Positions 1-64,000 of a stretch of 64,000 nucleotides of DNA are shown here, piece by piece (position 1 is the first letter of the stretch; the number at the start of each line of letters is the position of its first letter). Source of the DNA: Antedon bifida. Its lineage: Eukaryota; Echinodermata; Crinoidea; Comatulida; Antedonidae. The position numbers and the translations under genes were made by a program. A model generated the notes under the pieces. The model made no database searches, was not told where the DNA came from, and saw only the letters and a program-made list of their open reading frames with translations. Location of the stretch: positions 9,140,085-9,204,084 of the forward strand of contig OY727103.1 in assembly GCA_963402885.1 (NCBI GenBank), in the 5' to 3' direction.

Positions 1-875
<875 letters not shown>

Positions 876-966
876 AATACTTTGTAGTAGTCTCATTGGC
901 AATAATATATATCAATATTTGTTGTATGTTAGGCCTATATCTATATTGTCACAAAAGCAATATTAA

Positions 967-1438
967 AGATGTATTGTCCCTTGAAACACAAAAAAATGAA
1001 GGTCAAAATATTCTAAATTTAAATTGGCCATATCAAAGTAATATTAAAGTTATTCACTTTAAGTCGAAAATTCGAGCCAAAAGCAACAAGTTTACGTAAT
1101 TAACAGGTAAATTAGTTGGATTACATTTCGTCTGGAAAATCGTCGCGAGAGAAAGTAAACAAAGATTTCAAACCATGAGTACGCATTATGCATATGCTAA
1201 TTAGGATTGTTTACAACTCGTCACGGTTGAGAAGGTATTTTCACACAGATCGTGAGGAAGTTTTATGATTATGCATACAGAGAGTAGCCAAACAAGCGCG
1301 TTTCATTATGGGATATGTTTTGATCGAAAAATTTTTGGTGATAGTTAATAACTATTATGATACTTCAAAATGACCCAACTTTTTTCGAAATCTGTTATTT
1401 TTTATTTTTTGGGAATTAGTCAAAGGGACAATACATCT
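967..1438. mobile_element. TTAA-flanked MITE, family A copy 1
   Basis: Ends are inverted: AGATGTATTGTCCCTT at the left and its complement at the right. TTAA sits on both sides (963-966 and 1439-1442), as expected of a TTAA target duplication. The interior is non-coding and shared with copies at 21968-22494 and 55070-55615, including the stretch around TGCTAATTAGGATTGTTTAC. The autonomous superfamily is uncertain: piggyBac and Kolobok both use TTAA, but the terminal sequence is not the piggyBac CCY start. Confidence 0.85.
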
Positions 1439-1442
1439 TTAA

Positions 1443-2335
1443 GTATACGTGTAGGCATATAGTATAATTGGTATACTTAACTATAGGAAAATGCAAGTTA
1501 TGTTATATTAAAATTAAAATAATAAGAAGAAACAAGAATAAAAATACTCTAGATGATTATACTAGGTTATATCATTTGGTAGTGGTGGTCCTGTAGCCTT
1601 ACATTTTTTTCTGAAAACAACCAAAGTTATACAAAGTTTTCATCCTACAAAAATACGATAACCAGTTACTATTTTTGATGGAAATATTTTCTCAAATCAA
1701 CTAAATTACGTCGTGATAATAATTAAAATAAATTAAAATCATACGATATAACGATTTCATTTTGAATCATTTAAAGTATTTTTATTCTTGTTTCTTTTTA
1801 TTATTTCAATTTTAATATATTACAAAATACTTCTTCTAACCAATTATTGATATTATTTTAATTACAATACCATATGCTTTTTATTATTATATATGAAATA
1901 ACTATTATGTTAGATTTCAGATTAGGTAACTTGTATTAGACCATACAGTACATTAAATTGAAAGCGATGTTGGTCTGTCGAGCTCGGGAAAAATATCAAT
2001 GTTGTAGATCACCAAATATATAACACATACCTATGACTATACTTGTACATGCTGTTTTTGTAGCCGGTTTATGCCTCATTTAAACTAGCTACGTCTGGCA
2101 ATGAAATCGTACATCGTTCAGACATTATTAATGTATATTATAGGCACTGTCTATTGACTGATGTTGGCACATATTTGTTTTTATTCAGTAATAAATAATA
2201 ATTGGCTACTCTATGGCATTTTATTTACAAAAAAAAACCTGCCTTCCAATAATTATAACTAAAATGTACTTGTTTGTTTTACTCTAAGAAACTTTTTTTT
2301 AATACATTAAACTCTCAATATGATACATTTGGAAA
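1443..2335. other. Non-coding AT-rich stretch, nothing recognised
   Basis: About 0.9 kb of AT-rich DNA with stop codons in all frames. No convincing splice-flanked exon, RNA gene or terminal repeat was seen. It lies on the far side of gene A's last visible exon, so an unseen short exon is possible. Confidence 0.5.
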
Positions 2336-2660
2336 GGCTCTCATATTTTGGAAAAAAGTTTGCCGCCTTCAAGTTGACGTATTTTGGAAAATTAGTAGCG
2401 GTTCCAAATTGACGTATTTTGGACAAATCGCGTATTTTGGAAAATGATTAGCGCCCTCAATTTGACGTATTTTGGACAATTCACGTATTTTGGAAAATGA
2501 ATAGCGCCCTCAAGTTGACGTATTTTGGACAATTCGCGTATTTTGGTAAATGAATAGCGCCCTCAACTTGACGTATTTTGGAAAGACTCGCGTATTTTGG
2601 ATTAATATAGCGCCCTCAAGTTGACGTATTTTGGAAAAAATTCTGCGTTTTTTGGACTGA
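2336..2660. repeat. Tandem repeat of about 53 bp (GCGCCCTCAAGTTGACG units)
   Basis: The word GCGCCCTCAAnTTGACG recurs at 2451, 2504, 2557 and 2610, exactly 53 bases apart, with two more degenerate copies to the left. Each unit also holds two CGTATTTTGGA words. It abuts the foldback element starting at 2680. Confidence 0.85.
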
Positions 2661-2987
2661 TGTTCACCAACCCGACTCGAAAACTCAGATCTCAGATATA
2701 TCTGAGTTTTCTAGATCTAGAAAACTCAGATATCTGAGTTTTCTAGATCTAGAAACTAGAAAACCCAGATCATCAAATGGATCGTTCCATTATTAATAGA
2801 GGGTACCTTGTTTGAAATGCTACACTGAGTATTATACGTTTTCTTACTACTAATAATAATTATTGTAACCTGTAGAAGCAGCCTACGACTTAAATCATTA
2901 AGAAATACAGTATACAATACACCTTTTAAAATGTAGGCTTAGCATTTAGGCCTAGTAGCTAAGCAAACTCAATTCAAGGCTCAACAT

Positions 2988-3165
2988 GTTTATTTATTTA
3001 TTTATTTTATTTCAACAATATTTAATGAGGGTGGTCCATCCAGCCTCAGCTGATCATTAGGGACCCTCAAACAATACAAACAGTAAATACAAAAAAAATT
3101 ATAAAAACACAAAATTAACATAGATATAAAAATAAATATATAAATCAAAGAGCTGCATAGGCAGG
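2988..3165 (-). mobile_element. Retroelement 3' tail, distal part (same family as 26461-26715)
   Basis: On the minus strand this reads a 3' region ending GAGGGTCCCTAATGATCAG, then CTGGATGGACCACCCTCAT, then an (AAATA)n-like tail. The copy at 26461-26715 is nearly identical in the other orientation. The proximal part of the same element is found at 4346-4458, so the Penelope-like element between them inserted into it. Confidence 0.75.
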
Positions 3166-3220
3166 ATATAGAAAAAAATCAAGATCAAATAGGTTAAAAC
3201 TGCCTCAATATAGATTTATT

Positions 3221-3260
3221 TTTACGACATGTTTCGGGCATAGCCCATCATCAGGTGAAG
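3221..3260 (-). ncRNA. Hammerhead ribozyme motif of the PLE
   Basis: On the minus strand the invariant core CTGATGA is followed by a 4-bp stem (GGGC-TAT-GCCC), then GAAA, then a 2-bp stem III (AC-AT-GT) and the cleavage-site C. Stem I pairs only partly (CAC with GTA and flanks). PLEs are known to carry type I hammerheads with very short stem III, and the position in the 3' region fits. Self-cleavage is inferred. Confidence 0.75.
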
Positions 3261-3482
3261 AGAATTGTAACAAAGGATAACATATATAAGTCACAAAATT
3301 ACATAATAAAACAAATCAGCCAATCAAAGATGTTAACAAACAAAAGGCATAGTTATAAAGGCACACCTCCAAAAGCTATGGGGTACAAAGCAGAAATGGT
3401 TGCTTATAAAGCAGGAAATTTAAAACAAAGAAAAAAGCTTCAAGTGTAAATAATTGTTAATATGTGAATGTCTCTGGCAAAA

Positions 3483-4349
3483 TTAATGTTTAAAAGATCT
3501 AAATTGTACATTTATGCCGGTAGGGGCAAGAGTGCCAAGCTTTACAATTATTCTTTCTTCTATAATTCTACGAGATGTCTCAGAACCATTACATACCTTA
3601 ACACCAGAAATTGTAATATCCGAAAGGGAATGCTCATTATTACAAAAATGGGTGGCTACAGGTAATCCGGGAGTCTTAAGTTTAATAGACCTTAAATGTT
3701 CTACAAACCTATCACCTAACCTGCGTTTAGTTTCACCAATATAAAGCATATTACATTTAGTACACGAAATACAATAAACTAGATTTCTAGTGGTGCACGT
3801 AATATGATCTGTGATAACATAATTACCAGAAGGTCCTACTATTTGGTTTGAACATGAAACGTAATTACATGTCGAACATCTATTTCTATTACATTTGAAT
3901 GTTCCAGTTAATTCATTACCTTTGTTTTGTAATTTAGATTTAACTAAAGTGTCTTTAATGCTTTGATCACGTCTGTAAGCTATCATGGGTGGTTCTTGAA
4001 AAATATCTTTTGTAGCGGATTTATCTTCTGTCAAAATTGAAAAGTTATCGCGGACAATGTTAATAACCTTCTTATTCATAGGATGATACGTGAGGACTAG
4101 AGGTATGCGGTCACAAGCATTTGTATTATGTGTAGGTTGCAATGTGTCCTCGTGCGTTAACTGGCAAACTTTTCTTAGAGATTTCACAGTAATGTCAGAT
4201 GGATATTCGCGTGCATTGAAAAAATCAATCATCTCGGATGCTTTGATGTTAAAGTCATCATCATCGCTACATAAACGTCGAAGTCTAACAAGTTGCGAAT
4301 ACGGTATAGCATTTTTACAAGCTGGAGGATGCGAAGATATATCAGACAT
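3483..4349 (-). pseudogene. PLE polyprotein, GIY-YIG endonuclease end
   Basis: An open frame of about 288 residues starting near an in-frame Met at 4349 (the frame runs to 4412 only through TA microsatellite). The first part (NAIPYSQLVRLRRLCSDD) is the linker that precedes the endonuclease in PLEs. The end carries CxxC-type cysteines, the LVYCISC and LYIGET segments and a following R-rich helix, the hallmarks of a GIY-YIG nuclease, with a late Glu in a SRRIIEER segment. This domain nicks DNA to prime target-site reverse transcription. With no RT domain the fragment cannot act alone, although the frame is intact to its stop. Confidence 0.88.
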
Positions 4350-4458
4350 ATATATATTTATAAAAATAAATATATATATATATATATATAAAAATATACA
4401 GTATGCCAACAATGAAAGAAGGATAAAAAGAAAAAAAAATCATAGAGAGAAACAGGTG
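4346..4458 (-). mobile_element. Retroelement 3' tail, proximal part
   Basis: The complement of this stretch (CACCTGTTTCTCTC, then a T-rich run, CATTGTTGGCAT and a TA microsatellite) matches 26490-26580. Together with 2988-3165 it reconstitutes one element of the 26.5-kb family split by the PLE. Confidence 0.7.
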
Positions 4459-5122
4459 TGGGCTCTATCGCGATGTATCGCGAAGAGTAGGCCTGCCCCT
4501 ACTAGGCTAGAAGTGGTCAACTCGTACCCAAAATAACTCGTACCTATTCCAAACTTGTCTAACTCGTACCTCAACCAACTCGTACATACCTAATTTTTAA
4601 GCCTACATTTTAACGGTAACGGGTACTGTATTTTCTTTATGATTTAAGCCGTAGGTCGCTTTTACATGTTACAATTATAGTAAGAAAATGTACACAGTAA
4701 TCAGTTTTAATAATACTCTAGTATTTCAAATGACCTACCTTCTGATTAATAATGGAATGATCCAAATGACCTACCAACAAATCATTTGATGATCTGAGTT
4801 TTCTAGTTTCATTCTGGAACTAGAAAACTCAGAGATATTGATATCTGGGTTTTCTAGATCTAGAAAACTCAGATATCCGAGTTTTCTAGATCTAGAAATC
4901 TCAGATATCTGATGTCTGATATATCTGAGATCTGAGTTTTCTAGACACCCCAGTTTACACATATCATAATAAGAATGTGTCAATTTTGTAATTTATTTTA
5001 AGTAATATTTAAAAACATTTACGACTGCAATGGATCTTGGATTGTGGCTATTTATTATAATACAGAAACAAAAGAAGTATTAACCTCATCATTTTGCTGT
5101 TCTTCAGTCTTACCAAGCTTAC

Positions 5123-5264
5123 CCTTATGTGTACCCACAATAAGGATAGTTGGTTTGTCAACTTCATTCTCCTCATCTTCTTCCACAATACGACTATGAG
5201 AATAAACTGACAGGATGTAAGATAATATGAACTGGAGATTGGTCCAATGATGTTGACATGTTCT
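5123..5264 (-). CDS. Gene A G4 exon
   Basis: 142 bases, acceptor TTTTTCAG, donor GTAAGC. After a helix and an acidic linker it ends PTILIVGTHK plus one base, the start of the G4 motif (THKD in ROCO proteins); the final Asp would come from the next exon. No next exon is visible to the left. Confidence 0.88.
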
Positions 5265-8200
5265 CTGAAAAAGAATTACAGAACAATTAACAACAGTTAA
5301 ACTTGAAATGCTTAGTTTTTAAAAACCCTATCTGGAGAAGGTATGAAATATTAAATCTTTTATAATAGTCAAACTGTTCTTATAAATAAGAAGACTTGTT
5401 CAATCACAATGCCTTAACACTTTGACTGCCAGAGGTTTTTCCAGTTAGAAACTGCCACCGCCAGCGTTTTTAGCCCAATTCAATGTTTTTATTAAAGCTG
5501 ATCTGATTTATATGTAATTTAGACTAAAATAATCATAAAGATCTTAGCTTTACAATGGTACCAAGAACGATTTTCAAATCGCAATATGTAAATCGTAATA
5601 TTAAAATAAAAGTAACCCACTTTTAGAGTTTTTCGTAGTTTCGCGCAAGAAAGTCGAGATATTCGCGATTTTGTGCAAGACATCACAATATGAAAATATC
5701 GCCCGGTGAGATCAACAATCAACGAAAAAGTTACTTACACGGTACCGATAGGCCTCAAAAAACAAGTTTCACTATCGAAAAATGTATTACATTTTATAAA
5801 TCATAAATCTTACATCAATGTTTCGCCAAAATCCACATAGTAAAGACACCAGTCCTAGTTAACCAGGCCTAAAGTTGGTCCGGAACCGTTTTACGACTAG
5901 GCCTAGGCTAGCCTAGGCTAAGTACTACTAGCCTAGTAAACTGATGATAATATCCATACCATTTCTAAACAAGTTTGTTGCGTGAAACTCGGTCACTTAC
6001 AGTGAAACACCAAAGCAATTAGGGTATACATACAATAATAAAATTAAAGACTTCATATTGAAAATGACTCCATTATTTTTTATTCAGATAACAAACAAAC
6101 ATGCCAATCCACAAAAACCTTTGTAATGCTTCGGCGGCATAGCTAGCGCGCGACCGATACACAATGCGCCAAGCCATCGCTCTAAGCGCTACTGTGATAC
6201 GCGGTGTATGTTATTTCGACAGGTACCATTTTGACAGTCGTTCGTAACCAGATTAGTTACTTTCAAATAGTAAGTTATTGACGGTCCAGACCGAATATAG
6301 TGTCCATATTTATAGTATATACCAATAATTAACCTATCTACCGGATTTCGTAAAAAAACGCGAAACACAAAGATCTTCGTGTTTGGCAGTCAAGCGTTGT
6401 GTTTCCAAACACGAAGATCTTCGTGTTTGGCAGTCAAACTGTTAATGCCATGCTCTAGAAATACTTACACCAGTTGAATCAAGGAAAGTAGCAAGATCAT
6501 CCAAGGGTTTACTGAGATCAAACACAACAATGTATAGTGCTTGTAGTGTCATGAACATCTGCAAAAATATTTAAATTTATTTATTTAATTTATTTTATTT
6601 AATTTTGGATTTATATAGCGCTTTTCCAAGTGACCAAAGCGCTGTACAATAGAAAATACTATATACTCAACAAAACTTACAAAATACAAAAAATAGAAAA
6701 TGGAATGAAAATACAAAAAAAAATATATATATAAAAACTATGAGGGCCTATACAAAAAGTTACCGTAATATCATAAACATAAATAGTGACTGATTAATAT
6801 TCTTAAAGGCCTTCTGACAACATATTAACAAATATTATTTTTAATTGTATGTGGACCTTAATATATAATACTTTCTTACTATAAGACTTTCATAAAGGTA
6901 AAAGGTAAAGGTATTAATAGTTGTCCTCAGGCTTAACTGAAAACTGAGGAAATTCGGATTAGGCCCTCCAATGACCAACGGCAGCCAGCACTAGTGCAGC
7001 GCCTACCGGATCAGCACACCGAAAGACGACCCCTACTCTTTGCGAATAGTGTACCAAGTTATTTAACGTGTACAAGGGACCAAAGGCTTTACATCTAATC
7101 CGAAGGACGAGGCAATGAGAGTAAAGCATCTTGCCTGATAGATTCGAACCCATGCCTATTTAATACATTCTAGTCTGATATTATCATTACACCATCACTT
7201 TCCGGTATACAGCGCCCGCTGCGATTCCTGACAGAATGCAACCGGGCCAAACATTGCTTAACTTCGGTGATCTGACATAAACCGTATATACACATTTTTT
7301 GATTTGTGGCGAAAAAAATGTATTCGTGAAAGATGAAATGTTCTACTTTTATCACATGAAATTATTTGCCCCAGTGCACTCGTAAACATTCATTATTTGT
7401 ATATTTTAACACACCTATTGTATATTCTTTTATTTGATTGGAGGATTATGGGTCACATGATATAAATAAATGTTCTATTGCTCTCCTAATGATGTCGTTA
7501 TATGTGTGCGAATACTGTAATTCTGTTTTGCACATTTTTTACACAGTGAACAACCACACACTCGTCAAGAGGCTGTTGACTGATCACGTTTCATTAACCT
7601 GTAGTGTGCACTGTAGTGTATGTGCCTAATTGTTTTACTCCCTGTCTAAAATTAAAGTGCTGCCTTTTCAATGCCCTATACAGTATGCAATCTGACGTAA
7701 AAGTTTAATAGTATATGTCCATTGAATATCATGTGACCCACAATCCTACAATGAAAATGACAATAATCTAATATTAAAATGTTATATACAGTATATTACT
7801 ATACAGTACCATGGAAAGATATTTGCGATTACTGAATGGGGAAAAAGGCAAACTATAAGATGGCCATACAATTATGTTAGTCTATATAAAAACATACTTA
7901 CTCGATGTATACCATGGTATATCAATTGTCCCCCATGATCCCAGATGTTAAATGTTTCTTCCAAAGTCTCATTATTTTCCTCAGCTTTCTTGATTACATC
8001 TTTATCTAACTGCCGTTCTGTATCAAATAAAACAGCTTCTTCAGTAGCTGTATCATCACCTGTACAGAAACAATTTTGTTGGTCATTCCACAATAGCATA
8101 ACAAGCATCATTATTTTAGTCCTACAATCATCATAGTTAATCAGTCAATTAAAAAGTCATTATTATTGTCATAGTAGAGGTAGTAAAGAATTATTGTCGC

Positions 8201-11200
8201 CTTAATTGTTACTTTAAATTGGAAATCTAATTAATAATTATTTCAAATAACCATGACCTTAATATGACATAAATTGCAAAGTCATAATTGCAAGACATAT
8301 TTATTAGTGTTTTGACTACAAAATCTAATAGATTAGAATTTAAGTGAAAGTAACATACCATCCTTGTTTTCATCATTATTGTAGTCAACAACAATACCTT
8401 CATCATCATCTGTGGGTTGTTTCATATCAATCTGACACCAAAAATAAAAACAATACAGTAAATGGATATCCCAAAGAAATAAAAATGTTGTTTATCCAAA
8501 GTCTACAATTAATTATTATCCAAATCATTATTTAGAATAAATTGGGATTATAAAAGTATTGAAAAAGAAAAAGACAATGAATTTAGCTGTTCATAACACC
8601 TCATTGATTTAATTAGAAAGAAAGCCTCCTGTGACTTATTTGCAATAGTAAAAAATCCTGTAGGTATACTATTTTATTCATTTATGTTTTATTACACTAT
8701 TACTGACATACGTTTATAGTTTTCTTTGCTCTTAATATCATTTCACCTGTAGAGAAAAAAGACAGCGTGTACATATTATTTCAGCAGATACATTGATATG
8801 ATTAATTATTTAAATTACATAATTATACAAGTACATCATCAAAAACTGTATTACACAGACAATAATGTATAGCCTATGATAATATGCTAATTTATATTTA
8901 CTGTATGTTTACCACTATCAGCTTTAGCCTCTTTCCATGTTGTGCTTAATCATATAAATACAATTAAATTTCTAAACGTTTTTTAGTCAAATTGAATTTA
9001 AAAAAAAAATAATTTTTAATTAAAAAACTAATTAATTTTCAACTAGTAAAAAATTATTGTAAAGAACAGTAACATTTTTATACAGCAGATACCTTTCAAT
9101 TTGATGAATGTAAAACTGCCCCTTATAGTCATTAAAAATGTTCATCATCAATATTACATAATTCTTATTAATAATACTATTCTTTAATAAAAACAGAATT
9201 TTCAAAGTTTTAAAAAATAATCATTACCATTGTTTTGTTTTTCATGATTATCATCATTGCTGTGGTTGTCATCATTATCATCATTCTTGTAACTGAGATC
9301 ATTGTTGTGGCTCTCATCACTATTAATATTATTTTTAATAACATTATCATAATCTATAGGTGGTTTCTTGACAACCTAACACATGTAATGAAAACAAACT
9401 TTATAAATAGTAACAAAAGATACTACTGTTCTTTATATTTACCTTTAATATAATAGAAAATACATTTACTTTCCAACCCACATTATTTGATTGTAAAAAG
9501 AATTGAAAATCATCCACTTATAAAGTCTCATCTATTCAAAAGCCCTCAGTTTGGCTAGTAATCTATATAATAATGCTACTAAATTTTTCGCATATTTTAC
9601 GTATTTCCTCCAAAACCACTGAATGGTACGTGCTCACATTTGGCACACTGAGCCGCACACAATAGCCAATGTCACTTTCTTGAATTTAAAGGATAAACAC
9701 TAAAAAAAAGGCAAAAAATAGCAGTAATTCGACGTCTCTGCAACCATGTTACGTCACTGTATAAACTACGCAATCACCTCTGTTGTGTACCACCATGGCT
9801 GGATGTACAAATACCATCCCAGGCCGCTAAAAAAAACGTCGTTAGTCAACCATATCGAATGATCACGTCCTTAAAGTTTTAATTAATTACACCTATTCTA
9901 GAAGAGAATGACCCTAAATCACAGTTTGGCTTATAAAATATATAAAAAAAACCATGAAATAAAATTGTAAATGAACCAAAAAAAAACACACAAATAAAAC
10001 GAATCCAAATATGTGTCGTGTTTCCACAAAATATCAAATGTCAATAAATGTTTTGGGTGTATTAGTTTGTTTCATTTTTTAGCTTTTTATAGGAGGTTGT
10101 TTGGTGAGGGGAGGGAGTTGGGGTCGATTTAGGGAATCACGTGGTAAAAAGGTATTTTCACACATTGTTAATTATTAAAAATACCCAAAATGTAAAAGTT
10201 TGTGTCATCTAATTTCGTTTTTTGTGTTGATTTCAAAGTCTGTAAGCAGCTGTAGTTTTATTATATCTTAATTATATAACTTACCAATTATTTTATCATT
10301 TAACTGATTGACAGACTTCATGTGTATGTCCCTCTCATGTACGTTGTCACTTTCTGAGGCGCGTACCCTAGATTAATATTCACGCAGCACAGTCCCATAT
10401 ACAGTATTGCTTTTATTTTGTAGCTTACAGTATTTCAAAGTAAAGGAATACTTCGTGTATAACAAAATCAATAGCCGTAAATAGTTTCGAATTTTATTCT
10501 TGACAATTTGGTTTTTTTTATAATTTGTCAGGGGCTGGGAAGAGTGCGCTTTTATTTGCCATGCAAATTATTATTAAAGGCAGACAAGACGGGTTACTGC
10601 TAGACCACAATTTAATTACAAAGTGCAAATATGTTACAAATCTCCCTCACAAAAAAAGTATATAACCACATATTAAGGCAGAAAAAGACTGTGCGGAGCA
10701 CGGGTTACTGCTAGTAATTATATAAATGCCCTTCATATTATTTTAATGTTTTTAATACAATGATGTTGACATACTTTTTCAGGTTTTATTGTTCTCATTT
10801 TTCCAGTGACACATTGTGTATACTGTTTTGAGGGATTACCTAAAAAAACAAAATTAAGTTATTTATTTCTCTAGGTCCTAGGTTTGATTTAAGTGAATAA
10901 CTTGATAGTTTATTATTATGTTACTGTAAATTGTATGAAATACAATCCTGTAAGAAGCAAAGCATCAAATGTTTTGCATCACAATAGATCAGGTGTAACA
11001 ATTAGAATATTTATTATGAAAAAAAAATAATGCAGAAATCAGTCAGTTACAAGACTGTTCATATCAACATTAATACAGTATCCAACAATATACTACTGTA
11101 TGATGGTAGTGGTATTGATCTCCAATTTATCTTTCAATAGTTTTTCATTTAATTCACTGAAAAGAGGGATGAAAAGCTAAATTTATTCATGTTTACCACT

Positions 11201-14200
11201 ATCAGCTTTAGCCTCTGTCCATGTTTTGCTTGCAGTTCTTATCACTGCTATTCCATCTGTAACAATATGTTCTTTCTCAAATCTGAGATATAATAATTTG
11301 AAACCAACAATGAAAGTCAGTCATTAAAATACAAAGTTAAAATTGTATTCTATTTTCTATAGACAATTTGATGTTGTTATATTAAATTAGGTAGTACTTC
11401 ATGTATTTTGTAACTAATGTCCATTTTACTGTCGAACTAGTACTTACTCCTTTCCAAGTAAGGCATTGATGATGCATGTTTTACCCACTCCTTCCTGTCC
11501 AATCACCTTAAGCATTCCCAGATTGACTTTGACAGATTCTCCTTTCAAAGCTTCATTGTACGCATACTGAAAATCTAATTTACGAGTTGGAATATCTGAA
11601 AATTTGAATAAGATTTTTAAAAAGTTTGGAGTAAATGAATAAAAATCAAAAAATCAAGCAAACATCAACAATCAAGCATGCTACATAAATCTACAAACTG
11701 ATGTTTGATGTGATTGATGATAATGTAAAATCTAATCAGTTTTGTAAAATAATAATTTTTAATAGAAATATTCACACTAAAAAAATTACACATGCAAATT
11801 CCGGTGACCTAGATGTCCATCTTTTTAATTGTCTTACAGTACCTCAGTGCCAACCATGGAGTCTGTTATACAGGGGTAGGTTCATTACCAACGAAAACAG
11901 TATGATCGTTTTGCTGATTGCTGCGTATGCTACATATGAAAACTAGAATGTTTTAATATCATATGTGATGATAATAAACGTATTATATTGTAATTATTAG
12001 TTGCGAAAGAAATGACCAACTACTTTAGAGATTAAGATGGGGAGAGACTGCATAAAGCTACATACAGTACACATTTCATAATACATTGAAATGTATACAA
12101 CTGTAAAATTCTCCTACATAAGATTTCTCCCGAATATATATATTTTTGTTATTTTCGTGTCTAATGCTGTGTGTGATTAGGCTAATTCCACTACAAACAA
12201 CCTTGTGAATGTGAGTATGTTGTAATGCCTGGTATATCCAGCCATACACAGTTGAGGTCCCTGGTTCAATTCCTAATGAGGATCTTTTTTTTTTCATCTT
12301 CATTATTATGTTTTTATATTTTACTAGATGGTACGCTCGCTTCGCTCGCGTACCATCTAGGTCGTGCCCACAGATGGTTCTCGAATACATAATAATTTCA
12401 GCGTTAAAAAACTGACGATTTCAAATGTACGTACAATAATACATGTCATTTACAGAAACGAATAAATAGACACTGATTTATGTACTCAACTAAAATTAGC
12501 ACCCTGGGAATTACTTCCGAAAGAGAAACTTGTCACAAAATGAGACCAATTGTTTAAGTCAAATTTAAACAAACTTAATTTGTGTTTTGTATGTAACATT
12601 AGGTTTGAGGGATGGGGAAGAGGATGGGTGCAAAGAGGAACAATTTTTAAATATATTCTTTATCCATTTAGTAACAACATATTAATTGTTTTCATGTTTT
12701 ACAAATAATATACCACTAAACACAGTAAAACATTGCGATGTAATACTTTGTTGAAACTATCAGTATCACCGTCCTAGTAGATTGAAATAGCAGTACATGT
12801 AACGATACATCACTACGACGTGTATGTTTATATAATGTAAAACAATTTGTGAAAACCACCTCTATTCGGGGGAAAATCATAAATTCGATTTAATCGTCAA
12901 TAAATATTAAATTATCTAACTCAACTTAATTAGTAGTGGTAATGGTTTTCAATTGTTTCTTAGAGCCAATTCATACTTAAGTTGGTTCCTACCCTACCCA
13001 CCAAAATTGTTTTGCGTTTAGGGCATATGATGCACCGTAGGCCTATCAGGCTCTACTATGGCTTTACAACGCTACTCATGCCAGTGAGGGAAAGGTGATG
13101 ATATGGGTGGTTTAACTGCAATAATAAAGATTTGTACATAATATACGGCGACTGAAAACGCTAGCACCAGCTCATTATCCGTTTAAAAAAAATTATATCC
13201 AACCTCTGCAGCACAGATTGAAAAAAAAATGGATCGAATTTCTGTTATGAGTATACAGTACTTTCCTTTACGACGCCCGAGGGAATAGACACTTGTGGAA
13301 CGACACAGAGATTGGAATGTTCCATTCATCGCAAATCAATACATTTGTATAAACGTATATTAAATCTATCAAAATAGTATTTTTTTAAAGAAAATCGGCC
13401 TGTCTTCAACATCATGATACTGTACTCGAGCTGTTCAACCGGTTTTCAGCTATTAAAAACAATTATCGTAGGAGGAGATAGGAAAATGCGAAGCCTCCCC
13501 AAATTTTTGTGGCGGGTATTTTTCAAGATTGACATCCATTAGACTGTGTATACCACGATCGGAAAACACCCTTATTTGGGGCAAATCGTTGAACCTAAAT
13601 TCGTTTTAATCGTCAATAACTAATTAGCTAACTTAATTTAATTAGTAAACAGGGTTACATCAGGTGGTTAAAATCAGTACTGAAAGTATGAACCAACTTT
13701 ATATACCATTGAGTAAAAATTCTAAAAGTAAGGCGCGATTTACCGAATTTTGCCTTACGTAAATTTATATATAGATTATTATTATTTTTAGGTTATTGAT
13801 TCTGTCAGAATCTTTATTTATTTTTTCCTTAGCACTATTTTGTCTGTCAATTATCTTGAGATCAATTTCATCTAGCTACGTCAATTTTTCAGAAAATATT
13901 CCTTATGGGCAGGAATCGATGTGATTATCTTTTTAGGTGCGCAATAAAAAATTACGCGGTTTACGCGTGATTTAAACGAAACCACGTTTGTAATCATATC
14001 TTCGCAAGCATGTATCAAAATTAAATCAAATTTGGTACTCATAAATTTCTGGTCATATTTCATCATATGGCAATACAATTACTTGCGTAGCGCATATTAC
14101 GTATGCATACACGTGCTTAAAATGATCAACATTTATTTTCGATAAAATTAAGAGTATGTTTTAGGCAATTTTAAGAATTAAAAAAATTGCCATGAGTGCG

Positions 14201-17200
14201 CAGATTTTTGCACGCGCACTGCTCGTTAAGCGGCAATACGCAATCTTTTTGCACGATTTCTGTTTACATTACAACCTCTCTTTAATAATTTCATCATATT
14301 TTATTAACTGTTCAACTTGAAACCAGGTTATAAGAGCACATCAAAAGTGACAGGCTATGCACGCTACGCATTTTGTAACAAAATGGTGAAAATATGCTAA
14401 ATTTAAAAATTAATATAGATCATCAGAATGCTCGGGAACCCCTATTTCGCATTTCATTTCTTAAAGTTTGTATCACATGTATGATTTATTATAAAAATAA
14501 GAGAAAAAAAGTTGATTACGTCATCATTAATTGCATATTTAATTTAATTTAAAAAATAATAATTTCGACAATCAAACTATGACATTTTCTTGGACCGAAA
14601 TAACAAACTTAACATTAACATTCTTCTTTAAAATGTTCATATATTAATTAAAGTTAAAAGTATATACTTTGACAGTGCATAATTTTTGTTAATTTTTAAA
14701 AGATGCCATCATAGTAAAAAATTATGATTCATTGTGGTATGTAATACTCTATCTGTGCCAAAGTGGTTACTGCATATTAAATAAACAGAGGAATCTTCCT
14801 AAAACTTTTATTCAAGTGTATATATGGCTCGGTCTGTGATCCTGTCTATAGCACTCGAGGTACCGAGATCGAGTCTCACTTTTGGAATTGAAATGAAATA
14901 CGATTTTTTTTTATATATACTGTATATCTATATATATTGTTTGTTCAATTTTATTTCTTAGTGTATAAATTATAATACGCATGATTTATAATGAAATCTA
15001 GTGAAAAAGTAAAGTCTTTATTATTATTTAAGGGTGGTTTATATTTGATCGGATTGTTTTATTCTTGAAAGTGTATATGACTCGATGTGCAGTGATACCG
15101 GCTATTGTATTTGCGTTAGCAAGATCCTATCTCTCATACTGTATATTATAAATAATAAATAATTTTGACCAAATTTATAACTCACCCATCGAAGATGGGT
15201 ACTAATGCTAGGGCGGATTGCAATAAAGGTCTTAAGCCTATAGTCTTAGACTTAAGCCCAAGATGAAACCGTTAGCAACGATGGTCTTAGATTTAAGACC
15301 ATTGCAATAAGAATTGTCTAAGCCTAAGACTTTCAGCGCCATGTTCTTAGATTTTAAGCATTCTCCAGGCAGGCTTACGCTAACCGCACGACGCGAGCGC
15401 TCAAGTTAAACTACCTAGGCTAGTAGTAGTTAGTAATATCATGGCGAAATTAACTTCTTTCTGCTGTGCATTGATTTTATGATACTAGTGTAGAAAAGGG
15501 GTATTGAACTATAAAACATGTGTTACTACAGTATTACTATAATTAGCGGTCCACAACCACACCAACAAGCTGTACAGCATATTCTCCATACGCGGCCTAG
15601 CGCTACACTATTTTGACCAAGAAAAGACTAGGGCCTACATATAGTAGCCTATTTAAAATTTACTTTTTTTGAAATATTTGTTTGTATACTTCAAAAATGT
15701 ATTAATTAAAACCAATATTTACTGTACTATCAAATTACATTCAATTTCCAATATTTTTAATTTTTTGTTAAAATCTCTAGTATTTACGTAATCTTAAATT
15801 AAATAGGCAGTGGTTCATTCATGCATTAGAATGGCCTTGATATATCCTACTGATTGGAGGTTGTGGCTACAGTACTCCTATTTTAAGTACTCTATTTGAA
15901 CTTGTTTGTATTTTGTTGGTAACTATAGGCTGGTTTTATTGTTTGAAATTCTTTACTAATATAATAAGACCGCGATATTGCAGTAGGCTTAATCGGTAGG
16001 CTTAACTGATACTTTCTCGAGGTCTTAGGTCTTAGATTAAAGTCAGGCTTAAGTCTAAGCCTAAGTCTTTATATTGCAATCCGCCCCTATTTTGTTATAA
16101 TAATGCAAATCATGTTTATTTACAACCATATAAAAACTACATTTTTTTCTTCGCGGCAAGTCCGACTTGAATTACGTCTGGGAAAATCATACTTTAGGCA
16201 GCAAAATAAAAAGTTGCGGAATGCTGGTATAGACGACCAGCCATTAAAAACTACCGTGCAAAAGACAAAATATTTAAAATGATTTGTAACAGTGGGAAAA
16301 TATATTAAAAATTAACCTTTTTTATTTAATAACTATCTTCCTGACATTAATTTTTCCAAAAATCAGGTTATACCAATGATATAATGTTGATTTTGATGGC
16401 GATTCTGCAAGTACTGTAATGAGTTTGTAACGAAACAGTTCAACCCAAAAAGGTAAAGAAAGAAAGGAACCAAGTCTTTTTGTCTCTCTTCTTACTCTTA
16501 CCATGCCGTGATTTCTTAATTTTCTTTATAATGAGTACACCCAGAAATATGCATAAGATGACTGCAGCAGCAACTACTAAAATTATCCACCAGTGCTCTG
16601 AAATGAAGAGGAAAATGTTTCAATACTCAACATGTTTTTATTTTAAATTGTTGGGAGATTTGAATGATTATGAAGTTCTTGTCTTATTATTTGATTATTA
16701 AACATATTCTCTGCACATCCTAACACCATTGTTTCTGAATTGGCACATTATTGTGAGCGTGGCAATCACGATCTAAGGCTTCTAAGTCTGATGACTTGCG
16801 AGCTTTGCCATCTTGTTCCCCCTACCTTTCCATTTATATAGCTTGTTCGTGAGTTTCTTATTGGAGGTTGGGAAAGCACGACTTAAAGTTCAATGAACTT
16901 ACTGTGACCTCCATCCACCCATAATTATATACACTGTATATATATGTTAAAACTGTTTATTTGATGAGTGGAAAATAAACGAAACGAAACCCTCTAAATC
17001 CTGGATCTAATCCAGTGGCCATATTCACCAATCACACTTAAGTGAGATATTTCCCTTAAATCTTAAGAATGTCCCTTAAATCAAGAAAATATTAAGGGTT
17101 TTACTTAAGTGGTATTCACAAAGGGTTGAGGGTTAAGGGAAACCCTTAACTTGGTCTATTTTCCCCTTAACTTTTAAGGGACCTCAGAGGTTCCTTAAAA

Positions 17201-20200
17201 GTTCCCTTAACTATTCAGTACCTTGGTTGTGCTGACGATTCTGTATGTGCGAGTGCTATGCCTACTTGTAGATAGCCCCGGGCTAGGCTAGATAGAGATG
17301 CTAGGCCCCCTGTTGGTCTGCCCAGTAACCAGCCTAGGATGCATATGCCTCAATACAGACAGGTTTAGGCCTGCACAGAATGTTTGTTTGTTAGTAGCAT
17401 CTACGCTAGACCTATTTTTCTTGATCCTCATACAAATTAGTCTAGGTCTATTCATTTACTTGTTTTTGTTTTGACTGCCATTTTCTTTTTATTGATCATC
17501 GTCACGTCCACACACTTTCTCCTCGTCCTCCGTTCCCAAATCTCCTTACTCTTTTTTTAAATATGCAAATTATTTTTAGAGAGGAAAGTGATTGGACCAT
17601 AGGGGAATTAAATCCTCTGTGATTGGACAATGGGACAACTCATGAATATTTATGATTATTTTTACCCTTAAGTTTTACCCTTAAATTAAGTGTTTTCCTT
17701 AGGTAATTGTGAATCCCTTAACTCATTTGTGAATACCCCTTAAGTGTTTCCCTTTGTTAAGGGAATTCTTAAATTTTAAGGTTAAGTATATCCCTTAGCC
17801 TAAGTGAGATTGGTGAATACGGCCACTGGTGTATTTCTACAAAAATGAGTGTGACATTAATATAATGTAGGTATAGACAAACTTACTTTTTACAATCTTC
17901 TATCATGTGAAATATAAAGCATTATAAGTACAGAACTAAATATTAAACCAAAAAATATATGTGTTTGTGAAAATATATGTTGTCTTTGTTATACTACTGT
18001 ACAATATACCACACAAATACCCTGACTAACAGCCCTGGGGAAGCAGTGCATTTTAGTATATTAATAAATGGATCATAAAGTAAGGTAGTACAATACCCAA
18101 CACAAATACCCTGACAACAGCCCTGGGGAAGCAGTGCATTTTAGTCTAATAATAAATGGATCATAAAGTAAGGTAGTACCAGTACAATATCCCACACAAA
18201 TATCCTGACTAACAGCCCTGTGGAAGCATTCATGGATCATAAAGTAATAACAACATTTCTATAACCTTATACATGTTTCAAACAATCAGATGATTTTTAA
18301 TTTATCTTTTGTTTAAATACAAAGTTAATATTAAACTGACGATAATGATTTTGATAGGATTTGTTTGCCTGTATAGGGCAACAGGCAAACACAAAGCAAG
18401 TCATTAACAATAATCAGGCCCCTTGTTTTTCTCAATGTAAAGCTTGTTGACAATCTCCATATCTTTTTTCTCAAGTACAAAAACAATCCTGACTAAAAGA
18501 TTCTGAGATGAAAGAAAATTCCTAATCAACTCCTAAACAATTACTTTGTTTCATATCATAAGAAAAATCTCAGACAAAAAAAATTGTTTTAGCTATGAAA
18601 TTGTCAAAAATTGAGTATATGTTATCTAGAGAAAAATATTAAACACATAATTTATTTTTTTTAGTTCTCTAGTTTCATATTTTTCTATTTCTTACTCAAA
18701 ATGAGTTTTGTTCCTACATTTATTATCTTTATAATCTAAATATATTTTTTATATTTTGTACATATACTCTGGTCGGACAGTTTATATGATAACAAGTTCA
18801 TTATCATTTATACTGAAAACATGGGTAGAAATTGTTATTAATGATTTGTTTGTTTTGATTATTGAGTTCCTGTATTATAGAGTTCTGTGGTGTGACGTCA
18901 CAACGATAGATGGCGCTGCATGGTTGCTAGCCAACCAAAAAATGCGTTCAACGCTACTATGTTGATAAACTGTATAGACCTGTATAATTTCTATCAAATT
19001 ATGTATCTTAGCTTGATTTTTTTTAAATTTAAACTGTATTTGAAGAATAAATAGATTATTAAAAACAAATATTTAGTGATCCTTTGACATTTTAGTTTGT
19101 TTTTATTGAAAATTATTAAGTTTTAAATTGACTACTTCAAGTTCAATAAGCCTATTCCAAATCATTGGTGACCTCAGGCAGGTTGAACGCATTTTTTGGT
19201 TGGCTAGCAACCACGCAGCGCCACCTACCGTCGTGACGCCAGCAATTCAGAACTCTATACAATTTGTCCTTATGATAAAAAGTTAATGATAAACATTTAT
19301 ACTGAAAACCAGGGTAGAAATTGTATTAATGATTTGTTTGTTTTGTTTATTGAGTTCCTGTTTGTTTTCAGATAATCTTAAACCATAGATTTAATATTAA
19401 CATTGTATTCTAATGTTCAACAAAGATAATAAATAGAACACACGGCAGTTTATTTCTCTCTGTACTATTACCACTTTGGTTATATTTACACAGAGTGATA
19501 ATAAAATGAAATATGTCAATACTCTGTCATTGTACACTAATATTACCAAAGTGATAATGAATAGAATGAACTATAGTGAGTGGGTTAACAATGGCACTAC
19601 CTAGCACTAGTTTAAAATGATTAAAAGCTGATAGCAGATAGATTGTGGCGCGCCATATGATACAAATACCAAAATAAAAGGTAACCGATATCCTCTTAAA
19701 CCAATATTTAGGCCTGATGATAGTGATTTTCATCTAACTACCTACCTGGATTTCAAGACTTAAAGCATTAATGCTTACAGTATGTGGCCCTCTTGACCAG
19801 AATGTATTTTTCTTTGACTCATGTGGTGATTTCAGGTGGTCAGACACTCTTTATAGTGCGGTTTTAAATACGATCAGGAGGTACGATTCTTTAATTAAAA
19901 TGGTGTCCTGAAATCCCCTAAAAACGCATGTTATTTTTAGTAAAGAATCAGAAGAATAAGTAATCTGCAGTTTTCCCTGTCTGTAATATTGTCCATATGG
20001 TAGGACGCCGCCATAGTCAGGATGTATGTAACTTTTTATGACGGTCACACTAATCTAAGCCTGGACCACCTGTAGTGTTTTCACGATAAAACATGTTATC
20101 AACTACATGCTAACATCATATTAAATGCTATTTGGATATTTAATTGTTTGTTTTATGACATTTATTTAATAAAAACTGCTGAATAAACAACGACCAGGCG

Positions 20201-21536
20201 CCGCCAGGCATGTTGTTGTTGACATGTTTTCACGAAGGATAGTTTAATAATATATCAATTTAACTTGTTTCTAGTAGAAAAAATAAATATTAATTAAATT
20301 TAACATTTATATCATAAAAACATTACTTAATTTACCGGGGGTAGATTATTACGCGGCAAAGAATAGACCATGCTGAGTAACGCTAGGTAGATGTTTGTTG
20401 TTGTGGTTCGGTCTTTCTTTGTGAACTAATTTAATAAGTTTGTGTAGAAGTGAATGTACACTACACAAACTAGTAAATACATTTATAAAACATATTTAAT
20501 AATATATTAAATATGTTTTATAAAATGTATTATTTATTTATTTTTATTTCAACAATATTTTAAAAATTCAGTGGAATGCATCTACTATTTATGAAATACA
20601 CGTTTTAAGGGATATTATTTAGATCATTGAGGTATATAACCACAGTACATCTTATGATGATGAATTTGTTGATTTGTCGAAAACTATGTACAGTAGGCTA
20701 TCAACACAACAGTAACATTTTAGTTGCATTAACCTTGACAAAATATATTGAAATTGAACGTAATTTTCACCAATAGATGCATTTTTAGACCTCTACTAGT
20801 TGCTCTTTTGGCGCTCCATAGAAACGTCAATATTGAACATGGAGTATGCGACGAAATTCACAAACCGTGTGCAAGAAACATGTCTGTAAAATTCATCAAT
20901 TTAAAGGATTGAGGCTATTTGTTACCTTTTCTGTGATTCTCCATCGTAAAACTAAAAGTATAGGTCTAGGCCTAACCTATGGCCTAGGCCTAGCTAGGCC
21001 TAATTCTAAATAAGGTGGTATTCAGGATAAAGTTCCTTTTAACACATTGTTGGAGTTGGAGTCGTTCATAAAGACAGGTGCGAAACGGAACTACTAGCGC
21101 CCCTAGCCCTAGTAGTGTAGTACGTAGATGGCTGAGCCTAGATTAGACTATACTAGGCCTAGCTAGTTAGTAGAGGCCTTAGAGACCTGCCCTATAGGGC
21201 GGTAGGCTAGCCTACTAGGCCTCTAGCCTAGGCCAGGCCTACTACTAGGCGGCCCGCTTAGCCTAGTTTGTTAGCTAGGCCGGCCTCCTATCTAGGGCCT
21301 TCTTAGCCTATTGTAGGGCCTATAGCCTAGGATACGAATATAAGATCCAAAAAATACCTGCTATTAAAACAATCAATACAGTATAAAGAATTCCGAATAT
21401 GATATGGTATGATAATATTGTCACAAAACTTACTTCTTGTGTTTGACATTCTTCTGTATGGCTGGTGACTACTTCTTCGCGCGCAAGACGACGTGCAGCT
21501 AAAGTAAAATGACGTCACGTTAAAGCGTGTCGTCAC
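5123..21536 (-). CDS. Gene A: transmembrane-anchored Roc (ROCO family) GTPase, 3' end outside window
   Basis: Eleven exons, ten at phase-compatible GT-AG junctions: about 21434-21536 (first, least certain), 16502-16597, 11448-11595, 11197-11282, 10775-10839, 9228-9375, 8712-8746, 8359-8431, 7902-8059, 6469-6558 and 5123-5264. In order they give a short N-terminus, one transmembrane helix with a KKIKK cytosolic tail, then a Roc GTPase domain: P-loop GQEGVGKT, switch I TDGI, switch II WDHGGQ, the hydrophobic YIVVFDLS strand, and IVGTHK entering G4. Between switch I and II lies an unusual insertion of about 160 residues, rich in Asn and Asp. Roc domains bind and hydrolyse GTP and are normally followed by a COR dimerisation domain; that part must lie left of the window or be lost. 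Expected topology is single-pass with a cytosolic GTPase. Introns are full of transposons. Confidence 0.72.
5265..5417. other. Gene A intron flank
   Basis: Short intronic stretch between the G4 exon and the TTAA-flanked element; nothing else recognised. Confidence 0.6.
5418..6441. mobile_element. piggyBac-like non-autonomous element in a gene A intron
   Basis: Flanked by TTAA (5414-5417 and 6442-6445). Termini are inverted: CACTTTGACTGCCA at the left and TGGCAGTCAAACTG at the right, close to the CCCTTTGACTGCCA ends common in piggyBac-family elements. Near the right end the palindrome AACACGAAGATCTTCGTGTT occurs twice in tandem. No transposase frame is present. Confidence 0.8.
6469..6558 (-). 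CDS. Gene A Roc core strand exon
   Basis: Exactly 30 codons between TTTTTGCAG and GTAAGT. It encodes MFMTLQALYIVVFDLSKPLDD, the hydrophobic strand and DLS turn that follow switch II in Roc domains. Confidence 0.9.
6595..6665. repeat. Dispersed repeat with TATATAGCGCTTTTCCAAG core
   Basis: The block TTTATATAGCGCTTTTCC followed by CAAAGCGCTGTACAAT is a hairpin-forming 3' end motif seen in many retroelements of aquatic animals. Here it follows a TTTAT-rich run, so it is probably the 3' end of a SINE or LINE fragment on the minus strand. Confidence 0.5.
6895..7200 (-). mobile_element. tRNA-derived SINE
   Basis: On the minus strand a pol III A box-like TGGTGTAATGAT lies about 40 bases before a near-perfect B box GGTTCGAATC, giving a tRNA-like head at about 7196-7125 followed by an unrelated body. 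No functional tRNA cloverleaf is expected. It lies in an intron of gene A. Confidence 0.6.
7201..7901. other. Gene A intron, nothing else recognised
   Basis: About 0.7 kb between the SINE and the switch II exon. Short frames only; none is splice-flanked with a domain. Confidence 0.5.
7902..8059 (-). CDS. Gene A switch II exon
   Basis: 158 bases, acceptor TCTGTACAG, donor GTAAGT. It ends FNIWDHGGQLIYHGIHR, in which DHGG is the G3/Walker B-like DxxG motif in the form normal for Roc proteins (WDxGGQ followed by YH). The upstream half is a Glu-rich helix. Confidence 0.9.
8359..8431 (-). CDS. Gene A acidic exon
   Basis: 73 bases encoding IDMKQPTDDDEGIVVDYNN and DENKD, in phase with both neighbours; acceptor GGTGTCAG, donor GTATGT. 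It continues the acidic insertion between switch I and II. Confidence 0.7.
8712..8746 (-). CDS. Gene A 35-base microexon
   Basis: Needed to bridge the phase 1 exit of the Asn/Asp exon and the phase 0 entry of the next. It has a strong TTTTTTCTCTACAG acceptor and a GTATGT donor and encodes EMILRAKKTIN. Without it the frame hits a stop, which supports its reality. Confidence 0.55.
8907..8946 (-). pseudogene. Degenerate duplicate of the gene A switch I exon end
   Basis: About 37 of 40 bases match 11191-11230, covering the 3' end of the switch I exon (ACATGGA, GAGGCTAAAGCTGATAGTG) together with its GTAAAC donor. The P-loop-proximal half is absent. It lies between two real exons and would break the frame if used, so it looks like a remnant of exon duplication. 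Confidence 0.65.
9228..9375 (-). CDS. Gene A Asn/Asp-rich exon
   Basis: 148 bases encoding about 49 residues, mostly Asn, Asp, His and Ser (for example NDDNDDNHSNDDNH). It is built from GAT/AAT-like triplets that look like a microsatellite captured in coding sequence. Acceptor GTGTTAG, donor GTAATG; enters phase 0, leaves phase 1. Confidence 0.65.
9562..10714 (+). mobile_element. Non-autonomous Helitron in gene A intron
   Basis: Begins TCTATATAATAATGC after an A and ends GGGTTACTGCTAG before a T. That matches the Helitron rules of 5' TC, 3' CTRR and insertion between A and T without duplication. A GTGC-GGA-GCAC hairpin lies just before the 3' end. The same GGGTTACTGCTAG word also occurs internally at about 10590. 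Confidence 0.7.
10775..10839 (-). CDS. Gene A small exon of the Roc insertion
   Basis: 65 bases after a long T-tract acceptor (TTTGTTTTTTTAG) with a GTATGT donor, in phase with both neighbours. It encodes 21 polar residues with no recognised motif. A Helitron ends only about 60 bases away. Confidence 0.65.
11197..11282 (-). CDS. Gene A switch I exon
   Basis: 86 bases, acceptor ATATCTCAG, donor GTAAAC. It encodes FEKEHIVTDGIAV followed by KTW; the Thr of TDGI is the expected magnesium-binding switch I residue. A second, degenerate copy of the 3' part of this exon sits at 8907-8946. Confidence 0.85.
11448..11595 (-). CDS. Gene A P-loop exon
   Basis: 148 bases with an ATTTTCAG acceptor and a GTAAGT donor. 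It encodes the FQYAYNEALKGES segment typical just before Roc domains, then the Walker A motif GQEGVGKT with following helix, ending ALLGK(E). This is the clearest diagnostic of the family. Confidence 0.9.
12176..12295 (+). mobile_element. Possible tRNA-derived SINE fragment
   Basis: A B box-like GGTTCAATTCC at about 12252 followed by a T-run; the upstream A box is poorly matched. It abuts the Helitron at 12324. Low certainty. Confidence 0.4.
12324..13775 (-). mobile_element. Non-autonomous Helitron, copy 1
   Basis: Read on the minus strand it starts TCTATATATAAATTTACG after an A and ends CTAG before a T. The 3' end is preceded by a GC-rich hairpin (GGTACGC / GCGTACC). A second, slightly shorter copy at 27679-29004 shares both ends and much of the interior. 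Non-coding; it lies in the gene A intron between the transmembrane and P-loop exons. Confidence 0.85.
13776..15210. other. Gene A intron, low information
   Basis: AT-rich intronic DNA. A tRNA-like A box (TGGCTCGGTCTG) and weak B box (AGATCGAGTCTC) at 14826-14890 may mark an old SINE head, with a related phrase near 15070. Nothing else recognised. Confidence 0.4.
15211..16086. mobile_element. Harbinger-like MITE with CTA target duplication
   Basis: Ends are GGGCGGATTGCAATA and its complement; CTA flanks both sides (15208-15210, 16087-16089). Three-base duplications are typical of PIF/Harbinger. Inner arms repeat CTTAAGCCTAAGTC-like words. No transposase frame. Confidence 0.75.
16502..16597 (-). 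CDS. Gene A transmembrane exon
   Basis: 96 bases between a TTTCAG acceptor and a GTAAGA donor, phase 1 to phase 1. It encodes two Trp, then about 20 uninterrupted hydrophobic residues (IILVVAAAVILCIFLGVLII), then KKIKKSRH, a classic stop-transfer tail. The next exon joins in frame to the Roc domain. Confidence 0.75.
16730..16990 (+). mobile_element. Retroelement 3' end with GAAAC tail
   Basis: The phrase TGATGAGTGGAAAATAAACG followed by GAAACGAAACC resembles a LINE 3' end with a short simple repeat tail. No coding part is attached. Confidence 0.4.
17012..17829. mobile_element. TIR element with CCAGTGGCC termini
   Basis: CCAGTGGCCATATTCACCAA at the left is mirrored by TTGGTGAATACGGCCACTGG at the right. 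The subterminal arms are dense in CCCTTAA/TTAAGGG words. The pattern resembles Harbinger-like MITEs that begin GGCCnTATTCACCAA. No convincing target duplication was found and no coding capacity is present. Confidence 0.75.
17999..18250. repeat. Three tandem copies of a unit of about 91 bp
   Basis: GTACAATAYCCMACACAAATA begins copies near 17999, 18089 and 18181, each followed by CAGCCCTGGGGAAGCA and GGATCATAAAGTAA. The third copy is shortened. Confidence 0.85.
18781..19363. repeat. Direct repeat of about 95 bp flanking a TA-type MITE
   Basis: 18781-18873 and 19268-19363 share TTTATACTGAAAAC, GGGTAGAAATTGT and GATTTGTTTGTTTTG, ending TTGAGTTCCTGT. The MITE at 18878-19257 fills almost exactly the space between the two copies, so it probably entered at the junction of a tandem duplication. 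Confidence 0.75.
18878..19257. mobile_element. 380-bp MITE with TA duplication and long inverted ends
   Basis: Inverted ends of about 80 bases start TAGAGTTCTG and include GGTTGCTAGCCAACC and AAAAAATGCGTTCAAC. TA flanks both sides. A mariner/Tc1-type MITE is the simplest reading. Confidence 0.85.
19373..20759. other. Intergenic or intronic DNA with a 56-base palindrome
   Basis: No gene recognised. At about 20475-20529 there is a near-perfect palindrome centred on ATTTAATAATATATTAAAT, extending through TTTTATAAAATGTAT on the right and its mirror on the left. If gene A starts near 21.5 kb this is its first intron. Confidence 0.5.
20760..20940 (+). repeat. Dispersed repeat, inverted copy at 47430-47610
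   Basis: Shares TTGCTCTTTTGGCGCTCCAT, GAAATTCnCAAAC and GTGTGCnAGAAAC with the complement of 47430-47610. Function and class unknown. Confidence 0.65.
20960..21330. repeat. TAGGCCTA-rich tract
   Basis: Dense overlapping CTAGGCCTA words, GC-richer than the surroundings. Similar short tracts occur near 24945, 26280 and 43370. It sits just 3' of the possible gene A first exon. Confidence 0.7.
21434..21536 (-). CDS. Gene A candidate first exon
   Basis: An open frame starts at an ATG ending at 21536, with a second in-frame ATG at 21449-21447, and runs to a strong GTAAGT donor at 21433. The exon ends in phase 1, matching the transmembrane exon, so the short form would be about five residues before the helix. 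The upstream side is relatively GC-rich and holds a TGACGTCA (CRE-like) site, consistent with a promoter. Intervening exons cannot be excluded. Confidence 0.4.
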
Positions 21537-21967
21537 AGCTATTTTTTATAGAGGGCGCAATCACAATTTGTCTACATTTTATCGCTGCAATATCTAATAT
21601 CGAAGAACTTTATTACTCGATCTCCGGCGGGTTGGTGAAATGAATAATATTATTCCTATAATATACAATAAATTTGATATAATGATCTCCTCGATGTTAA
21701 AATCTCCCCCTTTACAAATAAACAAATATGATTGTTTTTCAATCATTATGCATATTGTATGATTCTTGTGCGTGTATGTGACCTCTAGGTCATCACAAAA
21801 AAAATACGACGTGATATGGTGAGACGAAAGTTTAGTCCAGTCAATCTACGATTTTTGGTGGACAAAATTGCAATAAATGATTTTATACACTTATTTGATA
21901 GATAAAAATACTATAAACGTCTTGTAAAAAGTCTACCAAAATCGGACAACAGAAAATGTGTATTTAA

Positions 21968-22494
21968 AGATGTATTGTCCCTTGAAACACAAAAAAATGA
22001 AGGTCAAAATATTATAAATCTAAATTGGCCATATCAAAGTAATATTAAAGTTATTCACTTTAAGTCGAAAATTCGAGCCAAAAACAACAATTTTACGTAA
22101 TTAACAGCTAAATTAATTTGATTACATTTCGTCTGTAAAATTGTCGCGAGCGAAAGTAAACAAAGATTTCAAACCATGTGTATACATTATGCATGATGCT
22201 AATTAGGATTGTTTACAACTCGTCACGGTTGAGAAGGTGTTTTCAAACAGATCGCAAAGAAGTTTTATGATTATGCATACAGAGTAGCCAAATAAGAGCG
22301 TTGCATTATGAGATATGTTTTGATCGAAAACTTTGACTGGAATGAAAAAACGTCTGTATTTCAGTTAAATGATTTTTTTCCGACTAATTTTTGGTGAAAG
22401 TTAATAACTATTATGATACTTCAAAATGACCCACTTTCTTTCGAAATCTTTTTTATTTTTTTTTTTTGGAATTTGACAAAGGGACAATACATCT
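21968..22494. mobile_element. TTAA-flanked MITE, family A copy 2
   Basis: Same AGATGTATTGTCCCTT inverted ends and interior as copy 1, with TTAA at 21964-21967 and 22495-22498. Confidence 0.87.
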
Positions 22495-24505
22495 TTAAAG
22501 TAGAAAAGTGTCGAACTTTGTTTTTTGTTTTCTTGCGCGATGTGTTCAACGGTTTACCTAATTAGCATAAAATTCCTTGTCCCTGATTGGTTAAGAGTCA
22601 AGTCATCTAGGTCACCTCTGTTTTGGTCATCGTTTTTGTTGTGTGGGTAAACACATGGGGACATGGCTGCTATCGGGTCGGGGCCTACTAGAGTGTAGTC
22701 GTCGCTTTTTTGTTTATTTTCACTTGTTTATTAGGCATCTTTATAATTACGCCGTCTGCTGCTAATGTAGTTTTCATTGGTATTTCACAAGTCAGTGAGT
22801 TGATTTAGTATAAATAAAATTGTATATGCAAACAAAAATGCCGAATAACTGGTGTGCCTCTCTCTAGCCTAGACCTGTCTATTCTGGACTGCCACCCTCC
22901 TGATGTTGTGCGTGTAGACTAAACCTTTTTTCTAGGCCTAGGCCAACTTTTTAGGTTAGGCCTATTCCGTAAGGGTAATTTGTGCCAGCCAGAGATGCAT
23001 TTCATATAGGATTTAATGTGATGAATCAATAAATAATTGCCTACTTACGTTATGGGCCACTCACTTGCACTACATTTTTAGACTAGCTAGGCCTACTACC
23101 ACCGTTAGGCAATTGTGGGAGAGCCCTACTGACTGTACACAGGTCAACATCTGAGACCGACTTTTATTTTAATTTAAATAATTATATATATATATATATA
23201 TATAATTATTATTTATCCAACGGCAAATTACTGAAAAAATGACAATGAGATACAAAAAAAAAAGTAAAACAGCCAGAAAAAATTAGCAGAGCTTTCGGGC
23301 AACACTAGCAAGTGAAGGAATTTTATTACAGTATATCTCCCTGGATAGCCCTTAAATAAATTGTAAGATAAATTAATTTTGTTAACCCATGATTATTTTA
23401 TTTTAATACTTGTATAATTTAAGATCTAGCCCTATTACGAGTACTGTATACGACATTGGACGACAAATAACACAAATTACATTTTGTAAAGTAATTTCTC
23501 AATATTTATTTTCATAAATACAGTAACTATATTATATTGCACACATCATTTGTTTTTACATGCATTTACATGTACTACTGTATATGTATAAAATATTTCA
23601 GTCGTGCAATGTGCATTTTAATAATGGCAGTACTGTAGTTTTCATTAGATGTACACAAAAATCATTTACCCGAGCACTACTTATAAATTAACATGCTGCA
23701 GCAGGTCAGTGGCATTATTTTTCCAGTAGCCATATAAAATACTAGTCCAGTAAATAAACTCGACTCGACTCGATTTTTGTAATTTGTACACATATTTAGT
23801 CTGAACGTTAATATTTTCAACCAAATCTGATCATTCTCAAATACGTACAGGTACAAATTAGTCAACAAGATCTCATGAATAGATGTTGAATATAACATGC
23901 ATAGCTCTTAAAAATATGAGATGTCGTGTTTACTTGAATCTTTTCATAACAGCATTACTGACACAAAATATGAGAAATTTAAAAGTAATTAGTAATAATA
24001 TACACCAGTATTATATACTATACTATATATATCATTTTAAATTACGGTACTTGAAACACAAGTATGTATTTCAACATTATTTGTACTGTACTATCATAAG
24101 AGATGGGAAGCTCAAATAATAAGTACATTTATGTAAACATTTCTTATTACAAAAGACAGGAAACTCAAGTAATAAGTACAATAATTACACATATTGAATA
24201 AAAGTTTATATTAATAATGAATGTATTTTTTTCGTGAAGTGGAGAGAATATTTCATTCATTTAAAGATTGACTATTTTCTATTTAACTCTCTGCCCTGTT
24301 AAATATAAGTCAATCATTCTGAAATATTAATATCTCTATTCAATTCATAAACATTAATTATTTACTTTACAATAAAGTATAACAGTCAACACTACATCAC
24401 CATAATAAAACTAAATAACTTGCCAATAGTTCACTGAAACCATGGTCAAGGAACTGTTTTGATAATGCATGTATGTATCTTAAAATGTACACCATATTTT
24501 ATGAC
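22495..24505. other. Non-coding, one TA palindrome
   Basis: No gene found. A (TA)n palindrome lies at about 23167-23210. Several short frames exist but none has domain or splice support. Confidence 0.5.
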
Positions 24506-24612
24506 CTTCACGTTTATGTAATTCTTCTGGCAATTTGTATGGACTACTGACCCCGCAACAGCATTGGGCTTCAATCCTCTTTGAATGCTCGCTGTATTCA
24601 CACTATCTGCTC
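24506..24612 (-). pseudogene. Transposon-type protein, second visible exon
   Basis: 107 bases after a CTATTTTAG acceptor, in phase with the exon at 24749-24798. It encodes GADSVNTASIQRGL followed by VVHTNCQKNYIN. This KGAxSxxxASxxRG...VHxxCRxxYTN pattern recurs in uncharacterised, transposon-associated proteins of invertebrates. The GTCATA donor is weak and no further exons were found, so it is probably a fragment. Confidence 0.5.
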
Positions 24613-24748
24613 CTAAAATAGTAGTAACAAAATTTATACAGTGAAAAACAAACTTTCATTTGTTTTTTTAGTTCATTGAAGATGAAAATGTAATTGGAAA
24701 AAAAAATTAATGATGTATAATGCCAGAGAAAAATGTAACTAAACATAC

Positions 24749-24798
24749 CTTTCTGTCTGATTGATACAGATTTATAACTCTTCTCATCAATTGTTTCT
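24749..24798 (-). pseudogene. Transposon-type protein, first visible exon
   Basis: 50 bases between ATTTGCAG and GTATGT, encoding ETIDEKSYKSVSIRQK in phase with the next exon. It makes sense only together with 24506-24612. Confidence 0.45.
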
Positions 24799-26460
24799 CT
24801 GCAAATGATGCAGTACAGTACTGTATTGTTTAATAGTAGTACAAGATATCTATGGTAAATGAAATAGATATCACAACAAATACATTAATAGAATATAATC
24901 TGTAGTTTACACAGAGGAAATGTATATCGCATAAATAGGCCTAGGCCCTACTACTACTACTAGGCCTAGGTTTGATAAAAAATAAATAGGCCTAGTATTA
25001 CTTATTAGAGGCTTCATGATTAATTAGATTTTAATGCTAATATAAATTTGTGAAAATTGTAACTAGGCCTATTATACTGTACATCCAATAATGTAATTAT
25101 TTTAGAGAAAATGACCAAATAATCTAAGTTAAATATTTTTTGGAATGTGTACTTTACAGTACTTAGTACCGTTATGTTGAAAATTCTTCCAAAGCAATAA
25201 CGTTCAAACCAACATTCACACAATTAAACTTTTTATGTACATATTTTAATAAAAAATGTCTTTCTTTTAATAGGTATTAACACACTTGAATGAACAATAT
25301 GAGCAAGTAGTGGAAAATGGTGACGAAATCAACACAAAATGTGGTAGCAACATTCACAATATTTATTTGAACTTTTCTTACTATGACACTTTAAAATGGA
25401 TGAACAATCACAGAAGACAAGCTATTGCTGTAATCAATTATTAGTTGAAAATAAATTGTCAACAATAATGCAGAAATTCAATGAAATATACTAGTAATTA
25501 ACTCATTTTTTACTGTACTGTACTGTAAATCTTCACACATTAAAATTATGGAGATTTTATCTCATGTACTGTAGTAGTATTTTTTATTTATTTAATGCTG
25601 TATACAAATGTTATTGCTCTAATTATGAAAACTATACAACATTTTAAAAGCTGGAAAACAACCAACACATTTGCCGAATGCTTTATGATAGTCATCCAAT
25701 ATTTATCTTGTGTTCCACTACCGAGTCTACTGCCAGTTGCCTTTATGCAGTATGGGTGTAACCTCTGTTCCAGTCTTCATTAGCTTAAGTCTATAAATTG
25801 AAAAACAATGATGTATAAATACAAAAGTCAAACAGAAAAGTTAAATATTTCACAATTTATTGCATACATATAATTATTATTTCTGTACATGAATCTGAAG
25901 TTTTTAATTTGGGGTACTAATGTACAGTAAGGAATACCTGAAAAGTGCATCTCCTCCCTCAAATAGGCAGACAATCTATTCTACCGTCAACTTCTTTGGT
26001 ACTGTATGCTGATCATTTTCCAAATGTTCGTTTTTTGTCATCAGTTAGTCTTTTTTTTAGACTTTAAAATTAATTCGAGCTCCAAATGTATATCAATGGT
26101 ACATCAACATAGTAGGCCTATTTCCTGTAGCTAGTTGTGGAGTGATGGCTTAGCTAGGTGAGTACGATATATAGGACCTAGCTATAGGCCTCAAAGTGGG
26201 TTCCCGTCTACTTTTCTGACCCGATTTATATCTGCCTGCCTACAGCTGCTGCTACACTACACAGTAGTAAACTACAGTACTAACTAGGCCTAGACCCTAC
26301 TAGATAGTAGAAGTAGGCTTATATTATAGCCCTAGCCTAGATAGCTAAGCTTATAACTATTTCTCGTCCTTACCTTGAAATCTTTAAACTTTCTTTTAGT
26401 TTCAATGCTCCTTCTTTCTTTAATTCTCTACCTTTAAGCATCCGTAACTCTTACAATTTC
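24799..26460. other. No gene recognised
   Basis: AT-rich. One plus-strand frame at 25274-25444 follows a splice-acceptor-like TTTTAATAG but matches nothing known. TAGGCCTA words occur at about 24940-25000 and 26280-26340. Confidence 0.45.
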
Positions 26461-26715
26461 TCCTCCTTTTAAAATCTCTTTTGAAAAAACACCTGTTTCT
26501 CTCTCTTTGATTTTATTTCTTTTTTTCCTTCTTTCATTGTTGGCATTCTGTATATTTATATATATATATATATTTATTTTTTATATCTTTGTTAATTTTG
26601 TGTTTTTAGTTTATTTTGTATTACTGTTTGTTTGAGGGTCCCTAATGATCAGCTGATGCTGGATGGACCACCCTCATAAAATATTGTTGAAATAAAATAA
26701 ATAAATAAAATAAAT
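26461..26715 (+). mobile_element. Retroelement 3' tail with (AAATA)n end
   Basis: A T/C-rich leader, a TA microsatellite, then GAGGGTCCCTAATGATCAG, CTGGATGGACCACCCTCAT and an AAATA-type tail. It is the unbroken counterpart of the copy split by the PLE at 2988-4458. Confidence 0.75.
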
Positions 26716-26734
26716 ACGCCAAAAACGTCTAGTT

Positions 26735-27141
26735 TGCGATATATAACTATTATAGGAGAATGTGTCATTCATCTAAAATAGAATTCTACTTACCAGCAAA
26801 TTAACGGCAGAGCTTTTTACATCATACGATCAGGGAAACCCCAGAACTTTCTTCTGTTCGTCGCACATGCTTTGAACAGATCGGATCTCCCCTGTTTGGA
26901 TACTCATTAACATATCATGCATATTTATGAGCTGTTAGCTAACCAACGTTATTTAGGAATTTCTGAGCTTATGAGTTCGAAAAAATGGTAAACTTATTGT
27001 TATTTTTTATAAGCGAAATCAATATTTTTTTCGGATTTTTTTTCAGCGAAAGTGAATAACTTTATTATAACTACAAAGTGGTCTATTCAAAATTTGATTT
27101 TTTTCATCTTTATTTTTCATGTTTTGGGGGACAATACAACT
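26735..27141. mobile_element. TTAA MITE family B, partial copy
   Basis: The right end (GGGGGACAATACAACT then TTAA) and about 200 bases of interior match the intact copy at 31203-31552. The matching left end is missing, so it is truncated or fused to the preceding tail. Confidence 0.6.
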
Positions 27142-27164
27142 TTAATATTAAAAAATATATGAAT

Positions 27165-27678
27165 AACATTAATTGGTGTTCAGTTCAGGAGCGGATCCAG
27201 CCGTAACATCATATAGCTACACAAACCCTAATATGTGTGAAGTGTGAGCTTAAATAATCCGGACACGTTTTATTAAAGATAATGAAAACATGCCTAAGAC
27301 ACAGATATTTTACACGATTTTCTATATTAAGCATACCAAGTGTAGTGAGTTCAGAGTAGCCAACATGGGCTCTGCGTTCCAAATTTGCAATAAATCTTAC
27401 TAGTTTATTTTGGGTGGTTTGTAATTTTTGTTAACTCCATGAAACCTAGCTGGTGAGGCATAATCTAGTAAAGGCTGTACCAGCGCCATACCCAACAGTT
27501 TTCGTGACTGTTTGTTGATAAAAGGAGATTGACGTCAAAGATATTTTATACAGGAAGTGGCCTTTTTAAAGACTGATTGAGCAAAGTTGTTCCCAGTGAC
27601 GTTATGATCAATTACAATTCCTAAATAGTTTACACTTGCTTTACATTCAATCACTTGACCTTTACAAATTATCTTAAA
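27165..27678 (-). pseudogene. LINE RT thumb and C-terminal fragment
   Basis: After the Helitron the reading resumes with ECKASVNYLGIVIDHN, then NKQSRKLLGMALVQPLLDYA and RRAHVGYSELTTLGML, standard post-catalytic segments. In-frame stops and shifts are present. Confidence 0.8.
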
Positions 27679-29004
27679 CTAAATGGTACGCTCGCTTCGC
27701 TCGCGTACCATCTAGGTCGTGTCCACAGACGGTTCTCGAATACACAGTAATTTCAGCGTAAAAAAACTGCCAATTTCAAATGTACGTACCGCAGGACTAA
27801 AAATACATTGTCGTTTTCAGAAACAAATAGACACGATGATTAATGTAGTCAACTAAAATTAGCACCCTGGGGATTAGGCCTACTTCCTTAGGAGAAACTT
27901 GTTTTAAAAATAAGTCCATTTTTTTATTTGAACTCATTTAAACAAACCCAATTTGTGTTTTGTATATAACATTAGAGTTAGAGGGAAGTTAGGGAAGAGG
28001 ATGGGAAGAACAATTTTTAAATATATTCTTTATCCACTCAGTAACGAAATATTATTTTTAATGTTTTATAGGCCTATCAATAATATACCACTAAACACAG
28101 TAAAACATTTACGATTTAATATTTTTTTAAAACTGTCCCTGTTATAGTCGATTGAAATAGTAAAGTACGTGTAACGATACACCACTACGGCGTTTATATT
28201 TTTTCATAATTATTAATTAATAACGTTGAGAAGCAACTGTCAGTAATAAAGTTTTTATTTGTATATGTATAATTTATATGTCTTTATATATCCAGCAGTA
28301 GAGCCACAGTCACAGTAATAAATGTTCTTTGTATTATTATGTGTTTATATATCTAACAGTAAAAACATTCACAGTAAGAAATGTTCGATTCAAATGGCGA
28401 TCAAAAATGGTTAATACGTATTTACAATATTGTCAAAGTATTGCAATACTATATCTCAGTTGTAAGTTTATTCTCAAAAGGCCCATAAATTTACCTACTT
28501 ATGTTAAACAAAGGGCTCATAAATTTACCTACAAACTGGGAGTTTGAGAGATTGGAATGTTCCATTCATCGCAAATCAATACATTTGTATAAACGCATAT
28601 TATATCTATCAAAATAGTATTTTTTTAAGAAAATCGGCCTGTTTTCAATATTATGATACTGTACTCGAGCTGTTCAACCGGTTTTCAGCTATCAAAAACA
28701 ATTATCGTTGAAGGAGATAGGAAAATGCCAAGCATCCTCATAATATTGTGTGCAGGTATTTTTCAAGAGGACATCCATTAGACAGTGTATACCACGATCG
28801 GAAAACACCCCTATTTAGGGCAAATCGTTGAACCTAAATTATCAATAACTAATTATATAACTCAATTTAATTAGTAAACAGGGTTACAACAGGTGGTTAA
28901 AATCAGTATCGAGATTCTAACCAACTTAATATACCATCGAATAAACATTCTAGAAATAAAGCGCGATTTACCGAATTTTGCCCTTACGTAAATTTATATA
29001 TAGA
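27679..29004 (-). mobile_element. Non-autonomous Helitron, copy 2
   Basis: Starts TCTATATATAAATTTACG at 29004 (minus strand) after an A. The 3' end has the same GC-rich hairpin but TTAG instead of CTAG. It splits the LINE coding sequence with no duplicated bases, as Helitron insertion predicts. Confidence 0.85.
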
Positions 29005-29591
29005 TGATTCAACTTTTCTTTTTGATCCAAATAATATTGCTTCTGTCTTTCCAACATGCAACGATAACCTATTATCTGCCAGCCATTCGTAACATGACGA
29101 TATGTTTTTACTTAGAACCTCTTCGATTACCTTTTGATCATAGTGAGAATATGTAATGGCACTCATCAGCATATGGCGTAAAGTACACAGCGAATTAATA
29201 CTAATTGCCATATAATTTATATATACCAAAAAAAGCAGTGGCCCCAAAATACTTCCTTGTGGGACACCATGCGTAATGTCTCCAATAGAAGATTTTTCGC
29301 GGTTGATTTCAACATACTGTTTCCTTCGGGAAAGGTATGATGAAAACCAGTCTGTTTTTTCGACACCTATTGCAGATAACTTTCCATTAAATATAGCGTG
29401 GTCAACCGAATCGAACGCCTTGCGTATATCTAACAACACCATACCAGTATAAAGACCTCTAGATGTGTTCTCTTTTATACAATCAATACGGTCAATTAAA
29501 CAACTGTCGGTAGAATGACCAGCGCGAAATCCAGATTGATTAACGTTAAGAAGGTTGTTGTCGTTCAAGTATCTTTTAAATTCTTTTCTAA
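29005..29591 (-). pseudogene. LINE reverse transcriptase fragment
   Basis: Contains the QSGFRAGHST, DIRKAFDSVDH, HGVPQGSILGPLLF and DNRLSLHVGKTE blocks of non-LTR RT. The YADD catalytic loop is disrupted: a deletion and frame slip falls just where it should be. The Helitron joins directly at 29004. Confidence 0.9.
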
Positions 29592-30178
29592 ACTTTTCGG
29601 TACCACAAGGATTTGTTCTTGGGCCGCAATGGTTTACTATTTATTTACACCCGATACGGGATATCATAAGTAAATATGATCTGTGCTATCATGTTTATGC
29701 TGATGATACTCAGCTTTATATTTCCTTTAAACCTACAATAAAACACAGTGACATTTCTTTGGAATCGCTCCAACATTGTATCTATGAATTGCGTGTCTGG
29801 ATGAAAAACAACTTTCTTAAATTAAATGATGAAAAAACAGAATATATTCTCTTTGGATCAAAACAGCAGTTGGAAAAACTGCCACCAAGTTGTATTCACA
29901 TTGGTGAAACCCAAATAGACCCGGCTAGGCAGGTTTGAAATCTTGGGGTTGAAATGGATGTGGATATGACTATGATTTCTCATATCTCAAAAACTATTTC
30001 TGCGTCGTCTTTTCACTTATGAAACATCCGAAAGATCTACCGTCTGTTTTATTTTAGTTTCAGTTTCTACTTTCCATTGTTTTTGTATTAAATTTTTTAA
30101 TTGGTATGGACGCACCATCTACGTATGTGTGCCACTGTTAAAAAAGTGTTGTTCCAAATAAATATTATTATTATATTA
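29592..30178 (+). mobile_element. 5'-truncated LINE fragment, opposite strand
   Basis: A plus-strand frame (to 29938) encodes VPQGFVLGPQWFTIYLHP, then CYHVYADDTQLYISF and LKLNDEKTEYILFGS, an RT of a different LINE family with an intact YADD. It then breaks down and ends in an AATAAATATTATT tail. The 5' end is truncated inside the RT. Confidence 0.85.
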
Positions 30179-30410
30179 TGTATTTCGTAAAATCATTCTA
30201 ATACAGTATGTTAGAGAATGATCGCTCAGACCTATAGGAACAATTCCAGATTCAATTATGTTAGTAGGTTTGTTGGTAAGTACATGGTCAATTAGAGTAG
30301 AGCTGCGTTCAGTAATACGAGTTGGTTCATTTATCAATTGTGAACTGTGAAGATCAAGACATTCGGAGAACCTGGTATGCGCGGCGCGCTGAACATCCGG
30401 TGATTCGGCT
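30179..30410 (-). pseudogene. LINE endonuclease (EEP) C-terminal fragment
   Basis: The minus-strand frame reads EPTRITERSSTLIDHVLTN then SGIVPIGLSDHSLTYC. The SxxDHxxT and GLSDHS motifs are the last conserved blocks of apurinic-like LINE endonucleases, whose His is catalytic. Cut off on both sides. Confidence 0.8.
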
Positions 30411-30689
30411 CGAAGAAGACGAATTATTATTTATTCGGCCTACCTGATAATAATATTATTATTATTAGTGTAGGCTTATTGATGGAAGTTCTACAGTTAA
30501 TTTAAACGACCTAGGCCTAAGTGAATATTTTATTGACAAGGAATCATTAATTAATAATTATCTGTATATTATTCTTTGCAAGGTAAGGTGAATGCAAGGC
30601 CTAACTAGGCCTAGCTAGGCAGGATTATTACAAAAAGGAGGCCTAGCTACACCCGCCCCAGTAGATATTCAACTTGTTGTTGGCTATAT

Positions 30690-30774
30690 AATATAAGAGA
30701 TGTGTTCTTGTATATACATACATGTGCATACATACACTGTGTTCTTGTATATACGTACATGTACATACATACAC
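30690..30774. repeat. 37-bp minisatellite, left remnant
   Basis: About two units of ACACTGTGTTCTTGTATATA and CGTACATGTGCATACAT. The array was split by the Bel element; the larger part is at 39326-39705. TACAC at 30770-30774 is the target duplication. Confidence 0.9.
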
Positions 30775-32178
30775 TGTAATTGGACCTGGGGAGCCGGGAC
30801 GCCCTCTATACCAATAAGTATAACCAAGGAACACAAACACTTGAGTACGGGTACTTCTTTGTCTTTATTCTAAAGCGGTAAAACTGCAAACAAACATAAT
30901 CGATACATAGTCTAGTCACAAACATCATGAATAAAATGATTAATGGATTTATATAGTAAATATGTCAGAATGGTGAAATATTACATTCTCTACAAACAGA
31001 GATTATCAACTGTTTGCAAACTTCAATTTCTTACAATAAAGTTTAGCGTTACGCATAACACTTCAATTACATCAAAACCTATGAACAATCAAATGTAAGC
31101 ATAATAACTGATTATTACAAATAAACTTACAGAGTGTGACTCAACATAATACGGATTCAATCTGAGCGAGCTTCGGGAAGCAAATCACTTGGATAACTTT
31201 AAAGATATATTGTCCCCCTAAAAAAATATTTTTTTAAATATTTTTTTTGAATATGTTATTTTAATGTCAAATAATAGTTATTCACTCTCACAAAAAATTG
31301 GGTCTGAAAAAAATTTATTTACCTGAGAAAAATGTAATTTAAAGCAAAAAATGGTCAAATTGTCTGGAAGACAATGTGTTTTGGGGTAATTTAACTGTTT
31401 ATTTTGTCTTTTTATAGGTGAAATAATTTTTTTCCCCGTTTTTTTTTCTTATGGAAGTGAACAACTTCATTAAAACTGCAAAATGGCCTATTCAAAGTCC
31501 GATTTTAAATTTTTTTTTTTTTTTTTTCATGATTTTGGGGGACAATACATCTTTAAAATTTCTAAAAAGAAACATATTATCACTAAATAATAACGTTGGT
31601 AAACACCGCCCTCAATCTCTAAACTAACTCATAAATATTCATGACTAAGAAAAATCGGCGAGTGGAGGTCCTTTAGCAGAAGCTATAAATGACCAGAAAC
31701 TAAGAAAATTATACGATTAAATTATAACCTTCTAGTGCTTAAAATATATATGGATAAACGCTAGTTGTATTTTAGGCTTAACATACGGCATACAGTGCTA
31801 ACATATGGCATGCAACGATAACATATGTGTACATTCTTCGTTAACGGGAAGCTCGAAACAACGACGAGCCACACCTTGTCATCCTCGTGGTAACATGTTG
31901 GACCAAAGATCCATAAAATTCTTCTAATATAATAAGTAACAGCTAACAAAATAACAACTATCAGATTCTAAGGTAAAAACATAACTACTATATATAGGTT
32001 CCGAAACTCACCAGAAAACATAAAAACGGTGATAAACACAGGTAACTTTGCATCTTAAAGATACATCTTTCAAAGATGACTAATTTGTTAAAAAGAACAT
32101 AACCTTGCGGTAGAGCTAACCTTAGTTAACCCCAGAGGGCGCTACAATCAATAAAACTCCTCAAACGGAGACAGCACA
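30775..32178 (-). repeat. Bel 3' LTR (carries a MITE)
   Basis: Matches 38281-39325 along its length except for a 350-bp MITE plus duplicated TTAA at 31203-31556. Ends TGTAATTGG...CAGCACA as read on the plus strand. Confidence 0.93.
31203..31552. mobile_element. TTAA MITE family B, intact copy inside the Bel LTR
   Basis: Ends AGATATATTGTCCCCC and complement, with TTAA at 31199-31202 and 31553-31556. The sister LTR has a single TTAA at the same point, giving a direct filled/empty site comparison. Confidence 0.95.
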
Positions 32179-32442
32179 ATCCCCCCAGTGATGACCGCAT
32201 CATCACTAAAAATGGAGTGATCGTACCAAGTTACATGAGGGACAACAAAACATAAAACAAGCGCTACTGACTTAACATAAGTAGACCCTTACTTGCTACA
32301 ACCATTAATAACATGAGATATTAAGATACAATCGTATTATTATTATTAAGCTACCTTTAACTTATTTGTTGTTAAAAACCATTATTTAACTAAAACTACA
32401 AAATATGCATTATCTGCTGTAATGCTAACAAATTCCTCCAAG

Positions 32443-32595
32443 CTAGTCTTCAGATGGAATTAATAATATCAGCTCACTTATGGGTCTCAGCATGGTCTTC
32501 TTTCTATCCTCAACACTCATTTCTACGTTCACCTTACGGATATGACCATCTTCAGCGGCTGCTGCGTTCACAACTCTACCCAACGGCCAATCATT
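32443..32595 (-). pseudogene. Bel integrase C-terminal tail, shifted frame
   Basis: After the stop at 32593-32595 another frame continues with NDWPLGRVVNAAAEDGHIRK, the chromodomain-like/SH3-like tail of Pao integrases, to a TAG at 32443-32445. A frameshift separates it from the integrase core. Confidence 0.8.
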
Positions 32596-33492
32596 TCAAT
32601 GAAGGTCATGTTTCACGAGAACGATATCTCCGATCTTCAAATCACGTTTGGTAGTTTGCCACTTTGTACGTGTTTGTAACAAAGGCAGATAATCTTTGCG
32701 CCACTTTGACCAAAACATATTGGCAAGGTGTTGCACACGTCTCCACTGGCTTCGTAATAGGTCGTTTTTATTAAAGGGACCATCTGGAGCCGTCACTGGC
32801 GAAGATTTCATAGTGAGTAACATGCTGGGTGACAAATTCAATGGCAGCTCGGGAATATCACTATCTGGCAAAAGTGGTCTCGAATTAATTGTAGCAGCCA
32901 CCTCTGCCATCAATGTGACAAAGACTTCATGAGTTATCTGACTTGGCTTTACGTCTCTCATGACGCCATCCAATATGCGTCTGGCAATTCCTATCATGCG
33001 TTCCCATGCACCTCCCATATGGGATGCATGTGGTGGGTTAAAAATCCACTCACAGCCATGATCGAGAAGGAACCGTTTAACAGTATCCTTATCGTGTAGT
33101 TCATGGCCTAGCTTACTCCAAGCTCCAACAAAATGTGTTCCACAATCCGACCTGATCTGCTTTGCTGGACCACGGATGGCGAAAAATCGTCGCAGGGCAT
33201 TGATGAAGGAAGAACTATCCATTGATTCCAGAACTTCAATATGCACGCCTCGTGTGGACATGCATGTAAACATCACTGCCCACCTTTTAGCCTGGCAGCT
33301 GGCTCTGGTTTTTCCTCTACTGATTTGAAAAGGTCCGAACACATCAGCCCCTGTAAATGTAAATGGAGGTGCCACACTGACTCTTTCTTTCGGTAGATTT
33401 GCCATAATATGGGTTTCGTGTTTTCCTCGCAGTCTTTTGCATGTCACGCAACCTTGAATTACCTTTGCTACTTGCTTCTGTCCTCCTAACAC
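32596..33492 (-). pseudogene. Bel integrase
   Basis: Carries CVTCKRLRG (zinc-binding end), then the DDE core: ADVFGPF, RSDCGTHF and GGAWERM provide the three acidic residues with normal spacing. Same frame as the preceding RT/RNase H segment, separated only by a TAG codon at 33493-33498. The domain inserts cDNA into the host genome. The core looks intact but the ORF is interrupted at both ends. Confidence 0.93.
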
Positions 33493-33495
33493 CCA

Positions 33496-35139
33496 CTATC
33501 CTTCACTGCGCAACCTTCCAAGCGTTATGTGTCTGCCCTGATGGTTGCATTGTTGATGCAAGTGCTTGATTACGAGATCGGTTATGTGGTTGTTTTTTGG
33601 AAGAATGATAGAATTGGTTGCTCTTTCAGATAACTGAGCATGCTTTAGTCTGCCGCCAACTCTAAGTATTCCGTTTTGATCCAGGTATGGTTGGAGTGCG
33701 ATCAACTTGTTATTTTTTGAAAGTTTCTCCTTCTTCACCTCCTCTATCTCTTTGCTAAAGGTTTCAATCTGAAGGCTTCTTAAAATAGTTGTTTCCGCTT
33801 CTTGGAGATCTCTAGGGGACTTTACCTGTTTATCCTTGCGGCTGGAATTATTTTTCCATGACTTAGCCACACCCTTCAGATTAGATATAGCTCTCTTAAT
33901 GGCCTTCCATGAAGAAAACCTGCTGAACCTATGGTTACCAAGCCCTCTAGAGGGTGTTACGGTCTTCTTACAACTAACGGCTGCTTCAGGATACACCTCA
34001 GGGTCGTTTGCAAGTAACTCAACATCAAATCCCATCATGTCTCCTTCCGCTGCCCGACACGTACGTAAAATCTCCGGCCCTACTATCCACATGGAAGTTT
34101 TTAGATCGGACGCTGGAATTGACCTGGATGCTTGGTCGGACGGGTTTCTCGCAGACGGTACATTCCTCCATTGTCCTGAGGTTGACGTTCGGAGTATTTT
34201 GGAAACACGATTATATACATACGTGCGAAAGCGCCGCTTGCGATTCGTCAGATAACCTAACACTACCTTGCTATCGGTGTAGAAAATTGAATGGTGTATC
34301 TCAATTTTGAGCTCATGTCTGACATATTCTTCGATCTCTGTAGCAAGAACTGATGCACACAATTCGAGTCTTGGAATGGTCGTAGCTGACTTGGGTGCAA
34401 GCTTAGCTTTTCCCATCACTAATCTGACATAAATCTCTCCGTCAGTGCTAACAGACTTTAGGTAGCAAGCTGCACCAATTGCCACATTAGATGCATCGCC
34501 AAAGGTATGGAGTTCCCTTCTTTGTACATATTTCGAGGGGTAAGGTGTGAAAGGCCGAGGTATCTGTACCCCTTCCAGATCCTTCAGGGAGTATCTCCAT
34601 GTCCTCCCGTCCTGTAATAGGTCTTGTGGAAGTGGGTCATCCCAACCAACATTGTCCTTCGACATCTCGCGGAGTAACATTTTCCCCTTGATTATGACTG
34701 GGGCAGCTAGACCCATGGGGTCGAAAACACCATTTACTTCCGACAACACCATCCTTTTGGTACTTGAATTTGGATTCGGTTCTGCTATCCGGAACGTAAA
34801 TGTGTCATCTTGTAGGTTCCAACACACTCCCAGTGTTCGCTGGATTGATTCCAGTTTGGACGTTATTTCATTTTCAACGAAAGAAGCTGCTGGAGCTAAC
34901 TCTTCTGGCTTGAAAGCAGCCAGAACGTCAGGATTGGTAGACGTAAACTTGTGCAGTCGAATATTTGCGGTTGACAGGAGATCTCTTGTTCGTTTCAAAA
35001 TATCAACGGCCTCCTCTACAGTTGGTGGAGATTTGAGCAGATCATCCATAGAGAAGTTGTCATCAATCAGTTGCTTGACATCCATACCAAAAACAGCAGC
35101 TCCTTCCATTCCCGTCTTCCTTAGACCGCTGATGGCCAC
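33496..35139 (-). pseudogene. Bel RT (C-terminal), RNase H and integrase N-terminus
   Basis: Opens at the RT active site: the loop reads NFSMDDLLKS, so the two aspartates remain but the usual Tyr-Val is Ser-Met. Then the RT connection, the Pao RNase H region (TFGDASNVAIGAACY, YTDSKVVLGYL), and the HxxxxH part of the integrase zinc finger near the end (HLHQQCNHQG). Joined upstream by a frameshift and small deletion. Confidence 0.92.
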
Positions 35140-35438
35140 AGCTGGAGATGGTTTATTTCCAAATATATGGACTTATCTTTGAACCACAGAAAACGTAGAA
35201 ATTTCCTGTGATCTTCTCGCACTTTAAATGCGTAAAACATCTGTTCAATGTCACCCGTCACTGCTACTGGTTCTTCGCGGAATCGAATGAGTACTCCGAG
35301 TAACTGGTTCATTAGATCTGGGCCAGACAAAAGAGTGTCGTTTAGCGAAACACCGTTGAACGTAGCACTGAAGTCAAAACCACTCTTAACTTGTCTGGTT
35401 TTTGCGGGTGATACACGCCAAAGTGAGAAAGATACCAA
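35121..35438 (-). pseudogene. Bel RT central fragment
   Basis: Encodes [16 protein letters not shown], then [20 protein letters not shown], the palm block that supplies the first catalytic Asp. A one-base loss in a T-run near 35395 separates it from the upstream frame, and a second break near 35140 from the downstream frame. Confidence 0.9.
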
Positions 35439-38266
35439 GCTTCATCTTCTTCTTTCAGAAACTTATTCTCTACCCTACATGCAAGCCTTTTATCCAGTAT
35501 CTTGCCCATAAAATCAAAGTAATGAGCTTTCTTTTTAGGATCTTTATTCAATGAACTGACGAGCGTCTTCATCCTTTGTGTTGCTTGACACTTGTTGTTG
35601 GGGAGTTTTTGCCGACCTGTTTTGAATGGCAAGGGTGCAACCCAATTTCCAGCTGCATCTTTTACCATCTCTTGACTCATAAGATTAGAAAACTCCAAAT
35701 CTTCAGTTGAAGGGCCTAATTCTTCGTCATCTGCAGTCTGTGTAAAAATGTCTGCACCAAATTGCTTTTCGTGATTTAGGATCTGACATATTTCTACTGC
35801 ATTTTCGCAGGGTCGAAAGTTGGCTGAATTACGTCCATTGGTCAGTTGCGTGTAGTACGTACTGATGGCCTCTTTCTGGTTTGTTAGATCTTGTCGAAGG
35901 TGTGCACCATTTAAACACACTTCTCCTATCACAACCCAGCCAAGATCTAGGCGATTTGCCCAGGGTTCTTGATCTTCTCCGTTTATGACTTTTATAACTT
36001 TGTGGAATTGGGGAGCATCCCTTCCAATCAGAATTAAAACATCTGCGTCTTTCTTTAAAGGTGGTATAAGATTTGAGATTGGCTCCAGATGTTTAAATGC
36101 TTCGGCAGCTTCTGGGGTAGGAATTTCCGACACGTCACCAGGGATACCACTGCATTCGTACAAAGTAAGGGCAGGAATAGAAGATGTTCCGTCCAGGCTT
36201 TCGATGACAAGTCCAGAAACTTTTCTTCCATCAATTTCTTGATAGCCCCCAACAGTCTTTACCATGTAAACATGAGATTCGCATTGTAAGTTCAGGCCAT
36301 CTATAAGTTTGCCACTAATGAGAGATCGATCACTTTGGTCGTCAATCAATACGTACGTTTTAATAATATTAGTAGGATTACTTGTGTGGTACACCTTCGC
36401 GAGACATATTTTTGCGCAGGATCTTCCATGTTTTCGCTGACCACATACTCTGGTACACTTATTGTTTACTTTATCTGCCGTTGTTTCTGTCGGCACCGGC
36501 GAAGGCTTCTGTGGCGATGCTGTAGGAGGTTCTTTTGGGGGCGCTGATGGGGGTTGGTTTGGATTAAGCTCTCGGTGCATGGTCGTCAAATGCGGCTTTT
36601 CACATTTTTCACACTTAACTTGTGATTTGCAATTTCGTGATCGGTGGTTTGGCTTTAGGCACCTGAAGCATAGCCTATGTTCTTTTATTAGTTCAGACTT
36701 TTCTTCAAAAGTCTTGCCCCTGAATTGTCGACACTCCACTAAACTGTGGCTTGTATTGTGTATAGGACACATTGATCCTTTCGGTGGCCCGCTTGTACTT
36801 AATTCCGTTTTTCGGGCAGTGACTGTTGGTTTACGAGAAAACTGTTCTTCTGACTTTGAAGGGTTCAAAGGAAACTCATTTTGTAGTTTAGCTTGGTGTT
36901 GCACAAACTTCACAAAAACTTCAAAGGGTGGAAAACTCACGTTGTTCTTCTCCTTGTATTCTGACCCTTTCGTTCGCCATTTATCTTGGAGTCTCTCTGA
37001 AAGTTTTTGCATTAATGGCAGTAAGCCTGATGCCGAGTCTAGGACCAGTAGACCCGAATATTTCTGTGCATCCTTCGTATACTGGGCTTCTAATAGCAGA
37101 TACCCAAACTGCTCCAATTTTAGATGATCCCAATTGTTGATTTTTGGAAATTCGTTTAATCTTCTTATTAGGTCGTATTCAACAGCTTCAAACGAACCAT
37201 ATTGCCCTTGAAGAATTTCCCACATGCTGGGTAAGCCTACTTCAGGTCTGTCGGTATGGATGCCATGAATTGGTACCAGTGAAGTCCTTGGTTCGTTCTC
37301 TAGGGAATCAAGGATAAGGTCCATTTCCTGGAAGGCTTTCAGGTCTAAATCTTTTGTTGCTTGCTTGAAGCTGGCTTTCCACGCCCTGAACTCGGATATC
37401 TTCCCACTGAACTTCCTTATCCCACTCCTTATTAGGTCTTTTCGCACCATCATGTTGCTTATTGAATTAAGGTTTTCTTTCAATAAAGGAGTCTCATTTG
37501 GGTTCAACTCGACCTTAGGTGGAACAGGCAATTGAACAGATGCTTGAGTGTGAGGCTGAAATTGTGTTCGAACCGGTAGCTGTGATGCTGGCTGAAACTC
37601 AGGCTGTACAGAAGGTTGCATTGTCACTTCAACTGGGGATTGTACGGGTGCTCGAAACGCTGGTTGAGACTGAGGCTGAACAGGAGGTTGCATTGTCACT
37701 TCCACTGGGGATTGTATGGGTGCTCGAAACGCTAGTTGAAACTGAGGTTCGACAGGCGATCGCATTGGTGCCTGCACAGGCAGTTGCGCTGGTGCTCCAA
37801 CCGGGGATTGCACGGATGCTTGAATACTCGGTTGAAACTGTGGTTGAGCAATTGGATGGAACCTTGCCTCTAGCGGCTCAGTTGGACCATCAGCAGGAAA
37901 AAAGACATCTGCATCTGTCAAAAGGTATTCCTGCACTCTGACTGCTGGATCTGAAACCGGAATTCCAAGATCTCGAGACGAATACCAACCTATGTCTTTT
38001 TCTTCTGCAGCTGCTTCCAGAACTTCAGCTTCAGCTTCCGCCATTGCCAAATCCTTATCTGCTTCAAGGAGCAGCATGGCATTTGCAATCTGTTGTTCTT
38101 TAGCTTTTAAAGCAGCTTCTTGGTGAGCAAACTCCCTTCTTGTCTTCAGTGCCTCGACTTTAGCACGGGCTCGTACCGCTGCTGAACTCATTCTTGACTG
38201 GTGGCTTGACCTACAGGAAGGTGCCTTTCTTCTTTTGACATCAAGAGAATCTCCTTGCATATCCAT
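35342..38266 (-). pseudogene. Bel gag, protease and RT N-terminus
   Basis: Start taken at the ATG at 38266, just outside the 5' LTR; the frame extends to 38341 only through LTR sequence. Order: coiled-coil-like Ala/Glu-rich N-terminus, a Pro/Gln repeat region (APVQSPVEVTMQPPVQ-type), a Pao gag block (FSGKISEFRAWKASF), a zinc knuckle CFRCLKPNHRSRNC, the aspartic protease loop near YVLIDDQSDRSLIS, and the RT start ([15 protein letters not shown]) where the frame is lost. An unbroken frame of about 970 residues. Confidence 0.92.
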
Positions 38267-38280
38267 CGTAGAATCAGTAC

Positions 38281-39325
38281 TGTGACCTGGGGAGCCGGGA
38301 CGCCCTCTATACCAATGAGTATAACCAAGGAACACAAACACTTGAGTACGGGTACTTCTTTGTCTTTATTCCAAAGCGGTAAAACTGCAAACAAACTTAA
38401 TCGATACATAGTCTAGTCATAAACATCATGAATAAAATGATTAATGGATTTATATAGTAAATATGTCAGAATGGTGAAATATTACATTCTCTACAAACAG
38501 AGATTATCAACTGTTTGCAAACTTCAATTTCTTACAATAAAGTTTAGCGTAACGCATAACACTTCAATTACATCAAAACCTATGCACAATCAAATGTAAG
38601 CATAATAACTGATTATTACAAATAAACTTACAGAGTGTGACTCAACATAATACGGATTCAATCTGAGCGAGCTTCGGGAAGCAAATCACTTGGATAACTT
38701 TAAAATTTCTAAAAAGAAACATATTATCACTAAATAATAACGTTGGTAAACACCGCCCTCAATCTCTAAACTAACTCATAAATATTCATGACTAAGAAAA
38801 ATCGGCGAGTGGAGGTCCTTTAGCAGAAGCTATAAACGACCAGAAACTAAGAAAATTATACGATTAAATTATAACCTTCTAGTGCTTAAAATATATATGG
38901 ATAAACGCTAGTTGTATTTTAGGCTTAACATACGGCATACAGTGCTAACATATGGCATGCAACGTTAACATAGGTGTACATTCTTCGTTAACGGGAAGCT
39001 CGAAACAACGACGAGCCACACCTTGTCATCCTCGTGGTAACATGTTGGACCAAAGATTCATAAAATTCTTCTAATATAATAAGTAACAGCTAACAAAATA
39101 ACAACTATCAGATTCTAAGGTAAAAACATAACTACTATATATAGGTTCCGAAACTCACCAGAAAACATAAAAACGGTGATAAACACAGGTAACTTTGCAT
39201 CTTAAAGATACATCTTTCAAAGATGACTAATTTGTTAAAAAGAACATAACCTTGCGGTAGAACTAACCTTAGTTAACCCAAGAGGGCGCTACGATCAATA
39301 AAACTCCTCAAACGGAGACAGCACA
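38281..39325 (-). repeat. Bel 5' LTR
   Basis: 1045 bp, without the MITE found in its partner. Followed on the right by TACAC and the 37-bp minisatellite. Confidence 0.93.
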
Positions 39326-39705
39326 TACACTGTGTTCTTTTATATACGTACATGTGCACCCATACACTGTGTTCTTGTATATACGTACATGTGCATACAT
39401 ACACTGTGTTCTTATATATACGTACATGTGCATACATACATTGTGTTCTTGTATATACGTACATGTGTGCATACATACACTGTGTTCGTGTATATACGTA
39501 CATGTGCATACATACACTGTGTTCTTGTATATACGTACATGTGCATACATACACTGTGTTCTTGTATTTACGTACATGTGCATACACACTGTGTTCTTGT
39601 ATATACGTACATGTGCACCCATAAACTGTGTTCTTGTATATACGTACATGTGCATACATACAATGTGTTCTTGTAGGCCTATATATGTACATGTGCATAC
39701 ATACG
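39326..39705. repeat. 37-bp minisatellite, main array
   Basis: About ten units of ACACTGTGTTCTTGTATATA/CGTACATGTGCATACAT. Because 37 is not a multiple of 3, all frames stay open over long distances and produce spurious overlapping ORFs on both strands. Confidence 0.95.
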
Positions 39706-40788
39706 AGTGTTGACAAAGTGCGGAGAAGCGAGGTATGCGAGGCACGCCAAATAATTGTGCGAGGCATCACTTTATCAATTCCAAAAGTGGGAGGCATGCG
39801 AAGCATATAGTTTACCATTTCAAAAAGGTGCGAGGCATATCTTAATGTGCTATTGTACTATATTATAGGACTATATTTATCAATTATTTATATTTTTATA
39901 ATAGGCCTAGCGTATCTAAGCTAAATAGATTCGTGTGTGCACTCATCATGTTGTTTATTTTTGTAATGATTGTTTTTTTCATTCAAGTAAAATTTTACTT
40001 TTACAAAAGTGCCCAAACTGTTCAAAAATTGTACATCCGTATGCGCCATATTTTTAAAATCTGAACGACAGTCTTCAAGTGCCTGCCATGCTTGTTGGCA
40101 TTTCGAACGTGTTCACTTTACGATTAATTTAACTCTCTCTCGAGAACATAGCATAGTGAAAATAATATTTTGTCACACCCCCGCGCCTCGATCCGGCAGA
40201 CCTGAGAGATGGAAAATCCCTCTTTACTATTTAGCAGGTAGCGGAACGATTCTGCCCTGAGAGAATTTGGCCTTGTGGCGATTTCCTCCTATAGCACGTG
40301 GTTTCAGCAGCAACGCACATACTTATCTCTGGGCGGCGTGCCAAAGACATGTTTGACATTCCATTCTCTAGGAAATCAACACATGTACTCGCAAATAAAG
40401 TGAACAGCGATGGCCAGGACAAGTTCAATAACTGGCGGTGAAAAAGTTATATGCCGATCAAATAACATGCCGCAAAGAAAAGCACGTGTGAAAAAGACTT
40501 ACGTCTGACAATCATAATACTAGGCCTAAAATTAAATTTCAGCTAATATGCTTAGCCCTAACATAGAGGCCTATGTAGAAAATAATCTAATCAATTTGAT
40601 ATAATATTAATTGGTGTAATATTAAAAATAATACACTATATTTCTGTTTTAGTAGGCTGGGTATTTTACGAACGATTTGCATTTATAGTTGTCCATGTAC
40701 GTACTAATAAACCTGACACTAGTTTTCTTCGCTTGTATTTTGACTCCAAATTTGATAACTAACTTTATCGTGTGAATACCACACTTTA
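39706..40788. other. Non-coding, nothing recognised
   Basis: Begins with GCGAGGCATGCGA-type short repeats (39720-39840). The GC-richer block at 40160-40440 has no clear RNA or protein signature. Ends at the TIR element. Confidence 0.45.
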
Positions 40789-41174
40789 AGCCTGTTTTCC
40801 TGTCGACGTTTTTCGACGCTATCATCGTTGATCGTTAACAGTTCAACGACAATCGTTTGAAAACGATCAAGTTGAAATAATAACGATAGCGAGTACCTTT
40901 CTGTAAATCGTTGATTGATTGATTGATTTTATTTGATATTCATACATAAAAGTTAAAATATACAATGTATAAAAAGAATACCTGGATAACCCATTAAGTC
41001 GACAAAAAAGTAAACTTATTTCCAATGGGGTCCAATCCGTAATGACTGAAAAGTGAGTGGTTGGGCCTAGTACAATTATCGTTAAGTATGACTCAGTAAA
41101 AATGAAAAAACAAGAAAATACATACAAGACAAGAAAACATAAAAAAAACAATATTAAAAATAGCTTAATTAAAC

Positions 41175-42646
41175 TTAAATACCAAGCTGTTCATTATTAA
41201 AATATTCTTTAAGTTTTATTTTGAAGGTTGCATTATTTTGTATTGATTTGAGTGAATTGGGGAGCCTGTTCCAGTCACGGATACCTAAGAAATAAAAAGT
41301 CGTATCATTAACGCCAGTAGCCTTAGGAGTGACAAAATTAAATGTTGTACCCCTGGTGAAATGGTTGTGATGATCAGAAATTAACAAAAAGTTATCCTTA
41401 AGGAAAGAAGGCGTATTAAAGTTATAACGAATTTTGTGAACATAATTTAATCTTAAAAACTTATTTCTGAGGCTGACATTAAGAAACCCAAGATCGGAAA
41501 GCTCTTTGGCACCTATGTGAGACCTCGGACCAACATTTAAAATGAAACGTGCCATCTTGTTTTGGGCAGTTTGTAATTTATGTTTAAGATTCTTATTGAC
41601 ACCGCCGTACCATGCCGAGGCAGAATAGTCAAATGTACATTGTATTAAAGCAGTGCTTAATAGTTTACGACATTTTTTATTCAAGCACGAACTTTGCCTA
41701 TGTAAAAACTTCAACCTTGACTTAACTTTACTGATAACACTAGTTGCAATGATATCACATGATACATATTGGTCTAAATCAATACCCAAATATTTAACTT
41801 GCTTAGTACTTTTGATTCTACGGCCCATTAATTCTACAAAAAACTCTTTTACTTTGTTAAGCTTCGCTCTGCTACCAAAGATAATACTTTCGGTTTTGCC
41901 AACATGTAAAGATAATTTGTTTTCAGTTAACCAGTCCTGGCACTTAGCTAGGACAGTACTTAATTTATGAGCGATTTTGGTGGCATCGTGATGAGAATAC
42001 AGAATCGTAGAATCATCAGCATAAAGCAATAATTGAACATCAGAATCAATACAAGAAGCAATATCATTTAAATAACATAGAAAAAGAATAGGGCCCAAGA
42101 TGCTACCTTGCGGTACACCATGAGTAACTATAAGAGGTTCAGAGCAGGTACCATTCACACTGACAACTTGTGTGCGGTTAGCGAGATAAGATTGAAACCA
42201 GTCAGTACACTTAAAACCCATGCATTTTAGCTTGTTAATTAAAATCACATGATCGACGGTATCGAAAGCTTTTTGTAAGTCAATTAGAACCATTCCAGTA
42301 AGAAGGCCTTTGGACTTATTGTTTTTTAAACCGTCGATGAGATTTATGAGGTTGCTTTCAGTTGAATGGGCCTGCCGAAAACCGGATTGATAGGCATAAA
42401 GTATATTATTTTTGGAAAGATACCTTTCAACTTGTATAGCTACAGATTTTTCAAGAATCTTAGATACCGTAGGCAGAATACTAATCGGCCGATAATTCTC
42501 AACATTTGTTCTAGTATTTTTCTTAAATAGAGGGGTAACTTTAGCAGTTTTAAGATCATGAGGAAAACAATTAGTTTTAAACGAAAGGTTAATGATATGA
42601 GCTATCGGTTCAGCCAAGATTATCGCACCGTCACGTAAGAATCTTG
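41175..42646 (-). pseudogene. LINE reverse transcriptase and C-terminal region
   Basis: About 490 residues of LINE protein: ENYRPISILPTVSKILE, QSGFRQAHSTESNL, DLQKAFDTVDH, HGVPQGSILGP, an intact YADDS active site near 42015, then the thumb and a C-terminal region ending near EYFNNEQLGI. The open frame continues upstream into transposon DNA (to 42983), but that part is not LINE sequence. Within this piece the frame is unbroken, so the LINE was fairly young when hit. Confidence 0.93.
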
Positions 42647-42647
42647 A

Positions 42648-42720
42648 CACGGTGTCTTCACTATTGACAAAAAGTCCTATATCGCTAAACAAAAAAACTA
42701 TAGAGGGCGCGCTCTCATGC
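42648..42720 (+). repeat. Left terminal inverted repeat, 12-RSS-like
   Basis: Heptamer CACGGTG (42648-42654), spacer of exactly 12 bases, nonamer ACAAAAAGT (42667-42675), then ACTATAGAGGGCGC. The canonical vertebrate signal is CACAGTG and ACAAAAACC: 6 of 7 and 7 of 9 match. Confidence 0.85.
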
Positions 42721-44501
42721 AAACCTCTGAGTAAACAAGACAACACATGTGAATATTTAATGAACTTTGTCGACCAATAGATTTGTGTTAATTCACGATA
42801 TCGCTGAATATTCATGAGAATAAAACAGTTGGTGACGTAAAAAAACTTGTAGAACCCGTATTCAAGGTTGCACGCTGTCACATTGTTGGAGAAGGTCGAT
42901 ATCAAGGTATGCCCTTTAATTTTTATGTTTTTACATGAAAATGTGCATGATTTTTGGGTAATGAAGGATACATTGTTTTCCACCAGTGATTAAAACATAA
43001 TTTAGATTAATATAATGAGAAATTATTAAATAACGTGTATGAAAAGTAAAAATTTTTTGTTATGGTTAGTTTTTTTTCTACGATGCCGTTTGTACACCCT
43101 TCGCCCCTGGGAAGAGTGTATACCGTGTAGTGGGCCTAGCGCGTATGCGCGCCTGAGAATTGATCATTTCACGACGTTTCGCTTTCAGATCTTGCACTAT
43201 GTCTAGGCCTAGCTACACGTGTGTATGTAAATAACTAAGGAAAGCACTATATTATTACTGTAGGCCTAATTCTTTTTTATTTGTTAATTCGGCTTATTAT
43301 AGTAGAAGAAAAATTAACATTATTGAACAGCATAATAATAATAAAATAGAATAATAATATAGGCCTAGCTAGGCCTAAATAGACCAAGCTAGTACTAGGC
43401 CTAGAGTAGTACTAGTAGGCCCTACTACAACTACTAGTAGTACTAGCCTAGGTTGTCTTGTAGGCCTAAGCCTAATAATATTAATATTATTAGTATGTAA
43501 AACATTTAAATAGTAAAGGTAGGCAATACATAGTATAATATGTAGGCCTAGGCTAATTAATAATATATAAAATAAGTTCAGCTTTAGGCATTGTTAATGG
43601 TAGGGTTAGACTTAAACCATGGAGTTTTCTTTACTCCATTATAATATATATATATATATTATATAATTTATATATAACAATAAATTCTTCGAAAATCAAT
43701 AATTTTATTCAACCAGTCAATAAATAATTGGTGTTATTTACATTTTAACATGGCTACTTATTAAATTTAATTAAATACAATTCAAATCATAATAAAAATA
43801 TGCATTTCTTATTGCATCATTTATAAATTCTTCAAAAATCATCTATAAACCTTGATAATTCTTTAATTTATAACCAGTCATTAAATAAATGAGTGTTTGG
43901 TGTTATTTAAATTTTTAAAATGGTTTTTAATTTCATTATCAATATCATAAATTAAAAACCTGCATTTGTTTTTTGCAACATACATTTTTTTTAAATCATC
44001 AATAAACCTTGTATAGGATATTTTATTTGTAAATTTTTTACATACAATAAATTCTCATTCTTTAATCACAATGACAAATTTTGACGCAGTTCTCAGGGAA
44101 TAATTTCACCAGTGTAGCATAGCAAAAAGCTTCACAAAACAACTTTATTGCTAAATTATGTAGTAAAAAATGCAACTACAAAACTATGTTTCTCGACTAA
44201 AAAATCAGTTTGATTATCAATAATATTGCAAAAAAAGTGTTGAAATGAAAATTTTCCCTGCTTCTTTATTTACAAAAAACTCTCTGTTTATACTTGCAAC
44301 ACAAAAATTGTGTTACTGTCTGCAAGTCCATGTCAATTGAATCTTCATTCTTCAGTACCTACAATAAATAAATTATTAATAACATTGTTGACTAAATAAT
44401 TGTTGCAAATACTTCTGTAATTAATCATATACCAGAATAATAGAAATAGAAAATGAGAATAAAAACAATTCAAAAACATATTTAGATGTCTAATTACAGT
44501 T
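42721..44501. other. Non-coding interior of the RAG1-related transposon
   Basis: No frame of note. TAGGCCTA words at about 43360-43460, a TA palindrome near 43650 and AT-rich filler. It probably corresponds to 3' non-coding sequence of the element. Confidence 0.6.
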
Positions 44502-44819
44502 TCATTCTTCATTATACTTACTGTGTTTTCTTTTTTTAGGTGGAACTATTCTGTGATGGATTTCGGGGACTGTGTACACCATGTGATTTTTCATTATGGA
44601 TTCCATTTTCTTGCCTTCTGAATTGACGCCATGGACGTTGCGGCTCTGTCGATTGAATGCTGCATGAATTTGCTCGCCACCTTGCTCACTGAGCAAGCCT
44701 AGTCCAACATGCCATCTTCGAAGGGTTGGTACAACATGCACCTCCAACATGTGCAGTTTAGGTGAGATGTTATAACTTGACATTCTGGATACAAAAGTGT
44801 GTCCGAGCACTTTTGGCAT
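44502..44819 (-). pseudogene. Transposase C-terminal fragment with catalytic-Glu block
   Basis: Only the part from about 44760 leftward is meaningful: SPKLHMLEVHVVPTLRRWHV, then GLGLLSEQGGEQIHAAFN. It aligns in pattern with the RAG1/Transib end, where a histidine-rich helix precedes SEGNESGNKLF carrying the third catalytic acid. The first part of the frame overlaps the RING fragment in another frame and is noise. After the motif there is a Lys-rich tail and a GTAAGT that could be a donor. The two catalytic Asp blocks expected upstream are missing. Confidence 0.75.
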
Positions 44820-45430
44820 CTCAGCTCAACCGTTAGCAATGATTGCTGGCTTAGTTTCGATGGTGATTTCACATCAACAATGCAAACAGGAGACAAACAT
44901 TGAAGACAAGGAATTACATCTGCTTTTAGTGTACAAAACAGTTGGGACAAACAATTTGCACAAAAAGTATGGCAACATTTAGTCTCTAACATAGACAGAG
45001 ACATAACATCATTACATACTTTACAGACATAAATATCATCAATAGCACTGTTTTTTACTTCAAATTGACTGTTTAATGAAGGTGATGAATTGTCAGGCTT
45101 ACAAAATGTACCATTAAGATTTCGTGATCGCTGATTATGTTTCTTCATAGATCCGTGAATGTACTGATTTGTAAATAAAAAGCATGTCAAACATGATGAT
45201 TGTTTATGACTTGTCCATTTGTATGTTGTTATCGGCTTGAATTTGTAACATTTTGATGTACAAGTAGCACAAATAAAGTTGGGGTGAACATTTTGTACAG
45301 ATTCAATCAGATTGTAATATGGAAGAATGTCAGATCTTAAGTTCAGAATATTTGTTTTTGTATCATTTTTTTTAAATCTACAACCACATAAACGACAGAG
45401 ACCTGTCATATAAGAAATATGAACATCCAT
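44699..45430 (-). pseudogene. RAG1-like N-terminal zinc/RING protein fragment
   Basis: 243 codons. Residues 12-83 resemble the RAG1 zinc region before its RING: C12xxC15, VHPNFICATC (C54, C57), then W72, H75 and C80xxC83, in the order seen in RAG1. Residues 136-178 are a textbook C3HC4 RING (C136, C139, C152, H154, C157, C160, C175, C178). It continues with DVKSPSKLSQQSLLTVELRC and a CxxC...H, matching the RAG1 segment after its RING (ESPVKSFLSVLNSL). In RAG1 this region is a ubiquitin ligase and dimerisation unit. Downstream the frame leaves conserved sequence at about residue 224, where an internal deletion joins it to the transposase end in another frame. Confidence 0.87.
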
Positions 45431-45949
45431 ACCTTTTTACAAAATATTTACAATACATTAACATACAAATACCATCTCAGCATGCAGCATTAGCCTAGGC
45501 TAGCTTGAAAATATTGAGCAAGTTTAGCAGTCAATTTCTACGATTTTAACCATAACAAAATTGTTGTTTTAACATATGTTGTTGATAAAGATGAAATGAG
45601 TCGGTCTGCAAAAATTCGGAACATGAACTGGTGGCTGTCACGTAAAACAGACGATCGTATTTAGCGCCCCATTATTCTAGGTGGCGCTGTTCATATAATT
45701 TGTTTATTCAAAACAAAAGGCGATATACAATACAAATTGCACCAAAACGAACGTTTTCTTTATTTTTAGTTTTAATATGCTGTTTATAATACATAAAAGT
45801 ACAAATTTATTCAAAGAAATGCGTTATATATAATATCAGTTTTCTAAAATATACAATCTAGTACGTCTAATAATATAAACAAATCGACGGCGTAATCGCA
45901 AAACTCGCTGGTCACGCTCTACTGATCACGCAAGCTGAATAAAGGTTAT

Positions 45950-46012
45950 GAGAATGCGCCCTCTATAGTACAGTACTTTTTGTCTGTATCGCCTATAGTT
46001 GAAGACAGCGTG
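45950..46012 (-). repeat. Right terminal inverted repeat, 22/23-RSS-like
   Basis: Read inward on the minus strand: heptamer CACGCTG (46012-46006), spacer of 22 bases, nonamer ACAAAAAGT (45983-45975), then ACTATAGAGGGCGC. The ten extra spacer bases relative to the left end are about one helical turn. Confidence 0.85.
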
Positions 46013-46168
46013 TTGAGGGAATATTATCTAGACCGACGCTTTTGTTTACATTTAGGCTTTCGAGTTGAGTTTTAACAAATTCTATGGTAACAGGCTCTAG
46101 CTTAAACATTTTTCCTTTTAATTTAACATAGTATTTAAGAAGATCGTTAGTGGACATGGTGAAAAAAC

Positions 46169-47310
46169 CTATGCATTTTGGGAGTTTTTTGACGAGTGTT
46201 GACGCAACATTCGTGAAAAACTCATTAAAACGAGAGGCAACGCCTTTTGGACAGAAAGTTTGTTTACCATTGTCATCGAGAACGATTTTAGTGTTTGTTT
46301 TACATTTCTTCTCGTATCCGAGCTGTTTGAGGGTTTTCCATAATTTTTTAGGGTTGTCTTTATTTTCATCAATCTTATTGAGAAAATAATTAGATTTAGC
46401 TTTTTATTGATCAGCCGCTGAGCTTTGTTCCTAGAGGTACAATAATATTTGTATATATCTAGATTAGATTTATCTTTCTTGAATTGTTTTAAAAGTGTGT
46501 CTCTTACTTTGATTTCATCGGCAATTTCGGAGGTAAACCAGGGTGCTATGTTTTGTTTAAGTCTAACTTTTTTTATTGGCGCTATTGAGTCGATCACCTT
46601 AATGATGATATCTTTAAGAGTTAACCACGCGATATTTACATCGACATTATTAGTGACAACAGACCAATCGATATCGTTAAGTGTTTCAAGATAGTTATTT
46701 ACATTATAGTTTTTTAAAGATCGTAATTTTGCGGAGTTGTGTTCATTTTTATGAACATGAGACTTAGGTATTTTTCTAGTGCAATAAATAAGAAAATGGT
46801 CACTAAGGCCAATGTTAATTACTCCAGATTGCTTCACATTATTTTGTACATTAGTAACAATGTGGTCCAAACATGAGCTTTTTTCTTTTCCTATTCTAGT
46901 TATATCCTTAATAACATTACTAAAACCATTTCTTATAAGGCAATCATTATATCTTTGCGATACTGGATTAATATTTAAAGTACATATGTTAAAGTCACCA
47001 AGAATATAAATTTCACTACTCTCTTTGATTTTTGATACAGTTTTTTCAAAGTTGTTCTGAAATAAAGTTACATTCTGTTTTGGTGGGCGGTAGCATGTAC
47101 CAATCACAATTTCCTTTGAACGAGGCAGATATATATTTATCCAAATTGCTTCAAAATCGTCGATATCCAGATCATTTCTACGTGTGAAGGCGCGTTCATT
47201 TTTTACGTAGATACAAACTCCACCACCAGACCGGTTTCTGTCCTTCCTGAGCGCTGTATATCCATCAATTTTGATCTCGTTATCGGTGATGGATTCGTCC
47301 AGCCACGACT
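46169..47310 (-). pseudogene. LINE endonuclease domain
   Basis: The frame is open from 47310 (no Met; the 5' end is truncated) and reads SWLDESI, YTALRKDRNRSGGGVCIYV, IGTCYRPP, LGDFN and GLSDHF, the ordered blocks of an EEP endonuclease. After about 46410 a frameshift diverts the annotated frame; the correct LINE sense continues in another frame to 46017 with a KSVGLDNIPS-type segment that adjoins the RT. Confidence 0.9.
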
Positions 47311-47429
47311 AACATTTCAATGTTTACGTAGAAGATCGCCGATTATTGTTAACGATTGCGTCGACTAACGTTGACGGGAAAACAGGCTTTAGAAGTATAC
47401 CTCATGAGTACTTTAATGAAAGAATCACA

Positions 47430-47610
47430 TAAAATGTAACAAATAAATCCTTAAATTAATGATTTTACAACAGGCGTGTTTCTCGCACACTGTTTGCGAA
47501 TTTCACTTATTCAATGGAGCGCCAAAAGAGCAACGATATTAGAGGACTAAAACTCATGAAATGCGTCAATTTCTCATGAATTTATTGGTGAAAAACACGT
47601 TTAACAATAT
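47430..47610 (-). repeat. Dispersed repeat, inverted copy of 20760-20940
   Basis: The complement reads GCTCTTTTGGCGCTCCAT and GAAATTCGCAAACAGTGTGC, matching the plus-strand copy. No coding potential. Confidence 0.65.
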
Positions 47611-48342
47611 ATTTGTTAATTTGTCAATAAAAATGCTGTAATATGTTACTGCTGATACTGTTCTGTTTTCAAAGAATAATAATCGATTCTAAATCAACAT
47701 CACTAACTAGCCTAGACCTACAGTAGGACATCCTACTAAGGATATTATGATGATTTTTTTCTATTTTATTCTTTAAAACGTTAACGAAACCGTGTACAGT
47801 ATCAACAGTAACATTTTTCCTTACTGACAGTGACAACATCTATTGAAATTGTACGTGATTTTTACCAAATAATGCTGGCATTTAGGGGTGAAGTACAAAA
47901 TAATTGGAATTGTACTGGGAAAAGTTACTACATTTGAACTGTCCTAGGGAGGGTGGGATGGGGAGAGGAGAATTCTATATTTTAAAGATTTTTTATAGAA
48001 CGCAGATATGTATTTAATTATGTTTTCATTAAATAAATAAATAAATCAGGCTTGGTAGGCATAGAGCGCATTATGCTAAAGCCCCAAAATATATGTTTTG
48101 GGCATTTAGATTTTTGTCTATTTTATTCTACAGGAGCATAGTGGGAATTGCCAACTAACTCAATTTCAACAGTCGACTTAAACTAAACACAAATAAATCA
48201 AAACGACAACGTTCATAGCATAAAAGTTTTTTCGAGTTCGGGATATTTTCTTCGTATTGGAACAGAAATACGTGTAACTGGTACACGGAATTGCAAAGAC
48301 AACTATGGTAAAAATAACAATATAATATTCTTAAGAATAGTA
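47611..48342. other. Flank and leader of the gypsy element
   Basis: No 5' LTR matching 51987-52161 was found. From roughly 48130 the sequence may be the untranslated leader of the element; no primer-binding site was recognised. Confidence 0.4.
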
Positions 48343-48891
48343 ATGGAAGCAGCAGAAAAGAATACTGAACGTTTAACTAAGCATTCATCAAATGATGTGC
48401 AAATCAATGCATTTACTCATCACAACAAGCAATCTTCACCGAAGAATGCTTCACCGAGTACATATCAACCAAAAAAGTCGTACTCACAGTTTAAACCGAA
48501 ATATCAGCGTACTTGCCGGAACTGTGGAATAAATCATCCACCTAAATCATGTCCAGCTTTTGGCAAACAATGCCATAACTGTCGAAAGTTAAACCATTAT
48601 GCTAAGTTGTGTCGGTCGACACGTGTCCATGAAATACAGGACTATGAAACAGAACACGAACATATAACACAGTCACATGGATCCTTCATTATCGATGAAG
48701 TAAAAGACCTTGCCAATAATGAAGCAACTGTTAAAGCAACTATAAACAAACAACGCTTGCAGTTAAAGCTGGATACTGGTGCAAAATGCAATATACTCCC
48801 TCTAAACATTTTAAACAAAATCGCACCGAACGCACAAATTGATAGTGCTGATACAGCTACACTAGTATGCTTTGGTGGAACTAAGCTCTAA
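48343..48891 (+). pseudogene. Gypsy gag nucleocapsid and protease
   Basis: 182 codons: basic linker, then two zinc-binding knuckles (CRNCGINHPPKSC and CHNCRKLNHYAKLC) at about residues 57-90, then the aspartic protease with LKLDTGAKCN around residue 145. Ends at a TAA inside the protease; the sense continues in the next frame segment. Confidence 0.9.
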
Positions 48892-48909
48892 AGTCCAGGA
48901 ACTGTTAAA

Positions 48910-49734
48910 TTGATGTGCAGAATCGCTAATACTCAACAGATTACACAATTCAGAATAGTTGACAAGCACACATCTGCTATTTTAGGTCTTAAAGACTGTA
49001 TGCAGTTCGGATTGCTAGCCTTCAGCAACGATGTCCATGAAGTCACAGATAGAACATTTTCTGACGAAATACTGACAAAGTATCGAGATCTGTTTGACAC
49101 AACATTGGGTAAGCTACCAGTAACTTACCACATAACAGTAAATAAAGAAATAGACCCAATCGTCAGACCACCACAAAAGGTTCAAATCGCAATGAAAGAC
49201 AAAATTATTAACGAACTCAAATGCATGACTGATCAAGGGGTAATATCAGCAACTAATGAACCAACACCATGGGTATCGTCTATGGTGGCAACACACAAAA
49301 AAGGAACTGATGAAATTCGCTTGTGTATAGACCCACGTGACCTGAATAAGGCTATCAAACGCCCTCATCATCCAATGCGCACATTAGAACAAATAGCTGC
49401 TGAACTTGAAGGTGCTACTATATTTTCAGTACTTGATGCAAAGTCATCATTTTGGCAGATCCCTCTTGATGATTACTCTTCGAAATTAACAACATTCAAC
49501 ACGATCATTGGTCGATACAGGTTTCTCAGGATGCCGTATGGCATAAGTTCGGAATCTGAAGTATTTCAGAGAACAATTGAGGACCTTTTTATAAACCTTC
49601 CATGTTTCATTGCCGTACACAACATCCTTGTCTATGGGAAGACTCGGCTTGAACATGATGCAAATCTTAAAAAGATACTAGACAGAGCGTGGAGCATTAA
49701 CTTAAAACTTAACTCTGCCAAATGTCGATTTTGA
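48910..49734 (+). pseudogene. Gypsy reverse transcriptase
   Basis: Begins in the protease tail (HTSAILGLKDC), then RT: GVISATNEPTPWVSSMVA, IRLCIDPRDLNKAIKRPHHP, FSVLDAKSSFWQIPLD and RFLRMPYGISSESEVFQ. The catalytic loop that should read YxDD is VHN here, so both aspartates are lost. Ends with a TGA where a Cys codon is usual. Confidence 0.92.
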
Positions 49735-49779
49735 GTTAACGAAGTCACATACCTTGGTCACGTATTTTCAGGCAGTGGC

Positions 49780-50493
49780 ATGAAGCCAGACCCAAAGAAA
49801 GTAGCAGCAATAATTGACATGCCTGAACCAGAAGACATTACAGCCTTGCAGCGATTTCTAGGTATGGTTAATTATCTTGCAAAATACATACCTGATCTTA
49901 GCGACCTCGCCACCCCTCTCAGACAGCTGACACGAAAAGACATAGCATGGCACTGGCAAGAGAATCATATCAATGCCTTTCCCACAATCAAAACAAAGAT
50001 CGCAGAAGCACCAACACTTAAATACTTTGATGTTACTAAACCCATTACTTTGACATGCGATGCTTCAAAATTTGGTCTTGGGTGTGCCTGCTTACAAGAC
50101 AAAGGTCAAATTGCTTATTCATCAAGGACAATGACCAGCGCCGAACAGTGCTATAGCCAAATCGAGAAGGAACTTTTAGCCATAGTTTGTACTTGTAACA
50201 AGTTTAAAGACTATATCTATGGGAAGCAAATAACTGTTGAAACAGATCATAAACCCCTGATCACTATAATGAGGAAGCCTATACATGCTGTCCCAGCTCG
50301 TCTTCAAAGAATGCGCTTACAATTACAGAAATATGACATTAACCTTTTATATAAGCGTGGAGCAGAATTATATGTAGCAGACACTCTCTCTGTCGAGCAC
50401 CACTTGCCAATTCTGCCCAAAGTAATGATGAAGCAGAGTATTTCGAAGTTATGTCTGCCCTACAAATATCAGAGCCCAGACAAGAAGAATTAG
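49780..50493 (+). pseudogene. Gypsy RNase H region
   Basis: Continues the RT thumb (LQRFLGMVNYLAKYIPDLS) and carries the Ty3/gypsy RNase H blocks TLTCDASKFGLGC, YSQIEKELLAIV and VETDHKPLITI with expected acidic residues, ending in the linker to integrase (RGAELYVADTLS). Confidence 0.92.
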
Positions 50494-51416
50494 CAACTGC
50501 TACACAAAACAATACTACACTGCAGCGACTCAAAACAACGATTCAACAAGGTTGGCCTACAAAAATCCAATGTGTTCCTCAGGAAATTCGAACATTTTTT
50601 CCATACCGCGATGAACTTTCCATTCAAGATAATGGTGTAATATTAAAAAGCTTGAAAGCTATAATCCCAGAATCGTTACACAACACTTACACTAAATTGT
50701 TGCACGAAGGTCATCCCTCAGCAGACGCAACAAAACGTCGCGGAAGAGACATAGTTTTTTGGTCCAAAATGAGCTCTGACATAGATCAATATGTCCAGTC
50801 ATGTTCAGTATGCAATAGCATGAAACCACACTTACAGAAGGAACCGCTACAAAGCTATCCAACTCCAGAAACACCCTTTCAAACCATCGGTGTTGACTTA
50901 TTTGTTTGGAACGACTTCAACTATTTAGCGATTGGAGACTCCTACTCTACATGGTTTGATTTCTGTTCCCTACCTAACATAACAGCACATGCGGTAATCC
51001 TTAAACTAAAGAGCAGATTCGCTACTCATGGTGTACCCATGAACATAATCACTGATAATGCCAGACAGTTTGACTGCCCAGAATTTCGTGCTTTCGCCAC
51101 TGAATGGAACTTTCATCATATCACCAGCAGTCCAACCTTTCCACAATCAAATGGATTAGCGGAAAGCGCTGTCAAACGTGCAAAAATACTTCTTGAGAAA
51201 ACCAAACGCGAAAGCTCCGATTTATACAAAAACTTATTAAATATTCGCAACATACCAACCACCCCTAGTTTAGGATCACCAGCTCAACGTCTCATGTCGC
51301 GAAGACTTCGAACTCCAATACCAACATCACAACCGCTCTTAAACCCACAAGTTATTACTAATGTTACAAACTCTCTAAACCACCGTCATACCATCCATAA
51401 CAAAGAAGTCTTATGA
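50451..51416 (+). pseudogene. Gypsy integrase
   Basis: Zinc-finger part HEGHPSADATKRRGRD with CSVCNSMK, then the DDE core: TIGVDLF, IITDNARQF and SNGLAESAVKRAK retain D, D and E. The C-terminal tail continues in another frame to about 51755. Confidence 0.92.
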
Positions 51417-51986
51417 TAAGCACGCAAAATCTCTTCGACCTCTCAACCCAAATGAAACGGTACGCATCCAAACGCTGGCCACAACAAGATTGGTACTATA
51501 GTTCGTAACACAAACCACCCACGATCTTATATTGTCCATGTTAATGGCAGTGACTATCGTCGTAACCTTCGTCATTTATTACCCGTCTCAGAAAGCAACG
51601 ACCGCCTCAACATAACACCTACAACCTCCGATCAAGAAGATTTTCCATACTACCATGACATCCAACCCACTCGCAATAATGTAAATAACTGTTTAATCAC
51701 CACACGCGGCTCTGGAAGAATATCACGGCCTAATCCTAGATACATCCAGAAATGAACTTTAAACTTTACCATGTTAAGTTAACTTTCTTTAAAGAGAAAG
51801 AAAGAGTTAAGAGTTATTATTGTTATTGTTAATCATATAAGTTTTATGGTCTAGTTGAGACCTTGCATAGTTTAATGCCTGCTTTTATGTAGAATAGTTG
51901 CGTTTGTTTTAAAGTTCTTATGATGTTGTTCATAGTGTAAAAATTAAACTTTATACCAATATGTTAACTACTTTTAAAAGGGAAGA

Positions 51987-52161
51987 TGTTGATGATCATC
52001 TTAATATGTCTGCTGCCATCTATAGTCTAGCTTTGGGACATCCCGTGATTCCATGTTACAGTAAAATCACATGTACACAACGAATAAAGAAAAAGTAAAC
52101 TAACGATAATTGTAGAGCTTTATTTATAACAAATAATCCAACAAATACAACGACTATTACA
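51987..52161 (+). repeat. Probable gypsy 3' LTR
   Basis: Begins TGTTGATGATCATC directly after a purine run (AAAAGGGAAGA), as expected after a polypurine tract, contains AATAAAG and ends near CTATTACA. Its partner is absent, so the boundaries are tentative. Confidence 0.6.
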
Positions 52162-52195
52162 ATTTTCTAAACAACGAACGTTTATTTTTACTCTG

Positions 52196-52721
52196 CATTA
52201 ACATTAGGCTTAACAATACGTTTACCAACAACGTTGATTCATTAACATTAGGCTTAACACTACGTTTACCAACAACGTTGATTCATTAACATTAGGCTTA
52301 ACACTACGTTTACCAACAACGTTGATTCATTAACATTAGGCTTAACACTACGTTTACTAACAACGTTGATTCATTAACATTAGGCTTAACACTACGTTTA
52401 CCAACAACGTTGATTCATTAACATTAGGCTTAACACTACGTTTTACCAACAACGTTGATTCATTAACATTAGGCTTAACACTACGTTTACCAACAACGTT
52501 GATTCATTAACATTAGGCTTAACACTACGTTTACTAACAACGTTGATTCATTAACATTAGGCTAAACACTACGTTTATCAGCAACGTTGATTCATTAACA
52601 TTAGGCTTAGCACTACGTTTACTAACAACGTTGATTCATTAACATTAGGCTTAACACTACGTTTATCAGCAACGTTGATTCATTAACATTAGGCTTACTA
52701 CGTTTACCTACAACGTTGATT
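52196..52721. repeat. 12-copy 44-bp minisatellite
   Basis: Units of CATTAACATTAGGCTTAACA/CTACGTTTACCAACAACGTTGATT start at 52196 and repeat every 44 bases to 52681, with one 45-base unit and a short last unit. Copies differ by a few bases only; variants (TATCAGC, TACTAAC) recur in non-adjacent units. Confidence 0.97.
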
Positions 52722-55069
52722 CTTTAAAAAACGAAAAGAAAAATACAAAACCAACTTTAATGTTTTGTATGTTTATTTTAACATCTAAAAATGACGTATT
52801 CGTAAATTGTCGTTAATTTATCATAACATAATCATTTTTTTTTACAAGTATTGTACCCGTTTCTAGCTGTCACTACTAGATACTTACTAACCAAGTAACA
52901 CTATTTCATTTTAAATCATCTACACTAATATTATTATATTAATGCTTTTATTTGGACACATTACAATTTGTTTTATGTACCCAAAAATACGGGCGATTTC
53001 CGCTAAACGGCACGAAATCACCGAAAAACAGCTATTTTTTTTAGGTTTTTTCAATGTAACTTTGTTAATAATTGACCGATTTTTATGGCTGTTTCAACAT
53101 TGTAATGCCTAATTAAGTACCTACGATGTCATGTTATTTTTAATTTAAAAAAACTTAAAACGTCGTCGGCATTGATTTTTAAAGTTAGACGATTTGAAAA
53201 TTGCCCTGTGTTAAAGAATAGGCTTGTTTTGCCAATTTGTTGAGATCTTTACAAAAACGTTCATAACGTTTGACCTAGTTATCCAATGATATTGGCTGTT
53301 CCACCATGCAAAAGCTAATCAATCAAGCTTTCTAATGACCTAAAGTAAAATGTGATTGGTTCAGATACTTCGTCGGCACAGCCCCTTTTTTGAAGCAGTG
53401 TCTTGGTTTGTCAGTGACCGACTAGTGTTAAAGGATAGGCGAAAATTTTCGAAGTTGCCCAACGTTTCCTGAGCAGTCAGAACGTAACGTTAAAACTAAA
53501 ATTACAGTTGCTGAAAAACTACTTATCCAAAACGCTTTATTTTTTCACGAAAGTTAAGAGTTATTATCCCTTATTTGTAATATGTAAATGTATTTAAGAT
53601 AAGGGAACAGGATTTTTTATATAAGTAGTTTTAAAACACTTGGTTTAATTGAAAACCACCAGCGTGGTTTTGCCGTATTGGCGGACTCGTCCATTTTACT
53701 AATAGGAAAAGGATTGTAGCACAAAACGTTGAATTTGACCTATATGGTTTCCATTTCTGTTTTCTAATGTCAAATTAATATTATATTATTAGTATCTCTA
53801 TGTAATATATAATATATTCATATTGTACTAGTTAGCATCTACATACCGTTATACTGCACTTTAAATTAATGTTTTGGTGATTTTTCAATGAATTGTATAC
53901 ACAGGGAGTTGGTATACCATTGGTTCTACTAAAATTATTATTACTTTTATTTGTTTGTGCAATATTTGAAGATTGCTACAAAAATAGAAATAATTTAAAT
54001 ATAATATATTTAACAGATTAAGTGTACGCACTATGCCTATGGAACAGATTACCTATCGGGCGTAGTTCAGTATGATATTCTATTATTACCTTCTGTATCA
54101 GCCTCCGCCCTTTTGGGCTTTTTTTTCTACACAATACTTATTGTTAATGTACCATAGTTATTTTAAGGGGAGTAGTCTCCTAATAAATAGTTCTTAGCAC
54201 TCTAACATTGTTCTTTTGTACCTATTGTATTGTTTTGTTTTCTTTTATTAAAAACTTTTGTTAACTGTCTGAAAGTTACCTCCTAGTAAAGTGGAACGAC
54301 CCAATATGGTTCATTAAACACCACTGTGTTAGGGAGCAGATTGAGATCAACTGATAAGAGCCCGACGCACTAAAATTAATTAGGCCCAAAAAACAAAACA
54401 AATTGTAATGGAATAAAAATTAAACGGTTCATATCTTTACTTTTATTGTCATACATACATTTTCTTAAAAATGATTATGTATTGCCAATAAATAGAATGA
54501 TGGAATTTCATTAAAAAAAACGTATCCAGAAACTTAAAGTAGCTAGTTTGGTACAAATCCCTTTATACAATACACATTGTTAGTCGCGTGCAACGCGATT
54601 TACTAAATTTAGGCAACAAAGTGATACCGAACGATATGCCGAGATCGGATAATTATCATCTAATCTAAAACAAACATTTGTAAATAATAATTTTTGGCCA
54701 GGCTAGCTAAATATATGATCTTCTTTCGAGTTTTAATGTTTTGTTTTTAAAAGAATGTAGACCTATTACTTTTTTAATACGCTCCTTATAAGTAAATTAT
54801 TTTACTTTAACCCTACTAAATATTTCATAAACGATCGTGGAATGTATTTTATTATAGTTTATAATTTATGACATTTAAATTGTGTATATACACTAAATCG
54901 AAAACGTTGATAATAACTATACAATCCGAGTAATCAGTTTACCGGGATATGACTTTTAGTTGTTATACACTGCAAAACCTGAAAGAATCCTTTTCCATTA
55001 GTCCATTTGTACTAAGTGTCGATATTAGTTATACTGCACGTAACATTTATATTCAATGGTGATATTTAA
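52722..55069. other. No gene recognised
   Basis: About 2.3 kb of AT-rich DNA with no long frames and no recognised terminal repeats or RNA motifs. Confidence 0.5.
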
Positions 55070-55615
55070 AGATGTATTGTCCCTTTGACCAATTCAAAAA
55101 AAATTTTTTTTTTTTAATTTCGAAAAAAAAGTGGGTCATTTTGAAGTATCATAATAGTTATTAACTTTCACCAAAAATTAGTAAAAAAAAAATTATTTAA
55201 CCGAAATACAGACATTTTTTTGTTCAAAAAATAACTTTGACTTCCAGTCAAAGTTTCTGATCAAAACATATCCCATAATGCAACGCGCTTGTTTGGCTAC
55301 TCTGTATGCATAATCATAAAACTTCCTCGCGATCTGTGTGAAAACACCTTTTCAACCGCGACAAGTTGTAAACAATCCTAATTAGCATCATGTATAATGC
55401 ATACTCGTGGTTTGAAATCTTTGTTTACTTTCGCTTGTGATGATTTTCCAGACGAAATGTAATCAAATTAATTTACCTGTTAATTACGTAAACTTGTTGT
55501 TTCTGGCTCGAATTTTCGACTTAAAGTGAATACCTTTAATATTACTTTGATATGGCCAATTTAAATTTAGAATATTTTTTTTTTCATTTTTTGTGTTTCA
55601 AGGGACAATACATCT
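55070..55615. mobile_element. TTAA-flanked MITE, family A copy 3
   Basis: Ends AGATGTATTGTCCCTT and complement, TTAA at 55066-55069 and 55616-55619. The interior matches the other family A copies in the opposite orientation. Confidence 0.87.
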
Positions 55616-55914
55616 TTAATGGTTGTATTGGATGTTTTCATTACACTGCTGTATTCAACTCACAAATATGAATTATTTGTATACAAAATAACATTAACAA
55701 TTGATAGTAAAACACAAAATAATATCAATTATGCGTTAAATTGAAAACTTCTAATAATTAGTATGAAGAAACTGACATAATTTGTTAACATGAATCATGC
55801 AAATGTACTGTATTGTTTTATTTGTGTACAATGTCGTACAATGACGTAAATCCTCTGAACATGAGGTCAGCAATATGAATATCATAATAATTCTTAAATG
55901 TCAAAAGGCACAAT

Positions 55915-56345
55915 ACTTTCACTACTACGTTCGAAACGTATCTACACCATTGATGTAGGTGGTTTACTACTTTTGCAACAGTATCCACATCGTTAACTTG
56001 GTGGTCTACTATAATTGTTCAAAACGTATCTACACCATTGATGTAGGTGGCTTAGTACTTTTGCAGTAGTATCCACATCGTTAACTTGGTGGTCTACTAC
56101 AATTGTTCAAAACTTACCTACACCATTGATGTAGGTGGTTTACTACTTTTGCAACAGTATCCACATCGTTAACTTGGTGGTCTACTACAATTGTTCAAAA
56201 CTTATCTACATCATTTACTTGGGTGGTCTACTACTTTTCAAAATTACCTACATTATTGATTTTGAAGGTTTACTACTCTTTAAAACATATTTACATAATT
56301 GATATAGGTGGTCTAATACTTATGTAGACCATTGATTTACTAATG
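55915..56345. repeat. 88-bp minisatellite
   Basis: TCTACACCATTGATGTAGGTGG recurs near 55941, 56029 and 56117 with CCACATCGTTAACTTGGTGG between, then degenerates. About four and a half copies, ending close to the 3' side of gene B. Confidence 0.88.
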
Positions 56346-56454
56346 AACAGATGCAGGAAATATCATTTGAATTCGATTCAGAGTATACATTTACTTGAAC
56401 GATATTGGAATTATAAAATGACTAAAGCATCGTTAATAGTGTGTGATGCTATAT

Positions 56455-56984
56455 CTAATCTTCTAACTGTTCAGCGACAAAAGTCATCGCATTCGCCTTT
56501 AAATCTCCGATAAAAGACTGTAATTTGTCCTCTCTAATGACACCCATATGCTCAAGGTTCAATATCAAAATCCACTGGTTATAACATTGTTCATAAGAAA
56601 CATCGTTTAGATGACGGAGCTTTGTTATATTTTCTTTCGAAAGTGCGTTGCCGAATTTAATCAGCTTTTGTCGATACGGCGAGAAAGATTTTACTGGACG
56701 ATCCACTTCATCGTACTTCTTCTTTAGCAGTGCGTTGATTTCAAGAACACCATTGGTTCCAGTGATATTAATCATATCTACAATGACGTCAATGTTGGTA
56801 GTGGTAAGATGGCCAGAGGATTTCAATAAATTGAATAATTCCATCGTGCTTTTTGTCTTTTGTAGATCACTGTAAGATGTTATTAGGTCTTTGCACAAAA
56901 CCTTCAGTTTATCAAGGACACGATGCTTATCATACCAGCTTGATACTTGTACCAACATTGCCTGACATTCTTTCTCGGTTGATT
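56455..56984 (-). CDS. Gene B terminal exon with tandem death-effector-like domains
   Basis: About 176 residues, acceptor TTGTACAG. The first half reads VLDKLKVLCKDLI, then MELFNLLKSSGHLTTTNIDV and VDMINITG, the helix 2 to helix 5 pattern of a death-effector domain (LKFLC..I, LF..L...G.L...N). The second half (YRQKLIKFGNALSKENITKL, then LNLEHMGVIREDKLQSFI) has the same layout. Such domains recruit caspase-8-like and FADD-like partners. The RxDL motif is not obvious, so the exact death-fold class is uncertain. Confidence 0.75.
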
Positions 56985-59900
56985 CTGTACAAAGGAACAA
57001 AAAAACAATTATTATTTGTTTGTATAAATTGTATAAAGCATAGTTTTTTTCATATAGTTTTTTAGATTATGATTAGAAATTTATGAAACACAGTAATATA
57101 ATAATAAATGTCTACTTCAATACAACAATATAAACTACCCAATGTATTTATTCAACAGTATTTGTGTTAATAATTGATATAACGATCATAAATTTAAGTG
57201 TATCATCGTTATCATTATCTACTCTGATATTATAATGTCTTGTTCACCATCACCATATCATTATATCCTTATCTACTTTAGCATACTACCTTGATTTGAA
57301 CTATAACACAATAACATCTGTAACAAATAAACTATACACCAAGTATTTCCATAAAGAATAGAAATTCCAGAGTCGTTGTGTTGCATGTTAAAATACATCC
57401 AATCCAAGGTCACCAACGAAAAAATGTAATGTATTTGTGTTAGAATTATGTTTACAAGGTTGAGCTGCAAATCGTAAATTCAACGCAAATCGTAACACTT
57501 AATCTTTAAAACCCTTATAAATTAACGCAATTCGTTAAATAAAAATATGTGTCCTAATACTAAAACATTAACTAAAAAAACATAAAATCAAGTGATTAAT
57601 TTGTTGATCAATATCATTGGTAAAAATATCTGGGATAATTATGATACATACGGTCATACAAACATCTAGATTGTAGGTCTATTAGCAAATTTCATGAATA
57701 TAAAACTTGTCGTTACATTATGCAATACCATAATTTAGCAATTACTTTCAACACTTTGCACTCTACACCTTAACCACGACGAAGCTTCAAAATTATAACA
57801 TTCTCTTACCTATTTTAAAAATTGGCGGCCATCTTTTTTAACGTCAAATTTTGAAACTTTGTGGTAGTCTGATTTGAGTAAACTTTTGATATATGTTTTT
57901 TGAGACCATATTTTATTGTAATACATCAAAAAACATTAGGCCCTATATTTTCATATTTTGACCCGACTATTGACAATTGTTTGTTTCTAGATTGTCACTC
58001 ATAAACCGTAAAAGACATGGAAAATGGTTTTGGTAGTGTTATATATTATTTTATCATTAAAAAACAATCTCTAACACAACACAACAAAACAAAACAAATG
58101 TGAACAAAATGCAGGACATAACGCAAAGCGGTTAAAAATAGAAAAAAAAAAACTTGAATTACAAACTAAATGGTGTCTTTTCAAAAGAGTTTTTAAAACT
58201 TCTGCTAGTCATAAATAATACTAATAGTATAGATACCTTGATGTCCTTGTGATGGCACATGCACTCGTACTATCTCTGGCACATGCACTGGTGCTACCTC
58301 TGGCACATTCACTGGTGCTACCTCTAGTACATGCAATGGTACTACCTCTGCCATATGCACTGGTGTTACTTCTGGTACATGCACTGGTACTACCTCTGGC
58401 ACATGCACTGGTGCTACCTCTGGCACATGCACTGGTGCTACCTCTGGCACATGCACTGGTGCTACCTCTGGCACATGCAATGGTACTACCTCTGGCATAT
58501 GCACTGGTGTTACTTCTGGTACATGCACTGGTACTACCTCTGACACTGGCAAATACTCTGGAACATGTTCTTCATTTGCCCTAGGCACCGAGTCTAGCTC
58601 TGATTCTGGCACTAGCTGATTCTCCTGGTTAGCTTCTGACTCTGATTCTTAAAAAAGAAATTTGATTTATTGTTTATTAATTCGCAAAATTTGTGAACAT
58701 TAGGATATATGTTTGAAATTGTAAAATTGTGAAACGTTTTCGGGTTTCAAAACTTACTATTCATTGCCCTCTGACATCCATCCATTAACTTTGGGGTTGA
58801 TTTTTTTTAATTAAATAATTGTAATAGTAGCATTATGATTTTTATATAATTATAATATTTGAGATACTGTACAATGAAAAATTATTGAGTATAACTATTT
58901 ACTTCTACTTGTATATTCCGTATTTTATCTTAATAATCTATGTTTGAATGCTCGCTACCATTTATTATTCGGGTGAGATGGTCATGTTTTATGTTTCTGT
59001 GCATTTGTTAGTGAATTTATCAAACTTGGTTTGCATGAAGTAGATGAAACAGATCATTAAGTACATAAATAAAGATCACTGTTTCATCATGACAATAACT
59101 ATATCATTATCTTTATCTACTGGTAATTTACCTTCACTTGGATGACTTTGGCGACTTAGTGGTGTGCCTTTGTTTTTGTCATAATTGCCTAAAAGTAATC
59201 AAAGTGCGATGTTACATTCAACATTGTAATTATCAAAACGTGTCCTATATTTGCACGCAATGTTGTAAAATTGTTTATACGTATCAACAAATACCATCAG
59301 GCAGTGATGGTTTATCAAAGGTTTTAGAATTCCATTGACACCCTATGTAATGCAATTAATTATTATTTTAATAAATGTCAATTATCAGTTTTCGCAACAA
59401 CAAAGGAACAACAGAGGAATAATCTCTTGATGTGCAAATATGGTAAAAGAAGTTTTAAAAAGCAGGAGACCGATAATGCTATTGCTAATATATTACAATT
59501 GATAGTTGGTAACGTAATAGATACTGATCAGAAATGTTATATTAAAGGAAGCTTCGCTGGTGAAAACAGGACTTGTTTAAATTGTACTAGAATACACAGA
59601 TAAATTGTCATTTGGTTCATGTCAGGATCCAATACATTGGGTTGAGACTCTCGATTACAACGAATAATGGATCATTAGAAAGGATTTTAGAAGAATATTG
59701 GTATTATACAAGGAAATGGCTATACATGTAAGAAGCAACAAGAGGTTAAAATTTCTCAGTTTGATGACAATACAATACTTTTGTCTAGACAGAAAAAAGG
59801 TATTTAAACTTTAAACTTAAAGAAAGTAGACTTGTTTTGTAAGGTTGCCTGTTATCACAAATATACACTTTCAATCAAAATGAAAAACCAAAGAATGTAG

Positions 59901-62900
59901 TTACATTATTTTTTGTAAACCATTTGGAATACAGTGGGTTGATGACATTCTTTGGTACTTTTGTTTGTATATAATAATAAATGCCAAAAATAATTGAGGT
60001 GAAAAGATCAACAAATTAAAAAACGTCTTAAAAGCTTGGGAAAATAGAAATGTAAGTTTTTAGGTAAGTCATGGAAATAAAAACTTTCCAAGCTTAGGCT
60101 AGTTTACACTACTGCTAGTATTATTAGATGTGCCCTCACATATTATAGATACAATGTATAGTATTATTTGTAATAGAAACGAGAACAAATAATAATTATT
60201 ATAATAATAAGTAAGTACTGTTTGTTTCAAGAAATGAAAAACGGGGAAATAAAATTAACATGAATTATTGTAATAAAATGATATTACCACCCCCTATCAT
60301 GTCATGTTCAGAAACTTGAATGGGATTTACATTTTCGACTACCCAGGATACTTAAAAAGTAACCTATGTAATAGAAAAGTAGTAGCAGACAAGTAAAATA
60401 GAGGTGCTGTTTATTGTCTCTATACATAATAGGCCTACTGGACGATATAGTCTTCAACAGGAGCAGCTACACTATATTTAATTTGAAGAGCGGGATTGGA
60501 TGGCAGAGGAATTTTGTCGTCTCTCGATTTATGTTAATCAGTGATTTTGCCCAAAAATAGGAAAATTAGAAGCAATGTGTCTTTTATTTGCTTAAAAATA
60601 TAAGAGGTTAATATGATTCACAACAACACAACACAACATATTCCCAACAGTCCACGCAACATTTGTTTTGTAGAAATCGTATAGATTTTACATATTTTAT
60701 ATGACTGAGAAAATTTACAAATATTATTTTTTCCTGTGTGTATAACTATTGTATAGTAATTAATTGTAATATCTGTATTGTATATCGTGGGCCTAGAGTC
60801 AGAACTGTCTATGTCCAAAACTGACGTTTTGAGAAAAAGAGGTTTCAAAGTTTGATTATGTCTTACAAATCAAAAAATCTAGGCTAAACAATAATACTCA
60901 AGAATTATGTTACTAATACTCAGTCAAAGTTGATGTTTGGGCCTCATACTTGTTCTTCCCTTGGGTGGGCCAAAAATGGCCAAAAATCATCAAAAAATGG
61001 ACATAACCAGTTCTGGTCGAAAAAAAAAATAACACAATGGACATAGTCAGTCAGACATAGTACTATTTTGGTTCATTTAAATAACAAAAATTCACCAAAG
61101 AAGTGAGAAACAACTTGAAAATGATAATTCGGAAGAGACAGCATGGACATCACCGCTGCATAAAGGAATCCAATGGAAAAGATATGTCTATGTCCCACAA
61201 AAATTTAAAAAAATCATGCCAGAACTGACCATGTCCCAACATAGACAGTTCTGGCATAAATCAAAATCATATATATGGACATAGACTTAATTTACTTTGT
61301 CTAACGCCCCCTATTTTGAAGGGAGTGGACCTAGTCACTTCTGGCAGAGAAAGTATATCCAAGAACATAACTAATAGAGGGTCTAACTCATTTTTGCTCA
61401 AATTGGACATTGACAGGTTTGGCACTAAGCCCACGATATTGGATTTGAATATTATTTTATAGTACTATTATTTCAATTATCTAACTGCTTACAAATGTTT
61501 AGTGACAGATTAGCTCTCACGGACACAATATCTGAGTGACAAAGTTGTAACAGCTATATACTCTTTTGCTAAAAGAACAAACATCTTAGTTTTTGAAAAT
61601 GAAATACAGGGGAATGATACCTGTATTTTGTTTAAACTCTCAATGAAATAATATAGCAGCTCTTTAAAAGATTAAATGTAAACCGATAACGTCAATGATA
61701 CGTGATGTATAACTGAAACACTTCTGCTAGGCGCCTGTCATTAGATTCCTAATTTTTCAAAGGAGTTAAGTTCATTATGTAGTGTGTTGTTGATGTATTT
61801 ATCAATGGTAATGACGAATAAAGATAATAAAAATATTGAGATTTAATTCAGATGAAGTAATTAAATTCACGAAGGAACATAAACAGAAAAAACTTACGTT
61901 TAGAAAAATATCGCTTGATATGAGCTGTATTCATAGACGTATCGGTTCCACATGGAACTGCATCTTTTTTCAAACATTTTTTAAGGTAAACTAAGTGATG
62001 TTCCTTTGGATTACATGCATCGCATACCACACGTAGCTTGTAACCACTACCTTCGTATATGTTGCATACAGTTTTTAGTTGGTCCCTCAAGTAACTTAGT
62101 ACCTGAACACATAGAAGTGGTGTAGAATATTACATTTAATTTACATTTACATTACATTTTGTTTAGAAGTTTTAATATCATGCATAATAATGATTACCTC
62201 CATGCAAACACTCGGTTTCAGTTGTCGTTTCTTTGGTTTGGCGCCACCAACTTTTGTGTTGTAACTCTGTTCTGTCCTACGATATATTTGAAGCTAATAA
62301 GTAATACAAAAAAGTAAATGTTTGTTGATGAATCCTTTCATTCTTTATTAAAGATGTGTAAACATCATTTGATAATTTGGTATGTTAAGTTGGTAGGTAT
62401 AGGTGCGTAGTGCAATATGCATTATGCCATGATATACCATAAGTAATATATAATATAGATTCTAATTGAGCTAGTATTTATGTATATGCTACAACAATGT
62501 TAATATATTCAACTATTATTGTTTTACCTTAATTGCGTGTGGTTTTTCATTATCACGCTTAATGTCTACGGCACCTAAACTGATTTTGTGATCTTTAAAT
62601 TCAAAATCACTACGATTCCGGAACACATGTGAATCATCACTATCTGTTCCCGTCATTAATTCAAGAAATGCAACAACTAAAGTGTGATACACAGCCTCAG
62701 GAAGAAAGTCTGTTGGAGTCAGATAAATTGATACCATCTGTGTGTCATCTTTTGTCACTTCTAGACTAGTATTTGTATAAACTTTCATCCGACATGGAAC
62801 CAAGAATTCACGGTTACCTTCTTGTACCTGTTATTATAAACATTGGTGATTACACAATAATGATGAGAGAGAATAATATCTTATAATTATCAATTGATGC

Positions 62901-63418
62901 ACATAATACTTACACTCTTCTTCTCATAGAGCAACCGAAACACCCTCATCACTTCAATAAAAATGTCGAAGTGATCTCGGTTTTGAGTTGTCCATAAATA
63001 ACGTAGTAACTTTTCCTCAAGAATACCTTCTTTGTCAAGTCTTTTCCATAGTGTCTTCATTTCCTCCTATGCACAAATAAGTAAGGAAGTAAGTATACAC
63101 AATAATTACTACAAATCATTTCACAATTTAAGACTCCAGTTGTCAACACAATATAATTTACACTTTATCTATTTTGTTTTCTCATTCTAATACTATGATA
63201 ATTATTATGATTTGTCTACTTACATCTTCAATATGTGGTGGAAATACTGTGATCACAGTTGTCAACATCTGGATCATCGTGTGGAGATTAGTTATTACTG
63301 TGTTCTTTAATTTCTCGTCTTTATTGGAATACATAATCTTTCCAATGTCATTCATATACCTTATGGCAACGATGATCGCTTCTTCGGCAATTCCACATTC
63401 ATTGCAAATTCGAGAAGC
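56455..63418 (-). CDS. Gene B: Roc-COR protein C-terminal half with octapeptide repeats and tandem death-effector-like domains
   Basis: Eight exons whose GT-AG junctions all match in phase: 63224-63418, 62914-63066, 62528-62827, 62198-62266, 61898-62102, 59132-59188, 58237-58647 and 56455-56984 (stop TAG at 56455-56457). About 640 residues are visible. The first five exons form a COR domain (AIRYMNDIGKIMY, LWKRLDKEGIL, EFLVPCRMK, FLPEAVYHTLVVAF, VCMEVLSYLRDQL). Next come a short linker, an exon of 8-residue VPEVAPVH repeats, and a last exon with two helical domains that look like death-effector domains. The Roc GTPase would be encoded right of the window. COR domains dimerise Roc GTPases; the repeat is likely an extended linker and the C-terminus a death-fold interaction platform. 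Probable paralogue of gene A, on the same strand. Confidence 0.87.
56985..58236. other. Gene B intron
   Basis: AT-rich, no features recognised beyond splice sites. Confidence 0.6.
58237..58647 (-). CDS. Gene B octapeptide-repeat exon
   Basis: 411 bases, phase 1 to phase 1. After an acidic start (ESESEANQENQ) come about 14 copies of VPEVxPVH, encoded by a 24-bp tandem repeat that keeps the frame. Several copies are identical at DNA level, so repeat number is likely variable between individuals. No known domain; probably a stiff or extended spacer between COR and the death-fold domains. Confidence 0.87.
59132..59188 (-). CDS. Gene B exon 6 (short linker)
   Basis: 57 bases, acceptor ATTACTTTTAG, donor GTAAAT, phase 1 on both sides. 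Encodes NYDKNKGTPLSRQSHPSE. Supported by exact phase agreement with both neighbours. Confidence 0.7.
59189..60784. other. Gene B intron, no further features
   Basis: No exon bridging is needed here because the phases of the flanking exons already agree. No repeats recognised. Confidence 0.55.
60785..61436. mobile_element. TA-flanked non-autonomous element in gene B intron
   Basis: TCGTGGGCCTAGAG at the left and the near-complement ending GCCCACGA at the right, with TA on both sides. The interior repeats CATAGnCAGTTCTGGC-type words in both orientations. 652 bp, non-coding. Confidence 0.7.
61898..62102 (-). CDS. Gene B exon 5
   Basis: 205 bases, acceptor GTGTTCAG, donor GTAAGT. VLSYLRDQLKTVCNIY followed by RVVCDACNPKEHHLVYLKKC and VPCGTDT. 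Related Cys/His segments close the COR region in invertebrate ROCO proteins. Confidence 0.88.
62198..62266 (-). CDS. Gene B exon 4
   Basis: 23 codons with the acceptor placed at GAACAG, chosen because the more upstream TCGTAG would break phase with both neighbours. Encodes a Lys-rich stretch ending KPSVCME, which runs into the next exon. Confidence 0.75.
62528..62827 (-). CDS. Gene B COR exon 3
   Basis: 100 codons, acceptor ATAACAG, donor GTAAAA. Encodes EFLVPCRMKVY and then TDFLPEAVYHTLVVAFLELM, the COR dimerisation part. Confidence 0.9.
62914..63066 (-). CDS. Gene B COR exon 2
   Basis: 51 codons, acceptor GTGCATAG, donor GTAAGT. LWKRLDKEGILEEKLLRYLW then FIEVMRVFRLLY is the winged-helix-like middle of COR. 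Confidence 0.9.
63224..63418 (-). CDS. Gene B COR exon 1
   Basis: 65 codons, acceptor TTTATTAG, donor GTAAGT. Encodes AIRYMNDIGKIMYSNKDEKL followed by KNTVITNLHTMIQML, the usual start of a COR domain. Confidence 0.9.
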
Positions 63419-64000
63419 CTAATAAAAATGTACATTTTAGTAAAACGATTTTTTTACCAATATATTGAAGAATAAGTAAATATAAACATTGTGATAACAA
63501 ACTACAATTGTATTCATTATAAATGTAATTAGGTCTACACTTCTAATTACTACAATGCATAGTGTGCTATTAAATGTTATAATGCAAATAGGGGAAAAAT
63601 AAAAAAAAATTAAACAATTAGTGATATTATAATAATAACCACAAGGCTTATTTAACATTAGATTAGATTATATTTATTTAAACATTAGTTAGTTAATTAG
63701 TTTATAGTTTTTGATACGGCTCATATTGTATCAATTTCTGTATTTGAATGTATAATGATTCGTTGATATTTGGTTGTCACGTGTAAGTTGGTTAAGGTAA
63801 CAGCATTGTGTTTTGATGTATTATTTGTATATTTTTAGTTTTTTTCGCAAAAACAATGGATAGTTTATTGTGTTAATAGGATGGCGTAAATGTTTTACTT
63901 TAATACAATTATTGTCTGGTATATTAAAGCTCGGGAGCTAACGAAGTACAATGAAGAAATAACTACAAGGTAGACTAAAGAAGTAGACGTAATGTAGGTT
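63419..64000. other. Gene B intron continuing past the window
   Basis: The next upstream exon, expected to end in phase 0 and encode the end of the Roc domain, is not visible in this stretch. Confidence 0.5.

Follow-up and report, generated by a model that had tools for sequence, protein, structure and literature searches.

A non-autonomous Chapaev-type transposon in Antedon bifida with RSS-like ends of one short and one long spacer

We identified a non-autonomous Chapaev-type DNA transposon of 3365 bp (42648..46012, with its gene on the minus strand) in the window, the whole 64,000-nucleotide stretch of Antedon bifida DNA analysed here. Its ends resemble V(D)J recombination signals (RSS), with an A-rich word 12 bases inward of one terminal heptamer-like word and 22 bases inward of the other. 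Such one-short-one-long ends look maintained in these Chapaevs, since the spacings in different families and genome scans with a free gap length agree. The best explanation overall, which we hold to be probable, is a recently mobile, internally deleted cut-and-paste copy of Chapaev type, including a mechanism based on short and long bipartite ends.

The element has CAC and GTG termini and is flanked by a 4-bp target-site duplication, TTGA (42644..42647 on the left and 46013..46016 on the right). It interrupts a LINE with endonuclease and reverse transcriptase on the minus strand (41175..47308, of which 42648-46012 counts as transposon and not as LINE; RVT_1, 3.1e-36; Exo_endo_phos, 5.3e-6). 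The LINE flanks, joined minus one TTGA, give an unbroken frame (NVNKSVGLDNIPSRFLRDGAIILAE), and among removals of 0, 3, 4 and 5 bases only that of 4 rejoined the frame across the empty site, indicating that the 3365-bp limits are exact and that the duplication is one of 4 bp. Two further copies, on C14 and C11, have identical 3365-bp limits and different 4-bp repeats. All four complete copies of the window family have 4-bp duplications (TTGA, ACCA, ATTA and TTGG), within the 3-4 bp of Chapaev.

Elsewhere in the window, we identified a Pao/BEL-type LTR retrotransposon (30799-38311), with Peptidase_A17 in 33496-35172 and with LTR-like stretches, near 30.8 and 38.3 kb, that are similar to each other, and a second retrotransposon on the plus strand (48187-51416), with a CCHC-like region recognised by eye and an RVT_1 reverse transcriptase. 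A minus-strand ORF of 318 residues (3483-4439) had no Pfam match at E<=0.001; its end resembles, by motif, what we take to be the GIY-YIG endonuclease of a Penelope-like element. Another minus-strand ORF (56455-57066) contains a death effector domain (E 1.3e-7, under the curated cut-off) and is possibly an exon of a host gene, and positions 1-2000 have strong GC and AT skews (0.32 and -0.36, respectively), perhaps of a tandem repeat.

At the short-spacer end of the transposon, on the 3' side of its gene, the heptamer-like CACGGTG (42648..42654, plus strand) is followed by a 12-bp spacer (42655..42666, plus) and the nonamer-like ACAAAAAGT (42667..42675, plus). At the long-spacer end, on the gene's 5' side, CACGCTG (46006..46012, minus strand) is followed by a 22-bp spacer (45984..46005, minus) and again by ACAAAAAGT (45975..45983, minus), so that both words lie where the sequence-only reading had placed them. 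The heptamer-like words differ from CACAGTG at one position (left) and two (right), and the nonamer-like word differs from ACAAAAACC at two of nine; a subterminal ACTATAGAGGGCGC is common to both ends (42697..42710, plus; 45956..45969, minus). The same reading had warned that A-rich words are easily found, and they are common here: at spacers of 10-35, 102 of the window's 1373 CAC sites are accompanied by a word with no more than two mismatches to ACAAAAACC. A second A-rich word, equally RSS-like, is present in the left end at spacer 34, so that the spacer of 12 was a choice. The word at 34 is disfavoured as the true partner by two other families, F1 and F7 (below), which have a single best word, at 12.

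We searched the genome (315.6 Mb, 27 contigs) for further copies of the window family. The left 73 bp gave four matches, all of 100%, and the right 73 bp gave five, four of 100% and one of 97%. Collection of genomic copies by their ends had been proposed as a check on the spacing; the spacer is 12 in 4/4 left ends and 22 in 5/5 right ends, in copies that are almost identical. Three copies are of 3365 bp, those on C14 and C11 differing from the window copy at no and four positions, respectively, indicating that the family has moved recently. A copy on C14 (13,637 bp, inserted DNA included) and another on C1, whose far end falls in N, have approximately 2.9 kb of extra DNA at element position 2129. 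This point corresponds to 44776..44777 in the window copy, where about 2.9 kb with the catalytic core is absent. A tblastn search with seven related proteins (P0001-P0007) located the core in the extra DNA of both long copies, whose frames contain the aspartate motifs IKFGGDKGGG and FFFGDYDFL as well as CLFC, PCLHISLG, HMLEVH and SEQGGEQ. Thus, the window copy is an internally deleted, non-autonomous Chapaev. The transposase class in the long copies, which have the core, is of Chapaev type, not RAG or Transib.

The window copy retains two parts of the transposase, in different frames of the minus strand. The N-terminal part (44776..45430, in the ORF 44699-45436) contains a CRLCG zinc module, then a putative C3HC4 RING and a further CxxC. 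The module and the C3HC4 spacing are in the right order, and the Pfam matches lie below curated cut-offs (RING models, E 0.012-0.035; RAG1_imp_bd, E 0.035). The C-terminal part (44502..44776) contains H(4)H, as HMLEVH, and the region of the catalytic E (SEQGGEQIH), as seen in alignment with P0002, P0003, P0005, P0006 and P0007. The RAG1-like zinc/RING region proposed from the sequence shows the C3HC4 form and the CRLCG module, in a truncated protein with sub-threshold Pfam matches and no core.

When 329 candidate proteins were searched with a padded query, the only one at E<=0.01 was P0001 of the crinoid Anneissia japonica, with 68% identity across 76 residues of the RING region; the N-terminal ORF alone found none at that threshold among 46 candidates. 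A chimeric query identified seven proteins among 5536 candidates, P0001 among them, with DUF1280 in four of the seven (P0002, P0003, P0004 and P0007). One of these, P0003, additionally matched zf-AD (7.4e-5) and RAG1_imp_bd (1.3e-4), both under Pfam curated cut-offs. The aligned relatives have the DDE order with C(2)C, LH and H(4)H, which are residues given for Chapaev in the available part of PMC4079192. All of these were found in the long copies on C1 and C14, the window copy retaining H(4)H and the E region only.

In a structure prediction, the core of a relative adopts a RAG1-like fold, in a model with a mean pLDDT of 60 and an N-terminal third below pLDDT 50. The transposase profile found RAG1L in PDB only at E 0.83, and the RING profile found RING E3 ligases, RAG1 being absent among the matches listed. 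Between the RING and the core, several of the proteins share a T-x-G-R-P-like motif with basic residues after it, reminiscent of GGRPR in RAG1. Profiles of this region (of 3 and 7 sequences) returned no RAG1 in PDB. A nonamer-binding-domain homologue is thus unsupported by the PDB profile searches and is kept as a lead, in which the GRP-like basic stretch could be the reader of the A-rich word.

Because the copies of the window family are nearly identical, we compared other Chapaev families in the same genome, with families (five with both ends) rather than copies as the sample, since ends within one family are homologous. The search with P0001 gave at least 107 matches (96 of 240 candidates scored). 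F1, with an N-terminal protein 55% identical to that of the window element, has two 5834-bp copies, 100% identical, with duplications CACG and AAAT. Its ends read CACGGTA-12-ACAAAAAGC and CACGGTA-22-ACAAAAAGC, the spacers matching those of the window copy at 7/12 and 11/22 positions. F7 (N-terminal protein 32%) reads CACGGCA-12-ACAAAAAGT and CACGGCA-21-ACACAAAGT, with duplication ATGG, and F5 (30%) reads CACGGCT-13-GAATTAAGT and CACAGCT-23-AGAAAAAGT, with duplication AGTT and a weak short-end word (5/9, at three tied places). F11 (27%), found by a search on CAC ends, TIR match and 4-bp repeat only, reads CACCACT-12-AAAATAAGC and CACCACT-23-TAACTAAGT, with duplication ATAA and two weak words (6/9 and 5/9). 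Duplications of 4 bp are thus also present in F1 (two copies), F5, F7 and F11, and the long spacer exceeds the short one by 10, 10, 9, 10 and 11 in the five two-ended families.

Spacer lengths are kept over diverged letters in these families: the inner spacer letters of the window copy are identical to those of F7 at 1/7 positions and of F1 at 6/17, where the word is kept at 8-9/9. Equal or random spacing, which would have spoken against the original proposal, was not seen among the families with both ends, the other four reading 12/22, 12/21, 13/23 and 12/23. The expected conservation of the nonamer-like word holds for F1 and F7 and is weak in the F5 short end and in F11.

Single ends known from further families have spacers of 22 (F9), 23 (F4), 22 (F2) and 12 (F3), the F3 short end and a possible long end of F10 (C10:16899779) being assigned by location only. 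No gene-3' end was established for F4 (L117), F9, F2 or the F7-like copy L104, nor a gene-5' end for F3, and no end was seen for F6; the spacer comparison leaves out F8, F10 and F13. From a search for end pairs in 12 sequences (14-base TIR, 4-bp repeat), we accepted those in the window, L102, L110 and L111. Extra pairs in L108 (one), L113 (one) and L111 (two) were judged spurious, being identical at 10-11 of 14 positions versus 12-13 in the accepted pairs, and those in L108 and L111 also conflict with limits from copy comparison. The F11 copy, L102 (C16:8230500-8240499; 6239 bp, ATAA), differs from the other families in that its short-spacer end lies on the 5' side of the gene. In the F9 copies L107, L108 and L109, the gene-5' limit adjoins repeated DNA at three loci, with repeats of approximately 480-500 bp on the opposite side.

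We additionally scanned the genome with patterns that allow 28-33 gap lengths each, all of which demand an A-rich word, so that ends lacking this word are invisible to them, and in which copies within a family are not independent. CACGGTRTCT-N{3,30}-GACAAAAAG gave 10 matches, seven at 12, three at 22 and none at the other 26 lengths; since the reversed pattern gave 23 matches, only the spacing and not the count is evidence here. CACGGCAGTTTC-N{3,35}-AMAAAGTG gave 11 matches (reversed, 0), four at 12, five at 21 and two at 16. The ends at 16, L118 on C1 and L119 on C8, have a spacer 4 bp longer than that of their relatives and share the same flank, indicating one insertion copied with its surroundings, and were therefore dropped as a counter-example family; two of the five matches at 21 (L095 and L096) likewise have a common flank. 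For CACAGCTGTTTC-N{3,35}-AAAAGT, 26/26 matches were at 23 (reversed, 0), only a few of which (F4, F5) lie inside examined copies, most of them being candidate transposon ends. They comprise 8 distinct strings with as few as 9/18 inner spacer letters in common. A scan of viral contigs found 56 stretches with a 14-mer, of which two also had CACNNTGT no more than 60 bases upstream, which we judged to be chance, and two further viral-contig scans gave no matches.

The abundance of A-rich words (102/1373 CAC sites) and the second word at 34 could suggest that the 12/22 spacing of this single copy arose by chance from A-rich DNA. We shuffled each end within its first 12 bases 4000 times and scored how often one word alone ranked best, equalled or surpassed the observed word and lay at 11-13 or 21-24. 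This occurred in at most 0.025% for each range at the window left end, in 0/4000 at the window right end and the F7 short end, and in 0.05-0.3% at both F1 ends, the F7 and F5 long ends and the F4 end. The F9 end gave 1.9-2.9%, and each F11 end and the F5 short end gave 4-9%, which carries little weight alone. The F3 entry is a 27-base match string, whose truncation produced a spurious best offset of 10, the ACAAAAAG of F3 lying at 12. All of these figures are flattering, since the consensus word was derived from the same ends, and it is on the family comparison that we reject chance. Other families have the 9-mer too, either unchanged or with a single mismatch, and at an identical or very similar spacing, and 10/10 and 26/26 scan matches fall at fixed lengths, making a coincidence exceedingly improbable.

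A more serious alternative is phylogenetic inertia, in which the ends descend from one ancestral pair with few indels, and neither the A-rich word nor the spacer length plays a part in pairing. The ends are homologous and their outermost bases alike between families, both ends are known for only five families, and the lengths drift by a base or two (12-13 and 21-23). Inertia nevertheless sits poorly with inner spacer letters that are nearly unrelated (1/7 versus F7, 6/17 versus F1) beside a word kept at 8-9/9, and with the 8 distinct strings at exactly 23 that agree at as few as 9/18 inner letters. We therefore regard it as unlikely. The sequence-only reading had instead pointed to a RAG-related element, and a true RAG-like (RAG1L/RAG2L) or Transib transposon, directly related to the source of vertebrate RSS, would share the CAC termini, the RING/zinc N-terminus, the 12/22 ends and the predicted RAG1-like fold of the relative's core. 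RAG, RAGL and Transib make 5-bp target duplications, according to the available text of PMC7204232, whereas the four complete copies have 4 bp, and a 5-base removal breaks the LINE frame. In addition, the transposase aligns with DUF1280/Chapaev-type proteins, RAG1L appearing in PDB only at E 0.83. Direct membership of RAG, RAGL or Transib is thus ruled out by duplication length and transposase class, leaving this origin very improbable; the sequence-only reading, whose 12/22 ends are confirmed, is supported in part.

The Chapaev-type assignment agrees with what the accessible parts of PMC4411706 and PMC4079192 give for RING-bearing Chapaev subgroups (CMC group), namely CAC/GTG termini, a 4-bp duplication, a DDE core containing C(2)C, LH and H(4)H, and a zinc module followed by a RING. 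The window family shares the termini and the duplication, has the core in its long copies, and has the zinc module and a putative RING in that order. Chapaevs with a RING and 4-bp duplications are therefore already known. The spacing is a different matter: those parts of the two sources make no mention of bipartite ends whose A-rich word lies at 12 in one end and at 21-23 in the opposite one. In the literature searched, RSS-like ends of 12/21-23 were not found described for Chapaev, and no paper there contains both 'Chapaev' and 'nonamer'.

A few Transibs have spacers of 12 and 23 +/-1 (PMC8355894, in part), and most Transib families have symmetric ends (PMC8289069, in part). The window element is like the former in its heptamer- and nonamer-like words and 12/23-like spacers, and Transibs differ from it, as far as these excerpts go, in their 5-bp duplication, lack of a RING and mostly symmetric ends. 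The window family shares asymmetric bipartite ends with ProtoRAG and a RAG1-fold transposase, as predicted, with ProtoRAG/RAGL. These differ in their 27/31 spacers, an inner word that is not A-rich (ProtoRAG; PMC8289069, available text), 5-bp duplications and a RAG2-like partner. N-RAG-TP of Aplysia, a transposon with a RAG1 N-terminal-like region in the portion of PMC8355894 available, is likened to the window element in that region by description only.

With V(D)J signals, the window ends share a CAC heptamer, an A-rich nonamer and a short and a long spacer that differ by about one helical turn. A V(D)J-type pair (12 +/-1 and 23 +/-1, CAC heptamer, A-rich nonamer) is present in the window family and F1, both 12/22; F5 (13/23) and F11 (12/23) fit the lengths with weak words, and the 21 of F7 is two below 23. 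The window ends differ from V(D)J signals in reading 12/22 (12-13/21-23 across families), in words that depart at 1-2 positions each, and in being transposon ends rather than gene-segment borders.

The recently mobile, internally deleted Chapaev would work as follows. A longer relative in the same genome would make a RAG1-fold transposase, which may recognise two sites at each end, the terminal CAC-heptamer/TIR and the inner A-rich word. The transposase would pair a short-spacer end (12-13) with a long-spacer one (21-23), the two spacers differing by about one helical turn, and would excise the element and join it to the target with a 4-bp stagger. Binding of the A-rich word and a need for a short-long pair are what the lengths kept over diverged letters and the predicted RAG1 fold lead us to infer, and deleted copies would presumably be mobilised in trans.

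The resemblance of these Chapaev ends to V(D)J signals may reflect either shared ancestry or convergence. The origin of the 12/23 rule has been argued both ways in the available text of PMC8289069 and PMC8355894, with asymmetric ends as ancestral or with 12/23 as dependent on later RAG2 evolution. We tentatively raise the possibility, which we would not yet favour, that 12/23-type bipartite ends are an old trait of the whole Chapaev-Transib-RAG superfamily, and that short-with-long pairing is the rule for a Chapaev transposase with a RING and a RAG1 fold; the V(D)J rule would then have been inherited, predating the RAG transposon, rather than invented with RAG2 or in vertebrates. Chapaev would bear on this question as a sister lineage that, unlike Transibs, has a RING N-terminus, and that has RSS-like 12/22-23 ends across a deep divergence, and its almost identical recent copies may offer a natural system for a pairing rule outside vertebrates.
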